Shown in pieces: positions 1 to 64,000 of a stretch of DNA of 64,000 nucleotides (the first letter of the stretch is position 1; every line of letters begins with the position of its first letter). A program made the translations under genes and the position numbers. Under the pieces are notes generated by a model that made no database searches, was not told the DNA's origin, and saw only the letters and a program-made list of their open reading frames with translations. The stretch is from NCBI GenBank assembly GCA_017421025.1, contig JAFQME010000031.1:62001-126000 (forward strand), written 5' to 3'. The stretch is from Oscillospiraceae bacterium (GTDB lineage Bacteria > Bacillota > Clostridia > Oscillospirales > JAAYXM01).

Positions 1-461
1 GCAAGGAACATGAGCTCACTGTAAGCGTCGATTGCTTCTTCGGTCAGACCTGCTTCAGCGATGCTGTCCATATATGCCTTGCGGCCGCCCATCTGCTCAA
101 CCTGAGCTTCTTTCTGGGTCTTCAGGCTTTCTTTGTCTTCGTCGGTAATGGTGATGCCGTTGTCTTTTGCGAGCTTTTCGATTGCAGCATTCTGCTTTGC
201 ATACTCAAGAGCCTGGTCCTTGAGGAACTGAGCACCGGTGGTGCCTTCCATGATCTCCTGATCGAGCATGCCGGTCACGGTGATGCCCTGAGACTCATAC
301 ATGTATGCGACGTTTTGGACCAAATACTCGAACATGTTGGTGTCGAGCTTGTAGTCACCGATGGTAGCAATGGTTTTGCCGCTGGATGCATCGCAGCCTG
401 CAAAAACAGACACGAGCAGAACGCATGCGAGAAGCAATGCGCCAAGTTTCATTTTTTTCAT
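1..461 (-). CDS. PrsA/SurA-type foldase lipoprotein (3' part missing)
   Basis: The reading frame starts at an ATG at 461 and runs off the left edge after about 153 residues, so the C-terminal part is not visible. The start MKKMKLGALLLACVLLVSVFAGC is a lipoprotein signal with lipobox VFAGC, so Cys23 should be lipidated and the protein held on the outer face of the membrane. The following segment (TIGDYKLDTNMFEYLVQ, then a helical Lys/Glu-rich stretch) resembles the SurA/PrsA N-terminal chaperone region; the prolyl isomerase (rotamase) domain, if present, lies outside the window. A ribosome site AAGGGA precedes the ATG and a good promoter lies at 516-545. The name rests on the lipobox and overall pattern, so the exact family is moderately sure. 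Confidence 0.7.
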   Translation of the reverse strand, partial: MKKMKLGALLLACVLLVSVFAGCDASSGKTIATIGDYKLDTNMFEYLVQNVAYMYESQGITVTGMLDQEIMEGTTGAQFLKDQALEYAKQNAAIEKLAKDNGITITDEDKESLKTQKEAQVEQMGGRKAYMDSIAEAGLTEEAIDAYSELMFL

Positions 462-515
462 ACTTCACAATCCCTTCCAGATTTTTGACACCGTGCTTCA
501 AAGCACGATAAAGGT

Positions 516-545
516 ATTATATCACAACCTATGATGAAAAGGCAA
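516..545 (-). promoter_or_regulatory. Promoter for the foldase lipoprotein gene
   Basis: On the minus strand a -35 TTGCCT (540-545) and a -10 TATAAT (516-521, preceded by TG) are 18 bases apart and lie 55 bases upstream of the ATG at 461. Just downstream of the start point a short hairpin, CGTGCT-TTGA-AGCACG (492-507), would form at the 5' end of the mRNA. Confidence 0.7.
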
Positions 546-564
546 ACAATTTGTAAACTTTTCT

Positions 565-3500
565 TCATTTTTTTTGCACAGATTCCTGCGCTGCGGCAAA
601 ATCGCAAATCAAGGTCTCTGCCGTTTTCAGTACATCAGCGCCATCTTTGAGGCACAAAGTGAGGTACGGAGACTGCCCTGCGTTGAGCAAGATTCTGCCT
701 TTGTATTCGGGTTGTGCACATACAATTGAGATCCAAGCGTAGTCGGGTGCGGACATGGTTACCTTGAGGGAACGGTCTTTTTGGGTGAAATCCGAAATGC
801 CCACTCGGGACGCTTTGACACGAAGAAGCGCAATCTTGACCAGCAATAACACCGAATCCGGCGGCTCGCCGAAACGGTCACAAATCTCGTCAATCAAATC
901 ATCTGCCGCTTCTTCACTGTTTACCGATGCGATACGGCGATACAGATCCATGCGGAGTTCCGGTGTGGCGATATAGGATTCGGGGATATTGGCACTGACC
1001 GTGAAGTCCGCACTACACTCGGTGCGTACTTCGGGTTTGGCACCGGTTTCTTCGCACACCGCTTCTTCCAAAAGTTTGAGATAGAGATCATAGCCAACCG
1101 TCATCATGTGCCCGCTTTGTTCTGCACCCAAAACATTTCCCGCACCACGGATCTCAAGGTCACGCATGGCGATTTTGAATCCTGCACCGAACTCGGCAAA
1201 CTCACGGATTGCGGTAAGGCGCTTTTCTGCGACCTCGGTGAGAATCCGTCCGGGACGATAGGTGAGATAGGCAAACGCATGCCGTGCGCTGCGTCCCACA
1301 CGCCCACGAATCTGATGGAGCTGGGCAAGTCCCATGTGGTCTGCATCTTCGATGATGATGGTGTTGACGTTGGGAATATCGATGCCGGTTTCGATGATGG
1401 TGGTACAGACCAGCACTTGCACCTCGTTGTCAATCACACGCTGCATGGCTTCAGAAAGTTCTGCTTCCTCCATTTTACCGTGCGCCACGCCCACCTCAAT
1501 GTCCGGAATCAGCCGTTTGAGACGTGCTGCGGTGGAAGTGATGGATGCCACACGGTTGTGCAGGTAATACACCTGTCCGCCGCGGGCGACCTCACGTCGG
1601 ATTGCATCCTTGATGATGTCCCAATTATGCTCCAATACATAGGTTTGCACCGGGTGGCGGTTGCGTGGAGCTTCTTCTAAAATGGACATATCACGGATGC
1701 CCGAGAGTGCCATGTTGAGAGTACGTGGGATGGGGGTTGCGGTCAGGGTGAGGACATCGATATTTTGCGAAATTTCTTTCAGACGTTCTTTGTGTGTCAC
1801 GCCGAATCGCTGTTCTTCGTCCACAATCAGAAGTCCGAGATTTGCAAAACTCACATTCTTCTGCAGGAGTTTGTGGGTGCCGATGACAAAATCCACCCCG
1901 CCCTCCTTCATTTTCTTGAGTACCGCACGGGTTTGCGCCGGGGTGTTGAAGCGGGTGAGTGCACCAATCTCAATCGGGTAGTCGGCGAAACGGCGCTTGA
2001 CGGTGAGCAGGTGCTGCTGTGCGAGCACGGTGGTAGGCACCAAAAGCGCAACCTGTTTCCCGCCCAAAATACATTTCATTGCGGCACGGAGTGCCACTTC
2101 GGTTTTCCCGAACCCAACATCGCCGCAAAGCAGACGGTCCATGGAATATTCGCCTTCCATATCCCGCTTGATTTCTGCGGTACAGCGGAGTTGGTCGTCG
2201 GTTTCGTCATATTCAAAGCGTTCTTCAAATTCACGCTGCCAAGAGGAGTCCTTGGGGAAGGAGAAGCCGGGCTTGGAGCGACGCTCGGCATAAAGCTTGA
2301 CCAAATGCTGCGCCAATTCCTTTGCCGCACCTTTGGCACGTGTTTTCGCTTTGACCCAGTCGGTGCCGCCAAGCTTGCTCAGACGGACTGTGGTGTCTTC
2401 GCCCGACCCGATGTATTTCCCCACCATGTCCAGTTGTGTGACCGGGACATAGAGCGCATCGCTTCCGGCGTAGAGGATTTTGATATAGTCTTTTTCCACC
2501 CCGTCCACCGGGATTTTCTGAAGACCGGCAAAACGGCCCACACCGTGCAGTTCGTGTACCACAAGGCAACCCACGGTGAGGTCTTGGTAACTGTTGATTT
2601 TTTCTCGGTTGGACTGTTTGGCGTGTCTGCGTTTTTTGACACCGGTTGTGACAAACTGGCCCTCGGTGATGAGGACCAAGCCCTCGTGCGGATACTCAAA
2701 GCCCGCTGTGAGGACCCCTTGCGCAATCACCACACCGCCGGGCTCCGGCAGAGCGGAAAGCGCATAGTCCAGCGAGCAGACCAGGTCATGGCGTGCCAAA
2801 ATTTCACGTAAGGTTTGCGCACTCGACTGTGTGTTGGCAAGGACGACGGTGCGGTAGCCTTCCTCGATATAGCGGCGGATTTCACTCACCGCCACTTCCA
2901 GATTCCCGCCGAAAGATGGGATTTGCTTGGTAATCAGACTGAGCAGGGCTTTGGGCTGTGCCAGATAGGTGCTGTGAGTAAAGGTGTCCAGACAAACCGA
3001 AGGACGCTCGGACAGTAGCGCACAAAAAGCGGAAAAAGAAAGGGTGAAGTCGCACCCTCGCGGAAGCAGAACCCCGCTTTCGATGAGTGCCTTGCGGTCC
3101 TCATTGTGCTGCTCCAGCGTGCGGGTGGCGACCTCCTTGAGCCGTGCAAAATCGTCGATCAAAAAGATTGTGTCGTCTGAAAAATAGTCCAGCGCTGTGG
3201 TAAACTCCGGATAGAGGAGCGGGAGATAACGGTCCTGCGCCGCAAACGAAGTGTTCTCACGCAAACGCTCCAAATCCTCGCTTAAGGTATTACACAGGAG
3301 TGCATGCTCCTCTTTTTTTGCGTAACTTGTCCGCCGTTTTTCCAAAACCCCGATGAGTTCTTCCCGCATCGCTTGTGTCACAATGTTTTCGTGTGCCGGA
3401 ATCAGGGTGCAGGATGCACAGTTTTCAATCCTGCGCTGAGTTTCCGGGTCAAACGAGCCCATGACATCAATCTCATCGCCCCAAAACTCGATTCGAATCG

Positions 3501-4068
3501 GGTCCTGCATCTGCGGGGAGAAGACATCCAAAATACCGCCTCGCACCGCAAACTGACCGGGAGATTCCACTTGATGAACACGGCAGTATCCGAATTCCTG
3601 CAGTGTGTGCAGCAGAGGTTCAAGCGGATGCTCTTCCCCTTGTTTTAAGATGCGCTTTGCACCTTGCAGAAGTGAGGGCGGCAAGGTGCGCTGAATCAGC
3701 GCCCAAACCGAGGTGACGGTGAGCCCTGCGGTGCGGTCGGAGAGTGCGGACAGGGTTTGCAGCCGTGCATACTCCCATTCGTGTGAGGAGTTCTCCACAT
3801 GATAAAAGGTAAAATCACGTGGGGGCAGAGGGTAGGGATCTTCCTGCGCCAAAACCGCAAGGTCCCGCATCGCACCCCGTGCGTCAAATTCATCGGAATA
3901 AATGAGACAAACGGGACGGCCTGTGATGCGGCGCAGAGCCGCTGCTGTATGAAGTTTCTGTATGTGGGATAAGCCGGAGAGAACGACGGGGGTCTCTCCG
4001 GCTTGTAAATGCGCAACCAGACTTTGGAAATCCGGGTTGTTTCCGAGTGCTTGACAAAGTGCCAGCAT
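565..4068 (-). CDS. mfd: Transcription-repair coupling factor Mfd
   Basis: Mfd is a cytoplasmic ATP-driven translocase that removes RNA polymerase stalled at DNA lesions and recruits UvrA. The 1167-residue product has the expected order: UvrB-homology module (FAVRGGILDVFSP, IRIEFWGDEID), RNA-polymerase-interacting/RID region (LVVHELHGVGRFAGLQ), RecG-like helicase motor with Walker A GDVGFGKTE, DEEQRFG box, TATPIPRTL and QIRGRVGRS motifs, and a C-terminal TRCF domain. I use the ATG at 4068 rather than one 13 codons upstream because AGAGGTG sits 6 bases before it and the longer form would run into pth. The gene follows pth by 10 bases and shares its operon (glmU-like, pth, mfd). Length is normal for the family. 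Confidence 0.97.
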   Translation of the reverse strand: MLALCQALGNNPDFQSLVAHLQAGETPVVLSGLSHIQKLHTAAALRRITGRPVCLIYSDEFDARGAMRDLAVLAQEDPYPLPPRDFTFYHVENSSHEWEYARLQTLSALSDRTAGLTVTSVWALIQRTLPPSLLQGAKRILKQGEEHPLEPLLHTLQEFGYCRVHQVESPGQFAVRGGILDVFSPQMQDPIRIEFWGDEIDVMGSFDPETQRRIENCASCTLIPAHENIVTQAMREELIGVLEKRRTSYAKKEEHALLCNTLSEDLERLRENTSFAAQDRYLPLLYPEFTTALDYFSDDTIFLIDDFARLKEVATRTLEQHNEDRKALIESGVLLPRGCDFTLSFSAFCALLSERPSVCLDTFTHSTYLAQPKALLSLITKQIPSFGGNLEVAVSEIRRYIEEGYRTVVLANTQSSAQTLREILARHDLVCSLDYALSALPEPGGVVIAQGVLTAGFEYPHEGLVLITEGQFVTTGVKKRRHAKQSNREKINSYQDLTVGCLVVHELHGVGRFAGLQKIPVDGVEKDYIKILYAGSDALYVPVTQLDMVGKYIGSGEDTTVRLSKLGGTDWVKAKTRAKGAAKELAQHLVKLYAERRSKPGFSFPKDSSWQREFEERFEYDETDDQLRCTAEIKRDMEGEYSMDRLLCGDVGFGKTEVALRAAMKCILGGKQVALLVPTTVLAQQHLLTVKRRFADYPIEIGALTRFNTPAQTRAVLKKMKEGGVDFVIGTHKLLQKNVSFANLGLLIVDEEQRFGVTHKERLKEISQNIDVLTLTATPIPRTLNMALSGIRDMSILEEAPRNRHPVQTYVLEHNWDIIKDAIRREVARGGQVYYLHNRVASITSTAARLKRLIPDIEVGVAHGKMEEAELSEAMQRVIDNEVQVLVCTTIIETGIDIPNVNTIIIEDADHMGLAQLHQIRGRVGRSARHAFAYLTYRPGRILTEVAEKRLTAIREFAEFGAGFKIAMRDLEIRGAGNVLGAEQSGHMMTVGYDLYLKLLEEAVCEETGAKPEVRTECSADFTVSANIPESYIATPELRMDLYRRIASVNSEEAADDLIDEICDRFGEPPDSVLLLVKIALLRVKASRVGISDFTQKDRSLKVTMSAPDYAWISIVCAQPEYKGRILLNAGQSPYLTLCLKDGADVLKTAETLICDFAAAQESVQKK

Positions 4069-4078
4069 GGGTTCACCT

Positions 4079-4708
4079 CTATGTACCGTTGAATTGGTTG
4101 GCGGCACGGGCTGTGCCTTGTGTCATCACAGTCTCAACCGCAGAACAAGCACGGTCGATACAGGGGGTCAGAACGGTCTGCTCCTCTTTTGAGAAGGTGC
4201 CGAGGACCCAATCTGCCAAATCGTAGTCGGGATGCGGCGGAGCGCCCACCCCCAACTTGATGCGGGGGAATGCATCTGAGCTCAACTGCGAAATGATGCT
4301 TTTGATTCCGTTGTGCCCGCCCGCACTTCCTTTTGCACGGATGCGAAGCTTTCCCGGTGTCATGGAGACATCGTCGAAGAGTACCAAAACCCGCTCGGGC
4401 GGGATTTGGTAGAAGTCGGCGGCTTCACGGACCGCCTCGCCCGAGAGATTCATGAAGGTTTGTGGCTTCATGAGCAAGACCGGGACTCCGGCAATCGTAC
4501 CCTGCCCGATGAGGGCTTTGAATTTCATCCGTGTCACCGGAATCCGGTGGATTCCGCTTAAGGTGTCGAGCGCAAGAAACCCAATGTTGTGGCGGGTACA
4601 TTCGTATTTTCCGCCGGGATTTCCCAAGCCCACAATCAACCATTCGGGCGGGCCGACCGGCGGTTTTTTTTCGGCATCCAATTTCTTAAACAAATCAAAA
4701 ATCGACAT
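4079..4708 (-). CDS. pth: Peptidyl-tRNA hydrolase
   Basis: Pth cleaves the ester bond of peptidyl-tRNA released by drop-off, recycling tRNA. The 209-residue protein shows the family signature GLGNPGGKYECTRHNIGF with the catalytic His, the MNLSGEAV segment, and DDVSMTPGKLRIRAKGSAGGHNGIKS. An N-terminal extension of about 20 residues (MSIFDLFKKLDAEKKPPVG) precedes the usual start of the fold and a Lys-rich linker is visible there; this is a modest oddity. The ATG overlaps the stop of the upstream gene (TAATG), implying translational coupling, and mfd follows within 10 bases. Pairing of pth with mfd and glmU is a common Firmicute gene order. Confidence 0.96.
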   Translation of the reverse strand: MSIFDLFKKLDAEKKPPVGPPEWLIVGLGNPGGKYECTRHNIGFLALDTLSGIHRIPVTRMKFKALIGQGTIAGVPVLLMKPQTFMNLSGEAVREAADFYQIPPERVLVLFDDVSMTPGKLRIRAKGSAGGHNGIKSIISQLSSDAFPRIKLGVGAPPHPDYDLADWVLGTFSKEEQTVLTPCIDRACSAVETVMTQGTARAANQFNGT

Positions 4709-5415
4709 TATCGTTTCCCTTTTTTCTCAAAAATTGCGCTTGCACGCTCTTTCTTTGTGGTCTGACGGGAGCGGGCAATCGCAAGCGCCCCGTCCGGAAC
4801 AGACTCCACTACGGTACTGCCTGCGGCGATGAGTGCATCTTTCCCGATTGAAACCGGTGCAATCAGATTTGCGTTACAACCGACAAAGGCACGGTCGCCG
4901 ATGTAGGTGCGGTGTTTGCGGACGCCGTCGTAATTGACCGTGATGGTGCCGCAGCCGATGTTGACATCCTGACCCATTTCGGTGTCGCCGATATAGGAGA
5001 GGTGTGCCATCTTGCTTCCGTCTTTGATTTTGGAATTTTTCAGTTCCACAAAATTGCCGATGCGGCAATTTGCCCCGATTTCGCAGTGATTGCGGATGTG
5101 CGCAAAGGGGCCGATTGCGGTGCCGTTGCCGATCGTGCTGTCGGAAATCTGGGACTGCTTGATGGTGGCGTTGTCTGCAATGCGGCTGTCACGGATGACC
5201 GTGTGCGGTCCGATGGTGCAGTGCGCACCAATCACGGTGCCGCCCTGTAAAATCACGCCGGGCAGAATCACCGTTCCGCTTCCGATGACCACATCTTCCG
5301 CAATTTGTGCGGAAAGGTCACAAAACAGAACCCCGTTTTTCATATGTCGCTCAATGCGTGCACGCATTTTGGCGGTATGATCTTCGAGTGCCGAAAGAGT
5401 TTGAAATGTCAACAT
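4708..5415 (-). CDS. GlmU C-terminal (left-handed beta-helix) acetyltransferase half, stand-alone
   Basis: The 235 residues align by eye with the second half of bifunctional GlmU: the linker helix (MRARIERHMKNGV), hexapeptide repeats (VVIGSGTVILPGVIL...), the active-site stretch NFVELKNSKIKDGSKMAHLSYIGD, and ITVNYDGVRKHRTYIGD. In GlmU this domain acetylates glucosamine-1-phosphate to GlcNAc-1-phosphate. The N-terminal uridylyltransferase domain (about 230 residues, GXGXRMxxxxPK signature) is absent: the frame begins at the linker helix with its own ATG and a GGGAGGT ribosome site. It therefore looks like a true single-domain protein, not a fragment with a frameshift. It heads the operon with pth and mfd, where full-length glmU normally sits. 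The uridylyltransferase must be supplied elsewhere. Confidence 0.85.
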   Translation of the reverse strand: MLTFQTLSALEDHTAKMRARIERHMKNGVLFCDLSAQIAEDVVIGSGTVILPGVILQGGTVIGAHCTIGPHTVIRDSRIADNATIKQSQISDSTIGNGTAIGPFAHIRNHCEIGANCRIGNFVELKNSKIKDGSKMAHLSYIGDTEMGQDVNIGCGTITVNYDGVRKHRTYIGDRAFVGCNANLIAPVSIGKDALIAAGSTVVESVPDGALAIARSRQTTKKERASAIFEKKGKR

Positions 5416-5443
5416 AGCGGTACCTCCCGGTTTCGTTTTTTTT

Positions 5444-5449
5444 AGTATA
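5444..5449 (-). promoter_or_regulatory. Probable -10 box for the glmU-like/pth/mfd operon
   Basis: TATACT on the minus strand, 29 bases upstream of the operon's first ATG, is the only convincing core element. No good -35 hexamer lies at the right distance. Confidence 0.35.
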
Positions 5450-5535
5450 CCAAAAATTCCTCAAAAATGCACGAATTTTCAAAGGATTTGAGAGAAAAAA
5501 CTTTTTCTGTGAGTTCCGACCTGTGAAAAAAGCGG

Positions 5536-5564
5536 TTTACTTCGTCGGAAGAACATGATATCAT
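5536..5564 (+). promoter_or_regulatory. Promoter for the dnaD-like/dnaC-like operon
   Basis: TTTACT (5536-5541) and TATCAT (5559-5564) are separated by exactly 17 bases, and TGA directly before the -10 box gives an extended -10. It faces the dnaD-like gene 36 bases downstream. Confidence 0.65.
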
Positions 5565-5600
5565 ATAAAAGGAAAATTATCCGTCGGAAAAGGAGGACCT

Positions 5601-6503
5601 ATGGCGCAGAGAACGATAAAACTGACCCGCAGCGGGGATGTCTATATCCCGGAAAAAACCGTGCGGCGCTTGATTGACAGCCGTGACGGCTCTGCCGCTT
5701 TGGTCTATCTTTACCTTGCCGCACACGACGGGATGTTGGATGACCGTGCGGCGATGCAGGCACTTGGCATGAGCGACGAGCAGTTGGCACACGCATTGGG
5801 TGTGCTCTCCCGCCTTGGCTTGACCGAAGCACCCGAGCAAATGCTGGACCGTCCGGACACACTTCCCGAATACACCGGTGACGACGTATCCCTCGCACTT
5901 TCGAGCGATGCGGATTTTGCCGGGCTTTTGAGATTTACCGAAACCCGATTGGGCCGTCGCCTCTCCACCGTAGATACCCAGGCTCTGCTCGGGATTTACA
6001 GTTGGATGGGGCTTCCGGCAGATGTGATTTGTCTGCTGATTACCTCTTGTATTGAGGAGCATAAAAAGAAATACGGAGAAGGTCGCCGTCCCACCATGCG
6101 TGCCATTGAAAAACGGGCGAAGTTGTGGTGCAGTCTGGGGCTTTATACCCAAGAGGCTGCAGGCGTCTATCTCAAGCAGCAAGAGGAGCGTGGCAGCCGT
6201 GTTGCCGCCATTGCACGACTGCTGCAAATCGGGGGACGTGCTCTTTCCGCAACCGAGCAGAAGTATTTGGAGCAATGGTCGGCGCTGGAGGACAGCATGA
6301 TTCTCAAAGCGTATGACATTACTGTTGTGAAAACCGGCGCACTCAAGTGGCGCTATATGGATACCATCTTGCAAAGTTGGCAGGCCAAGGGCTTTCGGTC
6401 TGTGGCAGATGTGGAAGCGGGAGAGACTCCTGCCGCAAAAGTCGGGACCGAGTCCGTCTCTCATCTGCGTGAGCTGAACCGATCTTGGGAGGATGTAACA
6501 TGA
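5601..6503 (+). CDS. DnaD-domain replication initiation protein
   Basis: Firmicute DnaD-family proteins help load the replicative helicase during initiation and restart. The 300-residue product has a winged-helix-like N-terminal half (two-step helical region, EQLAHALGVLSRLGLTEA) and a DnaB_2/DnaD-like C-terminal helical domain: LSTVDTQALLGIYSWMGLPADVICLLITSCIEE, a KKYGEGRRPTMRAIEKRAKLW stretch, and the conserved end motif LKWRYMDTILQSWQAKGF, which matches the YxxxILxxWxxxG motif typical of this family. The ATG has AAGGAGG 6 bases upstream. Its stop overlaps the start of the ATPase loader (ATGA), so the two are co-translated, as expected for a primosome pair. Confidence 0.88.
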   Translation: MAQRTIKLTRSGDVYIPEKTVRRLIDSRDGSAALVYLYLAAHDGMLDDRAAMQALGMSDEQLAHALGVLSRLGLTEAPEQMLDRPDTLPEYTGDDVSLALSSDADFAGLLRFTETRLGRRLSTVDTQALLGIYSWMGLPADVICLLITSCIEEHKKKYGEGRRPTMRAIEKRAKLWCSLGLYTQEAAGVYLKQQEERGSRVAAIARLLQIGGRALSATEQKYLEQWSALEDSMILKAYDITVVKTGALKWRYMDTILQSWQAKGFRSVADVEAGETPAAKVGTESVSHLRELNRSWEDVT

Positions 6504-7471
6504 CTTATGAAAAACGCTTGCTTCATCCGGTGTTTGATCGGCTGGAGCAAATGCGAGTAAAGAGCGAAGCGGAAGCCGCAGAGCGTCAGAACAGAATCTA
6601 TGAAACCTTGCCTGAAATTGCGGAGATTGATTTTGCATTGCAGAGCGCCATGCTCGAGGTTGCAAAACACGCATTCCAAAACGGCATCTCCGCTACCGTT
6701 CCGCTTGCAAAATTGCGGGAAGAGAATCTTGCGCTTCAGAAACGGAGAGCGGAAATCCTGCAAAATGCAGGATATCCGGCGGATTACACCGAGCAGAAGT
6801 ATCAGTGTAACGCTTGCCGTGATACCGGATATATCGGGCAGACCCTTTGCGCCTGTGTGGATCGGATGTACCGTGAAGCGTTGGTGAGTGAGCTTTCCGA
6901 GAGTGTGGGGGTTGGCGTGTCGGGCTTTTCCTCGTTCCGCTTAGACCTCTACTCGGATTTGAAATTCGGCGGCGCCACCTCGCCTCGGGAACAGATGGCA
7001 GAGGTGTTAGAGTTCTGCAAGAATTACGCAGGACACTTCAGCAAAAAGTCCCCGAATCTGCTGATTGTTGGCGATACCGGCTCGGGTAAGACCCTGATTT
7101 CCGCTTGCATTGCGCACGAAGTGGTGAGGAGCGGAGCAAGTGTGGTGTTTGATACCGCATTTCGGACGTTCTCCCGCTTTGAGGCGGACCGCTTTGGCCG
7201 TGCAGAGGAAGAGGACGGCTCCACCCGCCGTTATTATGAAAGTGATTTGCTCGTGATTGATGGGCTTGGCGGTGAAGTAATTACTCAGTACAGCACCGCA
7301 CAGCTTGGGGATTTGATCGCCCAGCGTGAACTGCGTGAGAAACCCACCATCATCAACACCGCTTTGTCCGCAGAAGAATTCCGTTTGAAATATAAAAAAC
7401 CGCTTGCCGCACGAATTGAGGGCGGTTTTGTTCGGGTCCCCATGTTCGGACAAGACAACCGTGGCAAGTAA
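6500..7471 (+). CDS. DnaC/DnaI-like helicase-loader ATPase
   Basis: This 323-residue AAA+ protein is a candidate replicative-helicase loader. The central Walker A is GDTGSGKT and Walker B is DLLVIDGLGGE; a C-terminal Arg-rich segment (LAARIEGGFVRVP) is placed like the sensor/arginine finger region. Around residue 100 there is a CNAC...CAC pair of cysteine pairs that could hold zinc, as in the N-terminal zinc domain of DnaI-type loaders. The start chosen is the ATG at 6500, with GGGAGG 6 bases upstream, overlapping the dnaD-like stop; a TTG 15 bases upstream has no suitable ribosome site. Together with the upstream DnaD protein it supports a Firmicute-type primosome. Confidence 0.88.
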   Translation: MTYEKRLLHPVFDRLEQMRVKSEAEAAERQNRIYETLPEIAEIDFALQSAMLEVAKHAFQNGISATVPLAKLREENLALQKRRAEILQNAGYPADYTEQKYQCNACRDTGYIGQTLCACVDRMYREALVSELSESVGVGVSGFSSFRLDLYSDLKFGGATSPREQMAEVLEFCKNYAGHFSKKSPNLLIVGDTGSGKTLISACIAHEVVRSGASVVFDTAFRTFSRFEADRFGRAEEEDGSTRRYYESDLLVIDGLGGEVITQYSTAQLGDLIAQRELREKPTIINTALSAEEFRLKYKKPLAARIEGGFVRVPMFGQDNRGK

Positions 7472-7533
7472 TCCCTTGATATTGCCGTGCTTTTTGGGCA
7501 TACTCAAGAAAGAGAAGGAGAATGGGTGAGAAC

Positions 7534-8901
7534 ATGAAAAGAAGTATCAGTTTCTTGTTGATTGTTACTATAATATGCGCACTTTGCTCCCCGCTATGTC
7601 TTGCAGAAGGGGTCAAGCAGCCGGAAATCATTTCGGAATCCGCTGTTTTGATGGATGCGGCAACCGGGCAGGTGCTTTGGGAAAAGAATATGCACGAGCG
7701 CAAATACCCCGCAAGCATCACCAAAATCATGACGGTGCTTCTTGCAGTGGAAAATCTGCAGATGGCAGACACGATTACCATGACCGAATCTGCGGTGCAC
7801 AGTGTCTCTCGTGACAGCTCGCATATTGCGCTCACCACAGATGAGGTCATCACGGTAGAAGATGCGGTGTGTGCTGCGCTGCTCATGTCGGCAAACGATG
7901 CATGCAACGGGCTTGCGGAAAAAGTTTCCGGCTCGATTGAGAAGTTTGCAGCGCTGATGACCGCAAAGGCAGCAGAGGTCGGAGCCCTTGACACCAATTT
8001 CAATAACGCAAACGGTCTCAAAGACGAAAACCACTATACCACCGCTTATGATATGGCGATGATTACCCGTTATGCGGTGCAGAACGAAACATTCCGTAAT
8101 TATTTCGGCATGAAGCAGTACACCATGCAGCCGAACAACAAGCAACCGGAAAAACGTCCGTTTAACAATCAGCACAGCATGCTTACCGACCCGAAGTTTG
8201 CATACGAAGGGATTGTGGGCGGCAAGGCGGGTTATACCACCGATGCACTGTATACCTTAGTCACCGTGGCGGAGCGGGACGGCCGCACCTTGGTTGCGGT
8301 GGTCATGCGCTCTCCGAAACTCAACGATAAATACACCGACACCAAAGCGCTTTTGGATTATGGCTTCTCCAACTTCCAAAAATTAGAATTTTCTCCGAAT
8401 GAAGTGAACAAAGAGGAGTTTCCTGTCGTCAACCAAGACGGAGACGAAACCACGGCAAGGCTTACGATGAACGAGCCGATCTCATTTTATGCATTGAGCT
8501 CGATCAAGAAAGATGCGATTCTCCAAACCGTCAATCTGCCGGAGGGGAAGATCAGCAAAGACTCTTCGATTACGGTCACCTTTGACCTTCCCGAAGGCAC
8601 CACAGGAATGTATGCGGATCTCGGGACCTATACCTTCCATGAAGTGGTCTTGAAATCCGATGAAGAAGCGGCGGCTGCGGCAGCAGCGGCAGCGGCAGGG
8701 AAAGCTTCTGCAAAAAACTTCTGGTCTGCGGTCGGGTCCTTCTTCAAAGTGGTTGGCATCATTGTTCTGGTCATTGTCGGTTTGTTCGTACTCCTGGTCA
8801 TTGCGCTCATTCTGCGGAAACAGCATTACCGCAGAAAAAAACGCCGCCGTGCGTTTGAGCGCCAACTCAGACAACAGAGAGAAAAGAGGAATTCCCAATG
8901 A
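7534..8901 (+). CDS. D-alanyl-D-alanine carboxypeptidase, DacF/PBP5 type
   Basis: This low-molecular-mass penicillin-binding protein trims the terminal D-Ala of peptidoglycan stem peptides outside the membrane. It has a signal peptide (MKRSISFLLIVTIICALCSPLCLA), the SxxK box SITK, the SxN box SAN, and GGKAGYT where family members usually show KTG. A C-terminal regulatory domain is followed by an Ala run, a hydrophobic segment (VGIIVLVIVGLFVLLVIALIL) and a basic tail, so the protein is anchored at its C-terminus by a real membrane span rather than an amphipathic helix. Two ATGs are possible; 7534 places the signal peptide at the very start, whereas the ATG at 7522 is only one base from the GGAG. 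The stop overlaps the next gene. Confidence 0.92.
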   Translation: MKRSISFLLIVTIICALCSPLCLAEGVKQPEIISESAVLMDAATGQVLWEKNMHERKYPASITKIMTVLLAVENLQMADTITMTESAVHSVSRDSSHIALTTDEVITVEDAVCAALLMSANDACNGLAEKVSGSIEKFAALMTAKAAEVGALDTNFNNANGLKDENHYTTAYDMAMITRYAVQNETFRNYFGMKQYTMQPNNKQPEKRPFNNQHSMLTDPKFAYEGIVGGKAGYTTDALYTLVTVAERDGRTLVAVVMRSPKLNDKYTDTKALLDYGFSNFQKLEFSPNEVNKEEFPVVNQDGDETTARLTMNEPISFYALSSIKKDAILQTVNLPEGKISKDSSITVTFDLPEGTTGMYADLGTYTFHEVVLKSDEEAAAAAAAAAAGKASAKNFWSAVGSFFKVVGIIVLVIVGLFVLLVIALILRKQHYRRKKRRRAFERQLRQQREKRNSQ

Positions 8902-9920
8902 AACAAAAAACCAGACGTATTCTCGCACTGGCTGCTTTGCTTACCCTGCTTCTTGCTGCGTGTACCGCAGGACCGATTGAACTGCAAAACCCGTCAACCG
9001 GGCTTGCCGAAGAGGTCTACCTTGCGGAAAACGACAAGTTTGAAGGGCGGGACAAAGAAGCGGTAGACGAAATCCTTGCTGCGTTTGAAACCGCTCTTTC
9101 CACCAAGGATGTTGCACCGCTCATGCAGTATGTGGACGAGAGTTTCACCGCCACCGAGGCGGATTTGAAAGACTTCTTCGAAGGAATTACCGAGGGCGAC
9201 GTCACCCACACTGCATATGATTGGTACTATGTCCGTGGTCTCCGTGACAGTGCGACTCCGGTTGTCGTCAAGAAAACTGCACAGGAGGAAACCTCGCTTC
9301 GGGTCATCCCGGCAAGCGGAGAACTGTTTGTCGCACTCTATGCTTCCGAAACCGAGGCGCCGATTAAGACCATGCTCTCGCTGATGTGCGCCAAAAAAGG
9401 CGGGAAGTGGAGCTTGGTTTGGATCGACATCAGTGATTGGTGCTTAAACGGCGAAGATGCAAATGCACTTTATGTCCGTGCAAAAGCCGCATATGATGAG
9501 GGGAAGGTCTTGCCGGCATTCTTGCTTGCGCAGATGACCGCCAACATCGCAACCCCGGGCAACATCCTTTGCTACCCCAACTCGGATGCGATTGAAGAGT
9601 TTGTTTACCAAGTGATTGGTGAAGGATTGAAAGACTATCCGCTCCCCATGGAATTGGACAATGTGGGAGTGACCCTGCGTTCGGTTGCAACCTCAAAAAC
9701 GCAAGACGGCGTAGTCCCCATGTTCTTTTACAGCACCAAAACTCCGCTTTCCGATAAAAAGGCTCTTGCACAAGAGGCGAAAAAGGTGTACAATGCAATC
9801 GAAGCGATTTTCCCCGGCACAACCCAGGAATTCCCGACTGCCGAATTCCGCATGACCAATGCGGATCCGGAAGTCGATGAGAATTTTGATTTTGAGACCG
9901 TAGTCATTACAATGAATTAA
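8898..9920 (+). CDS. Lipoprotein of unknown function
   Basis: The 340-residue product begins with MKQKTRRILALAALLTLLLAAC, a clear lipoprotein signal with the lipobox LLAAC, so it should be tethered to the outer membrane leaflet. The mature part is soluble and has two halves: an N-terminal region (KEAVDEILAAFETALSTKDVAPLMQYVDESF) that resembles NTF2/DUF-type small alpha-beta modules of secreted clostridial proteins, and a C-terminal region ending DENFDFETVVITMN. I recognise no catalytic motif. It overlaps dacF by 4 bases (ATGA), so it is probably co-expressed with, and perhaps works beside, the cell-wall carboxypeptidase. Confidence 0.75.
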   Translation: MKQKTRRILALAALLTLLLAACTAGPIELQNPSTGLAEEVYLAENDKFEGRDKEAVDEILAAFETALSTKDVAPLMQYVDESFTATEADLKDFFEGITEGDVTHTAYDWYYVRGLRDSATPVVVKKTAQEETSLRVIPASGELFVALYASETEAPIKTMLSLMCAKKGGKWSLVWIDISDWCLNGEDANALYVRAKAAYDEGKVLPAFLLAQMTANIATPGNILCYPNSDAIEEFVYQVIGEGLKDYPLPMELDNVGVTLRSVATSKTQDGVVPMFFYSTKTPLSDKKALAQEAKKVYNAIEAIFPGTTQEFPTAEFRMTNADPEVDENFDFETVVITMN

Positions 9921-9934
9921 GGAGGATCCCCGCT

Positions 9935-10768
9935 ATGAAAAAGTCTCGTATTCTCGCATTGCTCCTCGCACTTTGCCTTGTGACCACCGCATTTGCTGTA
10001 CTTGCAGGACCCACTACCGAGGACGGCGCTCAAGTCCGTACCGAAGGTGCTCAGGGCTTGCGCTTCATCTCGTATCTCCGTAATGTCGAACTTGCATCCT
10101 GCACCGAGTACGGCACCATCCTGGTCCCGACCGCAGGCGTCTCCAGTGCAGATGAGTTTGTCATCGGCGCAACTCTGGGCGGCTATGATGTCGCAAAAGT
10201 CCCGGCACTGATCAACTACAAGAAGGATGCAGACAATACTTACTTCACCGCAGTTATCACCGATATCGATCCGGATAACTACACCCGTGAATACTCCGCT
10301 CGTGCATATGCTGTGATGGGCGAAGACACCCTCTACTCCGACGTCACCACTTCCCGTGATGTTTACACCGTTGCAAAGGCAGCGCTTGCTGACACTTCCG
10401 CAGATCTGACCGCAGATGCACAGGCGGTTCTGCAGAAAGTTGTTGACTATGTTGAGGGCTACACTGTTGCGGTCAACTTCACCAAGCCGGTCGAAGACGC
10501 ACAGGTTCCGCTCACCATCGAAGTTGATGGCTATGACGCAACCATCTCCTGGACCCGTACCGGCGGTTATGCTCATACCGGTAAGTTCGCTTCCGGTACC
10601 GACTACACCTGTACCGTTACTTTGACCTCGACCGAGAAGATCAGCCCGAAGGCAAAGATCTCCATCAACGGCAAAACCTATACCACCACCCGTTCTGCAG
10701 ACGGCAAGACCATCTCCGCAAAGCGCACCTACGAATTCAAGGATTCGGGTTACTCGGGCATTTATTAA
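9935..10768 (+). CDS. Small secreted protein: GAQ(V/I)R-QGLRFIS domain plus C-terminal GYSGIY tail
   Basis: This 277-residue exported protein has a signal peptide (residues 1-24, cleavage near VLAG) followed directly by a domain of about 130 residues, DGAQVRTEGAQGLRFIS ... ARAYAVMG ... SDVTTSRDVYTVAKAAL. The same domain forms the C-terminus of the three giant proteins downstream. A beta-rich module follows (VAVNFTKPVEDAQVPLTIEVDGYDATISW), and the protein ends KDSGYSGIY, close to the GWTGIY end of two proteins 14 kb downstream. No enzyme motif is seen. AAGGAGG lies 8 bases before the ATG and a strong terminator ends the transcript. Related GASIR/GIRF-type domains are known to me from other clostridial surface proteins, without a defined role. 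Surface location is the safest inference. Confidence 0.7.
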   Translation: MKKSRILALLLALCLVTTAFAVLAGPTTEDGAQVRTEGAQGLRFISYLRNVELASCTEYGTILVPTAGVSSADEFVIGATLGGYDVAKVPALINYKKDADNTYFTAVITDIDPDNYTREYSARAYAVMGEDTLYSDVTTSRDVYTVAKAALADTSADLTADAQAVLQKVVDYVEGYTVAVNFTKPVEDAQVPLTIEVDGYDATISWTRTGGYAHTGKFASGTDYTCTVTLTSTEKISPKAKISINGKTYTTTRSADGKTISAKRTYEFKDSGYSGIY

Positions 10769-10775
10769 ACACATG

Positions 10776-10815
10776 AAACAGGGGCGAAACGCAACGTTTC
10801 GCCCCTGTTTTTTTG
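10776..10815 (+). terminator. Rho-independent terminator
   Basis: A perfect 16-base-pair stem (10776-10791 with 10795-10810, three-base loop) rich in G+C is followed by a run of T. It ends the dacF/lipoprotein/secreted-protein transcript. Confidence 0.93.
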
Positions 10816-10842
10816 CGATATTCTCCATTCACCAAAGAAATT

Positions 10843-10929
10843 ATTTCCACAAGGAGAAACTGTGGAAATTGTGGAAAAGTTCTGCAATCAATTGCGCCGC
10901 AAGGAGTTTGCGTTTTCTGGATTTCCACA
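10843..10929. promoter_or_regulatory. Cluster of four TTTCCACA/TGTGGAAA motifs upstream of giant gene 1
   Basis: ATTTCCACA (10843-10851) and TGTGGAAAT (10861-10869) form a perfect 9-base inverted repeat with a 9-base spacer. A second direct copy TGTGGAAA follows at 10870-10877, in phase every 9 bases, and another TTTCCACA at 10922-10929. All lie 50-135 bases upstream of the -35 box at 10977, the place for activator or repressor sites. The motifs are near, but not equal to, the DnaA box TTATCCACA. Confidence 0.45.
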
Positions 10930-10976
10930 GCCTTTGAAAACCATGAATTTTTATGAAAAAATTTGTGCAATAAGTC

Positions 10977-11005
10977 TTTACTTTTTCAGGCATTTCTGCT
11001 AATAT
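10977..11005 (+). promoter_or_regulatory. Promoter for giant secreted protein 1
   Basis: TTTACT (10977-10982), a 17-base spacer ending TGC (extended -10), and TAATAT (11000-11005). The predicted start near 11012 leaves an mRNA leader of about 146 bases. Confidence 0.7.
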
Positions 11006-11011
11006 TTATAG

Positions 11012-11150
11012 TAACTTGATTTATGCATTTGCACGGTGGATGCCGAGGTGATTTCACCGGGCAAGTGCATAAGTCACTCAGCCTCGCGGGGCGGGGGTCC
11101 CGCAAAAACAACAAACGGTGCTCTCCGCACCAAAAAAATTTTTAGGAGGA
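11012..11150 (+). promoter_or_regulatory. Structured 5' leader of giant gene 1
   Basis: The leader can fold into a closed element: a 12-base-pair stem (11021-11032 with 11061-11072, one G-U) encloses two small hairpins (CGG/CCG at 11034-11045 and GGTG/CACC at 11047-11058), a three-way junction. Two more hairpins follow: GCGGG/CCCGC (11086-11103) and GGTGC/GCACC (11117-11131), then an A7T5 tract and AGGAGG 8 bases before the ATG. There is no terminator before the ATG. I do not recognise it as a known riboswitch class; it may stabilise or control translation of an abundant mRNA. Confidence 0.5.
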
Positions 11151-11157
11151 ATTCACT

Positions 11158-14100
11158 ATGAAGCATCAGCTCACTCGGAAACGCATTGTTTCCATCCTGC
11201 TGGCTGTCTGCATGCTCGTCAGCATGTTGTCCGTCGGCATGGCAGGTGCGTTGGATGTCTCCGAAGGCTCTGCTTATGCAGAGGTCAACGGCGGCAACGC
11301 ATACTACCGCTACTTCATCCCCGCATTGTACCAGAGTCAGTGGTACTCCAACGGTGCTGACAACACCGCAATCGACGCAAAGACCTATAACTGGACCGTG
11401 TTCAAGAACCTTTGGAATGCTACCATCGGTCACTCCACCAACCAGGCTTCCAAGCTGAACGGTATCGCTAGCGGTGGTACTTCCACCCATTACGGCACCG
11501 ATCAGATGACCGATGCATTCTACCTCCATCAGTACGATTCCAACGGTACTGTTATCGGTTTCGGTAAGTACTACGGTGTTGCGGGCAACAGCTCCGTCCG
11601 CATGACCATCCGTGTTCCGTCTTCCGACACCTACACCCTGAAGGCAAACATGTACTACGGCCTCGGCGCACAGGCAGACGTGGTTGACTACTGGGTCGCT
11701 CCGGATGATGCAGAAGATCCGATGGCAGACGACTACTATGTTGGTCAGCTCACCGGCATCAAGAACGGCGGCACTCTCGATCTTACCAAGTTCGGCGAAG
11801 TCGGCTCCGTCGACCTCGAAGCTGGCGAATACATCGTTACCCAGCAGGTCAACGGCTCCGGCGCTATCTACGGTGGTAACCTCGAACTGTGGGGCTCCAT
11901 GGCTCCGACCATTGTTGATCTGACCGCTGACGCTACCGCTATGAACGAAGATGGCTACCTCGAAGTTCCGGCTGGTGACGAAGAAGGCTGCTGGATCTCC
12001 ATCACTGCTGAAGACCGTGACTTCGGCGAGCTCGATCTCATCGAGATGGACGCTCCGACCTATGCACGTGTTGACGAATACTCCGACATGATCACCGCTT
12101 TCTATGAAGACGGCATGGTCAACATCAAGGCTTCCTATGTCGGCGAAAATCCCGAAACTTCCGCTACCCTGTACCTGGAAGTTGGCGGCGCTGCAACCTG
12201 GGTTGAAATCCCGGTCAAGGTTGTTCAGGGTGCTGAGAGCATCATCTCTCTCTCCCACACCGGCGCAACCGATAAGATCATGGCAAACGTCGGCACATAT
12301 CCGATCACCTTGAAGGCAAACATCGACGGTGTTGACACCGCAATCGGCGAAGAAGACGAAGTTTCCGTTGAAATCGTTGATGCTGACGGCAACGCTACCG
12401 ATGCTGTCACCGCAACCGTTAACGGCGCAAACGTTAGCTTCAAGGCAACCGAAGCAGGCTCTTACACCGCTTTGGTCTCTGCTACCGTTGCAGGCGTTTC
12501 CACCAAGGCTGCATACGAAATCCCGCTGACCGTTACCGGTTTCGGCCTTTCCTACAACTTCATGAAGATTGGCGCAAAGGTTACTACCAACTCCGCCGGT
12601 TGGGTCATGAAGGAATTCATCGACAGCTATGCTGACACCTGGACCGGCGGCTCCACCGACATCAACACCGATGTTAAGTCCGACGGTTGGAAGATCGGTG
12701 CTAAGGGCGGTTCCGGCGAATGGCTGTGGACCACCTCCGCTCAGGCTTACGGCGCATACTTCGCATTCGCAGAAGCAGGCTCCTGGAACTCCGTGGACAT
12801 CTACGTTCCGGTTTCCGGTAACTACACCATCACCTCGAACCACACTGCATGGGCTGCAGGTGACCTGGTTGACTACTACCTCGCTCCGGTCGGCACCGCT
12901 GACCCGATCAAGGATGAGTACAAGCTCAACGCTGAGCCGATCAACCACAACAGCTCCAGCATCGGCGATGCTCCGACCGCTGTCGGCACCACCGACATCG
13001 AAGCAGGCGAATACATGCTCGTTATCAAGTCTCTTGATACCGCTGCAGGCGGCGGCGTCTTCATCAAGGGCGTTGACCTCGCACTCAACGGCGAAGCAAC
13101 CGGCTCCAAGGTTTGGATCGACGAAGCAAACAAGTTCGTTCAGTACTCTCTGAGCTACCCGACCAACTGGACTTGGGTTATCAAGGCTCTCCCGACCTTC
13201 CTTGCTGAAAACGTGAAGTTCACCTGGTCTTCTTCCAACAACAACATTTCTCAGGTTAACCCGAACACCTCTATCTCCCACAAGCATGACGGCGCAGCTG
13301 TTATGACCATCACCGGTTCCGACGGCTCCACCTACTCCTTCCCGTTCGTTGTCGGCGCAGCTGACATCGAATACAAGTTCCTCGATGCAGCAGTTGCAGC
13401 ATACAAGGCAGCTGCCGGCAACACCTACCTTGACCAGCACGGCTATGCTGACGGCACTTATGAAACCGCAGAAGGTGCAGGCTTTGGCGCATGGTTTATC
13501 AAGGGCGGTAACTCCGACTATGCAAATGCAAACACCGGCGACAACGGTTACTACGGCTGCTTCTGGGCAACCTCCGTTAAGGACAACGGTGTTACCACTG
13601 GTTTCGGCAAGACTGAAGATGCTTACACCCAGTTCCAGATTCGCGTTGACGAAGCAGGTAAGTACCAGGTTGTTTCCGAAATTGACTGCAACTCGGTCGG
13701 CTGGGCTCCGCATTCCATCTACATTGCTCCGGTTGACGCTGAAAATGCAATGGCTGATGAGTACAAGCTTATCGACATCTACGGCACCCGTATGAGCGGC
13801 AAGAAGCAGACTACTACCCCGCTTGGCGAGGTTGAGCTGGACGCAGGCGAGTATCTCCTCACCTACAAGAAACTCCCGTCTGTAAACCGTTCCACTGCTC
13901 CGACCGTCGCTCCCAACGGCCTTGACTACCTCAACGTTTCCAACGTCCGTTTCTACAAGACCGACAAGCTTCCGGCTGTTGCTCTTGACACCGTTGACGG
14001 TGCTCAGATCCGTACCACCGGCAAGCAGGGTCTCCGCTTCATCTCCTCCATCGCAAAGAGCGGCGACTGGGCATACGTCAAGGAAGTCGGTACTGTCCTG

Positions 14101-14448
14101 ATCCCGACCGCTGACCTCGAAGTGGCATCTGATCTCACCATCGGCTACTCCGCAAACGGTCATGACGCTCTGAAGGTTCCGGCAGCTAAGTACTACTCTG
14201 AAGACGACAACAAGATCGAATTCACCGCTGTTATCACCGACATCGCTGCTGCAAACTATGGCCGTGCAATCTCCGCACGTGCATACGCAATCGTAACCGA
14301 CGTTTACGGCACCGACCACATCATCTACGGTGAAGCTGTCACCAGCCGCTCCGTCCTCCAGGTTGCACAGAACGGTCTCCTCGACCCGAATGCAACCGAT
14401 GAAGAGAAGGTAATCTTCCAGCAGATCGTTGATGCTGCTAACGCTTAA
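11158..14448 (+). CDS. Giant secreted repeat protein 1 (beta-sandwich modules plus GAQIR-QGLRFIS C-terminal domain)
   Basis: The 1096-residue product has a signal peptide (MKHQLTRKRIVSILLAVCMLVSMLSVGMAGA) and then several beta-rich modules. One type starts YYRYFIPAL and ends with LEAGEYIVT plus an IYGGNLELWG strand; another carries GEWLWTTSAQAYGAYF, VDIYVPVSGNYTITS, DYYLAPVGTADP and IEAGEYML. An Ig-like region around LSHTGATDKIMANVGTYPITLKANI lies between them. The last about 150 residues (GAQIRTTGKQGLRFISS ... ARAYAIV ... YGEAVTSRSVLQVAQ) are the domain shared with three other proteins here. The aromatic, carbohydrate-binding-module-like pattern suggests glycan or surface binding, but no catalytic residues are evident. 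Codon choice is strongly biased (AAG, GGC, ACC, GAA), like the hydrogenase genes, pointing to high expression. Confidence 0.75.
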   Translation: MKHQLTRKRIVSILLAVCMLVSMLSVGMAGALDVSEGSAYAEVNGGNAYYRYFIPALYQSQWYSNGADNTAIDAKTYNWTVFKNLWNATIGHSTNQASKLNGIASGGTSTHYGTDQMTDAFYLHQYDSNGTVIGFGKYYGVAGNSSVRMTIRVPSSDTYTLKANMYYGLGAQADVVDYWVAPDDAEDPMADDYYVGQLTGIKNGGTLDLTKFGEVGSVDLEAGEYIVTQQVNGSGAIYGGNLELWGSMAPTIVDLTADATAMNEDGYLEVPAGDEEGCWISITAEDRDFGELDLIEMDAPTYARVDEYSDMITAFYEDGMVNIKASYVGENPETSATLYLEVGGAATWVEIPVKVVQGAESIISLSHTGATDKIMANVGTYPITLKANIDGVDTAIGEEDEVSVEIVDADGNATDAVTATVNGANVSFKATEAGSYTALVSATVAGVSTKAAYEIPLTVTGFGLSYNFMKIGAKVTTNSAGWVMKEFIDSYADTWTGGSTDINTDVKSDGWKIGAKGGSGEWLWTTSAQAYGAYFAFAEAGSWNSVDIYVPVSGNYTITSNHTAWAAGDLVDYYLAPVGTADPIKDEYKLNAEPINHNSSSIGDAPTAVGTTDIEAGEYMLVIKSLDTAAGGGVFIKGVDLALNGEATGSKVWIDEANKFVQYSLSYPTNWTWVIKALPTFLAENVKFTWSSSNNNISQVNPNTSISHKHDGAAVMTITGSDGSTYSFPFVVGAADIEYKFLDAAVAAYKAAAGNTYLDQHGYADGTYETAEGAGFGAWFIKGGNSDYANANTGDNGYYGCFWATSVKDNGVTTGFGKTEDAYTQFQIRVDEAGKYQVVSEIDCNSVGWAPHSIYIAPVDAENAMADEYKLIDIYGTRMSGKKQTTTPLGEVELDAGEYLLTYKKLPSVNRSTAPTVAPNGLDYLNVSNVRFYKTDKLPAVALDTVDGAQIRTTGKQGLRFISSIAKSGDWAYVKEVGTVLIPTADLEVASDLTIGYSANGHDALKVPAAKYYSEDDNKIEFTAVITDIAAANYGRAISARAYAIVTDVYGTDHIIYGEAVTSRSVLQVAQNGLLDPNATDEEKVIFQQIVDAANA

Positions 14449-14484
14449 TTCTACATCTCAGTGATAGAAAGGATAGATAGTGCT

Positions 14485-14592
14485 ATGAAAAACATTTACG
14501 AAGCACCCGAACTCAACATCGATCGTTTCTTGACCGACGATGTGATGACCGCTTCTTTCGGTGACAACGACGTCTCCGATCCGTGGGCATAA
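14485..14592 (+). CDS. 35-residue peptide with DNDVSDPWA C-terminus (candidate modified-peptide precursor)
   Basis: A short frame follows giant gene 1 by 36 bases, with AAAGGA 11 bases before the ATG and a strong terminator 15 bases after its stop, so it is the last gene of that transcript. The peptide starts MKNIYEAPELNIDRFL, continues TDDVMTASFG and ends DNDVSDPWA. It has no signal peptide. Its last ten residues, GDNDVSDPWA, match GDNDVADPWG and GDNDASDPWG in the SLH protein at 24561-25598. The layout, a leader-like YxxPxLxIxxF segment followed by DDVxTAS and a short acidic, aromatic end, looks like the precursors of ribosomally made modified peptides. A PqqD-like protein lies 12 kb downstream. 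Function is not known. Confidence 0.65.
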   Translation: MKNIYEAPELNIDRFLTDDVMTASFGDNDVSDPWA

Positions 14593-14606
14593 GAAGATCA
14601 AGTAAT

Positions 14607-14645
14607 AAAAGGGCGAACCCGTTTGGGTTCGCCCTTTTTCTTTTT
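14607..14645 (+). terminator. Rho-independent terminator
   Basis: GGGCGAACCC-GTTT-GGGTTCGCCC (14611-14634) followed by a T-rich run ends the giant gene 1/peptide transcript. Confidence 0.95.
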
Positions 14646-14646
14646 G

Positions 14647-15265
14647 TAAGTATGAAAGCCAAGTAGTTTTCGGGGTGATTACCGGAAAAAGAAACAACAA
14701 AATCCCGGAGATAGGATGAATGAGCGAGAAAGCGAGTCGAGATGAAAACGAAACAAATATGGAAGAAGATGTGAGGATAACCGGAGTTTTTGGGTTAGAA
14801 ATGGTGTCTATGGGTGAGCCTTGGCGGTTGAGGGGGAAACCTGGCGATTTGTGATTGGAAGTAGTGAATCCGGAGGGAATTGGGTGATTTATGGTCAGGC
14901 GTGGGGATTTCAGGTTTGGGTTGGTTGACTGGGGAGTAAATTTGGTGTTTGAGGGTTAGAAATGGTGATTACAGGATGCGAATGTTGATCGGCGGGTAGA
15001 AGTGGCAGCGTGTAGAGGAAATCGGCGGTTGGTGGTCGGGTGTGGTGATTTTGCGATTTGGTTTGGGGATTTCAGGAGTAAACCGGGTGGTTGCGGGATA
15101 AAGGTGGTGCATTTGGGGCTGCAGTGGCAGTTGATGGGGGATGTTGATGGCTGTTGGAATGAGCGGGCGCAAGACAAGAACCGAGAAACTGCAAGATGTG
15201 TCGGTTTTTTGGCTGGTTTAAGAGAAAAAATAGTGTTTTATAGTAAAAAAATGACAAACACAGCC
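14647..15265. other. Gene-free G-rich, C-poor stretch with degenerate short repeats
   Basis: By hand count C is 33 of 360 bases in 14821-15180 (about 9 percent) while G is near 40 percent, so the plus strand is strongly skewed. Degenerate copies of TGG(T/G)GATTT..GG recur every 20 or so bases. Two exact direct repeats stand out: GGGTTAGAAATGGTG at 14792 and 14953 (161 apart) and TGGGGATTTCAGG at 14902 and 15064 (162 apart). Open frames on both strands (for example 15002-15298 plus) lack ribosome sites and look fortuitous. I see no RNA gene or terminator in it. Confidence 0.55.
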
Positions 15266-15294
15266 TTTACAAATACAAATAATGGGAGTAAAAT
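15266..15294 (+). promoter_or_regulatory. Promoter for giant secreted protein 2
   Basis: TTTACA (15266-15271), 17 bases, TAAAAT (15289-15294). The leader of about 65 bases contains a small GGGC-GCTT-GCCC hairpin (15331-15342) before AGGAGG. Confidence 0.65.
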
Positions 15295-15364
15295 ATAAGT
15301 GATAACTTAAATTGGAATACTCTATTTCAAGGGCGCTTGCCCAAGCCGAATAGGAGGAACAATT

Positions 15365-18300
15365 ATGAAACGCATCTTTTCGCTTTTCCTTGTGCTGTGC
15401 ATGGTGGTAACACTCTTGCCGGCAGGCAGCGTGTTTACCGCATCTGCGGCGGCAGGCGGAGGGGATTTGTCCTTTGACTTGCTTTCTGACTTTACGCAGT
15501 ATGCAACAGCGAACAACATTGTTGCAGTCGATGGCAGCAACATTGCAAATGCGCCTACCATCAAGAGCTACCGTCTTGCACCGACTTACGGTTGGAGTGC
15601 GGGTAACCTCATTCGCAATTCTGCAAACGACTGGCTTTGGACTCAGTCTGCATCCACGCGCGGGCTCTTCTTTAAGAGCGATGTTGCTACAAATTCGTAT
15701 AACTCCATTGCGGTTGACATTACCGCTGCGGGCGCTTACCGAATGGATGTCAATGCCATTGCCTGGTCCGGCGGCGGAAAACTTGTGATGTATCTTGTTC
15801 CGGTTACTTCCGGCACCATGAACACCACCATCGAGCAGGTGTTAAACGGCGCATATGCAGCAAAATCTAATGTGTTTGAGCTGTATAACAGTGTAGAGGT
15901 CGAACGCACAGGTTCGATTCCGTATGTCGAACTTGCGGCAGGCACCTATCAGGTTGTGTTCTATCAGACCGCTCCGTGTACTTCCGGTGCGGCTATGCCG
16001 GGCTACTTTATCAAGAACATCAACTTTACTTCGGTTACCCCGATTACCGGTGTGACCATTTCCAATCCGAGCGCAAAGACCACACTTGTGACGGGTGAGT
16101 CCATTCAGCTTTCGGCAAGTGTTACCCCGAATATTGCCGATTATCAGAACGTCACCTGGATTTCCTCTAACCCGCATATTGCATCGGTTGATGCAAACGG
16201 TAAGGTGACTGCAACCGGTCTTGGTTCTGTCATCATTACCGCTCAGTCTGCATCTCCTTCGAAGTCTGCTTCCATCACAATCAATGCGCACGCAAACAGC
16301 ACGATCTATTCGTACAAGACTGTCATGGAAGGCATTAAAGGCAACAGTGTTGGTTCTGTTACCGGTGCGGATAACGTCAACGGGAATGCGTTTGTCTATA
16401 TTCGAGATTATGCAACCGCTACTTGGCCCCATAACTGGCAGGCAGGCGGCGTAAAGAGCCATTCCAATAACCAGGGTGAGTGGATCTGGACCTCTTCAGC
16501 ACGTATTTACGGCATCTATTTTGCTGCAATGAGTGAGAATGCATACAACTCAATTGATATTTTGGTGCCGCAGAGCGGTTATTATAAAGTTATTTCCCAC
16601 CACACAAAGTGGTCCGCAGGCGGCAATGTGAAGATGTATCTTGCACCGAAGAGCGCCGACTACGATACTGTGATTGCAAATGCAGTGGCAGAGTCTGAGC
16701 CGATCAGCCATTTTGGCCAACTGACTGCAGAGGAAACCGCAAACGGTACCGAAGTGGTTGTAGATGACTATGTCTACCTCACCGCAGGAAATCACACGGT
16801 TTTGTACAGTCAGGTGGATGACGAGAATGCAACTGACACCGGAAAGGGTTACTTTGTGCGTGGCTTGCATCTCGAGCGTTATCCGGATGTTACAGGTGTG
16901 GAATTTGCATGGGAGTCGTTGAATCTCGCATTAGGTGAGACCCGTGAGCTCATCAGCGAGGTTTACCCGGTCGGTGTTTTACAGGATGTGGAATACTCTT
17001 CGGCGGACCCCTCGGTGGTCGAAGTTACCGATGACGGCAAGATGATTGCAAAGAAGCACGGTGTCACCACCATCACTGCAACTTCGGTTGCGGATAGAAC
17101 GAAGAAAAAGACCATCACGGTCACGGTTGGTGCAAAATCGGTTTACTACGATTATCGAACCAAAAACTCCAAAACTACCTTGGATGTGGATGGTTGGGAA
17201 ATCAACCATGACGTGGTTCATGCAAAAGCGGGCTTTGAATGGGTTGAGACCTCTCGGTTGTCAGAGACTTACGGCTTGTTCTTCGGTAATGTTTTCGGAT
17301 ACGAGGACGCAAGCGACGGTGCCTATGTTTCCGTGAACGTCCGTGTCCCGGTAGACGGGATTTATCAGGTGTCCTCTGTGTATCCGATTTGGCAGCACGG
17401 CGGTATCATGGATGTTTACATTGTGGAAGCATGGCAGGCGGAAGACTTCCTGACCGAAGGGACCAAGCTGAATTTGGATGCTGTTGAGACCCGTAATGAC
17501 CCGAATGACAAGAGTAATGTCAAGACAGTGGAAACCCTGCATGAAATCGAAGTTGCTCTTGATGCAGACACCGAGTACACAATTGTTTATGTCGCAAAAA
17601 CCATTCGTCAAGGGTTCTATCTCCTTGGTACCCGCTTGACCGAACTGAATTGCGGTTATCGCTTTGTGGAGGCTGCCCCGTCGCTTTCCTCCGGTGTAAG
17701 CGCAGATGTAAAAGCACAACTTTTATGGTCAGCAGAAAAAGGCGTTATGACCAGTCAAATGCTGTGGAAATGGACTCCGTCTTCCTCTTTTGCAGGACTG
17801 TATCTTGGCGGGCAGTATGGCGGTCCGGTCAGCGGAACTGCATCAAACGGTGATTATGCAGGCATCAATGTGGAAATTCCGTTTGCGGGCTGGTATGAGA
17901 TTGGAGTAGATTACTACGCATTCCAGACCGGCGGTAGCATGAACTTGTATGCACTGACCTGGGAGGCGTCTACAAAACCGAATTACAAAGATAATTCCAC
18001 CCTGCTCAACAACGAGCCAATCAATACACAAGGCGCACTCGGCGAAGTCCACGTAAATTTGGACAACAAGTATTACTTTGCAGCGCCCGGCAAATATACC
18101 ATTGCGGTAGAACTTGCAGACGTACAAGACGGTGTTTACCTTTGTGGAGTAGACTTTACTCCGGTTTTGTATGTGGATGAAGTAATCATCGATGAAGAAG
18201 AAACTGTGATTTTGGAGGACGAGGCGGAACAGTATGATGTCTCCGCTACAGTTCGTTCCGATGTTGCCAAGAATCCGGAAATCAACTGGAGTTCTTCTGA

Positions 18301-19513
18301 CGAGACGGTTGCAACTGTGGAAAACGGTACCATTTCCTTCTTGAAGAACGGCCATGTCGCAATCACCGCAGAGGCTGCGGATGGCTCGGGGATCAAGAAA
18401 GTGATCCACTTCCTGCGCGGATACGGCATTACCTACAATTACAACTTCCGAGAAAGCTTAAAGCCGATTTACGATGCTTATGGAAAACAGACCACACTGA
18501 ATGCAATTTACACTCCTACGGAGGATGACCTCTACGCAGCAGAAGCAAACGCATTTGCTGAGGGGTATGAGGCTTCGGTTGCAGCAGGCTCGGCTCCATG
18601 GATGTATGCGGGCGGTACAAAGAAGATCAGCTACTCAATTTCTACTTCGAGCGGCTATGGTCTGTTTGTTGACTACGGTTCCCCGGGAGATTATGCACAG
18701 CTGAAACTCCGCGTGGATGAAAATGGCAGATACCACATGGTCTTCAATTTTGACCGTTGGAAAACATCTTCGGGTGCGTTTGATCTCTTCCTGGCACCAA
18801 TCAATGCGACGAATCCAACTGCTGACAGATGGAAGATTCATTCCTACACTCCGGAGAAGAACAATGAAGAACTGCGAAACGAAGTGTACCTCGGCACACG
18901 TACACTTCCTGAGGGTGAGTATTACTTCACTTTGAAGTACAAGGATCCGTCGGATAACAAACTCATCGGTTTCTCGAATTTCAAACTTCTCAAGTATGAC
19001 AACCTTGGAAAATACACGATTGAGGGTGCGCAGGTCCGTCTTGCGGGCACGAATGCCTTTGGCACTGTGGAAGAACAGGGTCTCCGCTTTATCTCCTGGA
19101 TTTCCAAGGATCTTTATCCGGTAGATTCCGCTAAGGTCAAAGAGTTCGGCACTGTTTTGGTTCCGTCTGCTGTTATTACCAATATCGACGATCTCAAGAT
19201 CGGCGCAGTGCTCAACGGCTATGCGGTTGCAAAAGTTCCGGCGGTCAACCGTTATGTTGACACCGGCGACCATGTCCTCTTCACAGCGGTCGTTACCAGA
19301 CTGAAAGAGGCACATTACAATATGTCGATCACTGCCCGTGCATATGTGATTTATGAAGATGCTGAGGGTGTGGAACATACGATTTACGGTGACACTTATA
19401 CCGAGCGTTCGATTTATGAAGTCGCACAAAACGGTATCAACCGTGGTGGATTAAGTGAGCAAGAAACCGAAGTTTTCCAGACAATTGTGAATACCGTGAA
19501 AAATACAAAGTAA
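15365..19513 (+). CDS. Giant secreted repeat protein 2 (Big_2 Ig-like domains, W-rich modules, GAQVR C-terminal domain)
   Basis: This 1382-residue exported protein starts MKRIFSLFLVLCMVVTLLPAGSVFTASAAA. It contains five related modules marked by DWLWTQSASTRGLFF, EWIWTSSARIYGIYF, EWVETSRLSETYGLFF, LWKWTPSSSFAGLYL and a terminal variant SISTSSGYGLFV, each followed by a strand such as YNSIDILVPQSGYYKVIS and a VxMYLAP/MNLYAL segment. Between modules there are bacterial Ig-like (Big_2) domains, e.g. VTWISSNPHIASVDANGKVTATGLGSVIITA and VEYSSADPSVVEVTDDGKMIAKKHGVTTITA and INWSSSDETVATVENGTISF. The last about 155 residues are the shared domain (GAQVRL ... EQGLRFISW ... ARAYVIYEDAEG ... YTERSIYEVAQNG). 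No cell-wall sorting motif or transmembrane end is visible. Codon bias is weaker than in giant gene 1. Confidence 0.78.
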   Translation: MKRIFSLFLVLCMVVTLLPAGSVFTASAAAGGGDLSFDLLSDFTQYATANNIVAVDGSNIANAPTIKSYRLAPTYGWSAGNLIRNSANDWLWTQSASTRGLFFKSDVATNSYNSIAVDITAAGAYRMDVNAIAWSGGGKLVMYLVPVTSGTMNTTIEQVLNGAYAAKSNVFELYNSVEVERTGSIPYVELAAGTYQVVFYQTAPCTSGAAMPGYFIKNINFTSVTPITGVTISNPSAKTTLVTGESIQLSASVTPNIADYQNVTWISSNPHIASVDANGKVTATGLGSVIITAQSASPSKSASITINAHANSTIYSYKTVMEGIKGNSVGSVTGADNVNGNAFVYIRDYATATWPHNWQAGGVKSHSNNQGEWIWTSSARIYGIYFAAMSENAYNSIDILVPQSGYYKVISHHTKWSAGGNVKMYLAPKSADYDTVIANAVAESEPISHFGQLTAEETANGTEVVVDDYVYLTAGNHTVLYSQVDDENATDTGKGYFVRGLHLERYPDVTGVEFAWESLNLALGETRELISEVYPVGVLQDVEYSSADPSVVEVTDDGKMIAKKHGVTTITATSVADRTKKKTITVTVGAKSVYYDYRTKNSKTTLDVDGWEINHDVVHAKAGFEWVETSRLSETYGLFFGNVFGYEDASDGAYVSVNVRVPVDGIYQVSSVYPIWQHGGIMDVYIVEAWQAEDFLTEGTKLNLDAVETRNDPNDKSNVKTVETLHEIEVALDADTEYTIVYVAKTIRQGFYLLGTRLTELNCGYRFVEAAPSLSSGVSADVKAQLLWSAEKGVMTSQMLWKWTPSSSFAGLYLGGQYGGPVSGTASNGDYAGINVEIPFAGWYEIGVDYYAFQTGGSMNLYALTWEASTKPNYKDNSTLLNNEPINTQGALGEVHVNLDNKYYFAAPGKYTIAVELADVQDGVYLCGVDFTPVLYVDEVIIDEEETVILEDEAEQYDVSATVRSDVAKNPEINWSSSDETVATVENGTISFLKNGHVAITAEAADGSGIKKVIHFLRGYGITYNYNFRESLKPIYDAYGKQTTLNAIYTPTEDDLYAAEANAFAEGYEASVAAGSAPWMYAGGTKKISYSISTSSGYGLFVDYGSPGDYAQLKLRVDENGRYHMVFNFDRWKTSSGAFDLFLAPINATNPTADRWKIHSYTPEKNNEELRNEVYLGTRTLPEGEYYFTLKYKDPSDNKLIGFSNFKLLKYDNLGKYTIEGAQVRLAGTNAFGTVEEQGLRFISWISKDLYPVDSAKVKEFGTVLVPSAVITNIDDLKIGAVLNGYAVAKVPAVNRYVDTGDHVLFTAVVTRLKEAHYNMSITARAYVIYEDAEGVEHTIYGDTYTERSIYEVAQNGINRGGLSEQETEVFQTIVNTVKNTK

Positions 19514-19547
19514 GCAGTTCTTTGCAAAATTAATTGGGTAATATAGT

Positions 19548-19590
19548 GGCAAAAGTTTCCATTTTTTGCATGAAAAATGGAAACTTTGCC
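19548..19590 (+). promoter_or_regulatory. Long hairpin between giant genes 2 and 3
   Basis: GGCAAAAGTTTCCATTTTT pairs with AAAAATGGAAACTTTGCC across a short loop, one bulged A. There is no following T-run, so it is not a classic terminator; it could be an mRNA processing or stability element that separates the two coding segments. No promoter is obvious between the two genes. Confidence 0.5.
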
Positions 19591-19625
19591 TGCTTTGAGC
19601 CGAAATACAACAGGAGGAAATCCTT

Positions 19626-22600
19626 ATGAAAAAGAGACAACTTCGCATCTGTTCGTTCTTTCTTGCCGTTTGTATGTTGGTTTGTCTGCTGCCGACAGCC
19701 GGGGCGATTGATTCCTCGCTGAATGACGGAAAGGCAATTTATCGCTACAATCAGCACCTGCTCGCAATTAAGTCGGCAGGAAGCAGCAGTATTGTTCAAG
19801 ATCTGCGTGATTTTGACACGATTTGGAGTACTGCAATGGGTCACGCAGAGTACAAACCGTATATCATCGACGGTAACGGCGGCGCCGGCGCTTTGTGGGT
19901 CGGTCCGTATGAAACCGACGAAACAAAGGACTCCTATTCTGCGAAGGCTGAGGACCTTGCAACCGACCCGTATGCCATCATTGGCACCAACACCACGGTT
20001 GTGGCGGGTGCAGGCTACGGTGTTGCAGCGGTTGCAGGTTCGGGCAGAACGTGGTATTCCATGAAGATTTTGGTCCCGACTGCGGGAACTTACACCTTTG
20101 AGAGCCAGTTTTACTCCATTGCCGATCACGCAACTTCAGTCCAGGTTTACCTCGCAAAGGCTGAGGATTACAATGCACAAAACCCGATCGATGCAGACAA
20201 TCTGATCGGGACATATGCCCGTACCAACCGAATCCCGTCCGGTGCAGGCAGTGCGTATAACGCCCTGTTCACCTTGCCGAGTGCGGTTGCTTTGGATGCG
20301 GGCGAATATGTCGTCACCTACTGCGGTGATGCTGAAAGACCGGTCTATGGCGGTACCTTGACCCTGTATGGAAACGCAGCGGCGAGCCCGATTTCTCTGA
20401 ATGCAGAGACGGAAGCAGATGTTTTGGATCTTGCTGTGGGCGAGAGTTGCGAAGTTGCAATTGCTGCGACTGACGCAAACGGGGATGCGATCGATTTAAG
20501 TGCGGCAAACATCACCGAAATGCGTGTGGATAAAACTTCCGACTTCATGAACGCCACTTATGCGGACGGAAAACTCCGGATCACTGCAAACCGGGGCGGC
20601 TACGGCACAGCGACCCTGTATCTGGTTTTGGACGGAAGTGCTGCGGCATGGGTGGATGTTTCGGTGCGTTGCCGTGAAGAAAATACCGGTTACTACCGCT
20701 ACAACCAGCACAATCTGGTCACTTACTACAATGTTTTGAATGCTTCTCAGACCAAGTACCTCTCCCTTGCGGATTTGGGCAATATTTGGAAGATGACCAA
20801 GGGGCACTCCACTTACGCCCCGCATTGGGACGGTGCGGAATATCCGTGGGTCGGTCCGTATGAGACCGAGTCTGACGGCAACAACATGTCAGCGGTTGCG
20901 GCAGACATTGCCTCCGAACCGTATGCCATTTTGGGCACCAACTCCGCAATCGGATTCCTCCCGGGTCAGCCGATCTCGGTGACGGGAAAAGCCGGCGGTG
21001 CCTGGTATTCCATGAAGATCTCGGTGCCGACTGCAGGCGCATTTGATGTGGAATCGTATTTCTATGGCGCATCGTCTTTGGCGAGTGCGATTGACTGTTA
21101 TATCATAAAGGCAAGTGAATACAAAGCGACTCAGCCCATTCAGCCCACCGGTTATGTAGGCCGTTTCAAAAAGACCAATATGGTCCCTTCCGGTGCGGCA
21201 AGTGCTTATAAAGGACTGTTCCGATTGGATCGTCCTGTGAATCTGGAAGCGGGCGAGTATGTAGTCACCTATCATGCGGTGGATGCAAAACCCTTCTACG
21301 GCGGATCAATGACGTTGTATCAGTATTCCGCAGGCAACAAAGTGACTTTGAAAGTGGATGCCTCCAAACTCAATGCATCGGGTGCTTTGGAACTGGTCCC
21401 GGGTGCAAGCGCTGTCCTTGATGTGACCGCTGTGGATGCAAACGGAGAGACCGTTGATCTTTCCACCGCTTCTTTGAGTGACGTGCGTGTGGATTACAGC
21501 GCATCGGGTGCGGTCGGAACGTATCAGAACGGTAAAATCACCGTTCGAACTTCTGCAGGAAGTGCGGCGGTTGGAAGCAAGACCTCACTCACCCTTTATA
21601 TGGTAATTGACAAGGAAACCTCCGCTTGGGTGGAAATTCCGATCACCTTTGTTGCGGCATCCGGGAAGACTTTAACCATGGGTCATATCGGTGCAACCAC
21701 CGAACTTCCCACCGGCTTTGGCTGCAGCGTAGAACTCACCGCAGCGGTTGACGGGGTAGATGTGGCGATTGATGAATACGACGTGATTGATGTGGCTGCA
21801 CTGGATGCAAACCGTCAGCCGACAAGCGCAATCACAGTCAGTGTGAAAGACGGAATCGTTTCTGCAAAGACCAACACTTCGGGCGACTATATCGTTTTGG
21901 TCACTGCGACCATTGACGGAATTTTGACCTCGTATGAGATGCTGTTCCGCTTCACTCCGCTGACACATTACTACGATTATATGAAGATGGCGAGCTTCTC
22001 CACCCATTCGGTTGGTTGGCAGATAGAGCAGTTCATTGACGACTATGCCGATACCTGGACGGGCGGCTCTACTTCTATTACTGCGACCCCGAGTGCTCCG
22101 TGGAAACCCGATATGCGTGAAAACTGCGGACCGTGGCTGATGACCACCTCTGCAAAGAGCATCGGTGCATATTTCCTGGAAACCGCACCGGGCGGCTGGA
22201 CTCGTGTGAAGTTCTACCTGCCGGTCTCGGGTAATTACACGGTTACCACCGTCTTTACCAAATGGGCTTCGGGCGGCTTGATGGATTACTATCTCGCTCC
22301 TGCAGATGTCGCAGACCCGATGTCTGAAGATTACTTGATGAATTCATCCCCGATCAGCCACAACGGCACCGGCGAAGCCTCCGAGCGCCTTGCAATCCGC
22401 CAGTTTGAAGCGGGTGAGTATGTCATCACCTACAAGAGTGTGGGCGATACCGTGTCGGGCGGATTCTTTATCAAGGGTCTGCGCTTCACGCTCAACAGCA
22501 ACCCGGGTACCTCCCGTGCATACATCGATCTGGATGCCGGCGTTAAGGTGCTGGGTGTGGATGAAACCGCAACCGTGAACGCACAGGTGCTCCCGGGTTA

Positions 22601-23840
22601 CTTGGCACAGGAAATTTCCTGGTCGAGTGAGGATGAGAGCATTGCAACCGTGAAAGACGGTGTGATTACCGGTAAGGCAAACGGCATTACTTCTGTGACC
22701 GCAACCCTTCCGGACGGTGCAAGACGCAGCATCGAAGTGGTGGTCGGCGCACCGACTTACGAGTATAAGATTTGGGATTGCAGTAATGCGGAGTATCTTG
22801 CAGCAAACAGAAACAACGTTTCAATGCATTTGACCAAGTACTACAATCAGGGATATAATGCAGCGTATGCGTCCGGTCTTGCGACCGACCCGTGGTTCTT
22901 CAAAGCAAGCGACACCGGTGCGGGCGCTCCGTATCTGTATTTCAACTGGAACGCAAGCATCAAGAACCTCGGACTCCTTGCAGCGTATGGCTCGGAGGAT
23001 ACCGGCTATACCAGAATCCAGTTGAGAATCAGCGAGGACGGTGTGTACCGTCTGCTTTCGGCACAGGATATGAGTGCACAATATGGCGCCATTTCCCCGA
23101 GTGTCATCCATTTGGCACCGATTGGTGCAGCAAATCCCACAGCAGACGAGTTCCTGGTTGAGAGAATCGAGGGCACTCGTGCTCCGCTTGGCGGCAAATC
23201 CAACACCCCGATTCTGTCGGATGAAATCTCTCTGAAGGCTGGCGAGTATTACCTCACCGTGACCAAGCTCCCGTCCACCCGCCGTGTGTTTATGGCAGAC
23301 GGAAGCAAGGGCTTGGATTTCCTCAGCCACTACAATTACAGCCTCTATAAAACAGAGAATTTGACCGACGTTTCGGTCAGCACCATCAACGGTGCACAGA
23401 TGAGAAACACCGGTGCACAAGGCCTCCGCTTCATCTCCTCCATCGATAAAAACGCTGTGGATTGGGATCGTGTGGTGGAATTCGGCACCGTGTTGATTCC
23501 GACTGCTGATCTAAATACCAAGCGTGATCTGGTCATTGGGGCAAAGTACAACGGACACTCTGTGGCAAAGGTCCCGGCTGTCAACTACTATGCAGAGACC
23601 GACGATACCATCACCTTTACCGCAGTGCTCACCAACATCGCTGACACCGCACTTTCCCGCTCAATTACCGTGCGTGCATATGCGATTTTGGATGACGGCA
23701 GTGTGGTTTACGGCGACACCTTTGCAAGCCGCTCCATCTACGAGATTGCCACCCGAATTGTGGCAGACCCAAATGCGAGCGAAACCGACCGAGCAGCGGC
23801 GGAAGTCATTGTTGCCAAGGTGGAAGGCAGCGCACAATAA
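19626..23840 (+). CDS. Giant secreted repeat protein 3 (paralogue of giant protein 1)
   Basis: The 1404-residue product has a signal peptide (MKKRQLRICSFFLAVCMLVCLLPTAGA) and the same module types as giant protein 1, but with the first module duplicated: IYRYNQHLLAIK...WSTAMGHAEYKPYIIDG...WVGPYETDETKD and YYRYNQHNLVTYYN...WKMTKGHSTYAPHWDG...WVGPYETESDGN, each ending AGEYVVTY and YGG(T/S)(L/M)TLY. Then follow LSHTGAT-like Ig segment (LTMGHIGATTELPTG), the GPWLMTTSAKSIGAYF module with DYYLAPADVADP, a Big_2 domain (ISWSSEDESIATVKDGVITGKANGITSVTA), a further W/Y-rich module, and the shared C-terminal domain GAQMRNTGAQGLRFISS...VRAYAILDDGSVVYGDTFASRSIYEIA. Function not known; glycan or surface binding is an inference from the aromatic beta modules. 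Confidence 0.77.
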   Translation: MKKRQLRICSFFLAVCMLVCLLPTAGAIDSSLNDGKAIYRYNQHLLAIKSAGSSSIVQDLRDFDTIWSTAMGHAEYKPYIIDGNGGAGALWVGPYETDETKDSYSAKAEDLATDPYAIIGTNTTVVAGAGYGVAAVAGSGRTWYSMKILVPTAGTYTFESQFYSIADHATSVQVYLAKAEDYNAQNPIDADNLIGTYARTNRIPSGAGSAYNALFTLPSAVALDAGEYVVTYCGDAERPVYGGTLTLYGNAAASPISLNAETEADVLDLAVGESCEVAIAATDANGDAIDLSAANITEMRVDKTSDFMNATYADGKLRITANRGGYGTATLYLVLDGSAAAWVDVSVRCREENTGYYRYNQHNLVTYYNVLNASQTKYLSLADLGNIWKMTKGHSTYAPHWDGAEYPWVGPYETESDGNNMSAVAADIASEPYAILGTNSAIGFLPGQPISVTGKAGGAWYSMKISVPTAGAFDVESYFYGASSLASAIDCYIIKASEYKATQPIQPTGYVGRFKKTNMVPSGAASAYKGLFRLDRPVNLEAGEYVVTYHAVDAKPFYGGSMTLYQYSAGNKVTLKVDASKLNASGALELVPGASAVLDVTAVDANGETVDLSTASLSDVRVDYSASGAVGTYQNGKITVRTSAGSAAVGSKTSLTLYMVIDKETSAWVEIPITFVAASGKTLTMGHIGATTELPTGFGCSVELTAAVDGVDVAIDEYDVIDVAALDANRQPTSAITVSVKDGIVSAKTNTSGDYIVLVTATIDGILTSYEMLFRFTPLTHYYDYMKMASFSTHSVGWQIEQFIDDYADTWTGGSTSITATPSAPWKPDMRENCGPWLMTTSAKSIGAYFLETAPGGWTRVKFYLPVSGNYTVTTVFTKWASGGLMDYYLAPADVADPMSEDYLMNSSPISHNGTGEASERLAIRQFEAGEYVITYKSVGDTVSGGFFIKGLRFTLNSNPGTSRAYIDLDAGVKVLGVDETATVNAQVLPGYLAQEISWSSEDESIATVKDGVITGKANGITSVTATLPDGARRSIEVVVGAPTYEYKIWDCSNAEYLAANRNNVSMHLTKYYNQGYNAAYASGLATDPWFFKASDTGAGAPYLYFNWNASIKNLGLLAAYGSEDTGYTRIQLRISEDGVYRLLSAQDMSAQYGAISPSVIHLAPIGAANPTADEFLVERIEGTRAPLGGKSNTPILSDEISLKAGEYYLTVTKLPSTRRVFMADGSKGLDFLSHYNYSLYKTENLTDVSVSTINGAQMRNTGAQGLRFISSIDKNAVDWDRVVEFGTVLIPTADLNTKRDLVIGAKYNGHSVAKVPAVNYYAETDDTITFTAVLTNIADTALSRSITVRAYAILDDGSVVYGDTFASRSIYEIATRIVADPNASETDRAAAEVIVAKVEGSAQ

Positions 23841-23847
23841 GTCTTTT

Positions 23848-23892
23848 TCGGCAGGCAGAACATCGGTTTTGCCTGCCGATGGTTTCTTTTCC
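23848..23892 (+). terminator. Rho-independent terminator
   Basis: TCGGCAGGCA (23848-23857) pairs with TGCCTGCCGA (23870-23879) across a 12-base loop, followed by an interrupted T-run. It ends the giant gene 2/3 transcript. Confidence 0.75.
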
Positions 23893-23917
23893 AAAAAAAG
23901 CAGAAATAGGTAGTGCG

Positions 23918-23960
23918 TTTTTGACAGAAGTATGTTATAATGGGATAAAGTTGTCAAAAA
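23918..23960 (+). promoter_or_regulatory. -10 box flanked by TTTTTGACA/TGTCAAAAA inverted repeat
   Basis: TATAAT (23936-23941) is preceded by TG (extended -10). A perfect 9-base inverted repeat, TTTTTGACA (23918-23926) and TGTCAAAAA (23952-23960), brackets it symmetrically. TTGACA inside the left arm is only 9 bases from TATAAT, too near to serve as its -35, so the arms look like an operator rather than core promoter elements. It would control the seven-gene set from 23980 to 29198. Confidence 0.55.
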
Positions 23961-23979
23961 CATTAGGAGGCAGGAGATC

Positions 23980-24546
23980 ATGAACAAGAAAACCTGGCTG
24001 ATTATTGCAATCGCTGTGATTTGTCTTGCGGTGCTTGGTGTTACGATTTGGAGTGTCACAAGCGGCGTTAGAAGTACATTGCCGGAAACCGAGAGCGACC
24101 CGCAAACAGAAACCGAGCAGGCACCGGTTGCATCGGAAGATGAAGTCGTGCCCCTTGATCCGGAGACCGGTGCACCGATTGAGCCGGAGGCTTCGGATGT
24201 AGTAAATTCGAATCAGCAAGAAGCTGCAAATGCTTCCAAGGAAGAAACCCCTGCAACGTCTGAGGACGGAAAACCGCAGGACACTTCCAAGGAAGAAACA
24301 AAGCCTAAAACAGAGAACAAGCAGGAAACCTCTAAGGAAGAAAAAACCCCCGATGTTGAGGACAATCTGGTGCAAGACCCGTGGGGTGAGCTGGAAGGGG
24401 AAGATCCAATCGGATCCACTCCGCTCGACGAACTTGAAACCGAGCAGTCGTCTGAAGAAAAGCCGGCTGAAGAGGAGTCCTCCGAAGAGGAACCGAGCAT
24501 GGAAGATTTGGCGACCAGCGACGAAGGCTGGACCGGAATTTATTGA
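23980..24546 (+). CDS. Acidic membrane-anchored protein with DPWG element and GWTGIY C-terminal tail
   Basis: The 188-residue product has an uncleaved-looking N-terminal membrane segment (WLIIAIAVICLAVLGVTIWSV) and then a long, Glu/Ser/Thr/Pro-rich, probably disordered extracellular stretch with ASKEETPA, DTSKEETKP and ETSKEEKTP repeats. EDNLVQDPWGELEGEDP (around residue 130) carries the DPWG element, and the protein ends EPSMEDLATSDEGWTGIY, identical in sequence to the end of the next protein. No folded domain or enzyme motif is visible. AGGAGG stands 7 bases before the ATG. The next gene starts 14 bases after its stop. A spacer that displays its C-terminal tail away from the membrane is the simplest reading. 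Confidence 0.7.
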   Translation: MNKKTWLIIAIAVICLAVLGVTIWSVTSGVRSTLPETESDPQTETEQAPVASEDEVVPLDPETGAPIEPEASDVVNSNQQEAANASKEETPATSEDGKPQDTSKEETKPKTENKQETSKEEKTPDVEDNLVQDPWGELEGEDPIGSTPLDELETEQSSEEKPAEEESSEEEPSMEDLATSDEGWTGIY

Positions 24547-24560
24547 TGGAGGGAAACACC

Positions 24561-25598
24561 ATGAAAAAAACAATTGCAATGATTCTTTGTGTCGCAATGC
24601 TTATCAGCCTCTGCCCGATGGCGATGATGGCAAGCTACAGCGATATGCCGGCAGAAAACCACTGGTCTTATCAGGCGCTCAACGCTGCAGTAGAGCAGGG
24701 CCTGCTTCAAGGCTCCAACGGCAAGCTTTTGCCGAACGACAAGTTGACCCGTGCGCAGATGGCAACCATTTTGGTGCGTGCTTACGGCGCAACCGAAAAA
24801 GCAGAAGAATTCAACTTCTCCGATGTTCCGGCAGGCAGCTGGTTCTATGACAATATGTCCATCGCTGTGAAGGCGGGTTGGTTTAAGGGCGACGGCGGAA
24901 GCACCATGCGTCCGAATGCACCGATCAGCCGTCAGGAAGCATTTGCGGTCCTTGCCCGTGCAATCGGGACCGAAGCAGATGACAGCTTCGTTTTGGCAGA
25001 TAAGTTCACCGATGCGGCAGATGTCGCAACTTGGTTTGTTGTCGAGATCTCCGCTCTGGCAGCCAAAGGCTATGTCAACGGCTCCAACGGTAAGCTGGAC
25101 CCGAAAAACGAAATCACCCGTGCTCAGTTTGCACAGGTCATGTTTAACCTGATCTCGGACGGCGCAATCACTCTCCCAGAAAAGGATGAGGAAAAGCCGA
25201 ACGAAACCGACAAGGACAAAGAAAACAACACCTCGGGCGGCTCTTCCGGCGGATCTTCTTCCGGCGGCGGTAGCTTTGGCGGTGGCGGATCTTCCGGTGG
25301 TGGTTCCTCTTCCGGCAGTGGTTCTTCCGGTGGTTCGACCGGTGGCAGCGGATCTTCCGGTGGTTCTACCGGCGGTAGCGGTTCAATCGGCGGCGGCACC
25401 TCAGGTGGCACCTCCGGCGATAACGACGTTGCAGACCCGTGGGGTGATTTGGGTAACACCGGTGGCACAACAGGCGATGAGACCGGGGATAACGATGCGT
25501 CCGACCCGTGGGGCGACGAGACCGTTGTTCCGGAAGACAAAGAGCCGAGCATGGAAGACTTGGCAACCAGCGACGAAGGCTGGACCGGGATTTACTAA
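24561..25598 (+). CDS. SLH-domain surface protein with Gly/Ser linker, DPWG elements and GWTGIY tail
   Basis: After a signal peptide (MKKTIAMILCVAMLISLCPMAMMA) there are three S-layer-homology repeats: YSDMPAENHWSYQAL...LTRAQMATILVRAYG, FSDVPAGSWFYDNMS...ISRQEAFAVLARAIG and FTDAADVATWFVVEI...ITRAQFAQVMFNLIS. SLH trimers bind pyruvylated secondary cell-wall polysaccharide, so this should be non-covalently surface-bound. A Gly/Ser-rich linker of about 70 residues follows, then GDNDVADPWG, GDNDASDPWG and the tail EPSMEDLATSDEGWTGIY. The start at 24561 has GGAGGG 7 bases upstream; an earlier in-frame ATG at 24543 overlaps the previous stop and has no ribosome site. The 345-residue protein has no other domain, so the tail may be its functional end. 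Confidence 0.85.
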   Translation: MKKTIAMILCVAMLISLCPMAMMASYSDMPAENHWSYQALNAAVEQGLLQGSNGKLLPNDKLTRAQMATILVRAYGATEKAEEFNFSDVPAGSWFYDNMSIAVKAGWFKGDGGSTMRPNAPISRQEAFAVLARAIGTEADDSFVLADKFTDAADVATWFVVEISALAAKGYVNGSNGKLDPKNEITRAQFAQVMFNLISDGAITLPEKDEEKPNETDKDKENNTSGGSSGGSSSGGGSFGGGGSSGGGSSSGSGSSGGSTGGSGSSGGSTGGSGSIGGGTSGGTSGDNDVADPWGDLGNTGGTTGDETGDNDASDPWGDETVVPEDKEPSMEDLATSDEGWTGIY

Positions 25599-25612
25599 AA
25601 ACACACACAACT

Positions 25613-25650
25613 GACAGGGCGAGAAATCTCCCTGTCTGTTTGTGGTTTGT
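25613..25650 (+). terminator. Weak hairpin, possible partial terminator
   Basis: GACAGGG (25613-25619) pairs with CCCTGTC (25630-25636) and a T/G-rich, not pure-T, segment follows. It may lower read-through from the surface-protein genes into the modification genes, setting their expression ratio. Confidence 0.4.
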
Positions 25651-25667
25651 GAGATAAGGAGTTTCCT

Positions 25668-26378
25668 ATGCCGAAGTACAGGATTGCGGAATTGAATGTG
25701 GAAATGGCTCCGAAACATCCCACCCTGCTCCGCCAAGGTGAGCCGTATTTATACGACTTTTCGGGTGAAGCGGATGTGGTGGTGGACTTTTCCGAGGAGT
25801 TTTACGCACAGAAATTAAAAGAGCACCCGGAACTGACTCCGGATTTGTGCGAATATTTGTGGATGGGCTTCGGGTTTTATCGGAAACTGGTGCAGTACGA
25901 TGGGCTGATGCTGCACGCATCTGCGCTTGCGTACCAAGGTCGGGCGTATTTGTTTTCCGCTCCGTGTGGGACCGGAAAATCCACCCACACCTCGCTTTGG
26001 CGCAAGACCTTTGGTGAGGATGTGGTCATCTTAAACGATGATAAGCCCGCACTTCGTCAAATCGAAGGGGTGTACCACGCATTCGGGACCCCGTTTTCCG
26101 GGAAAACCGATCAGAATGTCAACATAGGTGTTCCGCTTGGCGGCATTTGTATTTTAGAGCGCTCGAAAGAAAACTGGATCAAGAGGGTGCAGGGGAAAGA
26201 CGTGATTTTCCCGCTCATGCATCAAACCCTCCGTCCGCCCGATGCGCAAAATATGGACCGTTTGCTTGCAAATTTGGATCAGCTGCTCCGCACCGTCCCC
26301 ATCTATCGGATGGGCTGCAACATCTCCGAGGATGCGGCACGGCTGGCGTGTGAAACCATGCAGGGAGGATTAGAATGA
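25668..26378 (+). CDS. HprK-like P-loop kinase
   Basis: The 236-residue protein has the HPr-kinase/PEP-carboxykinase-like core: LMLHASALAYQGRAYLFSAPCGTGKSTHTSLW with a Walker A CGTGKST, then ILNDDKPALR, and GTPFSGKTDQN. True HprK has an N-terminal domain and the HPr-K signature for HPr Ser46; neither is seen, so HPr is unlikely to be its substrate. Stand-alone kinases of this kind occur in exopolysaccharide loci and in lasso-peptide loci, where they phosphorylate the C-terminal residue of a precursor peptide. Here its stop overlaps the PqqD-like gene (ATGA). AAGGAG lies 6 bases before the ATG. I infer that it acts on a peptide or protein tail presented by that partner. Confidence 0.85.
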   Translation: MPKYRIAELNVEMAPKHPTLLRQGEPYLYDFSGEADVVVDFSEEFYAQKLKEHPELTPDLCEYLWMGFGFYRKLVQYDGLMLHASALAYQGRAYLFSAPCGTGKSTHTSLWRKTFGEDVVILNDDKPALRQIEGVYHAFGTPFSGKTDQNVNIGVPLGGICILERSKENWIKRVQGKDVIFPLMHQTLRPPDAQNMDRLLANLDQLLRTVPIYRMGCNISEDAARLACETMQGGLE

Positions 26379-26641
26379 AACCGAAAGAAGGACTGTTATT
26401 GCGTGAACTGGACGGCACCGCTATTGTAGTTGCGACCGGCGCAGCCATCAGCGAGTTTTCCGGACTCATCACGCTCAATCAAACCGGCACATTCCTTTGG
26501 CGACGCTTGGAACAGGGCGCAACCGAAGAGGAATTGATTGCCGCACTTCTCGCAGAATATGAAATCAGCGAAGAAATTGCACGCAAAGACGTGCAGGCGT
26601 TTGTTGCCCGTGCAAAGGATGCGGGACTTTTAGAAGATTAG
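26375..26641 (+). CDS. PqqD-like peptide-recognition protein (RRE)
   Basis: PqqD-family proteins are small winged-helix chaperones that bind leader peptides and hand them to modifying enzymes. The 88 residues fit the family well: LLRELDGTAIVVA, the hallmark ITLNQTGTFLWRRLEQGATEEELIAALLAEYEI and a C-terminal helix VQAFVARAKDAGLLED. No radical-SAM enzyme, cyclase or peptidase accompanies it, so it does not belong to a PQQ or lasso pathway. Its start overlaps the kinase stop, implying a stoichiometric complex. Candidate ligands are the 35-residue peptide at 14485-14592 and the C-terminal tails of the two surface proteins just upstream; this is inference. Confidence 0.9.
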   Translation: MKPKEGLLLRELDGTAIVVATGAAISEFSGLITLNQTGTFLWRRLEQGATEEELIAALLAEYEISEEIARKDVQAFVARAKDAGLLED

Positions 26642-26652
26642 AGGAAAGATAC

Positions 26653-27369
26653 ATGCACAAGGCAGAGCAAAAAACTCAAACCCTGTCCTTCTGGGCACGT
26701 GTGCTCAGATTTGTGTCAGAGTTTACCGCAAAGCAAATCGGCATCGTTTTGGTGGTCGGTGTGCTTTGTGCTGCCTTGGGATATACTGCAACCATGACCT
26801 TTGCGAAGCCGCTTTATTCTTCCACCGTGACGATTGCGGTGATGAATGAGCGTGGCTCCAAAGTGTCTCATATCCAAAACCTCTCGGTTTGTTATCAGCT
26901 TGCCAAGACCCTTGCTGCGGCAGGGCGGAATCAGGAAGCGGCGGCAAAGACCATTGAACGCATGGAGCTTTCGATGGAGCCGAGAGAACTTCTCTCCAAA
27001 ATCCGTGTGTCCAGAAGGGAAAAGACCATGCTGGTGCGTGTGCGTGCCATGGACACCGATCCGGAACTGGCACAGCAGATTGCAGAGGTTTATACCGAGG
27101 AGATGCTTGAGGTTTTGGGCGAGACTCTGTTTATTTACAACGCACCCCGTCTGCACGGCCCCTCGCTTGCCAAAAGCATCGGCGGACTGCGGCAGAACTC
27201 GTTTGTGTGCGGATTGCTTGGTTGTTTTGCAGCGCTTTGGGTGTTCTACCGCCGTCACCGTCGGGACCGCACCATCAAGGTTGCAAAGGACCTTGCGCCG
27301 TTTGAAAAACCGGTCATCGGTGAGATTACAGTGATTCGTGGCGCCTCACGGCAAGGAGGTGCGGCATGA
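26653..27369 (+). CDS. Wzz/CapA-like membrane protein 1
   Basis: The 238-residue protein has two membrane segments, IGIVLVVGVLCAALGYTATM near residue 40 and FVCGLLGCFAALWVFYR near residue 190, enclosing an extracellular helical domain (LYSSTVTIAVMN...PELAQQIAEVYTEEML). This is the topology of Wzz/CapA chain-length and kinase-adaptor proteins of surface polysaccharide assembly. The cytoplasmic tail (FEKPVIGEITVIRG) lacks a P-loop, so it is not a fused tyrosine kinase. It follows the PqqD-like gene by 11 bases and overlaps the next, related gene by 4 bases. Confidence 0.78.
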   Translation: MHKAEQKTQTLSFWARVLRFVSEFTAKQIGIVLVVGVLCAALGYTATMTFAKPLYSSTVTIAVMNERGSKVSHIQNLSVCYQLAKTLAAAGRNQEAAAKTIERMELSMEPRELLSKIRVSRREKTMLVRVRAMDTDPELAQQIAEVYTEEMLEVLGETLFIYNAPRLHGPSLAKSIGGLRQNSFVCGLLGCFAALWVFYRRHRRDRTIKVAKDLAPFEKPVIGEITVIRGASRQGGAA

Positions 27370-28049
27370 TTGCTCGGAAATTAAAACAACTTCAAGCGAA
27401 ATTGGAGCTTTTGTGGTTCCGCAGATGGCTGATTTTATCAATCACTTTGTTGGGTGCGGTGTTGGGCTTTGCGGTCTCTGCTTTTTTGGTGACACCGCAG
27501 TACACTGCAGAAAATGAGTTGTATTTCAGTGCATATACCGTGAATTATCACAAGACCATCAGTGACCAGCAACTGGAAAACTCCCGTGGTCTTGCAGAAT
27601 CGTATTCGGTCTATATGAAAGAGGCGTTTCTTTTGGAACGTGCCGAGAAAAGCCAGCCGTACACGCTCTCAAAGCACTATACGGCAGGTGAGCTTGGGCG
27701 TGCCATTGACATCCGGGTAGACAGCGATGCGAATGTCATTTTCTTCCGTGTCACCACAGAAAACCCCATGGATTCCAAGTTGATTTGTGATTTTTACAGC
27801 GAATTCTCCATGCGTGAGATTGTGGAACTCACCGGGGTTGGTTCGTATGAAATTTTCAACGAAACCAAACTCCCCGAGAAACCCTCGTTCCCCAACCCGA
27901 TTTTGTTCACTTTGCTCGGGGCGCTCCTTGCGTTTGCGTTGGTAGTGTCCTATGCCCTCAAAGTGCGGCAGAAGATTTATGAGGAAAAAGACATCAAAAC
28001 GCTGATTCCGAAGAGTATTATCGTGGCGTGTGTGCCGGAATTCAAATAA
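27366..28049 (+). CDS. Wzz/CapA-like membrane protein 2
   Basis: This 227-residue protein has the same topology as its neighbour: WLILSITLLGAVLGFAVSAFLV near residue 30, an extracellular domain containing YTAENELYFSAYTVNYHKTISDQQLENSRGLAESYSVYM and ITTENPMDSKLICDFYSEFS-like segments, and a second membrane segment preceded by PEKPSFPNPILFTLLGALLAFALVVSYAL. The Pro-rich motif before the second segment is the hallmark of Wzz/CapA families. No Walker box and no Tyr cluster is present at the C-terminus. Two such adaptors without an adjacent CapB-type tyrosine kinase is unusual; the only kinase in the operon is HprK-like. Confidence 0.8.
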   Translation: MIARKLKQLQAKLELLWFRRWLILSITLLGAVLGFAVSAFLVTPQYTAENELYFSAYTVNYHKTISDQQLENSRGLAESYSVYMKEAFLLERAEKSQPYTLSKHYTAGELGRAIDIRVDSDANVIFFRVTTENPMDSKLICDFYSEFSMREIVELTGVGSYEIFNETKLPEKPSFPNPILFTLLGALLAFALVVSYALKVRQKIYEEKDIKTLIPKSIIVACVPEFK

Positions 28050-28064
28050 GAAAGGGGTTTGTGT

Positions 28065-29198
28065 ATGACACGTGAAGCCGAATATCTCATCCGTTGTGTT
28101 TCCGCCGTCATGCACCAAACATCTGCCCCCACTCCGCCCGAGGGTCTGGATTGGAAAGACCTGACCCGCCTTGCGGCGCAGCAGAGTATGGCGAATCTCT
28201 TGTGCTATGCGGTGGAGGGGCTGGAGCTTCCGCCTGAGGTGGCAGAAAAACTCCGTGAACTGAAAAACAAAGCGATTCTGCGTGAGGCAACGCAGGAAAT
28301 GGAACTCCGTGCTATTCGTGCGGCGTTCAGCGAAAAAGGAATCCGATTCATGCCGCTCAAAGGGGTGTTCCTCAAAACCCTCTACCCACGCCCGGATTTG
28401 CGTGTGATGAGCGATATTGACATTTTGTTTGACGCAAACGACCGTGATGCGGTACAGGAAAGCATGGTTTCTTTGGGGTATACCGTGAAGGACTTTGCCC
28501 TCGGTGTCACCGATGTGTATCAAAAAGCACCGATCATGAACCTGGAGATGCACACCGAATTGGTGGACCATCCCGAGCGTTGGCGCAAGCACTTTGCGCA
28601 TATTTGGGACGCTGCGACTTTGACAGGTACTTGTGAATTCGCCATGTCCCACGAGGATTTTTATGTGTTCTTCTTAGCGCACCTGGTGAAGCACTATGCG
28701 AATTGCGGCACGGGTGTGCGCTCAATTCTGGACCTTTGGGTCTGTCGACATAAAATCCCTTATGATGAGGCGGTCGTATCTGCCCGCTTGGAAGAACTCG
28801 GGATTTTGGAGTTTGTTCGAAACATTGAGGCGCTCGCTGAGGTTTGGTTTGGCGAGGGGACCGCTACTCCGCTTCTTGAGGAGATTGGGGAGTTCATTTT
28901 GTCGGGCGGTACGTTTGGAAACCGTACCACTGCCGCAATGGCACGAGGGACAAAAGGCGACTATTTTCTGCGTCGGTTGTTCCTGCGCCGGGAAGTCATG
29001 GAAGGGGTTTACCCGATTTTGAAAAAGGCGCCGATTCTCCTGCCTGCGTGTTGGGCGCATCGGTTTGTAAAAAAGATTTTTCGTCCGGGACTGATCTCGG
29101 ATGAAATTCATATCCTTGCGACTGCGGACGGGGACAAAGCCGCCGCACTCCAGGCATTCCACAAACGTGCAGGACTTTCGGAAACATATGATGAATAA
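28065..29198 (+). CDS. NTP_transf_5-type nucleotidyltransferase
   Basis: The 377-residue protein carries the core of this nucleotidyltransferase family: FMPLKGVFLKTLYPRPDLRVMSDIDILFD (around residues 98-126, with the metal-binding DID) and LEMHTELVDHP further on, embedded in long helices. Family members are found with HprK-like kinases and PqqD-like proteins in lasso-peptide and exopolysaccharide loci; the nucleotidylated target is generally undefined. I use the ATG at 28065 with AAAGGGG 7 bases upstream; a TTG 6 bases earlier is less likely. It is the last gene before a strong bidirectional terminator, so it completes the 23980-29198 transcription unit. Confidence 0.82.
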   Translation: MTREAEYLIRCVSAVMHQTSAPTPPEGLDWKDLTRLAAQQSMANLLCYAVEGLELPPEVAEKLRELKNKAILREATQEMELRAIRAAFSEKGIRFMPLKGVFLKTLYPRPDLRVMSDIDILFDANDRDAVQESMVSLGYTVKDFALGVTDVYQKAPIMNLEMHTELVDHPERWRKHFAHIWDAATLTGTCEFAMSHEDFYVFFLAHLVKHYANCGTGVRSILDLWVCRHKIPYDEAVVSARLEELGILEFVRNIEALAEVWFGEGTATPLLEEIGEFILSGGTFGNRTTAAMARGTKGDYFLRRLFLRREVMEGVYPILKKAPILLPACWAHRFVKKIFRPGLISDEIHILATADGDKAAALQAFHKRAGLSETYDE

Positions 29199-29223
29199 AG
29201 GTTCGCATTTTTGTATTTGCATT

Positions 29224-29261
29224 AAAAAACTCGGTCATACGTCAGTATGACCGAGTTTTTT
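29224..29261. terminator. Bidirectional terminator
   Basis: A 17-base-pair stem (29224-29240 with 29245-29261, loop GTCA) begins with A6 and ends with T6, so it can stop transcripts from both the nucleotidyltransferase gene and uxaC, which converge on it. Confidence 0.95.
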
Positions 29262-29308
29262 GTTCATGCTGATGCTCCAAGCTGCACTGCACCGTAAAGG
29301 TGCACTTT

Positions 29309-30694
29309 TTACTGTCCGAAATAGGAGCACGCATTGTTGTAGCAAATATCATTCACAATCTTTCCGAGGTAGGGAAGATGGTTGGGGAGCAGCCCATCTT
29401 CCGCCCAAGTCCCAAGCAGATTGCAGAGCACACGGCGGAAATACTCATGGCGTGCGTAGGAAAGGAAACTGCGGGAGTCGGTCAGCATCCCGATAAACGA
29501 GGAGAGGATGCCTGTGTTGGCAAAGGCGGTGAGGTGTGCCTCAATCCCTTCTTTGTGGTCGTTAAACCACCATGCCGAGCCCACTTGGAGTTTGGAGCGA
29601 ATGTTCCCCTCCTGGAATGAGCCGCAAAGGGTCATCAGCCGTGTGGTGTCAGCCGGATTGAGGGGGTAGAGAATGGTTTTGGGCAGTGTACCTTTTTTTG
29701 CAAGTCCGTCGAGGAGTGCAACCAAAGACTTGGAGGAAATGGAGGCGCCAATCGCATCGCCGCCCATATCCACGCCCCGACGCTCAAAGAGTGCGGTGTT
29801 TAAGTTGCGGGTCACACACAAATGGAGCTGCATGGTAAAGCCATGGCGGCAGTACAATTCTCCGAGGAAAAAGGTGAGTTCGGTTTGGTAGCAGTTGTAC
29901 TCATAATCCGAAAGGGGTTCCCCTTTCAATATTTTTTGCAGAGCGGTTTCTGCGATGATTGCGTCACGGCAGGTAAAGTCGGGTGCGTCCATCGACTGGT
30001 CAGCAAGGACACAGCCGTGTTCTGCGAAATATGCCGCACGAGAAGAGAGGGTTGCTTTCAAATCCTCCATGCAGGAAAGGTCGGGATTCAACTTGCGGAG
30101 ATACTCGGCACAGCCGGGAAGCTCCGGATGCAGGACACGGTCGGTGCGAAAGGTGGGGAGAATCTGTACTTCGGGAAATTCGGTCTTTAACTTCCGATGC
30201 ACTTCAAGGGAATCAATCGGGTCATCTGTGGTGCAAATTTTCTTGACGTTGCTTTTTACAATCAGACTTCGTACCCGCATTTCCTCTCGTAGCAGTCGGG
30301 CATTTGCGGTCTCCCAAATCTCTTGGGCTGTGTCGGGCGTGAGCAGTGTGTCGATGCCAAAATACCGCAAGAGCTCCAGATTCGACCAATGATAGAGGGG
30401 ATTTCCGATGGCACGGGAGATGGTGTCCGCCCAATGGAAGAACTTCTCTTTCGGGTCGGCATTCCCTGTGACAAATTGTTCCGGCACACCGTTTGCCCGC
30501 ATCAGACGCCATTTGTAATGGTCGTCCATGAGCCATGCGTGCGTGATGGTGGGAAAACGAGTGTTTTCCAAGATTTGTTGCGGATCCAAATGACAGTGAT
30601 AGTCAAAAATCGGTGCAGATTCTGCGTAGTCGTGATAGAGTGCCCGTGCGGTTTTATTCTGCAACAAAAAGTCATCGGTGATAAATGTTTTCAT
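29309..30694 (-). CDS. uxaC: Uronate (glucuronate/galacturonate) isomerase
   Basis: UxaC converts D-glucuronate to D-fructuronate (or galacturonate to tagaturonate) in the cytoplasm. The 461-residue protein has the amidohydrolase-like metal motif FDYHCHLDPQQI, then HYKWRLMRANG, the DDPIDSLEVH segment, MQLHLCVTRNLN and GSAWWFNDHKEGI, all typical of the family. I start at the ATG at 30694 because GGGGAG lies 6 bases upstream and the protein then begins MKTFITDDFLL as in relatives; the open frame runs 25 codons further up but that part overlaps the promoter. It is transcribed alone, divergent from an AraC regulator. The UxuB-type SDR that could take the product lies 31 kb away at 61799. Confidence 0.95.
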   Translation of the reverse strand: MKTFITDDFLLQNKTARALYHDYAESAPIFDYHCHLDPQQILENTRFPTITHAWLMDDHYKWRLMRANGVPEQFVTGNADPKEKFFHWADTISRAIGNPLYHWSNLELLRYFGIDTLLTPDTAQEIWETANARLLREEMRVRSLIVKSNVKKICTTDDPIDSLEVHRKLKTEFPEVQILPTFRTDRVLHPELPGCAEYLRKLNPDLSCMEDLKATLSSRAAYFAEHGCVLADQSMDAPDFTCRDAIIAETALQKILKGEPLSDYEYNCYQTELTFFLGELYCRHGFTMQLHLCVTRNLNTALFERRGVDMGGDAIGASISSKSLVALLDGLAKKGTLPKTILYPLNPADTTRLMTLCGSFQEGNIRSKLQVGSAWWFNDHKEGIEAHLTAFANTGILSSFIGMLTDSRSFLSYARHEYFRRVLCNLLGTWAEDGLLPNHLPYLGKIVNDICYNNACSYFGQ

Positions 30695-30756
30695 GAGAAA
30701 CTCCCCAAAATTCGTTGTTTTCTGTCTCAATCGTACCGCAAAAGCAGAATCCTTGG

Positions 30757-30785
30757 AATATGGAGACATGACAAAGATATGTCAA
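30757..30785 (-). promoter_or_regulatory. Promoter of uxaC
   Basis: On the minus strand a perfect -35 TTGACA (30780-30785), 17 bases, and -10 CATATT (30757-30762). Confidence 0.7.
30769..30784. promoter_or_regulatory. Inverted repeat in the uxaC/araC-type intergenic region
   Basis: TGACA-AAGATA-TGTCA overlaps the uxaC -35 box and lies about 16 bases upstream of the regulator's likely -35. A site for the divergently encoded AraC-type protein is a reasonable guess. Confidence 0.4.
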
Positions 30786-30799
30786 TTTTTAACCAGATA

Positions 30800-30828
30800 C
30801 AGACAAATTCGGGAAAGTGGTGTATAAT
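30800..30828 (+). promoter_or_regulatory. Promoter of the AraC-type regulator
   Basis: TATAAT (30823-30828) with CAGACA (30800-30805, 4 of 6 to TTGACA) 17 bases upstream. The leader is short, about 13 bases to the TTG start. Confidence 0.55.
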
Positions 30829-30847
30829 CAAATCGGGAGGTGTTTTC

Positions 30848-31663
30848 TTGGAGCAGTCTTATTTGTTTGAAATGATTGAAAAGGCGGATGTTTCCCTGCG
30901 TGCCCGCAACATGATTCACCATCCTGCGGGATACGCACAAGAAAAGCACATTTCGGATTTCGATGTGCTTTACACACTGTCGGGCAAGCATTTCTTCCGA
31001 GTGAATGGAAAGGAATACGTTTGCTATCCGGGAGATGTCCTGTTGCTTGCGCCCAATACCATGCTTTCGGTGCGGTGCGAGGAGCCGTCCGACCAGTATT
31101 ACTGCCATTTCACCATCGGAATGGGTGAGGAGTATGAGGTGGTGGGTGATTTTTGCGAGCATCGCTTACCCGAGAGTTGTCGGGGGCTGGCGCAACTGTA
31201 TCGGGAACACTTCGAACTATCCAACAAAGAGGAATCCCCGTTGATTTCTTCGGTGAGCATGATTTTCAAACTTTTCATTATTGAACTGTTGCGTGCTGAC
31301 CCGAGAAGTCATATTTCCTTTGAATCTCTGACAGCACCGGAAAAACCCAAGGCACTCTTCGAGATTCTGCATGAAATCCATGAGCATTTGACCGAGAACA
31401 TCACGGTTGAGTCACTGGCGGAAATCGCAGGCTTTCACCCAAGTTATTTCAGCCGTTACTTTAAGCGGTATATGGGAATGTCGCCTGTGCGCTATATTTC
31501 CGAGCAGAAAATGAACCTCGCAAAACATATGGTTTCCACCACCGAAAAACCGCTCGGGGAAATTGCGGAAACACTTGGCTTTCCTGACCAATTCTCCTTT
31601 TCCAAAAAATTCAAGGACCGATTTGGTGTCTCGCCATCGGAATTTCGGAAAATTCGGATTTAA
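30848..31663 (+). CDS. AraC-family transcriptional regulator with cupin sensor domain
   Basis: The 271-residue protein has an N-terminal cupin-like sugar-sensing half (FRVNGKEYVCYPGDVLLLAPN) and a C-terminal double helix-turn-helix of AraC type: ITVESLAEIAGFHPSYFSRYFKRYMGMSPVRYISEQKMNLAKHM and KPLGEIAETLGFPDQFSFSKKFKDRFGVSPSEFRK. The start is a TTG at 30848 with GGGAGG 7 bases upstream; no ATG or GTG lies in frame at a better place, and the next Met is MIEKAD. It sits head-to-head with uxaC and probably switches it in response to a hexuronate or an oligomer. Confidence 0.9.
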   Translation: MEQSYLFEMIEKADVSLRARNMIHHPAGYAQEKHISDFDVLYTLSGKHFFRVNGKEYVCYPGDVLLLAPNTMLSVRCEEPSDQYYCHFTIGMGEEYEVVGDFCEHRLPESCRGLAQLYREHFELSNKEESPLISSVSMIFKLFIIELLRADPRSHISFESLTAPEKPKALFEILHEIHEHLTENITVESLAEIAGFHPSYFSRYFKRYMGMSPVRYISEQKMNLAKHMVSTTEKPLGEIAETLGFPDQFSFSKKFKDRFGVSPSEFRKIRI

Positions 31664-31664
31664 G

Positions 31665-31698
31665 AAAAAACCTTGGAAGAATTCTTCCAAGGTTTTTT
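31665..31698. terminator. Bidirectional terminator, perfect palindrome
   Basis: A 34-base palindrome beginning A6 and ending T6 lies between the converging AraC-type gene and hydE; its last base touches the hydE stop codon. Confidence 0.95.
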
Positions 31699-32687
31699 TA
31701 GCGTTTGACATCGCCACGGTCGACAACAATACGGTAGCCTGCGGCTTCCACTTGAGCTTTGAGCAGGTCGAGTTGTTCCGCATTTTCTGCGCCGGTGTGG
31801 AGTTTGTTGTTATAAAGCGTATAGCGAGCCCGTGCGTCTTCGGGGGAGAGGTTTGGCATCACAACATTTGCCCCTGCTTTCAGCCCCAACTCACGCCCTT
31901 TTGGATGGAGGGTGCCAAGCGCTGTGGTTGCCGGGATGAGCGCATGGGGAAAGAGAATGCGGGAGAGCGCAACCGTGCGTAAGGTGAGGTCCAAATCACC
32001 TGCCGCTTCTGCTGCAAACGGGGTGTCACAATGCGGCAAAAACGGACCAATTCCAATCATATCGGGCTGAAGCTCGGAAAGAAATGCAAAATCTTCTGCC
32101 AAATGCTCCAAGGTTTGCCCGGGGGAGCCGACCATGAATCCGCTCCCTACCTGATAGCCGATTTCTTTCAGCGCAAACAGACAGTCTTTCCGGGTTTCCA
32201 GCGTCACATCTGCAGGGTGAAGCTGTGCGTAATGCGTCGGGATTGCGGTTTCATGCCGCAACAGATAGCGATCCGCTCCCGCATCAAACCAAGCTTTGTA
32301 GGTGGATTTCGGCTGCTCACCGAGCGAAAGGGTGACTGCACGGTCCGGATGTGCGGTTTTTAAGTCCTCCACGAGTTTGCACACGGTGGTTTCGTTGAAA
32401 AACGGGTCCTCCCCGCCTTGGAGAACAACCGTGCGAAAGCCCAGGTCGTACCCGTGATTTGCACAGAGTAAGATTTCTTCAGGGCTCAAGCGATAACGCT
32501 TGGCGTTGGGATTTCCTGCCCGAATCCCGCAGTACAGACAGTTTCGTTTGCAGAAATTGCTGATTTCAATCAGCCCTCGGATGTAAACATCCTGTCCGTA
32601 GACGGTGCGGCGGACTTGGTCGGCACGGGCGAGCAGAGAATCGTCCTCACCACGGAGCAGAGAGAGAAGGGTATTACGGTCCATCAT
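31698..32687 (-). CDS. hydE: [FeFe]-hydrogenase H-cluster maturase HydE (radical SAM)
   Basis: HydE is one of three maturases (with HydF, HydG) that build the 2Fe subcluster of HydA. The 329-residue protein has the radical-SAM motif CKRNCLYCGIR (CX3CX2C), the ISNFC lead-in, LQGGEDPFF, LSLGEQ and RHETAIPTHYAQLHP, plus GFMVGSPGQT, all as in HydE. The second iron-sulfur site of some HydE proteins (CX7CX2C near the C-terminus) is absent, as in many family members. ATGATG at its start overlaps the mnmA stop and is preceded by GGAGGT, so it is co-transcribed with mnmA. HydA is 24 kb away; hydF and hydG are not in the window. Confidence 0.93.
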   Translation of the reverse strand: MMDRNTLLSLLRGEDDSLLARADQVRRTVYGQDVYIRGLIEISNFCKRNCLYCGIRAGNPNAKRYRLSPEEILLCANHGYDLGFRTVVLQGGEDPFFNETTVCKLVEDLKTAHPDRAVTLSLGEQPKSTYKAWFDAGADRYLLRHETAIPTHYAQLHPADVTLETRKDCLFALKEIGYQVGSGFMVGSPGQTLEHLAEDFAFLSELQPDMIGIGPFLPHCDTPFAAEAAGDLDLTLRTVALSRILFPHALIPATTALGTLHPKGRELGLKAGANVVMPNLSPEDARARYTLYNNKLHTGAENAEQLDLLKAQVEAAGYRIVVDRGDVKR

Positions 32688-33727
32688 TTGATCGTACCTC
32701 CACCCACAACGGTGTCCCCGTCATAAAAGACCACCGCTTGCCCACGTGCAATCGCACGCTGTGGCTCGTCAAATTCCACACGCACGGTGTCCGCATCGGT
32801 CATTTGAACCGTTGCCCACTGCTCGGGCTGTTTGTAGCGGATGCGAGCTTTGACACGGATGGGTGCCTCGGGGGGATCAACAGAGATCCAATTTAAGTCA
32901 TCTGCGGTGAGTACAGAAGAAAACAAGTCACGGTTCAGGCCCAGCACCACACGGTTTTCCGCCAATTCTTTTCGACACACGTACATGGGCTGCGGCAGGG
33001 CAAGCCCTAAGCCTTTGCGCTGACCCACCGTGTAGTGGATGATGCCCTTGTGAGTGCCGAGCACATTCCCGGAGAGGTCCACAAACTCGCCCTCGGGGTA
33101 GGTTTCCCCTGTGGTACGCTCGATAAAGCCTGCATAATCCCCGTCCGGAACAAAGCAAATGTCTTGGCTGTCACGCTTTTTTGCGTTGAGAAAGCCGTTG
33201 GATTCCGCAAGCTCACGCACTTGTGTTTTGGTCATGGCGCCGAGCGGGAAGAGGGTGCGGGAGAGTTCTTTTTGGGTCATGCGATAGAGGACATAGCTTT
33301 GGTCCTTGGTCAGATCAGCGGCTTTTTTGAGGAGATAGCGCCCGTTTTCCGCACGTTCAATCCGGGCATAATGCCCGGTGGCAAGATGGGAGATACCGAG
33401 CTTGTCGGCACGATCCAACAGAGCGGAAAATTTGAGATGGCGGTTACATTCGATACACGGGTTTGGGGTTGCGCCGTTTTGATAGGCTTCGATAAACTTC
33501 CCGATCACACAACGGGAGAACTCCTCCTGCAAATCAAAGACGTGGAACGGGATTTCAAGCCGTGCCGCAATCGCACGTGCGTCCTCCACATCGTCGCTTG
33601 ATCCGCAGGCGGGGTTTTGATGCAGAATCATGATTCCACCCTGCAAGTCGTAGCCTTGATTCAAAAGAAGCTGTGCGGCAACCGAACTGTCCACGCCGCC
33701 GCTCATAGCAATCAAAATCGAATTCAT
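32684..33727 (-). CDS. mnmA: tRNA-specific 2-thiouridylase MnmA
   Basis: MnmA thiolates U34 of tRNA-Lys, -Glu and -Gln using sulfur from a persulfide relay. The 347-residue protein has the ATP-pyrophosphatase PP-loop MSGGVDSS, the first catalytic cysteine in NPCIECNRHLKF, the TGHYARIE segment, the second cysteine in KRDSQDICFVPDGDYAGFIE, and IIHYTVGQRKGLGLALPQPMYV. It starts at the ATG at 33727 with AGGAGT 8 bases upstream, behind the promoter at 33757-33785. Length and motifs are standard. Confidence 0.96.
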   Translation of the reverse strand: MNSILIAMSGGVDSSVAAQLLLNQGYDLQGGIMILHQNPACGSSDDVEDARAIAARLEIPFHVFDLQEEFSRCVIGKFIEAYQNGATPNPCIECNRHLKFSALLDRADKLGISHLATGHYARIERAENGRYLLKKAADLTKDQSYVLYRMTQKELSRTLFPLGAMTKTQVRELAESNGFLNAKKRDSQDICFVPDGDYAGFIERTTGETYPEGEFVDLSGNVLGTHKGIIHYTVGQRKGLGLALPQPMYVCRKELAENRVVLGLNRDLFSSVLTADDLNWISVDPPEAPIRVKARIRYKQPEQWATVQMTDADTVRVEFDEPQRAIARGQAVVFYDGDTVVGGGTIK

Positions 33728-33756
33728 AACAAATACTCCTGTTTTGGTCTGTTTTA

Positions 33757-33785
33757 ATCTTACCTTTCTTGCTTGAATCTGTCAA
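33757..33785 (-). promoter_or_regulatory. Promoter of mnmA-hydE
   Basis: On the minus strand TTGACA (33780-33785), 17 bases, TAAGAT (33757-33762). It overlaps the divergent promoter at 33773-33801, so the two cannot easily be occupied together. Confidence 0.75.
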
Positions 33786-33801
33786 GCGGACATGATATGA
33801 T
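33773..33801 (+). promoter_or_regulatory. Promoter of the SGNH hydrolase gene
   Basis: TTGAAT (33773-33778), 17 bases, TATGAT (33796-33801) with TGA before the -10 (extended). Confidence 0.7.
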
Positions 33802-33818
33802 AAACGTGAGGTGAGTAT

Positions 33819-34862
33819 ATGGCAACGATTCATCAAATCGATCCGAATTTTGAGGTGAAAACCAAAGTAAAACAAGAGGGCTTAGTATTTCGCAACTGTT
33901 TGGAAATACCGTTTTCCATCCATGGTCTGATGCGTGAGGGAGACCGTTTTTGCAGACTCCCGTTCGAGACGGCGAAAAACATCAGCCTCCCTGTGTCCTG
34001 GCTGTATGCGAATACCGCAGGCGGGCGGGTGCGGTTTCGGACCGACAGTCCGTATGTCGCCATTCATGCCGAATTCGGCACGCTTGGGAGGTTCCCGCAT
34101 TTTGCATTTTCGGGAAGTGCGGGGTTTGACTTGTATGCAGACGGTTGCTATCAGGGAACCTTTATGCCGCCGATTGACCTGGAGGGCGGATACGAAAGCA
34201 TTGTGAATCTGGACGGTGGGATGCATGAAATCACAGTCAACTTCCCGCTGTACAGTGAAGTGAAGGAGCTTTTTATCGGACTGGATGAGAACGCAAGCCT
34301 GTTTTCACCGAAAGAGTACGCAGTCAAAGACCCGGTGGTGTATTATGGGTCCTCCATCACCCAGGGCGGATGCGCTTCCAAACCCGGAAGCACGTATCAG
34401 AGTATTTTGTCCAACCGATTAGACTGCGATTACATGAATTTCGGATTCTCCGGAAACGCAAAAGGCGAGCCTGCCATGGCGGAGTATCTCGCCTCTCTTT
34501 CCATGAGTGCGTTTGTGCTGGATTACGATCACAACGCACCCACCCATGCGCATTTGGAAGAAACCCACGGAAGGTTTTTTGAAATCATGCGCAAAGCGCA
34601 CCCCAATCTTCCCATCCTGATGATGACCCGTCCGGTGTATTTCCGTGGCGAGTGGGAGTTGGGATTTGAGAGAATTGTGCAAAACACCTATGAAACCGCC
34701 CGTGCGGCAGGGGATGAAAACGTGTACCTCCTGACAGGCGATCAGCTTATGGCGCTTGTGCAGGACAACGGTACGGTGGACAACGTCCACCCAACCGACA
34801 GCGGCTTCCTCAGTATGGCAAATGCAATTGAGCCGGTGCTGAGAAAGATGTTAGGAAGATAA
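33819..34862 (+). CDS. Two-domain SGNH/GDSL hydrolase (carbohydrate-esterase-like)
   Basis: The 347-residue protein combines an N-terminal beta-sandwich (FRTDSPYVAIHAEFG...GSAGFDLYADGCYQG) with a C-terminal SGNH hydrolase domain. The nucleophile block is VVYYGSSITQGGCASKPG (Ser), the G and N positions appear in MNFGFSGNAKG, and the Asp-His pair is in VDNVHPTDSGF. This domain pair is found in acetyl-esterases acting on plant polysaccharides. There is no signal peptide, so it should be cytoplasmic and act on imported oligosaccharides. It is monocistronic between a divergent promoter and a terminator, and not far from uxaC, which fits hemicellulose or pectin use. Confidence 0.88.
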   Translation: MATIHQIDPNFEVKTKVKQEGLVFRNCLEIPFSIHGLMREGDRFCRLPFETAKNISLPVSWLYANTAGGRVRFRTDSPYVAIHAEFGTLGRFPHFAFSGSAGFDLYADGCYQGTFMPPIDLEGGYESIVNLDGGMHEITVNFPLYSEVKELFIGLDENASLFSPKEYAVKDPVVYYGSSITQGGCASKPGSTYQSILSNRLDCDYMNFGFSGNAKGEPAMAEYLASLSMSAFVLDYDHNAPTHAHLEETHGRFFEIMRKAHPNLPILMMTRPVYFRGEWELGFERIVQNTYETARAAGDENVYLLTGDQLMALVQDNGTVDNVHPTDSGFLSMANAIEPVLRKMLGR

Positions 34863-34892
34863 AAGAGCAGGACGCCTTTGTCCTGCTCTTTT
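34861..34892. terminator. Bidirectional terminator
   Basis: A4GAGCAGGAC pairs with GTCCTGCTCT4 (loop GCCTTT), between converging genes; the stem starts within the stop codon of the esterase gene. Confidence 0.93.
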
Positions 34893-34893
34893 C

Positions 34894-36810
34894 CTATTGT
34901 GGAATGAATTGTCCGAAAAGGGAATAACTGCGGTGGGCGGGGTCAAACAAGTTGTTATACTGCAGGATGGCGAGGCGGTCGAGTGCGTTTTTCTCCGCAC
35001 CGGCTGCATCCTCGAGCGGGAGATATCCTTGGGCTTCTTTGGAGTAGTAACCGTACGGGTTGAGTGCCGGGATAATCTGCTCCAATTCACGCAGGCTTTC
35101 GTAATACGGGGAAAGGGGAAGCCCGGCGGCAGTGAGCAGGCGATGCGGCAGGTAATTGATGCCGGTGAGCGGGATTTCTTCCGGGGAAATGTCATAATTT
35201 GCCCAGATGAAGAAGGGGACGGTGTATTGGGTCATTGTTTTCTCAAGACCCGAAAGTTTCCATGCCCCAATGGATTCGTAAAATTCCCCTTCCAGCCAAG
35301 GCTGGTGGTCCCCAAACAGGAGAAGAATGGTGTCCTCGGGGAAGTCTCGCAGCGATTCGATTAAAAACTCAAGTGCTTTGTCGGATGCGTGCAGGGTGGA
35401 GAGGTACTGCTCGGCGCGGGGGAACAGATCGGGATAATCGGTGAGGGAGACCGTGTTGACAAAGTCCTCGCCGGTATAATCATAGCCGCCGTGGTTTTGC
35501 ATGGAGACCCCGAAGAAAAAGAGGGGATTTTCCCGTGGTGCTTTGATTTTCTCCAGCATGAACTCATACATTTCTTGGTCAGAGACATAGGTGCGGAGCA
35601 GGTTTTTCTGCGGATAGGAATCGAGGAAGGTTGCATCAACGAATCCGAATTCCGGATAGAGCTTCTTGCGGGACCAGCCGTTTGCATAATACGGGTGGGT
35701 GGCGATGCTCTCGTAGCCATAGGCATTGAGCAGGCGTGGCAAAACGAATATTTTGCCGTGGACAAATTGCTGGTAAGCCACTGAGGTGGGCGGCAAGAAT
35801 GCCATGGTATGTCCGGTGAGAAACTCAAACTCCGAGTTTGCAGTATTTCCGCCAAAGACCGAGGCGAGCGCCCAACCGTGAATGGATTCGGATTTGAGCT
35901 TGTCGAAATACGGGAAAAACGGGGTGTTGGTGTTCACCTCGCCAAAGACACGTGGGTCGGTAAAGGCTTCGTTCATAATCACAATGATGTTGGGGCGCCG
36001 TGCGTCTTTCAGGTCGGGTGGATCAAAACTTCCGCCGAGCAGGTCCGCATCATACTCCTGCGGTTTTTTTACCGAGGAATCCCGAATACTGAGCAGAAAA
36101 TTCAGATAATACCCGTTGACCACCGAACCACGGGTGTCCCACAACTCGGTTTTGATTGGGCCGATTGCTTTGGAAAGCGATACACACGCAATCAGGGCGA
36201 CCAGCCCGGTGAGCGCACGGGTGCGAGCGGGTAGTTTCCAACGCACGGGCGGGAAGGTGAATTGCAAAAACAGCACCAGGGCAAATACCGCCCAACCGAA
36301 GAACATCTCGGACGAGATCACAGCGGTGTATTGGTCTGCGACATTCAGCGCAGTGGCAAAAGAAAACACATCGGAAGCGAGGAGTTCTTTGCCCCGGAAC
36401 TGATAGACCAAACCGTTTGCGAGGGTAAGAAAGGCGAGTGCGACCGAGGCTGCAGTGACCGAAGCACGGGGCTTTCCGCAAAGCAGGAACAGGACGCCGC
36501 ACACCACCAGCATGCACAGTGCATTCAGAAAGAAGAGATACGGACTTGTTTGCAGGTACTTTACACTGTTGATGACAGTGAGGGTGGAAAACCAGGTTGC
36601 AAGGAGCATGAGGGCACTCCACACTGCGGTGATGGCAGCGGAGAGGGGGCGGGAGGTGACCGTGATGCGCAAGCTGCCCACGAGGAGAAAGCAAACGCCG
36701 AGCACCGCACCTGTGATGGGTGCGGAATACTTTATCCCCAAAAGCCCTGCTGCGAGCCCCAAAAGCAAACCCAAGATTCCTTTTTTCCAGTCAATTCGAA
36801 TGTTACACAT
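34894..36810 (-). CDS. LTA-synthase-family sulfatase-fold membrane enzyme
   Basis: The 638-residue protein has about five to six N-terminal membrane helices (residues 10-220) and an extracellular sulfatase-like domain starting RPNIIVIMNEAFTDPRVF. The catalytic threonine region is FGGNTANSEFEFLTGH; further metal and substrate motifs are MQNHGGYDYTG and LLLFGDHQPWL. Such enzymes transfer glycerol-phosphate (or another phospho-alcohol) onto glycolipid or wall glycan. The Asn in NEAF replaces the Glu of the more usual ESF/ESL metal motif, so its substrate could differ from lipoteichoic acid. Its start overlaps the stop of the upstream membrane-protein gene by 8 bases, implying coupling. Confidence 0.9.
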   Translation of the reverse strand: MCNIRIDWKKGILGLLLGLAAGLLGIKYSAPITGAVLGVCFLLVGSLRITVTSRPLSAAITAVWSALMLLATWFSTLTVINSVKYLQTSPYLFFLNALCMLVVCGVLFLLCGKPRASVTAASVALAFLTLANGLVYQFRGKELLASDVFSFATALNVADQYTAVISSEMFFGWAVFALVLFLQFTFPPVRWKLPARTRALTGLVALIACVSLSKAIGPIKTELWDTRGSVVNGYYLNFLLSIRDSSVKKPQEYDADLLGGSFDPPDLKDARRPNIIVIMNEAFTDPRVFGEVNTNTPFFPYFDKLKSESIHGWALASVFGGNTANSEFEFLTGHTMAFLPPTSVAYQQFVHGKIFVLPRLLNAYGYESIATHPYYANGWSRKKLYPEFGFVDATFLDSYPQKNLLRTYVSDQEMYEFMLEKIKAPRENPLFFFGVSMQNHGGYDYTGEDFVNTVSLTDYPDLFPRAEQYLSTLHASDKALEFLIESLRDFPEDTILLLFGDHQPWLEGEFYESIGAWKLSGLEKTMTQYTVPFFIWANYDISPEEIPLTGINYLPHRLLTAAGLPLSPYYESLRELEQIIPALNPYGYYSKEAQGYLPLEDAAGAEKNALDRLAILQYNNLFDPAHRSYSLFGQFIPQ

Positions 36811-37369
36811 GAGAAACTCTTTTCTTGTTCAGTATTTTTTGAATACGGGGGCGGTTGTAGCGCTGAATCACAATGAATTGCGCATCAAATAACATGGCGA
36901 GGATTGCGGTGATGAGAAAAACCGGAAACGCACCCCAAATCAGAGAAAACAAAAGCGTGGAAAGCGAGATCAATTCATTGATCCAGTGATCGGTCTCGGA
37001 TTTTGCCATGGTATTTGCGATTTCTTCTAATGTACGGTCTTTGAGCGAGAATTCTTCGGGACGGTAAGTGAGCGCCTTGTCTTTCCAGACTTTCACCCGC
37101 AAGAGTCGGTACAGTGCAGGCTCGAAGCGCCGCTCACGAAACCATGCGTGGGTGTGACGGATGGGAAGGTGCGTGGTCACAACTCCAAACAGAAGCCGCA
37201 CCCATAAATGGTATAGCACCGTGATGGCGGTCACACCTGTCCACAAAACCGCCGGGTGACGGAGAAAGGACCCGTAATACAGGGGAAAACAGATTGCGGC
37301 GATGACTGCGGCGCCCGCAATCACGAGATACATCAAAATCGCAGACCCGCTTTTCTTTGACTTGGACAT
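36803..37369 (-). CDS. CrtO-like integral membrane protein
   Basis: The 188-residue protein has four hydrophobic segments (near residues 10-35, 42-62, 130-150 and 152-172). The cytoplasmic block WFRERRFEPALYRLLRVKVWKDKALTY matches the WF+xRRFExxLYxxLxVxxWKD pattern of the glycosyl-4,4'-diaponeurosporenoate acyltransferase (CrtO) family, whose non-carotenoid members have no fixed role. The end, HWINELISLSTLLFSLIWGAFPVFLI, also fits. Translationally coupled to the LTA-synthase-like gene, it may acylate or otherwise alter a wall glycolipid; that is inference. Confidence 0.72.
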   Translation of the reverse strand: MSKSKKSGSAILMYLVIAGAAVIAAICFPLYYGSFLRHPAVLWTGVTAITVLYHLWVRLLFGVVTTHLPIRHTHAWFRERRFEPALYRLLRVKVWKDKALTYRPEEFSLKDRTLEEIANTMAKSETDHWINELISLSTLLFSLIWGAFPVFLITAILAMLFDAQFIVIQRYNRPRIQKILNKKRVSHV

Positions 37370-37384
37370 GAAAAAACGACCTTT

Positions 37385-38302
37385 CTATTCATCGCAAACA
37401 ACTCGAAGTTTGCGCTTGCATTCTTCATCAATCGCACGTCCCCATGGGGATTCGTCGATTCTTTTTCCCTCAAGAGATTTGGATTGGGTAATATGGATAT
37501 ATTGATAGTCAATCAGGCGTACGGTCGGGAAGCCGTCTTTTGGCATTCTTAAAGCAAAGATGAGCAGAAACGAAAAATCCGGTCCACGCAAGGGATACTC
37601 CAGCTCGCACTTGGCAAGCACGTTAAAAATATGGATTCCCTGAATGCTTCCGACAAAATAATCATCGTCAACGGTTTTGCACTGTGTCACGGTATAATCA
37701 ATGTCATATGCTTTGGTGCCGCAAAACTCGAACAGTTTCTTCGTTTCACCGTTGTGATTGTTTTTGCAGAGAATCGAAAAAGCATCGGCGTGTTTGTCGG
37801 AGGATGCCGCCCCATTTACCACAGAGTCTTTTTCCATAAAAAACGAAAATTCACTGTTTTCAAAAAATGGGACTTTCTTGGTGGCAAATACCGTATTCGG
37901 TAAATTGGATTGTATCATACGGATTTGCCGATTGATATCGCTTTCCCCGTATAAAATCGCATATTGCACACTGCTCAACATCATCTCTAATCCTGCCGGC
38001 AAATCAATTTGCTCCAGAAAAACCGGGAGGAGTTTAATCTGCTTTGAGATGGCATAGTTGATTTCTGCTTTGACATACTGAGATGTAACCGAGTTTTTGG
38101 TAAGCATGATGACAACAATCTCGGAATTCTTCAAATGCTCCGCAAGATCGTCATTCCATGATTCTCCCGGAGTGAGACCCTCGTCGTACCAAATGCGACA
38201 CATATTCTGCTTTAAGCCGATCACAATTTTTTCTACCACGTCTCGATCGGCGTGGGCATAGGAGAAAAAAGCATAAGGTTCCTTGCCTGTATATGCATTC
38301 AT
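37385..38302 (-). CDS. TIR-domain protein with unassigned C-terminal domain
   Basis: Residues 8-125 form a bacterial TIR domain: YAFFSYAHADRDVVEKI, the IWYDEGLTPGESWNDDL BB-loop region, IVVIMLTKNSVTSQYVKAEINYAI and LLPVFLEQIDLP. Glu80 in YVKAEI is placed like the catalytic Glu of TIR NAD+ hydrolases. Residues about 140-305 match nothing I know; they are rich in Phe/Asp and could sense a trigger. TIR proteins commonly serve in anti-phage abortive infection, sometimes in signalling. The gene looks more A+T-rich than its neighbours by eye and sits alone between housekeeping genes on the same strand, as an acquired defence gene might. GGAG precedes the ATG by 8 bases. Confidence 0.82.
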   Translation of the reverse strand: MNAYTGKEPYAFFSYAHADRDVVEKIVIGLKQNMCRIWYDEGLTPGESWNDDLAEHLKNSEIVVIMLTKNSVTSQYVKAEINYAISKQIKLLPVFLEQIDLPAGLEMMLSSVQYAILYGESDINRQIRMIQSNLPNTVFATKKVPFFENSEFSFFMEKDSVVNGAASSDKHADAFSILCKNNHNGETKKLFEFCGTKAYDIDYTVTQCKTVDDDYFVGSIQGIHIFNVLAKCELEYPLRGPDFSFLLIFALRMPKDGFPTVRLIDYQYIHITQSKSLEGKRIDESPWGRAIDEECKRKLRVVCDE

Positions 38303-38377
38303 AGAAAAACTCCTGTCTTAAAAATCTTATGGACTCCGTTTGACCGTTTTGTTATAAAACGATTGATAAAGTGCACG

Positions 38378-39514
38378 CTATGTGCGACACAGCAGCACGC
38401 AGCACTCTACATGGTTGGTGTGGGGGAACATATCGACGGGTTGTAGTTTTTGAGCGGAGTAGTGTTTGGTAAGGGTGCGCAGATCCCGTGCCAAAGTCTC
38501 CGGGTTACAGGAAACATAGACGATTTTCTTGGGTGCGAGGGTGAGCAGTGACTGCAAAAACTCATTGGAACAGCCGGCTCGTGGCGGGTCTATAAATGCG
38601 ACGTCGATGGGGTCGCAGAATTCCTGCATGAATGCGCCTGCGTCTGCACAGAAAAACCGTGCGTTTTTAATGTTGTTGCGTTTTGCGTTTGCAATCGCAT
38701 CCCGCACCGCATCCCGGTTGGATTCCACACCGATGACCTGTTTTGCGGTTTTTGCGGCACACAGCCCGATGGTGCCGATGCCGCAGTAGGCGTCTAAGAC
38801 CACTTCGTTTCCGTTGAGGTCCGCAAAGTCCAATGCGGTTTTGTAAAGCCGCTCGGTTTGGGTGGGGTTGACCTGATAGAAAGAGCGGGAGGAGATGCGG
38901 AAGGTACATCCGCACAGGGTATCTTCGATATAACCCGGGCCAAAGAGCACTTTTTCGTTGGGGCCCAGCATGAGCCCTTCAAAGTCACGGTTGACATTGT
39001 GAATCACGGTTGTGATTTCGGGGTGTTTTTCAAGCAGGGCACGGACAAAATTGTTCTTCCCGGGGAATACCGGGGTGGCGGAAACCAGCACCACCATAAT
39101 CTCCCCGCTCTGAAACCCACGGCGCACCAGCACATGACGCAAAAACCCACGCCCTGTATATGGCTGATAGGGGAGCAGTTTGAAACTCGGCATGAGTTTT
39201 CGGATTGTGGCGATGATACGGTCGGACGCTTTGTCGGTGAGCATGCACGAATCGGTAGACACCACGGTATGCGACCCGGACTGATACACCCCTGAGGTAA
39301 TGCGGCGTGCTTTGGTGAGCACAAACGCCATTTGGGTTTTGTTGCGATAATGATAGGGGTACTTCATGCCCAAAATGGGGGCAGGGTTACAAAATTTGCC
39401 CAAAAGACGGGAGACCATACTTTGCTTTTTGGCAAGCTGGTCTTCGTAGGGCATATGGAGGAGTTGACAGCCGCCGCAACGGTGGGCGACTTCACAAGTG
39501 GGTGTGTTGTTCAT
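38378..39514 (-). CDS. RlmD/RumA-type RNA uracil-C5 methyltransferase, TRAM-less
   Basis: This family uses S-adenosylmethionine to methylate uracil C5 in 23S rRNA. The 378-residue protein begins with the iron-sulfur cysteines CEVAHRCGGC (CX5CX2C) and lacks the N-terminal TRAM domain. The methyltransferase core is complete: YRNKTQMAFV, FYQVNPTQTERLYKTALDFADL, VVLDAYCGIGTIGLCAAK (SAM binding), FIDPPRAGCS and VYVSCNPETLARDL, which contains the catalytic Cys. A second family member with a TRAM domain lies at 41814-43169, so the two probably act on different uridines. It is downstream of the TetM-like gene with only 2 bases between them. Confidence 0.9.
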   Translation of the reverse strand: MNNTPTCEVAHRCGGCQLLHMPYEDQLAKKQSMVSRLLGKFCNPAPILGMKYPYHYRNKTQMAFVLTKARRITSGVYQSGSHTVVSTDSCMLTDKASDRIIATIRKLMPSFKLLPYQPYTGRGFLRHVLVRRGFQSGEIMVVLVSATPVFPGKNNFVRALLEKHPEITTVIHNVNRDFEGLMLGPNEKVLFGPGYIEDTLCGCTFRISSRSFYQVNPTQTERLYKTALDFADLNGNEVVLDAYCGIGTIGLCAAKTAKQVIGVESNRDAVRDAIANAKRNNIKNARFFCADAGAFMQEFCDPIDVAFIDPPRAGCSNEFLQSLLTLAPKKIVYVSCNPETLARDLRTLTKHYSAQKLQPVDMFPHTNHVECCVLLCRT

Positions 39515-39516
39515 AC

Positions 39517-41373
39517 TCAGCCTTCCTTTTTCTCGGTATGCATCATAGCCTCGGCATCAAACCACGGCACCACAAACGAGGTGCCTTTTGCACAGAATAC
39601 CGAGGAGGCGGGATTTTCTAAATCCGAATCCGGGTCATAATTTGCCGCTGCGAGGACTTCTTCCCGATTGTGGCAGGGCTCATATCCGTCGAAGTGGGAG
39701 GTCAAAACCCCGGTGCCGTGTGTAAACGAGGCGAGGTCAAATCGAAATGCGGCGAGGGTGGCAGTGGGCGCACGACCTTTGATGCAGTCGTGCCCGCAAA
39801 TTTCACACTCGGCGGCGCAAGTCTGAAGCTCGCTCATGGCACGGCCGAGGAATTCCGGCTCCAAATACAGGGTAAACGTTTCATACGGCTCAAGCAGAAG
39901 GCTCTCTGCATGGTGGAGTGCGGCACGGATGGCACGGTAGGTCGCTTCACGGAAATCTCCGCCCTCTGTGTGCTTGTTATGCGCACGCCCGTCCAGCAAG
40001 GTGACTCTGACATCGCAGAGCGGGGCACCGGTCAGGGTGCCGAGATGTTCTTTTTCGTAAACGTGGGTACGGATGAGGTTTTGGAAGGACTCGGCAAGCA
40101 CGTCACGGGGACACTCGGAAGCAAAACAGAGCCCTGCTCCCCGTGGAAGCGGGTCGAGTCGGAGTTGGACTTCTGCATAGTGCCGCAACGGCTCAAAATG
40201 CCCGAAGCCGATGGCCGGGGCTTTGACGGTTTCACGATAGGAAACCGTGGGTTTGGTAAAGGTTGCGGAAATCCCGAACCGGGTTTTTAACAAATGCGTC
40301 AGAATCTCGATATGGATTTTTCCCGAAACGGTAAGCTCGATCTCGCCGCCTTTGATACAGACTGAGAGCGCCGGGTCCTCGGCTTCCAAAATGCGAAACG
40401 AGGGGAGTGAACGGACCGGATCGTCCACCACCGCACGGGTGCGCAGCGGCGCATAGGGCGGATCCCCGTCGGGCAAAAGCTCCCGAGGACCGAGTGCGGC
40501 AAACACCTCGCCTGCGGTGACTTTCGGTGTGGAAACAAACTGTCCGCCTTGATACAGACGCAGCTCATCCACCTGCTCGCCACGCAGAAACTCTTTGGTG
40601 CGCAGGGTCCCGCTCGTCGCTTTACAAAACGTGATGCGGCGGCCCTTGTCATCGTGGCGGATTTGATAGACGGTTGCGGCAAACGGTGCTGTTTCGTCAA
40701 ATGAGGTTTGGATGAATTGGCTTACTGTGTCAAGACATGCCAAAACCCCGTCACCGTTGATGGCAGAGCCAAACAGCACGGGAAAACATTCCCCGTCGCC
40801 GAGGAGACGGGCGAGGGTTTTATGAAGCAACGATTCGGTGACCGAATCCGAGAAGTAGTGTTCGAAAAAGTCGGCATCCCGCTCGGCGGCAAATTCCGCA
40901 AGGTCTGCATCCCAATCCAAAACATCGGGCGAGAGGCGTGCCTTGAGCACCGAGAGGGTTTCCTCCCGGGAAAATCCGGCAAGGTCGGTTTTATTCACAA
41001 ACAAAACGGTGGGGATTTTGTGCGTGCGGAGAAGATCAAAGAGGGTGAGTGTGTGTGCCTGCACACCGCCGCTTCCCCCAATAAGCAAAATTGCCGCATC
41101 CAGGATTGGAAGGGTGCGTGCGGCTTCCGAGAGGAAATCCGCATGCCCCGGAGTGTCGATGAAAGTATATTCGTCGCCGTGATACGAAAACCGTGCCTGA
41201 CCCGAAAATACGGTGATGCCTCGTTCCCGTTCGATCTCGTGGGTGTCCAGGTGCGAGGTGCCCGCATCCACCGAGCCCGGGGTGCGTACCCCGCCTGTGA
41301 GGTACAAAAGCTGCTCGGAAAAGGTGGTTTTTCCGGCGTCTACATGGGCAAAAATTCCAATCGTCCGTTTCAT
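39517..41373 (-). CDS. TetM-like (EF-G superfamily) translation GTPase with a Cys cluster
   Basis: The 618-residue protein has all G-motifs: AHVDAGKTT, the ERERGITVFSGQ switch, DTPGHADFLSE and NKTD. Domains II to V follow in the order of TetM/TetO ribosomal protection proteins (PSFRILEAEDPALSV; SGKIHIEILTHLLKTRFG; LLEPYETFTLYLEPEFLGRAMSEL). Residues 519-530 read CAAECEICGHDC, a CX3CX2CX3C cluster not found in TetM, and the loop-III YSPVSTPADF-type motif of tetracycline protection is replaced by TEGGDFRE. It is safer to call it a TetM-related translation factor of unknown role. The ATG at 41373 has GGAG 6 bases upstream; the open frame extends 27 codons further up without a ribosome site. Confidence 0.85.
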   Translation of the reverse strand: MKRTIGIFAHVDAGKTTFSEQLLYLTGGVRTPGSVDAGTSHLDTHEIERERGITVFSGQARFSYHGDEYTFIDTPGHADFLSEAARTLPILDAAILLIGGSGGVQAHTLTLFDLLRTHKIPTVLFVNKTDLAGFSREETLSVLKARLSPDVLDWDADLAEFAAERDADFFEHYFSDSVTESLLHKTLARLLGDGECFPVLFGSAINGDGVLACLDTVSQFIQTSFDETAPFAATVYQIRHDDKGRRITFCKATSGTLRTKEFLRGEQVDELRLYQGGQFVSTPKVTAGEVFAALGPRELLPDGDPPYAPLRTRAVVDDPVRSLPSFRILEAEDPALSVCIKGGEIELTVSGKIHIEILTHLLKTRFGISATFTKPTVSYRETVKAPAIGFGHFEPLRHYAEVQLRLDPLPRGAGLCFASECPRDVLAESFQNLIRTHVYEKEHLGTLTGAPLCDVRVTLLDGRAHNKHTEGGDFREATYRAIRAALHHAESLLLEPYETFTLYLEPEFLGRAMSELQTCAAECEICGHDCIKGRAPTATLAAFRFDLASFTHGTGVLTSHFDGYEPCHNREEVLAAANYDPDSDLENPASSVFCAKGTSFVVPWFDAEAMMHTEKKEG

Positions 41374-41383
41374 GGAAACTCCT

Positions 41384-41809
41384 TTATTCGGTGAGGATTT
41401 TAATCGCTGTTTTGTATTTCTCGCCACGGGCACGTGCGGCATCGGTGACAACATCCAGCCGTGTCAGGTCGCTGTTGTGCGCAAGGTCTGCGAGTTTGAC
41501 CGCACGGGCGATGGGATTTTTCTTGATGGCACGGACATAATCGAAATAGTCGGTTGCGTCGTCGTGCGTCATGAGGGTGAGTGCCTCGATGATCTCAGGC
41601 GGGAACTCACGGGCGAGATCGTCTAAGGTGATGTCGGTGTCTTCTGCCACATCGTGAAGGAGTGCCACACAAATCTCCGCTTCATCGGTCATTTGCTCAG
41701 CGAGATGGATCGGATGATAGAGATAGGGCATTCCGTTTTTGTCGGTCTGGTCTTTGTGTGCGTCAAATGCGATTCGCATCGCTTTTTTGGTGAGTGCGGT
41801 ATACAGCAT
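41384..41809 (-). CDS. Small HD-domain (p)ppGpp-hydrolase-like protein
   Basis: The 141-residue protein is a single HD domain of the RelA/SpoT hydrolase type: AFDAHKDQTDKNGMPYLYHPIHLAEQM, the HD motif ALLHDVAEDTDITLDDL and VKLADLAHNSDL. No synthetase, TGS or ACT domain is present, as in Mesh1-like small alarmone hydrolases. Candidate activity is hydrolysis of (p)ppGpp or another nucleotide. The ATG at 41809 follows AAAGGA and lies 4 bases after the stop of the rlmD-like gene, and the TetM-like gene follows within 10 bases, so all are in one operon with ribosome-linked enzymes. Confidence 0.85.
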   Translation of the reverse strand: MLYTALTKKAMRIAFDAHKDQTDKNGMPYLYHPIHLAEQMTDEAEICVALLHDVAEDTDITLDDLAREFPPEIIEALTLMTHDDATDYFDYVRAIKKNPIARAVKLADLAHNSDLTRLDVVTDAARARGEKYKTAIKILTE

Positions 41810-41813
41810 ACGA

Positions 41814-43169
41814 TCATTCCTTTCGACAGAGCAGAGCCACAGATTCGACATGGTGGGTTTTCGGGAAGAGATCAACCGGGGTGACCTCGATCAGTTCGTA
41901 GGGTGCGGTGTCACACAGGATGCGCAGGTCCCGTGCCAGTGTTGCAGGGTCGCAGGAGACATAGACAATGCGATGGGGCCGCATGGTAGCGATAGCGGAA
42001 ATTCCGTCGGGCGTGAGTCCTTTGCGGGGCGGATCTACCACCACCACATCGGGGAAGGTTTCGGCTTTGGCAAGTTCTTCCGCCGCCTCGGTTGCATCCG
42101 CACAACGGAAGGTGACGTTTGTCATCCCGTTTCGTGCCGCATTTTCTTTGGCGTTTTCAATCGCTTCCGGGACCACCTCAATGCCCAGCACTTCTTTTGC
42201 GTGTTTTGCGAGACAGAGCGTGATGGTGCCGGCACCGCAGTAGAGGTCTAAAGCGGTCATTGTGTCATCCAGTGCGGCGTATTCCAACGCTTTTTGATAC
42301 AGCCGCTCGGCCTGGTCGTGATTGACCTGATAAAACGCTTCGGGCGCAAGGGAGAAGCGCAGACCGCACAGGGTATCCTCCACATTGGGATTCCCCCAAA
42401 CCGTGCGGGTGGTTTTTCCTAAAATGACATTGGTATTTTCCGGGTTGAGGTTTAAGACCACGCCTGTGAGTTCCGGGTGGGTCGAGCGGACCGCTTTCAC
42501 CAGTTCGTCCAAGTACTTGGGCTGGGTTTTGCAAATCAGGCACAACACAGCACCAAACTCGCCCGAGCGCACGAACACATGGCGCACCACGCCTTTCCCG
42601 GTCCCCTCGTGATATGCGGGGATGCGGCAGGCGGTCATCCACTCACGCACGGTTTTGGTCACCGCATTTGCAAGGGTGGTTTGCAAAAGACAGTCCTCGG
42701 TGGGGATGACAGTGTGGCTGCGCTGACGGAAAAAGCCCGAGACGGGCAAGCCGTTTTCTTCTGCGATGGGGAATTGGGCTTTGTTGCGGTAGCGTGTGGT
42801 GCGCTTGTCTTTTATGATGGGAGAAACGGTGAGCGAAAAACCGCCGATACGGGTGATGGCGTCCTGGACCCGTGCGGTTTTGAAATAGGATTCTTCTTCA
42901 AAATCCATGTGCCACAGCACACAGCCGCCGCACTTGGGAAATACGGCACAATCAGGCACGGCACGGTGCGGGCTGGCGGAGAGGAGATTCACCACACGGG
43001 CATAGGCGACCCGCTCGGTGACTTTGAGGATTTGCACCTCGGCGGTCTCCTCACGGAGAAGCCCGGGGACAAAGACCACACGGCCGTCGATTCGGCAAAC
43101 ACAATGCCCCTCTGCGGTGTATCCTCCGCCGGTCACGGTATGGATGGAATTTTTCGCAAGTTTCTGCAT
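41814..43169 (-). CDS. RlmD-type 23S rRNA uracil-C5 methyltransferase with TRAM domain
   Basis: The 451-residue protein has an N-terminal TRAM RNA-binding domain (GGGYTAEGHCVCRIDGRVVFVPGLLREETAEVQI), the iron-sulfur cysteines CAVFPKCGGC, and the methyltransferase core YRNKAQFPI, FYQVNHDQAERLYQKALEYAAL, MTALDLYCGAGTITLCLAK, VVVDPPRKGLTPDG and VYVSCDPATLARDL with the catalytic Cys. The ATG at 43169 has GGGAG 7 bases upstream; the open frame continues upstream for 16 codons but without a ribosome site. This is the canonical member of the pair in the window. Confidence 0.93.
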   Translation of the reverse strand: MQKLAKNSIHTVTGGGYTAEGHCVCRIDGRVVFVPGLLREETAEVQILKVTERVAYARVVNLLSASPHRAVPDCAVFPKCGGCVLWHMDFEEESYFKTARVQDAITRIGGFSLTVSPIIKDKRTTRYRNKAQFPIAEENGLPVSGFFRQRSHTVIPTEDCLLQTTLANAVTKTVREWMTACRIPAYHEGTGKGVVRHVFVRSGEFGAVLCLICKTQPKYLDELVKAVRSTHPELTGVVLNLNPENTNVILGKTTRTVWGNPNVEDTLCGLRFSLAPEAFYQVNHDQAERLYQKALEYAALDDTMTALDLYCGAGTITLCLAKHAKEVLGIEVVPEAIENAKENAARNGMTNVTFRCADATEAAEELAKAETFPDVVVVDPPRKGLTPDGISAIATMRPHRIVYVSCDPATLARDLRILCDTAPYELIEVTPVDLFPKTHHVESVALLCRKE

Positions 43170-43242
43170 ATGGATTCTCCCAAAACACTTGTAAATTTTC
43201 TTTGTTAAGCATATCATAAAAACGGAAAATACGCAATGAATA

Positions 43243-43271
43243 GTGCGAAATTCAAAAAAGTGTGATATACT
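43243..43271 (+). promoter_or_regulatory. Promoter of murD
   Basis: TATACT (43266-43271) with TGA in front (extended -10); a weak -35 GTGCGA (43243-43248) at 17 bases. Confidence 0.5.
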
Positions 43272-43302
43272 AAGTTCAGACTACTCGAAGGGGGCGCCGT
43301 GC

Positions 43303-44670
43303 ATGACAGCGCGCTATGAAACTTTTATCAAAAAATTCAACGGGAAACGGGTCGCCGTGTTGGGGTTTGGCGTGAGCAACACCCCGCTGGTACGCCTGCT
43401 TTTGGAAGCGGGAGCGATTGTGACCGTGTGTGACAAGCGGGAAAAAAGTGAGTTTGACCCTGCGGTGCTGGAGGAATTCTCCGCAGCCGAAATGCGGCTG
43501 GGCGGCAATTACTTAAACGGACTGGATCATGATGTGATCTTCCGCACTCCGGGAATGCGCCCCGACCTGCCGGAGATTGCAAGTGCGGTGGAAAACGGGG
43601 CAGTCCTCACCTCCGAGATGGAAGAGTTTTTTGCCCTTTGTCCGTGCCCCATCATCGGGGTGACCGGAAGTGACGGCAAGACCACGACCACCACAATCAT
43701 TTATGAACTCCTCAAAGCCGAGGGGAAAACCTGCTATGTGGGCGGGAATATCGGGACTCCGCTGCTCGCCCGTGCAGGTGAGATGGAAGCGGACCATATT
43801 GTGGTGTTGGAGCTTTCTTCGTTCCAGCTGATGACCATGAAAGCATCTCCCGAGATTTCGGTGGTGACCAATATCGCACCGAATCATTTGGATGTACATA
43901 CCTCGATGGAAGAATACACCGAGGCGAAAACCAATTTGTACCGAAACAGAGCCGACGGACGTGTGGTGCTCAATCTCGATAACGAAATCACACGGGAGTT
44001 GGGTGCTGAGCTTTCAGAACGTGCATGCTTCTTCTCCCGAAAAGAGGATGCGTATGTGTGCGTGAAAGACGGAGCGATTTACCGTGGAGACACCCGTGTG
44101 CTTGCGGTGTCCGATATCCGTATCCCGGGGCTTCACAATGTGGAAAACTATATGGCAGCGATTGCGGCGGTAGAGGGCTTGGTCTCGGATGAAACCGTGC
44201 GTCGTGTGGCGAGAGAATTTGCCGGTGTGCGGCACCGTATGGAACTGGTGCGGGAGCTTTCCGGTGTGAAATATTACAATGACTCAATCGCTTCCAGCCC
44301 CACACGCACGATTGTGGGGCTGCGGGCATTCCCCCAAAAGGTGATTTTGATTGCGGGCGGCAAGGACAAAGGTGTGCCGTTTACCGAGCTTGGCGTGGAA
44401 GCGATCGAGCACTGCAAGGCGGTGGTCTTAAACGGCCCCACCATGGACGTGATTTACAAGAGCATTGTTTCCGCACCCGGATATGACCCGGCAAAACTTC
44501 CGGTTTACCGCTGCGGCAGTTTTGAAGAGGCGGTAGCGTGTGCGCATAACATTGCACAATCGGGCGATATTGTCACCTTGTCTCCCGCTTGTACCTCGTT
44601 TGACCGATTCAAAAACTTCGCTGAGCGAGGAGATTATTTCAGAACATTGGTAGGAGAGTTTACCGAATGA
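43303..44670 (+). CDS. murD: UDP-N-acetylmuramoylalanine--D-glutamate ligase
   Basis: MurD adds D-Glu to UDP-MurNAc-L-Ala in cytoplasmic peptidoglycan precursor synthesis. The 455-residue protein has a nucleotide-fold start (KRVAVLGFGVSNTPLVRLLLEAG), the ATP-binding GVTGSDGKTTTTT, VLELSSFQLMTM, NIAPNHLDVH, and YYNDSIASSPTRT and LIAGGKDKGVPF near the C-terminus, all family hallmarks. I use the ATG at 43303 with AAGGGGG 8 bases upstream. It stands outside the usual mur/fts cluster and is followed by three peptidase genes that overlap each other, the first overlapping the murD stop (ATGA). Confidence 0.96.
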   Translation: MTARYETFIKKFNGKRVAVLGFGVSNTPLVRLLLEAGAIVTVCDKREKSEFDPAVLEEFSAAEMRLGGNYLNGLDHDVIFRTPGMRPDLPEIASAVENGAVLTSEMEEFFALCPCPIIGVTGSDGKTTTTTIIYELLKAEGKTCYVGGNIGTPLLARAGEMEADHIVVLELSSFQLMTMKASPEISVVTNIAPNHLDVHTSMEEYTEAKTNLYRNRADGRVVLNLDNEITRELGAELSERACFFSRKEDAYVCVKDGAIYRGDTRVLAVSDIRIPGLHNVENYMAAIAAVEGLVSDETVRRVAREFAGVRHRMELVRELSGVKYYNDSIASSPTRTIVGLRAFPQKVILIAGGKDKGVPFTELGVEAIEHCKAVVLNGPTMDVIYKSIVSAPGYDPAKLPVYRCGSFEEAVACAHNIAQSGDIVTLSPACTSFDRFKNFAERGDYFRTLVGEFTE

Positions 44671-45704
44671 AGTATTTAGAACAACTGCAGCGCTTGTGTG
44701 CAACCCCGGCGCCGTCCGGGTTTGAGGCGCATGCTGCCCGTCGCATTGCCTTGCTCCTCGAACGCTTTGCGGACGAGGTTGAAATCGATCCGCTTGGGAA
44801 TGTCATCGGGGTATTAAAGTGCGGGAAAAAGAATGCAAAAACCGTCCTGCTTGATGCGCATATCGACGAGATTGGGCTCATCGTTTCCGGACACAAGGAC
44901 GGATTTCTGCGATTTGAGACCCTGGGTGGCGTGGATCTTCGTATCTTGCCGGCACGTGAGGTGCAGGTGTGTACAGACGAGCCGTTGTTTGGTGTGATTA
45001 CCTGTTTGCCGCCGCATCTTTCCACCGCAGCCGAGATGGAAAAAGCGATGAAAAAAGAGACCCTGTTCATTGATGTGGGACTCTCGCAGGAAGAAGCGGA
45101 ACAACGCATCCCGGTGGGAACCCCTGTGGTCTTTGCGTCTTCTTGTGCAAGCTTGCAGAACAAGTGTATCACGGGTCGTGCGCTTGATGACCGTGCATGC
45201 TTCTGCGCCATTTTGCGTGCGCTTGAGTTGTTAAAATCCGCCAAGCGGAATGTGGATGTGGTCGTGGTCGGAAGCGTACAGGAAGAATTGGGCTGCCGTG
45301 GTGCAAGGTGCGCAGGGTACACGGTAAATCCCGACTATGCGATTGCGGTGGATGTCACCCACGGAAGCACACCGGATTCCCCCAAAAGCAAGACCTTTGA
45401 TTTGGGGAGCGGGACTGCAATCGGAATGGGTCCGAATCTGCATCCGGGGCTGACCAAACTCCTTATAAAACTTGCAAAAGAAAAGAAAATTCCACACAGC
45501 ATTGAGGTGTGTGAAGGGCATACCGGCACCAATGCTTGGGTGCTTCAGACCGTGCGTGAGGGCATTAAGACCGGTTTGCTTTCGGTGCCGCTCAAGTATA
45601 TGCACACTCCGGTTGAGACCTTGAGCGAAAAGGATTTGGAAGCGACTGCAAAACTGCTTGCAGCTGCAGTGTTGGCACTCGGAGAGGAGGGTCGCCGTGT
45701 TTGA
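44667..45704 (+). CDS. M42-family metallo-aminopeptidase 1
   Basis: The 345-residue protein shows the di-metal ligands of M42 (glutamyl/deblocking-aminopeptidase-like): LLDAHIDEIG, ALDDRACFC, VQEELGCRGAR (catalytic Glu), IAVDVTHGSTPD and MHTPVETLSE. M42 peptidases form tetrahedral dodecamers that trim peptides in the cytoplasm. Together with the next two genes it forms a row of paralogues, each overlapping the next. It is co-translated with murD through an ATGA overlap. Confidence 0.92.
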   Translation: MKYLEQLQRLCATPAPSGFEAHAARRIALLLERFADEVEIDPLGNVIGVLKCGKKNAKTVLLDAHIDEIGLIVSGHKDGFLRFETLGGVDLRILPAREVQVCTDEPLFGVITCLPPHLSTAAEMEKAMKKETLFIDVGLSQEEAEQRIPVGTPVVFASSCASLQNKCITGRALDDRACFCAILRALELLKSAKRNVDVVVVGSVQEELGCRGARCAGYTVNPDYAIAVDVTHGSTPDSPKSKTFDLGSGTAIGMGPNLHPGLTKLLIKLAKEKKIPHSIEVCEGHTGTNAWVLQTVREGIKTGLLSVPLKYMHTPVETLSEKDLEATAKLLAAAVLALGEEGRRV

Positions 45705-46722
45705 TTTGTTGGAACAGCTTTGCAATCTCCCGGGTGTTTCGGGAAATGAGGATGCGGTGCGAGCCTTTGTCCGAGCATATGCAAAACCCTTTGCTGCCGA
45801 GATGCGGGAGGATTCCATCGGGAATCTGTTTGTGAAAAAGAAAGGGAAAAAAGAACGAGAAGATACCCTCATGGTGTGTGCACACATGGATGAGGTGGGA
45901 ATGATTATCAAGGGAATCACCGAGGACGGGTATTTGAAATTTGCAACCGTCGGCGGTGTGGACCGTCGCATTTTGCTCGGAAAACGGGTATGTGTGGGCA
46001 AAAAAGGCATCACAGGCGTAATCGGATCCCGTGCCGTGCATCTCATCGGTGCGAAAGAGCGGGAGGCTGTGCCGAAAACAGATGAGTTATACATCGATAT
46101 CGGAGTGAAAAAGCGCCTCCAGGCTGAGCGGTATGTATCCCTTGGCGATGTTGCATGGTTTGAACCGAATTTCCGTAAGTTCGGAGACGGGCTGATTTGC
46201 AGTAAGGCGATTGACGACCGAGTGGGTTGTGCGGTCATGCTGAAACTCCTCAGTGAGGAGATTGAATACGACACCTGGTTTGTTTTTACCGTGCAGGAAG
46301 AGGTCGGACTTCGAGGTGCGACCACTGCGGCGTATACGGTAGACCCTGACCGAGCTTTGATTCTGGAGGGGACAACCGCGGCAGACCTTCCAAGTGCGAA
46401 CGGGGCTCGCAGAGTTTGTGAGGTAAACAGGGGCGTGGTCATCGGACTGATGGACGGTGCCACCATTTACGACCCCAAACTGTTTGCGACCTTGCGTACC
46501 CTTGCGGAGGGAAATGGCATCCCGTGGCAAACCAAAGAAATGGTTGCGGGCGGGACCGATGCAGGTGCGGTTCAGAGAAGCCGTGTGGGTGTACGCTGTG
46601 CCAACCTTGCCGCACCGGTGCGATATTTGCACGGGCCTGCGAGCGTGACGAGTGTTTCTGCCATCGAGGCAATGCTCACCCTCGCTCGGATGTATGTGAA
46701 TTTGGAAGGAGAATCGGCATGA
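45697..46722 (+). CDS. M42-family metallo-aminopeptidase 2
   Basis: The 341-residue paralogue has CAHMDEVGMII, AIDDRVGCAVML, VQEEVGLRGATT and RYLHGPASV. The fourth metal-ligand position reads LILEGTTAADLP, with Glu where the neighbours have Asp (VDVT). I choose the GTG at 45697: AGGAGG lies 6 bases upstream and the frame then begins VFDLLEQLCNLPGVSGNEDAV, matching the starts of its neighbours. It overlaps the previous stop by 8 bases. Confidence 0.9.
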   Translation: MFDLLEQLCNLPGVSGNEDAVRAFVRAYAKPFAAEMREDSIGNLFVKKKGKKEREDTLMVCAHMDEVGMIIKGITEDGYLKFATVGGVDRRILLGKRVCVGKKGITGVIGSRAVHLIGAKEREAVPKTDELYIDIGVKKRLQAERYVSLGDVAWFEPNFRKFGDGLICSKAIDDRVGCAVMLKLLSEEIEYDTWFVFTVQEEVGLRGATTAAYTVDPDRALILEGTTAADLPSANGARRVCEVNRGVVIGLMDGATIYDPKLFATLRTLAEGNGIPWQTKEMVAGGTDAGAVQRSRVGVRCANLAAPVRYLHGPASVTSVSAIEAMLTLARMYVNLEGESA

Positions 46723-47687
46723 GATACTTGGAGGAATTGCTGAAGGTCCCTGCACCCAGCGGTGCGGAGGGGGCTCGCCGTGAGTTGATCGAGAAGCTTG
46801 CCGCCCCGTTTGCGGATGAGGTGATGACCGACCCCCTCGGAAACCTGATTGTGCATAAAAAAGGCGCAGGAGAAAAAGTCATGCTCTGTGCGCATATGGA
46901 CACCATCGGCATGATTGCAACCCGTGTGGAAAACGGATTTGTGCGATTTGCGGCACTGGGCGGGCTGGATGTGCGTGATTTGCAGAATATCCCGGTGGTA
47001 TTTGAAAACGGGGTAGAGGGCGTGCTGTCGTACGAAGGCAAGACCCCGGCAAAAGAGCGCAGACTGCACCACTGTTTCATTGATATTGGAGACGGGAAGG
47101 TTTGTGTGGGCGACCGTGCGAGTTTTTCGGGCGGGTTGAGAAACCTCGGGACCAACCTGATTTCCGCACCTTATCTCGACAATACGTTGGGTTGTGCGAT
47201 TCTGCTTGAGGTACTCTCGGAATTAAAAGAGTGCGAATACGACGTGTATTTCGTTTTTACCGTGCAGGAAGAAGTCGGGCTTCGGGGCGCAAAGACCGCA
47301 GCGTTTGGGATTGCACCCAAGTTCGCAATTGCGGTGGATGTGACCGACAGCGGAGACCTGCCCGAGACCGATGTGGTGATGGAAACCAAGCTTGGAGCGG
47401 GTGCCGCCATCAAAATCATGGATCAATCGGTGGTGTGCCATCCGAAACTGGTGGGAGCACTCAAAGCCTGTGCCGAGAAAAACGGGATTCCGTATCAGTC
47501 CGAGGTTTTGGTTGCAGGCGGAACCGATGCAGGTGCAATCCACCTGAGCGGTAGCGGTGTCATCACGGGCGGCGTGAGTATCCCCACCCGCTATATCCAT
47601 TCCCCGTGCGAGACCGCAGACAAGCGGGACTGTGATGCGGCGGTCAATCTCATTCGCTCGGCATTGGAGCAAGCGATACTCATCTAA
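46719..47687 (+). CDS. M42-family metallo-aminopeptidase 3
   Basis: The 322-residue paralogue starts MRYLEELLKVPAPSGAEGARREL at an ATG overlapping the previous stop (ATGA), with GAAGGAG 7 bases upstream. Motifs are CAHMDTIGMIA (Thr in place of the Glu after the Asp), PYLDNTLGCAIL, VQEEVGLRGAKT, IAVDVTDSGDLP and RYIHSPCET. The changed DT and DN positions suggest different metal or substrate preference from paralogue 1. The three could form mixed complexes. Confidence 0.9.
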   Translation: MRYLEELLKVPAPSGAEGARRELIEKLAAPFADEVMTDPLGNLIVHKKGAGEKVMLCAHMDTIGMIATRVENGFVRFAALGGLDVRDLQNIPVVFENGVEGVLSYEGKTPAKERRLHHCFIDIGDGKVCVGDRASFSGGLRNLGTNLISAPYLDNTLGCAILLEVLSELKECEYDVYFVFTVQEEVGLRGAKTAAFGIAPKFAIAVDVTDSGDLPETDVVMETKLGAGAAIKIMDQSVVCHPKLVGALKACAEKNGIPYQSEVLVAGGTDAGAIHLSGSGVITGGVSIPTRYIHSPCETADKRDCDAAVNLIRSALEQAILI

Positions 47688-47699
47688 GGAGGGAATCTC

Positions 47700-48629
47700 A
47701 TGAACCTGCTGCATTTGAAGTATGCGGTTGAGGTGGAAAAAACCGGATCCATCACACAGGCGGCGGAAAACCTGTTTATGGGTCAGCCGAATTTGAGTAA
47801 AGCCATCAAAGAACTGGAAGCGTCGCTTGGGATGCTGATTTTCAAACGCACCTCCAAAGGTGTGGTCGCCACCCCGAAAGGTGCCGAGTTTTTGGAAAAA
47901 GCACGGGCGATTCTGAGCCAGATCGAAACCCTGGAGCAGGACTACCGTCCCCATCAGGAGGACCGTGTGTCGTTCTCGGTGTGTATTCCCCGTGCCAGTT
48001 ATATCGCCTATGCGTTTGCGAATTTCATCAAAGGGCTGGATTTGGGAAAGGAACTCGATGTCAATTTCCGTGAGACAAGCTCGGTGGAGACCATCGGCTG
48101 TGTGGCTCGTGGGGAATTTGACGTGGGCATCATCCGATACAGCCGGCAGTATGAAAAATATTTCATGAATCTCATGATTGAAAAGGGACTGCAGCATGAG
48201 CCGGTGTGTTCGTTTGAAAAGGTGATTCTGCTGGATCGCAATCATCCCCTGGCAGGGCAGGAGACCGTCTGCGAGCAGGAACTTTCCCCGTACATCGAAA
48301 TTGCCCACGGAGACCATGCGGTGCCGTATCTCTCTTTCTCTGAGATGAAAGAAGAGGAGCCCGCACTTGGGGTCCGCAGAATCCATATCTATGAGCGCGG
48401 CAGTCAGTTCTGTTTGCTCAAACGTGTTCCGGGAAGCTTTATGTGGGTGTCTCCCATGCCCGATGAGGTGCTGGACCGTCACGGGCTGGTGCAACGCCGC
48501 TGCCCCTCGGCACAGCGTGCCCACCGAGACCTTTTGGTGTATCAGAAGGACCACAAACTCAACGTCTACGAAAAAGCGTTTTTGCAGGCGGTATTTGATG
48601 TGCGTGACGGGTTGGGAATGCACGAATAA
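47700..48629 (+). CDS. LysR-family transcriptional regulator
   Basis: The 309-residue protein has the N-terminal LysR helix-turn-helix (LLHLKYAVEVEKTGSITQAAENLFMGQPNLSKAIKELEASLGMLIFKRTSKGVVATPKG) and a periplasmic-binding-type effector domain (VSFSVCIPRASYIAYAFANF, FDVGIIRYSRQY). AGGAGG precedes the ATG, 12 bases after the third peptidase gene. It could control that row or the alcohol dehydrogenase gene that follows. A strong terminator lies just after its stop. Confidence 0.93.
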   Translation: MNLLHLKYAVEVEKTGSITQAAENLFMGQPNLSKAIKELEASLGMLIFKRTSKGVVATPKGAEFLEKARAILSQIETLEQDYRPHQEDRVSFSVCIPRASYIAYAFANFIKGLDLGKELDVNFRETSSVETIGCVARGEFDVGIIRYSRQYEKYFMNLMIEKGLQHEPVCSFEKVILLDRNHPLAGQETVCEQELSPYIEIAHGDHAVPYLSFSEMKEEEPALGVRRIHIYERGSQFCLLKRVPGSFMWVSPMPDEVLDRHGLVQRRCPSAQRAHRDLLVYQKDHKLNVYEKAFLQAVFDVRDGLGMHE

Positions 48630-48636
48630 AACGGGT

Positions 48637-48654
48637 TTGTTAAGAAAGTGTCAA
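48637..48654. promoter_or_regulatory. Weak Rex-like half-site
   Basis: TTGTTAA-GAAA-GTGTCAA: the left half is a perfect Rex half-site, the right half matches 4 of 7. It lies in the LysR 3' region ahead of the stronger site at 48714-48731. Confidence 0.3.
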
Positions 48655-48690
48655 AGTATGTCTGTTTTTATATACAGGCATACTTTTTTT
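48654..48690 (+). terminator. Rho-independent terminator
   Basis: AAGTATGTCTGT pairs with ACAGGCATACTT (12 bp, one G-U) across an A/T loop, followed by T7. It ends the murD-LysR unit. Confidence 0.85.
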
Positions 48691-48713
48691 ATATTTCACA
48701 AACAAAATCATTT

Positions 48714-48731
48714 GTGTTAAATTCTTAACAA
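48714..48731. promoter_or_regulatory. Rex-type redox operator
   Basis: GTGTTAA-ATTC-TTAACAA differs at one position from the Rex consensus TTGTTAA-N4-TTAACAA. It covers the -35 box of the following alcohol dehydrogenase gene, the arrangement expected for NADH/NAD+-controlled repression. A further inverted repeat CACAAA-N8-TTTGTG (48697-48716) abuts it. Confidence 0.7.
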
Positions 48732-48753
48732 GAGGAAAAACTCTGAATAATAC
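48725..48753 (+). promoter_or_regulatory. Promoter of the iron-type alcohol dehydrogenase gene
   Basis: TTAACA (48725-48730), 17 bases, TAATAC (48748-48753). The -35 lies inside the Rex-type operator. Confidence 0.7.
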
Positions 48754-48775
48754 AAAATTTGGGAGGCATACTATC

Positions 48776-49951
48776 ATGGCAAGATTTACTTTACCGAGAG
48801 ACATTTACTATGGCGCAGGCGCAATGGAAGAACTCAAGAACATTTCCGGCAAGCGTGCAATCATCGTGGTCGGCGGCGGCTCCATGAAGCGTTTCGGTTT
48901 CCTGGACAAAGCGGTTTCCTACCTCAACGAAGCAGGGATCGAAGTAAAGCTCTTTGAGAACGTCGAGCCGGATCCCTCGGTCGAGACCGTTATGCGCGGT
49001 GCGGAAGCAATGCGTGAATTCCAGCCGGATTGGATCATTTCCATGGGCGGCGGTTCCCCGATTGATGCTGCAAAGGCAATGTGGGCTTTCTATGAATATC
49101 CGGAAACCACCTTTGAGCAGCTTTGCATCCCGTTCAATTTCCCGACCCTGCGTCAGAAGGCAAAATTCATTGCGATTCCGTCTACCTCCGGTACCGCAAC
49201 CGAAGTAACTGCTTTCTCGGTTATCACCGACTACGCAAAGGGCATCAAGTATCCGCTCGCTGACTTCAACATCACCCCGGATATTGCGATCGTTGATCCG
49301 GCACTCGCTGAGACCATGCCGCAGACTCTGACCGCACATACCGGTATGGACGCTCTGACCCACGCAATCGAAGCGTATGTTTCCACCCTGCACACTCCGT
49401 TTACCGATCCGCTTGCACTCAAGGCAATCAAGATGGTATTCGAGTATCTGGAAGCATCTTACAACGGCGACATGAACGCACGTGAGCAGATGCACTACGC
49501 ACAGTGCCTCGCAGGTATGGCATTCTCCAACGCTCTGCTCGGCATTGTTCACTCCATGGCACACAAGACCGGTGCTGCTTTCTCCACCGGACATATCCCG
49601 CACGGCTGTGCAAACGCAATCTATCTGCCGTACGTCATCGAGTACAACGCAAAGAATGCAGAAGCACGTTATGCAGACATCGCTCGTGAGATCGGCTTGA
49701 CCGGCGCTTCCGATGCAGAACTGACCCAGGCACTCTGCGACAAGATCACCGCCTTCAACCGCACCCTCAACATCCCGACCACCCTCAAGGAGTTCGGCAT
49801 CAATGAGGCAGAGTTTAAGGAAAAAATCGCAGACATCTCGGCCAATGCGGTCGGCGATGCTTGCACCGGCTCCAACCCGCGTGAGATCGACCCGGCACAG
49901 ATGGAGAAACTCTTCACTGCGATCTACTACGGAGACAAGGTAGATTTCTAA
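48776..49951 (+). CDS. Iron-containing (group III) alcohol dehydrogenase
   Basis: The 391-residue protein has the NAD(P)-binding GGGSMKRFGFLDK, MGGGSPIDAAKAM and PSTSGTATEVTAFSVI, and the metal ligands Asp and His in TAHTGMDALTHAIEAYVS, with further His in GIVHSMAHKTGAAFSTGHIPHGCANAI. Butanol/ethanol dehydrogenases of fermentative clostridia are the closest type. It would reduce an aldehyde with NAD(P)H to recycle cofactor. Codon use is strongly biased, so expression is high. Control by Rex is supported by the operator upstream. Confidence 0.93.
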   Translation: MARFTLPRDIYYGAGAMEELKNISGKRAIIVVGGGSMKRFGFLDKAVSYLNEAGIEVKLFENVEPDPSVETVMRGAEAMREFQPDWIISMGGGSPIDAAKAMWAFYEYPETTFEQLCIPFNFPTLRQKAKFIAIPSTSGTATEVTAFSVITDYAKGIKYPLADFNITPDIAIVDPALAETMPQTLTAHTGMDALTHAIEAYVSTLHTPFTDPLALKAIKMVFEYLEASYNGDMNAREQMHYAQCLAGMAFSNALLGIVHSMAHKTGAAFSTGHIPHGCANAIYLPYVIEYNAKNAEARYADIAREIGLTGASDAELTQALCDKITAFNRTLNIPTTLKEFGINEAEFKEKIADISANAVGDACTGSNPREIDPAQMEKLFTAIYYGDKVDF

Positions 49952-49977
49952 ATTAAAATTTTATAGGAGGCTCATCA

Positions 49978-51033
49978 ATGAAAGGTTACGCAATGCTCGG
50001 AATCGGCAAAACAGGCTGGATCGAAAAGGATCGCCCTGCGTGTGGCCCACTCGATGCCATTGTCCGCCCCATCGCAATCTCCCCATGCACTTCTGACATT
50101 CACACGGTTTGGGAAGGTGCAATCGGAGAAAGATGCGATATGATCTTGGGTCATGAAGCGGTCGGTGAGATTGTGGAAGTCGGCGCACTTGTCCGTGATT
50201 TCAAGGTTGGTGACCGTGTCATTGTCCCGGCAATCACCCCGGATTGGAGCAAGGTGGAATCCCAGGCAGGGTATTCCATGCACTCGGGCGGGATGCTTGC
50301 GGGTTGGAAATTCTCCAACTTCAAAGACGGTGTATTTGGTGAGTTCTTCCATGTCAACGATGCAGACGGCAACTTGGCACTGCTTCCCGATGGGGTGGAC
50401 CCGGCAGAAGCGGTTATGCTCAGCGATATGGTCCCCACCGGATTCCACGGCGTAGAGCTTGCAGACGTCCAGTTTGGGGACACGGTTGCGGTCATCGGCA
50501 TCGGCCCGGTCGGGCTCATGTCGGTTGCAGCGGCAGCACTGCGTGGCGCATCCCACTTGATTGCGGTCGGAAGCCGTCCGAATTGTATTCAGGTCGCAAA
50601 AGAATACGGCGCTACCGAAATCGTCAACTACCGTGAAGGCGATATCGTGGAGCAGATGATGGGGCTTACCCACGGCAAGGGTGTTGATAAAGTGGTCATC
50701 GCAGGCGGTGACAACGACACTTTCATCCAAGCGGTTCAAATGCTCAAACCCGGCGGCACAATCGGCAACGTCAATTACCTGGGCGGTGGCGATTATGTCC
50801 GGATTCCACGAGTGGAGTGGGGCTGCGGCATGGGACACAAGACGGTCGCAGGCGGCTTGATGCCGGGCGGACGTCTCCGCATGGAGAAGTTGGTCAGCCT
50901 GCTTGAAACCCGTCGTCTGGACACCGGAAAACTTCTGACCCACAAACTTCATGGCTTTGATAAGGCAGAAGAAGCGCTCATGCTGATGAAGGAAAAACCC
51001 AAAAACCTTATCAAGCCGGTTGTCATTTTGTAA
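49978..51033 (+). CDS. Zinc-type NADP-dependent (secondary) alcohol dehydrogenase
   Basis: The 351-residue protein resembles Thermoanaerobacter/Clostridium isopropanol dehydrogenase (TBADH): it starts MKGYAMLGIGKTGWIEK, has the zinc ligands Cys37 in ISPCTSDIHTVW, His in GHEAVGEI and Asp in LSDMVPTGFHG, and the coenzyme site VIGIGPVGLMSVAAAAL followed by VGSRPNCI with the Gly-Ser-Arg expected for NADPH binding. It lies 26 bases after the iron-type dehydrogenase with AGGAGG, so both belong to one Rex-linked unit. A terminator follows. Confidence 0.93.
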   Translation: MKGYAMLGIGKTGWIEKDRPACGPLDAIVRPIAISPCTSDIHTVWEGAIGERCDMILGHEAVGEIVEVGALVRDFKVGDRVIVPAITPDWSKVESQAGYSMHSGGMLAGWKFSNFKDGVFGEFFHVNDADGNLALLPDGVDPAEAVMLSDMVPTGFHGVELADVQFGDTVAVIGIGPVGLMSVAAAALRGASHLIAVGSRPNCIQVAKEYGATEIVNYREGDIVEQMMGLTHGKGVDKVVIAGGDNDTFIQAVQMLKPGGTIGNVNYLGGGDYVRIPRVEWGCGMGHKTVAGGLMPGGRLRMEKLVSLLETRRLDTGKLLTHKLHGFDKAEEALMLMKEKPKNLIKPVVIL

Positions 51034-51044
51034 CAAAAACAGCC

Positions 51045-51080
51045 AACTGACCCGAGGTCTTCCGACTCCGGGTCAGTTTT
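51045..51080 (+). terminator. Rho-independent terminator
   Basis: AACTGACCCG (51045-51054) pairs with CGGGTCAGTT (51069-51078), followed by a short T-run. Confidence 0.8.
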
Positions 51081-51115
51081 CCTGCTGAAAAAGAGGATAA
51101 AAATCAGAAAACCCC

Positions 51116-51144
51116 TTGAATTTTCTTGGGGGTTGGTCTACAAT
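51116..51144 (+). promoter_or_regulatory. Promoter of nfnA-nfnB
   Basis: TTGAAT (51116-51121), 17 bases, TACAAT (51139-51144). Confidence 0.7.
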
Positions 51145-51149
51145 AGAAA

Positions 51150-51180
51150 TTGATACACTGTCGAAAATCGACAGAATCAA
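51150..51180. promoter_or_regulatory. Dyad at the nfnAB transcription start
   Basis: TGTCGA-AAA-TCGACA (51159-51173) is a perfect 6-base inverted repeat, flanked by TTGAT (51150-51154) and ATCAA (51176-51180), which extend the symmetry. It covers the predicted start site. It may be an operator or a 5' hairpin of the mRNA; it does not match Rex. Confidence 0.5.
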
Positions 51181-51195
51181 AACTGAAAGAAAGAT

Positions 51196-52047
51196 GTGAG
51201 AGACTTGTTTAAGATTGTGAACAAAAAAGTTCTGAATCCCACAGTCACTTTGCTTGAAATCGACGCACCTCGTGTTGCTAAGAAAGCAGAGCCGGGTCAG
51301 TTCATCATTCTGCGTGTAGATGAAAACGGCGAGCGTATTCCGCTTACCATCGCAGATTTTGACCGTGAGCGTGGAACTGTGACCATTATTTTCCAGCTGG
51401 TGGGTGCAACTACAAAAGCACTCGGCATGATGGAGGTTGGCGATGCTCTGGCAGACTTTGTCGGTCCGCTCGGCACCCCGTCTCACACCGAAGGCTTAAA
51501 GAAAGTCGCAGTCATCGGCGGCGGCGTGGGCTGTGCAATCGCATACCCGGTCGCAAAGAAGCTCCATGAGCAGGGCACTGTTGTCCACTCCATCGTGGGC
51601 TTCCGTAATCAGGATCTTGTTATCCTGGAAGATGAATTTACCGCAGTCAGCGATATCATGAAAATCATGACCGATGACGGCTCCTACGGCACCAAGGGCT
51701 TGGTTACCGATGCACTCAAGAGCCTCATCGACAGCGGCGAAGAATATGACGAAGTCATCGCCATCGGTCCGGTCATTATGATGAAGTTCGTTTCCAAACT
51801 CACCAAGGAATACGGCATCAAGACCACCGTCAGCATGAACCCGATCATGATCGACGGTACCGGTATGTGCGGCGGCTGCCGACTCACCGTTGGCGGCGAG
51901 ACCAAGTTCGCTTGCGTGGACGGTCCGGATTTCGACGGCCACTTGGTGGACTTCGATCAGCTCATGAAGAGAAATATGATGTATAAACCGTTTGAGCAGG
52001 AAGCAGACTGCAATCTCTTGAAGAAGGGGGAAAACGCAAATGCCTAA
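51196..52047 (+). CDS. nfnA: NADH-dependent reduced-ferredoxin:NADP+ oxidoreductase subunit A
   Basis: NfnAB couples NADH and reduced ferredoxin oxidation to reduction of NADP+ by flavin-based electron bifurcation. NfnA (283 residues) has a ferredoxin-reductase FAD domain (PGQFIILRVDENGERIPLTIAD, VGDALADFVGPLGTP), the NAD domain VAVIGGGVGCAIAYP, and [2Fe-2S] cysteines in GTGMCGGCRLTVGG...FACVDGP. The frame's first candidate start is the GTG at 51196, but a TTG at 51205 would give the more typical beginning MFKIVNKKVLNPTVTL; neither has a strong ribosome site. Overlaps nfnB by 8 bases. Confidence 0.92.
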   Translation: MRDLFKIVNKKVLNPTVTLLEIDAPRVAKKAEPGQFIILRVDENGERIPLTIADFDRERGTVTIIFQLVGATTKALGMMEVGDALADFVGPLGTPSHTEGLKKVAVIGGGVGCAIAYPVAKKLHEQGTVVHSIVGFRNQDLVILEDEFTAVSDIMKIMTDDGSYGTKGLVTDALKSLIDSGEEYDEVIAIGPVIMMKFVSKLTKEYGIKTTVSMNPIMIDGTGMCGGCRLTVGGETKFACVDGPDFDGHLVDFDQLMKRNMMYKPFEQEADCNLLKKGENANA

Positions 52048-53431
52048 TATGTCTTTGACCAAGGTCCCCATGCCGGAAGATGCTCCCGAGATTCGCAACA
52101 AAAACTTTGAAGAAGTTGCCCGCGGTTACACCGAAGCAATGGCACAGGAAGAGGCAGATCGCTGCCTGAATTGTAAAACCCGTCCGTGTGTTGGCGGATG
52201 CCCGGTCGGCGTTCCCATCCCGGAATTCATTTCGCTCATCAAAGCAGGCGACTTTATCGGCGCTGCAAAGAAGATCAAGGAAATGAACCTGCTCCCCGCA
52301 ATCTGCGGCCGTGTTTGCCCGCAGGAAAGCCAGTGTGAAAAGCTGTGCGTGCGTGGCATCAAGGGTGAATCGGTCGGTATCGGCCGTCTGGAGCGTTTTG
52401 CGGCAGACTACCTGCTCGCACATCCGGAAGCAGCAGCTGAAAAGCCGGTCAGCAACGGCCACAAGGTCGCAATCGTCGGCTCGGGCCCCTCGGGCTTAAG
52501 CTGTGCTGGTGAGCTCGCTCGTCAGGGCTATGAAGTCACCGTGTTTGAAGCATTACATAAAGCCGGCGGCGTTTTGGTTTACGGAATTCCGGAATTCCGT
52601 CTCCCGAAATCCATTGTTCAGCAGGAAATTGATAACCTCAAAGCTTTGGGCGTTGCCTTTGAGACCGACTTTGTTGTCGGTAAGACCGCAACCGTCGACG
52701 AACTCTTCGAGGACGGCTTTGAAGCAATCTTCGTTGGTTCGGGCGCAGGTCTCCCGTCCTTCATGAAGATCCCGGGCGAAGAATTCTCCGGTGTTTATTC
52801 GGCAAACGAATTCCTCACCCGTATCAACCTGATGAAGGCGTATCAGCCGGATTCCACCACCCCGATCATGAAGCCGAAGAAAGTGGCTGTGGTCGGCGGC
52901 GGTAACGTCGCAATGGATGCGGCGCGCTGTGCAAAGCGTATCGGTGCTGACGAAGTCACCATCGTTTACCGCAGAACCGAGAAGGAACTGCCGGCACGAC
53001 TCGAAGAAATCCATCACGCAAAAGAGGAAGGCATCAACTTCCATATGCTGGTCAGCCCGGTTGAAATCCTGGGTGACGAAAACGGCTGGGTCCGTGGCAT
53101 TCGTTGCATCAAGATGGAATTCGGTGAGCCGGACGCAAGCGGCCGTTGCCGTCCTGTCCCGGTTGAGGGCAGCGAGTTTGAGATGGAGATGGATTGCGTG
53201 GTTATGGCAATCGGCAACTCTCCCAACCCGCTCATCAGCCAGACCACCAAGGGTCTGGAAACCAACCGCAAAGGCTGCCTCGTCCTGACCGACGAGGATG
53301 CGCTCGCCACCACCCGTGAGGGTGTGTTTGCAGGCGGTGACGCTGTCACCGGTGCTGCAACCGTTATTTTGGCAATGGGCGCAGGTAAGACTGCAGCAAA
53401 ATCCATCGACAATTACATTCAGGGGAAATAA
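52040..53431 (+). CDS. nfnB: NADH-dependent reduced-ferredoxin:NADP+ oxidoreductase subunit B
   Basis: NfnB (463 residues) is the bifurcating-FAD, GltD-like subunit. The N-terminal two-[4Fe-4S] domain has CLNCKTRPCVGGCPVGVPIPEF and CGRVCPQESQCEKLCVRG, followed by FAD binding VAIVGSGPSGLSCAGELARQG and the NADP domain VAVVGGGNVAMDAARCAKR, with the end FAGGDAVTGAATVILAMGAGK. Its start overlaps nfnA by 8 bases. It sits directly before hydCBA, where NADPH, NADH, ferredoxin and H2 can be balanced. Confidence 0.94.
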   Translation: MPNMSLTKVPMPEDAPEIRNKNFEEVARGYTEAMAQEEADRCLNCKTRPCVGGCPVGVPIPEFISLIKAGDFIGAAKKIKEMNLLPAICGRVCPQESQCEKLCVRGIKGESVGIGRLERFAADYLLAHPEAAAEKPVSNGHKVAIVGSGPSGLSCAGELARQGYEVTVFEALHKAGGVLVYGIPEFRLPKSIVQQEIDNLKALGVAFETDFVVGKTATVDELFEDGFEAIFVGSGAGLPSFMKIPGEEFSGVYSANEFLTRINLMKAYQPDSTTPIMKPKKVAVVGGGNVAMDAARCAKRIGADEVTIVYRRTEKELPARLEEIHHAKEEGINFHMLVSPVEILGDENGWVRGIRCIKMEFGEPDASGRCRPVPVEGSEFEMEMDCVVMAIGNSPNPLISQTTKGLETNRKGCLVLTDEDALATTREGVFAGGDAVTGAATVILAMGAGKTAAKSIDNYIQGK

Positions 53432-53439
53432 TTGACTGA

Positions 53440-53480
53440 CTGCCGCCGCAGCAGAAATCTGCGGCGGCAGAGTCTTGTTT
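53440..53480 (+). terminator. Strong hairpin, probable terminator
   Basis: CTGCCGCCGCAG (53440-53451) pairs with CTGCGGCGGCAG (53459-53470), a 12-bp G+C stem; the following T-tract is interrupted, so some read-through into hydC is likely. I see no strong promoter between it and hydC. Confidence 0.7.
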
Positions 53481-53508
53481 TGAAAAAGATAGAAAAAGGA
53501 GTCTCAAA

Positions 53509-54000
53509 ATGGAGAAAAACTTTGATTTCACCTTGGTCGACGAAATACTCGACCGCTATGGATGTAAGGAAAGCGCAATGATCGCAATCCTGCAGGACAT
53601 CCAGGAGCATTACCGCTATCTGCCGCGCGAGATTTTCCCGCGTTTGGCAAAGCGCATCGGTGTTGGCGAAGCGCAGATTTACGGTGTTGCAACATTCTAT
53701 GAAAACTTCTCGCTTGAGCCGGAAGGAAAGTATGTCTTTAAGGTTTGCGACGGCACCGCTTGCCATGTTCGTAAATCCATTCCGATCCTTGAGCGTCTGC
53801 GCTCGGACCTCGGCCTGCGTGAAGGTCAGACCACAACCGACGACGGAAATTTCACGGTTGCAACCGTTTCCTGCCTCGGCGCTTGCGGCTTGGCTCCGGT
53901 ACTTACTGTCAACAACAAGGTTTATCCTGCGATGACTCCGGATAAAGCATCCGAGCTGATCGAATCTTTGAAAAAGGAGCTTGAAAATGCTGAAAAATAG
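53509..54000 (+). CDS. hydC: NuoE-like [2Fe-2S] subunit of the bifurcating hydrogenase
   Basis: This 163-residue subunit has a helical N-terminal bundle (LVDEILDRYGCKESAMIAILQDIQEHYRYLPREIF) and a thioredoxin-like [2Fe-2S] domain with the four cysteines in VCDGTACHVRKS and VSCLGACGLAP. HydC passes electrons among the cofactors of the HydABC complex. AAAGGAG lies 7 bases before the ATG; its stop lies inside the start region of hydB (14-base overlap). Confidence 0.93.
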   Translation: MEKNFDFTLVDEILDRYGCKESAMIAILQDIQEHYRYLPREIFPRLAKRIGVGEAQIYGVATFYENFSLEPEGKYVFKVCDGTACHVRKSIPILERLRSDLGLREGQTTTDDGNFTVATVSCLGACGLAPVLTVNNKVYPAMTPDKASELIESLKKELENAEK

Positions 54001-55861
54001 AGAAGAACTGCAGCAGTTAAGAGCTGCCTGCCAAAAGGCGTTTGCCGCAGAAGAGAAGAAGATTCTGGTCTGCACCGGTACGGGTTGTGTTTCCAGCGGT
54101 TCGTTGGATGTCTATGCAGAACTCGTTCGACTCATGAAGGATGCGGGCATTGCTTGCTCGGTTGAACTTCAGAAGGATCCGCACGGGGATGAAATCCGTG
54201 TCACCAAGGGCGGTTGCCCGGGCTTCTGCGAAATCGGACCGTTGGTCCGCATTGAGCCGCAGGGCTGGCTTTACACCAAGGTCTCGGTTTCCGACTGTGA
54301 GGAAATCATTGCAAAGACCATCAAAAATGGGGAACTGATCGAGCGTTTGGCTTATAAGCTGGACGGCGTGGTATATGCAAAGAAGGATGAAATCCCGTTC
54401 TATCAGAAGCAGAAGCGCCTTGCACTGGAGCACTGCGGCGAGATCGATTCCGACTCGATTGAAGAATATCTGGGTGTCGGCGGCTATGTCGCATTCGAAA
54501 AGGCACTCTTTGATATGCGTGCAGACGAGGTCATCAACGAAATCACCGAAAGTAACCTGCGTGGCCGTGGCGGCGGCGGTTTCCAGACCGGTCGTAAGTG
54601 GTCCCAGGTGGCACGTCAGACCTCTCTCCCGAAGTACGTTGTCTGTAACGGCGACGAAGGCGACCCGGGTGCATTCATGGATCGAAGCATCATGGAAGAC
54701 GATCCGCACCGTATGCTGGAAGGCATGATGATTGCAGGTCTTGCTTGCGGCGCAAGCGAGGGCTACATCTACGTCCGTGCCGAGTATCCGGTCGCAGTTA
54801 AAAAACTGAAAAACGCAATTGCACAGGCAGAGGCACTTGGTCTCTTGGGTGACAACATCCTGGGCACCGACTTCTGCTTCCATATGCACATCAACCGTGG
54901 CGCAGGCGCATTCGTCTGCGGCGAAGGCAGTGCACTCACTGCATCCATCGAAGGTAAGCGCGGTATGCCCCGTGTCAAGCCGCCCCGTACCGTTGAGCAC
55001 GGTCTGTTCGATCAGCCGACCGTTCTTAACAACGTCGAAACCTTTGCAAACGTTGCAAAGATCATCGAAAACGGTGCGGAGTGGTACAAGGGCATCGGTC
55101 CGGAAAAGAGCCCGGGCACCAAGGCGTTTGCCGTTACCGGTAACATCAAGAACACCGGCCTCATCGAAGTCCCGATGGGCACCACCCTGCGTGAAGTCAT
55201 CTTCGACATCTGCGGCGGTATGCGTGACGGTGGCGAATTTAAGGCAGTCCAGATCGGCGGTCCGTCCGGCGGCTGTCTGACCAAGGACGATCTCGACCTC
55301 CCGCTTGACTTTGACTCCCTCTCCCGTGTGGGCGCAATGATTGGTTCGGGCGGCTTGGTTGTCATGGACAGCAACACCTGTATGGTCGAAGTTGCTCGCT
55401 TCTTTATGAACTTTACCCAGAACGAATCCTGCGGTAAGTGCGTGCCGTGCCGTGAGGGTACCAAGCGTATGCTGGAAATCCTCGAGCGCATCGTTGCAGG
55501 CGAAGGCCGTGAGGGCGATATCGAGCTCCTGCTCGAACTGGCAGACACCATCTCCCACACCGCACTGTGCGGCTTGGGTAAGAGTGCTGCAAACCCGGTG
55601 GTCAGCACCATCAAGAACTTCCGTGACGAATACGAAGCTCATATCAAAGAGAAACGCTGCCCGGCAGGTGCTTGCGAAAAGCTCAAGAAGATTTGGATCG
55701 ATCCGGATCTCTGTAAGGGCTGCTCCAAGTGTGCAAGACAGTGCCCGGTCGATGCAATCTCGGGCAAGGTCAAGGAGCCGTTTGTCATTGATTCTGCAAA
55801 GTGTATCAAATGTGGTGCATGTATCAGCGCTTGCGCGTTCCATGCAGTGAAGGAGGGCTAA
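53987..55861 (+). CDS. hydB: NuoF-like flavoprotein subunit of the bifurcating hydrogenase
   Basis: The 624-residue protein has three parts: a thioredoxin-like [2Fe-2S] domain (VCTGTGCVSSGSLDVY, GGCPGFCEIGPL), the NuoF NAD/FMN core (LRGRGGGGFQTGRKWSQV, VCNGDEGDPGAFMDRSIME, the NESCGKCVPCREGTKRM [4Fe-4S] site), and a C-terminal two-[4Fe-4S] ferredoxin (CKGCSKCARQCPVDAI and CIKCGACISACAF). This is the FMN-bearing, NAD(H)-reactive subunit where bifurcation is thought to occur in HydABC. The ATG at 53987 has AAAGGAG 7 bases upstream. Confidence 0.95.
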   Translation: MLKNREELQQLRAACQKAFAAEEKKILVCTGTGCVSSGSLDVYAELVRLMKDAGIACSVELQKDPHGDEIRVTKGGCPGFCEIGPLVRIEPQGWLYTKVSVSDCEEIIAKTIKNGELIERLAYKLDGVVYAKKDEIPFYQKQKRLALEHCGEIDSDSIEEYLGVGGYVAFEKALFDMRADEVINEITESNLRGRGGGGFQTGRKWSQVARQTSLPKYVVCNGDEGDPGAFMDRSIMEDDPHRMLEGMMIAGLACGASEGYIYVRAEYPVAVKKLKNAIAQAEALGLLGDNILGTDFCFHMHINRGAGAFVCGEGSALTASIEGKRGMPRVKPPRTVEHGLFDQPTVLNNVETFANVAKIIENGAEWYKGIGPEKSPGTKAFAVTGNIKNTGLIEVPMGTTLREVIFDICGGMRDGGEFKAVQIGGPSGGCLTKDDLDLPLDFDSLSRVGAMIGSGGLVVMDSNTCMVEVARFFMNFTQNESCGKCVPCREGTKRMLEILERIVAGEGREGDIELLLELADTISHTALCGLGKSAANPVVSTIKNFRDEYEAHIKEKRCPAGACEKLKKIWIDPDLCKGCSKCARQCPVDAISGKVKEPFVIDSAKCIKCGACISACAFHAVKEG

Positions 55862-55864
55862 CTC

Positions 55865-57556
55865 ATGGATAGCAAAAAGTATATGATTATTGACGGCATC
55901 AATGTCGAAATTGAAAACGAAAAGAATATTTTGGAACTCATCCGCAAGGCGGGAATTGATCTGCCCACCTTCTGCTACTATTCCGAACTCTCCATCTACG
56001 GTGCATGCCGTATGTGTATGGTTGAGAACGAATGGGGCGGCATGGAAGCAGCTTGCTCCACCCCACCGAAAGCAGGCAAAAAGGTGTTTACCAACACCGA
56101 GAACCTGCGTAAGTACCGCAAGATGAACCTGGAACTCTTGCTCTCTAACCACTGCCGTGACTGTACCACTTGTGAAAAGAGCGGGGCATGCCGTCTGCAG
56201 TATTTGGCAAAGCGTTTCGGCATTGAGCGTGTCCGTTTTGACAACCCGAAGGAACACTCCAAACTGGATGAGTCCTCGGTCAGCATCGTGCGTGACCAAA
56301 ACAAGTGTATCCTGTGCGGCGACTGTGTCCGTATGTGTAAAGAAGTCCAGAACGTGGGTGCGATCGACTTCGCACACCGTGGCTTTAAGATGACGGTTTC
56401 CACCTCGTTTGACATTCCGATCGGCGAGTCCAACTGTGTTGGCTGCGGTCAGTGTGCAGCGGTCTGCCCGACCGGTGCAATCACCGTGAAAAACGACATC
56501 GACAAAGTCTGGGCAGCACTCCACAACCCGGATGTTCACGTCTCGGTTCAGGTTGCTCCGGCTGTCCGTGTTGCTGCAGGTAAGGCGCTCGGTCTTGCAA
56601 ACAACGACAACGCAATGGGCCGTATCGTTGCAGCACTCCGCCGTATGGGCTTTGATGAAATCTTCGACACCGCAACCGGCGCTGACCTGGTTGTTTTGGA
56701 AGAATCCAACGAATTCCTGGGTCGTCTGGAAGAGGGCGGCAAAATTCCGCTCTTCACCTCCTGCTGCCCAGCATGGGTTCAGTACTGTGAGAAGAATCAT
56801 CCTGATCTTCTCCCGCATCTCTCCACCGCACAGTCTCCGATGGAGATGTTTGCGGCAATCATCAAGGAGCACGACAAGCAGGCAGGCACCAAGAGTGTCC
56901 ATGTCGCAATCATGCCGTGTACCGCAAAGAAATTCGAAGCAGCACGTGAAGAGTTCCGCAACGAAGACGGTCAGATTGTTGACTACGTCATCACCACTCA
57001 GGAGCTTGTCCGTATGATTCAGGAATCCGGTATCGTCTTCCCCGAACTCGAGCCGGAGGCAGTAGACCTTCCGTTCGGCACCCGTTCCGGTGCAGGCGTC
57101 ATCTTCGGCGTCACCGGTGGTGTTACCGAAGCGGTGGTCCGCCGTGTTGCATCCGATAAGTCCCTTGCAACCCTCGATGCAATCGCATTCAGCGGTGTCC
57201 GTGGCATGAAGGGCGTGAAGGAAGCGATTGTTCCGTATGGCGATCGCAAGCTCAAGATTGCGGTTGTTTCGGGCCTCAGAAATGCGGAAAACCTGATCCA
57301 GAAGATCAAGGAAGGCGTACATTACGACCTGGTCGAAGTCATGGCTTGCCCGGGCGGCTGTGTCGCAGGTGCAGGTCAGCCGGTTTCCGACTTCAAGAAC
57401 AAAGAAAACCGCGGAAAAGCGCTGTATGCAGCTGATAAACTCAGCAACATCAAGCGAAGCGAGGAAAACCCGCTCATGCTCACCCTGTATCAGGGTCTGC
57501 TCAAGGGCCGTGTTCATGAGTTGCTCCATGTTGAGTACAAGCCGAAGGAGGACTAA
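55865..57556 (+). CDS. hydA: [FeFe]-hydrogenase catalytic subunit
   Basis: The 563-residue protein carries, in order, an N-terminal [2Fe-2S] domain (CYYSELSIYGACRMCMVE), a His/Cys-liganded [4Fe-4S] site (HCRDCTTCEKSGAC), two [4Fe-4S] ferredoxin sites (CILCGDCVRMC and CVGCGQCAAVCP) and the H-cluster domain with all three signatures: TSCCPAW, MPCTAKKFE and MACPGGCVAGAGQP. It makes or consumes H2 in the cytoplasm within HydABC, confurcating NADH and reduced ferredoxin. The gene follows hydB by 3 bases and is among the most codon-biased here. Confidence 0.97.
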   Translation: MDSKKYMIIDGINVEIENEKNILELIRKAGIDLPTFCYYSELSIYGACRMCMVENEWGGMEAACSTPPKAGKKVFTNTENLRKYRKMNLELLLSNHCRDCTTCEKSGACRLQYLAKRFGIERVRFDNPKEHSKLDESSVSIVRDQNKCILCGDCVRMCKEVQNVGAIDFAHRGFKMTVSTSFDIPIGESNCVGCGQCAAVCPTGAITVKNDIDKVWAALHNPDVHVSVQVAPAVRVAAGKALGLANNDNAMGRIVAALRRMGFDEIFDTATGADLVVLEESNEFLGRLEEGGKIPLFTSCCPAWVQYCEKNHPDLLPHLSTAQSPMEMFAAIIKEHDKQAGTKSVHVAIMPCTAKKFEAAREEFRNEDGQIVDYVITTQELVRMIQESGIVFPELEPEAVDLPFGTRSGAGVIFGVTGGVTEAVVRRVASDKSLATLDAIAFSGVRGMKGVKEAIVPYGDRKLKIAVVSGLRNAENLIQKIKEGVHYDLVEVMACPGGCVAGAGQPVSDFKNKENRGKALYAADKLSNIKRSEENPLMLTLYQGLLKGRVHELLHVEYKPKED

Positions 57557-57559
57557 ACC

Positions 57560-57805
57560 ATGGTTTCTGTTAATGTTTGCATCAGTGCACACTGTCATCA
57601 GAAGGGTGCATACAATGTCATGCACACCTTCCAGCAGATGATTGAGGAATACAACCTTCACGGGAAAGTGGAAATGAACGAAGGGTTCTGCACCCGCCAT
57701 TGCGGCGAAGGTGTGTCCATCACAGTCGACGGTGTGAGCGAAAACGTTCGCCCCGAAGCGGCACGTGACTTCTTCAAGACCAACATTTTGCCGAAAATCA
57801 AGTAA
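57560..57805 (+). CDS. Small thioredoxin-like [2Fe-2S] ferredoxin linked to the hydrogenase
   Basis: This 81-residue protein has four cysteines in CISAHC (Cys7, Cys12) and FCTRHC (Cys44, Cys48), the spacing of NuoE/thioredoxin-like [2Fe-2S] proteins, and matches the C-terminal half of HydC in layout (VNVCIS...GVSITVDGVSENVRPEAARDFF). It starts 3 bases after hydA with GGAGG in front and ends the operon. A role as extra electron carrier or assembly partner of the hydrogenase is likely but unproven. Confidence 0.8.
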   Translation: MVSVNVCISAHCHQKGAYNVMHTFQQMIEEYNLHGKVEMNEGFCTRHCGEGVSITVDGVSENVRPEAARDFFKTNILPKIK

Positions 57806-57809
57806 GTTC

Positions 57810-57846
57810 AAAACCGCTCAAGGAGACTCCTTGGGCGGTTTTTGCT
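57810..57846 (+). terminator. Rho-independent terminator
   Basis: AAAACCGCTCAAGGAG pairs with CTCCTTGGGCGGTTTT, followed by further T. It ends the hydCBA transcript. Confidence 0.9.
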
Positions 57847-57884
57847 TTTTCAGTTGATTTTTTTTCTAATTTTTGCGAAAAAGG

Positions 57885-57913
57885 TTGTATCTTGCGAAAA
57901 TTTATTGTATCAT
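57885..57913 (+). promoter_or_regulatory. Promoter of the Gfo/Idh/MocA-amidohydrolase cluster
   Basis: TTGTAT (57885-57890), 17 bases, TATCAT (57908-57913). Predicted start about 57920 leaves a leader of some 113 bases. Confidence 0.65.
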
Positions 57914-57930
57914 ATTAAATAGAGTAAATA

Positions 57931-58024
57931 TGGTGCCAAAGTGCCCTTTGGTATTCGTTGACATTTCACGGTTGGGGCACTTGCCCCAAAAAACAAGGGA
58001 AATATCCCGGATATTTTCAGGAGG
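57931..58024 (+). promoter_or_regulatory. Structured leader with mutually exclusive hairpins
   Basis: Hairpin 1 is CCAAAG-TGCC-CTTTGG (57937-57950 region). Hairpin 2 is TTGGGGC-ACTT-GCCCCAA (57972-57989). AAGTGCCC (57939-57946) is fully complementary to GGGCACTT (57975-57982), so hairpins 1 and 2 can be exchanged for one long-range pairing or a pseudoknot. Close to the ribosome site AAATATC-CCG-GATATTT (58000-58016) competes with GGGA-AATA-TCCC (57997-58008). This is the layout of a translation-controlling switch, but I recognise no known class. Confidence 0.5.
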
Positions 58025-58032
58025 TAGTGAAA

Positions 58033-59097
58033 ATGGGAAAGGTAAAAGTATTGCTGATCGGCGCAGCATTCAGCGCAGATCTGCACATGGACGGGTACTC
58101 CAGATGTACCGACATCGCCGAGATCGTTGCAATTTGCGATAAAGATCTCGACCGTGTCAAAGCACTGGCTGACCGTTACAATGTGACCGGCTATGTCGCA
58201 TATGACGATATGTTCAAGGCAATCGAAGAGGTTGACTGTGATGTCGTCGATATCTGCCTGCCGAACTTCCTGCATGTGGAAGCTGCAAAGAAAGCATTTG
58301 CAAAGGGCAGACACGTCATCTCCGAGAAGCCCCTTGCAACCACCGTTGAAGATGCAAAGGAAATGCTTGATGCATCCATCGCAGCAGGCAAGAAGCTCTA
58401 CTATGCAGAAGATTGGCTCTTCGCTCCGGCTCTCCAGAGAGCTCTCCAGGTTGTCGAAGAAGGCGCAATTGGCAAGCCCATGTTCGTTCGTGCACGTGAG
58501 TGCCACTGCGGCTCCCATTCCCCGTTTGCACAGACCATCAAGTATTGTGGCGGCGGCGCAATGGTTCACCTCGGTGTCCATCCGGTCTGCTTCATGCTCG
58601 CACTGAAGGAAAACCGTTGGACCGAACTCACCGCTATGACTTCCGGCGGTTTGGAAAACAACCTCCAGCACAAGACCATGGAAGGTGAAGACTGGGGCGC
58701 AGCGCTCATCCGTTTTGAGGACGGCACCACCGCTCTCCTCGAGGCAAACTATGTCACCACCGGCGGTATGGAAGACGTCATTGACTTCTATGGCGACAAG
58801 GGCTGCATCCATGTAGACCTCACCTTCTCCTCCGCTTTGAATGTATACTCCATCCCGGGCCTTGAATACACCGTTGAAAAGGCAGAAGTGACCACCGGTT
58901 GGTCCAAGCCGGCTGTTGACGAAAAGTTCAACTTAGGCTATGTTGACGAAATCCGTCACTTCATGACTTCCGCTCGTGACAACGTTGATGCAAAGATCGG
59001 TCTGCGTGGTGTGGACGGCTATGAAGCAATCAAGGTCATCAACCTGATTTACCAGTCTGCTCGTGAAGGCAGAACCATCAAGAACGATAACCTTTAA
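58033..59097 (+). CDS. Gfo/Idh/MocA-family NAD(P)-dependent oxidoreductase
   Basis: The 354-residue protein has an N-terminal Rossmann domain (VKVLLIGAAFSADLHMDGYSRC, IAEIVAICDKDLDRVKALADRYNV), the family motif SEKPLATTVEDAKEML with the catalytic-region Lys, and a C-terminal beta-sheet domain (GGGAMVHLGVHPVCFML, with the substrate-site Asp/His position). Members oxidise or reduce sugar or inositol-like substrates. I use the ATG at 58033, with AGGAGG 8 bases upstream; the open frame extends 25 codons further up through the leader hairpins. It heads a cluster with a DPD-like enzyme, an SDR and an amidohydrolase. Confidence 0.92.
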   Translation: MGKVKVLLIGAAFSADLHMDGYSRCTDIAEIVAICDKDLDRVKALADRYNVTGYVAYDDMFKAIEEVDCDVVDICLPNFLHVEAAKKAFAKGRHVISEKPLATTVEDAKEMLDASIAAGKKLYYAEDWLFAPALQRALQVVEEGAIGKPMFVRARECHCGSHSPFAQTIKYCGGGAMVHLGVHPVCFMLALKENRWTELTAMTSGGLENNLQHKTMEGEDWGAALIRFEDGTTALLEANYVTTGGMEDVIDFYGDKGCIHVDLTFSSALNVYSIPGLEYTVEKAEVTTGWSKPAVDEKFNLGYVDEIRHFMTSARDNVDAKIGLRGVDGYEAIKVINLIYQSAREGRTIKNDNL

Positions 59098-59123
59098 TAT
59101 ATTTCCGCAGGAGGCATAAAAAG

Positions 59124-61778
59124 ATGAAAAAGAAAATCCATAATTTTGATCTGCCGGTTGAAATCGGCGGCGTAAAGTTCAGAAACCCGTTCTATGTAGC
59201 ATCCGGCCCGACCACCAAGAGCGTGGAACAGCTCAAGGTCATCGAAGAGTGCGGTTGGGGTGCAGCTTCCATTAAGCTCACCATCGATCCGGCTCCGTAC
59301 ATCAACCGTAAGCCGCGTTATGCGATCTTTAAGGACCGCAACGCTCTCTGCTTCACCGTTGAGAAACGTCTGACCTTCGAACAGGGCCTCCAGCTCATGA
59401 TCGATGCAAAGAAAGAACTCAAGGGCGACCTCAAGCTGTTTGCAAACATCACCTATGCGGGTGACGAAGGTGCAGCAGGCTGGGTCAACATGGCAAAGAA
59501 GTTTGAAGAGGCAGGCGCAGACGTCATCGAGCTGAATATGTGCTGCCCGAACATGTCCTTCAACCTCCAGCTCTCCTCCGGCGACGAAAACGCATCCGCA
59601 AAGAAGACCGGCGCAAGCCTGGGTCAGAACGCAGAAGCTGTTTCCGAAATCGTCCGTGCGATCAAGAAGGAAATCTCCATTCCGCTCTTTGTAAAGCTGA
59701 CTCCGGAAGGCGGCCAGATCGCTAAGGTTGCAACCGCTCTGTATGCTGCAGGCGCAGACGCTGTCGGTGGTACTTCCAACCGTATGGCAATCCCGCCGAT
59801 CAACATCGAAGAGCCGAACCGTGCTCCGTATCACCTCCAGGACGAAATCTCCATGTCCTGCCACTGCGGCAGCTGGGTCAAGCCGCTCGCACTCCGTGAT
59901 ACATACGAAATCCGTAAGGTCAACGGTCCGGAAGGCAAGATCATGATGGCTGGCGGTATCCGCAACTGGCATGATGCAATCGAAATGTTCATGTGCGGTG
60001 CTGACATGATCGGTATCTGCTCCGAAACCCTGATCTCCGGTTACGGCTTCATCGGCGACCTCATCGACGGTGTCCGTGAATTCATGCAGTCCCATGGCTA
60101 CAAGACCACCCGTGATATGCGTGACCTGATCGTTCCGCACGTCAGAAGCGCACAGGATGTTACCCTGTACCACGGCTATGCACACATCAAAGAAGAGCTG
60201 GCTGCTCCGTGTAAGGGCGCTTGCCCGGCACACGTTCCGGCTCAGGCATATATCCACAAGATCGCTCAGGGCGAGTACGAAGAAGCATACAACCTCATCG
60301 TTGGCGCAGCACCGCTGCAGAGCATCTGCGGTCTGGTATGTAGCCATCCGTGTGAACTCGCATGTACCCGTGGCGTGACCGGTCGTGCTATCCAGATCCG
60401 TGATCTGAAGGAATTTGCAATCGACCAGGCAAAGAAGAACGGCTGGAAGCCGAACACCGCAAAGGCTGAGAACAACGGCAAGCGTGTTGCTGTCATCGGT
60501 TCCGGTCCGGCTGGCTTCTCCGCAGCATGGTACCTCGCAAAGGCCGGCTATGCTGTCACCGTATTTGAAAAAGAATCCTACCTCGGCGGTATGATGCGCT
60601 TCGCAATTCCGGATTTCCGTATGGATAAGGGCGCAATCGACGCTGAATTCGCTCTCCTCGAATCCATGGGCGTTACCATCAAGACCGGTGTGGTCTTCGG
60701 TAAGGACATCACCGTTGAAAGCCTCAAGAAGGACGGCTTTGATGCAGTATTTGCAGGCATCGGTGCTCAGGTCGGCACTCTGCCGGGCGTCCCGGGCGAA
60801 GATGCAGACGGCGTGATCTCCGCTGTTGACTTCCTCAAGGAAGTTTACGACGGTAAGAAACCGGTTGTCGGTGAACGTGTTGTCGTTCTCGGCGGCGGCT
60901 TCACCGCTGTTGACGCTGCTCGCAGCGCACTCCGCCTTGGTGCAAAGGAAGTTTACATCGCTTACCGCCGTACCCGTGATGAAATGCCGGCAACCGGCGA
61001 CGAAATCGCTGAGGCAGAGGCAGAAGGCGTTAAGATCATGTACCTGGTCAGCCCGGTTGAAATTGTCAAGGACGGCTCCAAGGTCTCCGCTATTAAGATG
61101 AGCACCCAGGTCCTCGGCGATGCTGATGCAAGCGGCCGCCGTCGTCCGGAATCCGTTTCCGATGCAATCTTCACCCTGCCGTGTGACTGCGTGATCTCCG
61201 CTGTCGGCCAGAAGCCGGATGCAGCAGCAACCGCAGAATTCATCTGCGACAAGAAGGGCATGATCGCAGTTGACCGTGACACCCTGACCAACGATAACTT
61301 CGTCTTCGCCGGCGGCGACGCTGTCGAAGTCCGTAACATCATCTCCGCTGTGGCTGACGGTCGCCGTGCAGCATACAGCATCGACAGCACTCTCACCGGC
61401 GGCAAGCCGACCGTTGAGTTTGTTGGCGAATTCCCGATCGTGGACGCTCAGAAGGTCCTGCATCGCAATCCGTACTTCACTGACGGCGAAGCAGTCAACC
61501 TCGAGACCGCAGAAGGTGCAGAACGCATCAAGAACTTCTCCACTTTCCGCCGTGTCATGACCGAAGAAGAAGCAATTGCAGAAGCATCCCGCTGCTTGCA
61601 GTGCGGTTGCGGTGAGGGCTGCCAGCTCTGTAAGACCATCTGTACCGACTTCGCTCCGTTCATCATCAAGCCGGATGCTGTTCAGATCAATTCCGACAAG
61701 TGTGTTGCTTGTGGTATGTGCTACAACCGCTGCCCGAACGGCAACATCGAGATGATCGACACCCACGAAAAAGTTTAA
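59124..61778 (+). CDS. Dihydropyrimidine-dehydrogenase-like multidomain flavoenzyme, permuted domain order
   Basis: The 884-residue protein has an N-terminal FMN TIM barrel of the DHOD/PreA type (residues 1-340: FRNPFYVASGPTTKS, VIELNMCCPNMSF, VKLTPEGGQ, MMAGGIRNWHDAIEMFMCGAD), an [Fe-S] domain of GltD type from about 350 (CKGACPAH, CGLVCSHPCELACTRG), FAD and NAD(P) domains (VAVIGSGPAGFSAAWYLAKAG, VVVLGGGFTAVDAARSALRLG, FAGGDAVEVRNIISAVADG), and C-terminal [4Fe-4S] cysteines (CLQCGCGEGCQLC, CVACGMCYNRCP). Mammalian DPD has the Fe-S/FAD part first and the barrel last. The usual catalytic Cys of the barrel loop is Ser165 (GASLGQ), so the substrate is probably not uracil. AGGAGG precedes the ATG. 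Confidence 0.88.
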   Translation: MKKKIHNFDLPVEIGGVKFRNPFYVASGPTTKSVEQLKVIEECGWGAASIKLTIDPAPYINRKPRYAIFKDRNALCFTVEKRLTFEQGLQLMIDAKKELKGDLKLFANITYAGDEGAAGWVNMAKKFEEAGADVIELNMCCPNMSFNLQLSSGDENASAKKTGASLGQNAEAVSEIVRAIKKEISIPLFVKLTPEGGQIAKVATALYAAGADAVGGTSNRMAIPPINIEEPNRAPYHLQDEISMSCHCGSWVKPLALRDTYEIRKVNGPEGKIMMAGGIRNWHDAIEMFMCGADMIGICSETLISGYGFIGDLIDGVREFMQSHGYKTTRDMRDLIVPHVRSAQDVTLYHGYAHIKEELAAPCKGACPAHVPAQAYIHKIAQGEYEEAYNLIVGAAPLQSICGLVCSHPCELACTRGVTGRAIQIRDLKEFAIDQAKKNGWKPNTAKAENNGKRVAVIGSGPAGFSAAWYLAKAGYAVTVFEKESYLGGMMRFAIPDFRMDKGAIDAEFALLESMGVTIKTGVVFGKDITVESLKKDGFDAVFAGIGAQVGTLPGVPGEDADGVISAVDFLKEVYDGKKPVVGERVVVLGGGFTAVDAARSALRLGAKEVYIAYRRTRDEMPATGDEIAEAEAEGVKIMYLVSPVEIVKDGSKVSAIKMSTQVLGDADASGRRRPESVSDAIFTLPCDCVISAVGQKPDAAATAEFICDKKGMIAVDRDTLTNDNFVFAGGDAVEVRNIISAVADGRRAAYSIDSTLTGGKPTVEFVGEFPIVDAQKVLHRNPYFTDGEAVNLETAEGAERIKNFSTFRRVMTEEEAIAEASRCLQCGCGEGCQLCKTICTDFAPFIIKPDAVQINSDKCVACGMCYNRCPNGNIEMIDTHEKV

Positions 61779-61798
61779 TCGAAAGGAACTCCAGTACC

Positions 61799-62614
61799 AT
61801 GAATATGTTTTCTTTGGAAGGCAAAATTGCGGTCGTAACCGGTGCAGGCGGCGTCCTGTGCGCTGAGATCTCCAAGGGTCTCTCCAAGGCAGGCGCAACC
61901 GTCGCATTGCTCGACCTCCGCCTGGATATGGCGGAAAAGGCTGCAGAAGCAATCCGTCAGGAAGGCGGCAACGCTGCTGCATTTGAATGCAACGTGCTTG
62001 ACCGTGAGAGCATCGAAAAGGCAAAAGACGCTGTGATTGCAAAGTTCGGTCGTGTTGACATCCTGCTCAACGGCGCAGGCGGCAACCATCCGAAGGGCAC
62101 CACCAGCGACGAGATGTCCTTCTTCGACATCCCGCAGGATGCAGTGCAGTGGGTCTTCAACCTGAACATCCTCGGCACCATCATGCCGACTCAGGTCTTC
62201 GGCAAGCTCTTTGCTGAGCAGGATAGCGGCTGTGTGGTCAACATCAGCTCCATGAGCGCATATCATCCGCTCACCAGAACCGTTGCATACTCTGCAGCAA
62301 AAGCAGGTGTTACCAACTTCACCGAGTGGATGGCTGTCCACTTCAACCAGGAATATTCCAAGAATATCCGCGTCAACGCAATCGCTCCGGGCTTCCTTCT
62401 CACCCAGCAGAACTACTATCTGATGGTTGACGAAAAGACCGGCGGTAACACTCCGCGCGGCGAGAAGGTTCTGAATAAGACCCCGATGGATCGCTTCGGC
62501 GAACCGTCCGAACTGGTCGGCGGCGTCATCTTCCTCTGCTCGGATGCGGCTAAGTTCGTAAACGGCGTTGTTCTCCCGATCGACGGTGGCTTCAACGCAT
62601 ATTCCGGCGTATAA
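61799..62614 (+). CDS. SDR oxidoreductase of the D-mannonate/fructuronate (UxuB/YjmF) type
   Basis: The 271-residue protein is a classical SDR: cofactor loop VVTGAGGVLCAEISKGL, NNAG-like LLNGAGGNHPKGTT, catalytic Ser in NISSMSAYHPL, YSAAK with Tyr and Lys, and PGFLLTQQN. The GAGGNHPKGTT block is characteristic of Firmicute fructuronate reductases that convert D-fructuronate to D-mannonate. That would follow UxaC (29309-30694) in hexuronate breakdown, though uxuA (mannonate dehydratase) is not in the window. The ATG at 61799 has AAAGGA 11 bases upstream. Function could also belong to the DPD-like pathway of its cluster. Confidence 0.85.
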   Translation: MNMFSLEGKIAVVTGAGGVLCAEISKGLSKAGATVALLDLRLDMAEKAAEAIRQEGGNAAAFECNVLDRESIEKAKDAVIAKFGRVDILLNGAGGNHPKGTTSDEMSFFDIPQDAVQWVFNLNILGTIMPTQVFGKLFAEQDSGCVVNISSMSAYHPLTRTVAYSAAKAGVTNFTEWMAVHFNQEYSKNIRVNAIAPGFLLTQQNYYLMVDEKTGGNTPRGEKVLNKTPMDRFGEPSELVGGVIFLCSDAAKFVNGVVLPIDGGFNAYSGV

Positions 62615-62624
62615 TTCAAAAAAG

Positions 62625-62658
62625 ATAAAAGGGCAGGATTCCTGCCCTTTTTCTTTTC
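62625..62658 (+). terminator. Rho-independent terminator
   Basis: AAAGGGCAGG-ATT-CCTGCCCTTT (62628-62650) followed by T-rich sequence. The amidohydrolase gene begins 19 bases after it, so either it is partly read through or a weak promoter was missed. Confidence 0.88.
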
Positions 62659-62676
62659 CAGTAGGAGAGAGTTTTT

Positions 62677-64000
62677 ATGACCATTTATGAGAATGGCAAA
62701 ATCCATACCATGGACGACAGCCTTGCGGTGGTGGATTCCATTGCAGTACAGGGTGGGAAGATCGTTGCACGGGGAGCGGAAACACAACTGCTCGAAGGAG
62801 ATCGGGTTGACCTTGGCGGGAAAACCGTGATTCCGGGTCTGATTGACACCCATCTGCACCTGTTCACCTCGGCAGAAAGCGAAGCGGACGGAGAACTTGT
62901 CATCCCCACCTCGATTTCTGAACTGCTCACCCATCTCGCTGAGCAGGTGAAAACCCTGCCGAAAGGGGAATGGGTGGTGTATAAAAACACCTACCCGCTC
63001 CGTATTGATGAGCTGAGATATCCCACTTTGGCGGAACTCGATGCAGTCGCCCCTGACCATCCGGTAGCGGTGGATGGCTACTATTCCCAGCAGCTCAACT
63101 CGTGCGCACTGGGGAAAATCGACTTGGACCACCTGCCGATGGGCGGAAAAGTCGTGCGTGATGAAGCGGGGAATCTGACCGGTGTCTTGTGCAACTGCAA
63201 CTCGGTCTTTGCACCGCTTGCCGCAAAACGGGAACACTGCTCGCTCGAGGATGCAATCGCAGGCCTTATGCAGGAGTACAACCGTGTTGGTATCACTGCG
63301 GCAATCGAAGGGATTGGAAACTTCGGTGAAATTGAAGCGGTGCAGAGCTTGTGTGACGCAAACCGACAGACTGTGCGGATGCGCTATACCCTGATTCCGC
63401 CGCTTACCGACCGGGAGGCGTTCCTGGAGAAAATCAAAGCACTTCGCTTAGACCCGGAGTTTGGTGCGGTGCGATTTTTGAAAAATGTAGTGGACGGCGG
63501 CATCCTGACCGGAACTTCGCTGATGCAGGCGCCGTTTTGCAACAAAGAAGAAATTTTCGGTCTCCATGGTATGGGGGATGCTTGGTGCGGAAACCACGTG
63601 ACGAAGCACGACCTCTTAGTGGATACCATAAAACTTGCCCAAAGTGCAGGGCTGCAGCATGCGGCACACTGTGTGGGTGACGGGGCGGTGGATGCACTGC
63701 TCAAAGCATACGAAGAAGTTGGGGATACCGAGGGTCGCCGTCATGCAGTGCTGCATGGGGACTTCCTGGACGATGCCCTCATCCGCCGTGCAAAAGCGGT
63801 GGATGCGCAAATCCTGTTCCAGCCTGCGTGGCATTACATGGATGCGCCCAACGTGGGCAAAATCCTGCCCGAGACCGAGGCGGAAAAGTTGCAGCCGTAC
63901 CGCAAGATGCTGGATTCCGGCGTCAAGGTGGCGGCAGGCAGCGATCACATGGTGAAGTGGGACGAACGCTCCTCCTGCAACCCGTATGACCCGTTCCTGG
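62677..64000 (+). CDS. YtcJ-like amidohydrolase (3' part missing)
   Basis: The frame starts at the ATG at 62677 with AGGAG 9 bases upstream and runs off the right edge after 441 codons. It has the amidohydrolase_3 layout: TIYENGKIHTMDDSLAVVDSIAVQGGKIVARGA, the first metal motif VIPGLIDTHLHLF, later FLKNVVDGGIL, the VLHGDFLDDALI histidine region, and VAAGSDHMVKWDERSSCNPYDPFL with the metal-ligand Asp. Members hydrolyse amides or formyl groups on small molecules; the substrate is not predictable. It lies 62 bases beyond the SDR after a terminator and completes the visible cluster. Confidence 0.88.
   Translation, partial: MTIYENGKIHTMDDSLAVVDSIAVQGGKIVARGAETQLLEGDRVDLGGKTVIPGLIDTHLHLFTSAESEADGELVIPTSISELLTHLAEQVKTLPKGEWVVYKNTYPLRIDELRYPTLAELDAVAPDHPVAVDGYYSQQLNSCALGKIDLDHLPMGGKVVRDEAGNLTGVLCNCNSVFAPLAAKREHCSLEDAIAGLMQEYNRVGITAAIEGIGNFGEIEAVQSLCDANRQTVRMRYTLIPPLTDREAFLEKIKALRLDPEFGAVRFLKNVVDGGILTGTSLMQAPFCNKEEIFGLHGMGDAWCGNHVTKHDLLVDTIKLAQSAGLQHAAHCVGDGAVDALLKAYEEVGDTEGRRHAVLHGDFLDDALIRRAKAVDAQILFQPAWHYMDAPNVGKILPETEAEKLQPYRKMLDSGVKVAAGSDHMVKWDERSSCNPYDPFL

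Follow-up and report, generated by a model that had tools for sequence, protein, structure and literature searches.

A kinase-PqqD-nucleotidyltransferase locus in an Oscillospiraceae bacterium and leader peptides whose cores recur as C-terminal tags of giant secreted proteins

The 64,000-nucleotide stretch of DNA analyzed here (the window) carries, on its forward strand, a series of genes for secreted proteins followed by a compact set of putative peptide-modifying enzymes. Three genes encode giant secreted proteins sharing an undescribed C-terminal domain (GCTD): one at 11158-14448 (GCTD at 13981-14433), and two Big_2/Ig-like proteins at 15365-19513 (GCTD at 19007-19492) and 19626-23840 (GCTD at 23373-23816, structure model pLDDT 91.6). 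A GCTD-containing secreted protein lies upstream at 9935-10768 (GCTD match at G000:C26:72013-72402). Directly downstream of the first giant is a small gene missed by the original prediction, encoding the leader-core peptide precursor MKNIYEAPELNIDRFLTDDVMTASFGDNDVSDPWA (14485-14592, identified with a leader HMM, tag at 14563-14586), which matched no family in Pfam/NCBIfam searches and is immediately followed by an intrinsic terminator with a 14 bp stem and T-run (14607-14638). A terminator-like hairpin (23848-23879) divides the giant genes from the unit downstream.

That unit opens with a membrane-anchored acidic protein (23980-24546) and an S-layer homology (SLH) protein with three SLH domains (E 2.6e-28) and a Gly/Ser linker (24561-25598), which end in the same 18 residues, EPSMEDLATSDEGWTGIY (24490-24543 and 25542-25595), a tail absent elsewhere in the genome. 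The DNA encoding the two tails differs at 5 of 54 nucleotides, all synonymously, and the preceding 60 nucleotides match at only 16 positions, which excludes a fresh DNA duplication of the tail. Both proteins, described earlier as otherwise unrelated, also contain an internal DPWG motif, within DNLVQDPWGE (24361-24384) in the acidic protein and within two copies, GDNDVADPWG (25419-25442) and GDNDASDPWG (25488-25511), in the SLH protein. Five tightly packed genes follow, encoding an HprK-like kinase (LppK/PadeK-like, 25668-26378), a PqqD-type RiPP recognition element (RRE, 26375-26641), two Wzz-like chain-length proteins, WzzA (26653-27369) and WzzB (27366-28049), and an NTP_transf_5 nucleotidyltransferase-like protein (NT) of the PsmN/LppN type (28065-29198). 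The kinase and PqqD genes overlap by 4 bp, an 11 bp gap separates PqqD from WzzA, WzzA overlaps WzzB, and 15 bp separate WzzB from NT. The open reading frames, packing and family assignments that had been proposed here, including the shared tails, all held up.

The kinase, the sole copy in the genome, found no match in Pfam; its His, Walker-A Lys and Asp-Asp residues are all kept, and its structure model (pLDDT 93) has HprK/P as its top structural matches. Its neighbor belongs to the PqqD fold family (PF05402, E 4.5e-19) and resembles leader-binding B1 proteins, with TbiB1 (lasso B1) the closest solved relative (E 1.3e-4), as expected of an RRE. The Wzz-like pair matches the Wzz family at E 6.4e-11 and 2.5e-4, and NT its own family at E 3.2e-46. 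Upstream of some kinases in other genomes we noted, by eye, dihydrofolate-reductase-like and VanZ-like genes, which we regard as unrelated neighbors.

What do these enzymes act on? Neighborhoods of related kinases, together with the leader HMM, yielded 77 distinct precursors, in which the key positions are strongly conserved (Y 93%, P 96%, S 93%). A Y-x-x-P handle of the kind recognized by PqqD-type RREs occurs in 73 of the 77 leaders, and the conserved Ser sits at the leader/core junction (..EDV-x-T-x-S..). Across 117 genomes, the kinase was found in 32 and precursors in 29, with both in 26 (Fisher p 3.7e-17). Kinase, PqqD and precursor genes are also present in a culturable species, Thomasclavelia cocleata DSM 1551 (locus L153). 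The window genome encodes five precursor paralogues, all in trans to the single kinase; for four or more of them, the gene immediately upstream encodes a giant secreted protein. Small leader-core peptides are the likely substrates of the kinase and PqqD-type protein. The tails of the acidic and SLH proteins have no Y-x-x-P, and the earlier proposal that the PqqD-type protein binds them is rejected as the main reading on that ground, the conserved Ser likewise lying in the leader peptides.

Seven giants carry, fused at the C-terminus, a tag of exactly the same kind as the peptide core (DNDxx[DW]PW followed by a small residue), and both tail proteins contain the core internally. The genome contains 14 DNA sites encoding DNDxx[DW]PW, five in precursors, seven in giants and two in the SLH protein, and none encoding the reversed pattern; tags in the window end in A or Y. 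Other genomes share other tags between peptides and surface proteins, including EGDNGTGWG (L057), NQLPLG (L136) and GIDF[EN]DL (L092), and in one genome (G065) a [GD]DL[FWY]x tag is present in about ten giants and in its precursors. Permutation tests of tag sharing gave p 5e-5 within loci and p 1.5e-4 between genomes, the latter weakening to p 0.038 when the window genus was excluded. The suggested association of the trio with secreted and anchored proteins recurs in other genera, and when the DND..PW tag was searched for apart from the trio, every site lay in a kinase-bearing genome.

These two anchor proteins and some GCTD proteins terminate in a further tag, [WY][ST]G[IL]Y, which accounts for the two tails originally noticed. 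The window protein at 9935-10768 has the same kind of tail (..EFKDSGYSGIY), its counterpart in the sister species ends ..DLKDAGYSGIY, and the tails of the acidic and SLH proteins are likewise conserved there. Few genomes carry this tail, and a search for it alone would suggest a genus-level oddity, an interpretation superseded once the kinase neighborhoods revealed the precursors. In other lineages, L077, L083 and L096 among them, the divergent SLH genes next to the kinase encode another C-terminus that carries no tag; a nearby SLH gene is therefore not in itself evidence of a link. Taken together, the data support the tails being recurrent surface tags rather than chance resemblances.

GCTD is restricted to kinase-positive relatives (11 of 11 GCTD genomes, p 1.5e-7). 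Fold searches returned weak matches to FN3/Ig sandwiches, and a sequence search of the PDB gave nothing convincing. Of the 21 GCTD proteins in the genome, about nine lack both a fused DND tag and a precursor close by, and many relatives have precursors and no GCTD. A matching signal-peptidase-like (SpI-like) protease and MsbA-like ABC exporter adjoin each other on another contig (C1, L217 8968-9372 and 9356-11023), unlinked to the kinase locus; no copy of the protease was recovered from the sister genome, which is 83% complete. The S24/S26-like gene of about 150 aa had no meaningful match in Pfam; its identification came from weak matches to SpI together with Ser, His and GD motifs that are conserved.

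We propose, with a probability of roughly 0.55, that this locus encodes the central cytoplasmic machinery of a variant RiPP pathway of the linear polyphosphorylated peptide (LPP) type, whose product bears the surface-protein tag, and that the tag docks on a shared surface partner. The PqqD-type protein would bind the Y-x-x-P leader of the small peptides, and the HprK-like kinase would phosphorylate the conserved Ser where leader and core meet. The NTP_transf_5 protein might then extend the phosphate, perhaps with a sugar, and the Wzz pair could tune any attached glycan, while the signal-peptidase-like protease would cut off the leader and the MsbA-like exporter would export the core, both encoded elsewhere in the genome. 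Should the tag serve for docking to a single partner, free modified peptides, giants and anchors would be joined in one surface layer. More tentatively, and with the odds somewhat against so broad a claim, we speculate that this represents an undescribed Bacillota surface-assembly system, in which short acidic-aromatic C-terminal tags on giants with a new FN3-like C-terminal domain and on wall or membrane anchors exist also as free copies that are made with a leader and modified by the kinase, an LPP-type pathway serving surface construction rather than a secreted natural product.

The best-surviving alternative, although an unlikely one, is the original prediction, in which it is the tails of the SLH and acidic proteins that the trio modifies and the Wzz pair links to a surface glycan. 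The trio adjoins the tail genes, an adjacency kept in the sister species; the EDLATS-DEGW of the tail loosely resembles the precursor junction EDVITxS; and all five nucleotide differences between the tails are synonymous. However, no Y-x-x-P handle is present in the tails, and surface-protein DND..PW tags keep the core and drop the conserved, putative acceptor Ser. Those tags are also found at the ends of Sec-exported giants whose genes lie far from the trio, and dedicated leader peptides exist. Of that prediction, a peptide-modification pathway of paeninodin/LPP type is supported; its choice of target seems right only in part. Slightly less probable still is an ordinary LPP-like cluster whose secreted product is a bacteriocin-like or signaling peptide, with the surface tags acting as immunity, decoy or receptor mimics instead of structural elements. 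Antagonistic RiPPs are hypervariable, unlike the core here, which is near-invariant within the genome across five peptides and seven giants, and surface copies outnumber peptides. In favor of this alternative, the machinery matches that of LPPs, whose clusters have a patchy distribution and spread by horizontal transfer (PMC13381572). Least likely is that the free core is covalently joined to the C-terminus of the upstream giant, supplying the tag that other giants carry fused, for although giants with a fused tag and giants followed 3-40 bp on by a leader-core gene seem to be one arrangement in two states, we identified no partner resembling a ligase, sortase or transglutaminase, and genomes G000 and G001 yielded no lasso B2-type protein. 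In addition, export of the giants is by Sec, and the peptides have a cytoplasmic RiPP leader.

According to PMC13381572, what LPP- and paeninodin-type phosphopeptides do biologically is unknown. New in the variant LPP-type pathway proposed here is a peptide core that doubles as the C-terminal tag of giant secreted proteins, and the repetition of cores as surface-protein tags in several genera, each genome with its own sequences, allows a role in surface assembly to be tested directly. A precursor family and a surface-protein domain that lacked annotation, both tracking one kinase, are now defined, and the shared tag in a gut-type bacterium with enzymes related to peptide phosphorylation suggests an unrecognized route of surface tagging and assembly.

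Among known systems, the closest are the LPP RiPPs (Popov et al. 2026, PMC13381572), the only report of this combination recovered by our literature search. The Y-x-x-P handle, conserved Ser, single kinase and protease/ABC pair underlie the resemblance: both systems have an HprK-like kinase, a discrete RRE and an NTP transferase (in one operon here), a SipW-like protease (here of the SipW/archaeal-type SpI-like kind) and an MsbA-like exporter, Y-x-x-P leaders with a conserved acceptor Ser (putative here) near the leader end, and a link to capsule loci, and neither locus has a cyclase. We consider the present system an LPP variant rather than a member because the LPP motif (YxxPxVLxHQxIxFETxxS / Px9Fx[T/A]) is not followed, Px9Fx[T/A] occurring in 0 of the 77 precursors. 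Leader spacing also differs (T-x-S here, TxxS in LPPs); several precursors lie in trans to one kinase, behind giant surface proteins with whose tails their cores are shared; the operon includes a Wzz pair and anchor proteins; and the protease and exporter are unlinked. Lasso clusters of the paeninodin/pseudomycoidin type (PadeK/PsmK kinase, PsmN) likewise pair a kinase and NTP transferase with B1-type recognition proteins (PMC9266682), but we rejected membership: no Transglut_core3 (lasso B2) protease was found in G000 or G001 and no Asn-synthetase-like cyclase at the locus, the C-terminal Ser targeted by lasso kinases occurs in 3 of 77 precursors, and the lasso leader motif in none. HPr-rel-A systems (TIGR04352/TIGR04353) also combine an HprK-related kinase with a PqqD-related protein; the window proteins score far under the curated cut-offs (19.5 of 200 bits for the kinase and 21.1 of 35 for PqqD) and do not belong. 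The PEP-CTERM/exosortase system (PMC1569441) offers an analogy, in that there, many secreted proteins end in a short signal whose occurrence follows that of a single trans-acting machine and of polysaccharide genes; the tag here differs in having no transmembrane helix or basic cluster and in occurring also as free leader peptides. A precursor family and a domain that track one kinase parallel the way in which PEP-CTERM/exosortase was itself recognized.

The tail and trio locus has the gene order originally predicted, with an acidic membrane-anchored protein (23980-24546) and an SLH protein (24561-25598) followed by an HprK-like kinase (25668-26378), a PqqD protein (26375-26641), a Wzz-like pair (26653-28049) and an NTP_transf_5 protein (28065-29198). 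The first two indeed share an identical 18-residue C-terminus, which a search of the full 1.5 Mb genome finds on no other protein. The DNA encoding the two tails differs at five codons, all five synonymous, and the sequence just 5' of them is unrelated, which suggests that it is the amino-acid sequence that is being kept. The entire unit is retained in the sister species, where PqqD is 74% identical, the two Wzz proteins are also present and the tails read ..EDLAVTDEGWSGIY and ..EDLTTSDDGWTGIY. Searching 31,353 reading frames for C-terminal [WYF][STG]G[ILVM]Y returns only secreted, anchored or giant-domain proteins, namely the two tail proteins, a third protein in the window (9935-10768), the sister counterparts, and proteins of two further loci (L092, L120) and one further genome (G093). 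Because these carriers recur at several loci, the tails are genuine recurrent tags that extend beyond a single-locus oddity.

The original prediction tied the trio to these surface tails. A peptide-modification trio is supported, but the substrate appears to have been misassigned: leader peptides are the likelier targets, and the initial inventory had missed these small leader-core precursors, the third tailed protein and a set of giant secreted surface proteins. A profile seeded with small ORFs close to the kinases of relatives identifies 77 distinct precursors with the consensus Y-x-x-P-E-[LI]-x-[IV]-x-x-F-x-x-E-D-[VI]-x-T-x-S, and no Pfam or NCBIfam model covers those tested. The window's precursor (14485-14592, + strand) lies 37 bp downstream of a giant and directly 5' of a strong terminator; the genome holds five precursor genes versus one kinase, and at least four of the five directly follow giants. 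Among 117 related genomes, 29 carry precursors, 32 the kinase and 26 both (p 3.7e-17), a figure to be read with the kinase-proximal seeding and the non-independence of related genomes in mind, although the precursors behind it are spread genome-wide and over many genera. Three genomes (G069, G077, G110) have precursor-like genes without a kinase match, which could reflect incomplete assemblies or another modifying enzyme. Small peptides also adjoin the kinase at L039 and L045-L047; those of L045-L047 have different C-termini (for example ..GFDSGCWTNLT and ..YVSSTDYGYWTS) and are perhaps additional RiPP types.

What do the precursors share with the surface proteins? The window-genus core, DNDxx[DW]PW, searched as a degenerate DNA pattern across the 117 genomes, occurs at 14 sites in the window's genome, seven in the sister genome and one elsewhere (a precursor); a control pattern had no matches in the window's and sister genomes. 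The 14 sites comprise the five precursors, two in the SLH protein and seven giants ending in the tag (for example ..KYGDNDASWPWN), and a looser core, DNLVQDPWG, is present in the acidic membrane protein. The giants have in common a C-terminal domain of ~150 residues that matches nothing in Pfam; its confident model (pLDDT 91.6) has two additional C-terminal helices and only weak likeness to FN3/Ig sandwiches. This domain occurs in 11 of the 117 genomes, all 11 with the kinase (p 1.5e-7); the window's genome has 21 copies. Three states of giants exist, with a fused tag, with a leader-core gene downstream, or with neither, the last accounting for about nine of those 21 domain-bearing proteins (including 15365-23840 in the window). 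The first two look like alternative routes supplying one tag to one protein.

Such sharing between peptides and surface proteins recurs in other genera with different tags. EGDNGTGWG (L057) and NQLPLG (L136) each end both a peptide and an SLH protein, and at L092 the peptide core GIDFEDL is paralleled by GIDFNDL in a lipoprotein whose C-terminus is NWTGLY. In G065, peptides end in DG[KG]DLFD, GEDLYKK or GDGLWN, and ~10 giants have C-terminal [GD]DL[FWY]x. Sharing is backed by permutation tests both at the level of loci (p 5e-5) and at that of genomes (p 1.5e-4, or p 0.038 with the window genus left out).

Direct support exists for the genes, the precursor family, tag sharing and co-occurrence, and genes for a protease and an exporter are likewise present. 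By analogy with characterised relatives, PqqD would bind the precursor leader, the kinase would phosphorylate a precursor Ser, the NTP transferase would add a further modification, and the leader would be cleaved and the core exported. In the surface-protein DND..PW copies the core is retained but the acceptor Ser is not, which makes a role in binding likelier for the core than one as a site of modification. One putative partner could join the giants and anchors to the free modified peptides in a single surface layer; involvement of a glycan is hinted at by the Wzz pair.

The window kinase matched no Pfam model and is assigned as HprK-like from its predicted fold and conserved catalytic residues. 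Relatives are also encoded in two 'Bacteriophage sp.' records of faecal origin that lack annotation, MT835590.1 (41% identity) and MT835698.1 (32%), as mobile copies or contamination. In one Clostridia group (L077, L081-L083, L088, L095, L096, L099, L117) the kinase adjoins an SLH protein of ~340 aa, transcribed divergently, whose conserved C-terminus lacks a tag. PqqD resembles lasso B1 recognition elements, and no lasso B2-type protein was found in the window's and sister genomes. The nucleotidyltransferase annotation is shared by pseudomycoidin PsmN, which puts hexoses on phosphoserine (PMC9266682).

The substrates of the linear polyphosphorylated peptide (LPP) pathway are small leader peptides, and its components are a kinase, an RRE, an NTP transferase, a SipW-like peptidase and an MsbA-like exporter (PMC13381572). 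LPP clusters pair NTP_transf_5-type proteins with HprK-like kinases, and relatives of the window kinase repeatedly lie in LPP-type clusters. A SipW-like peptidase gene is immediately followed by an MsbA-type ABC exporter gene on another contig of the window's genome (L217 8968-11023, contig C1), remote from any kinase or precursor; the pair looks like the unlinked second half of the pathway. Unlike LPP peptides, none of the 77 precursors has the LPP leader motif, and a RiPP core that doubles as a surface tag seems to have no earlier description in the open-access literature searched. The trio represents a variation on established machinery, and the LPP family is the nearest published pathway to the window locus (PMC13381572).
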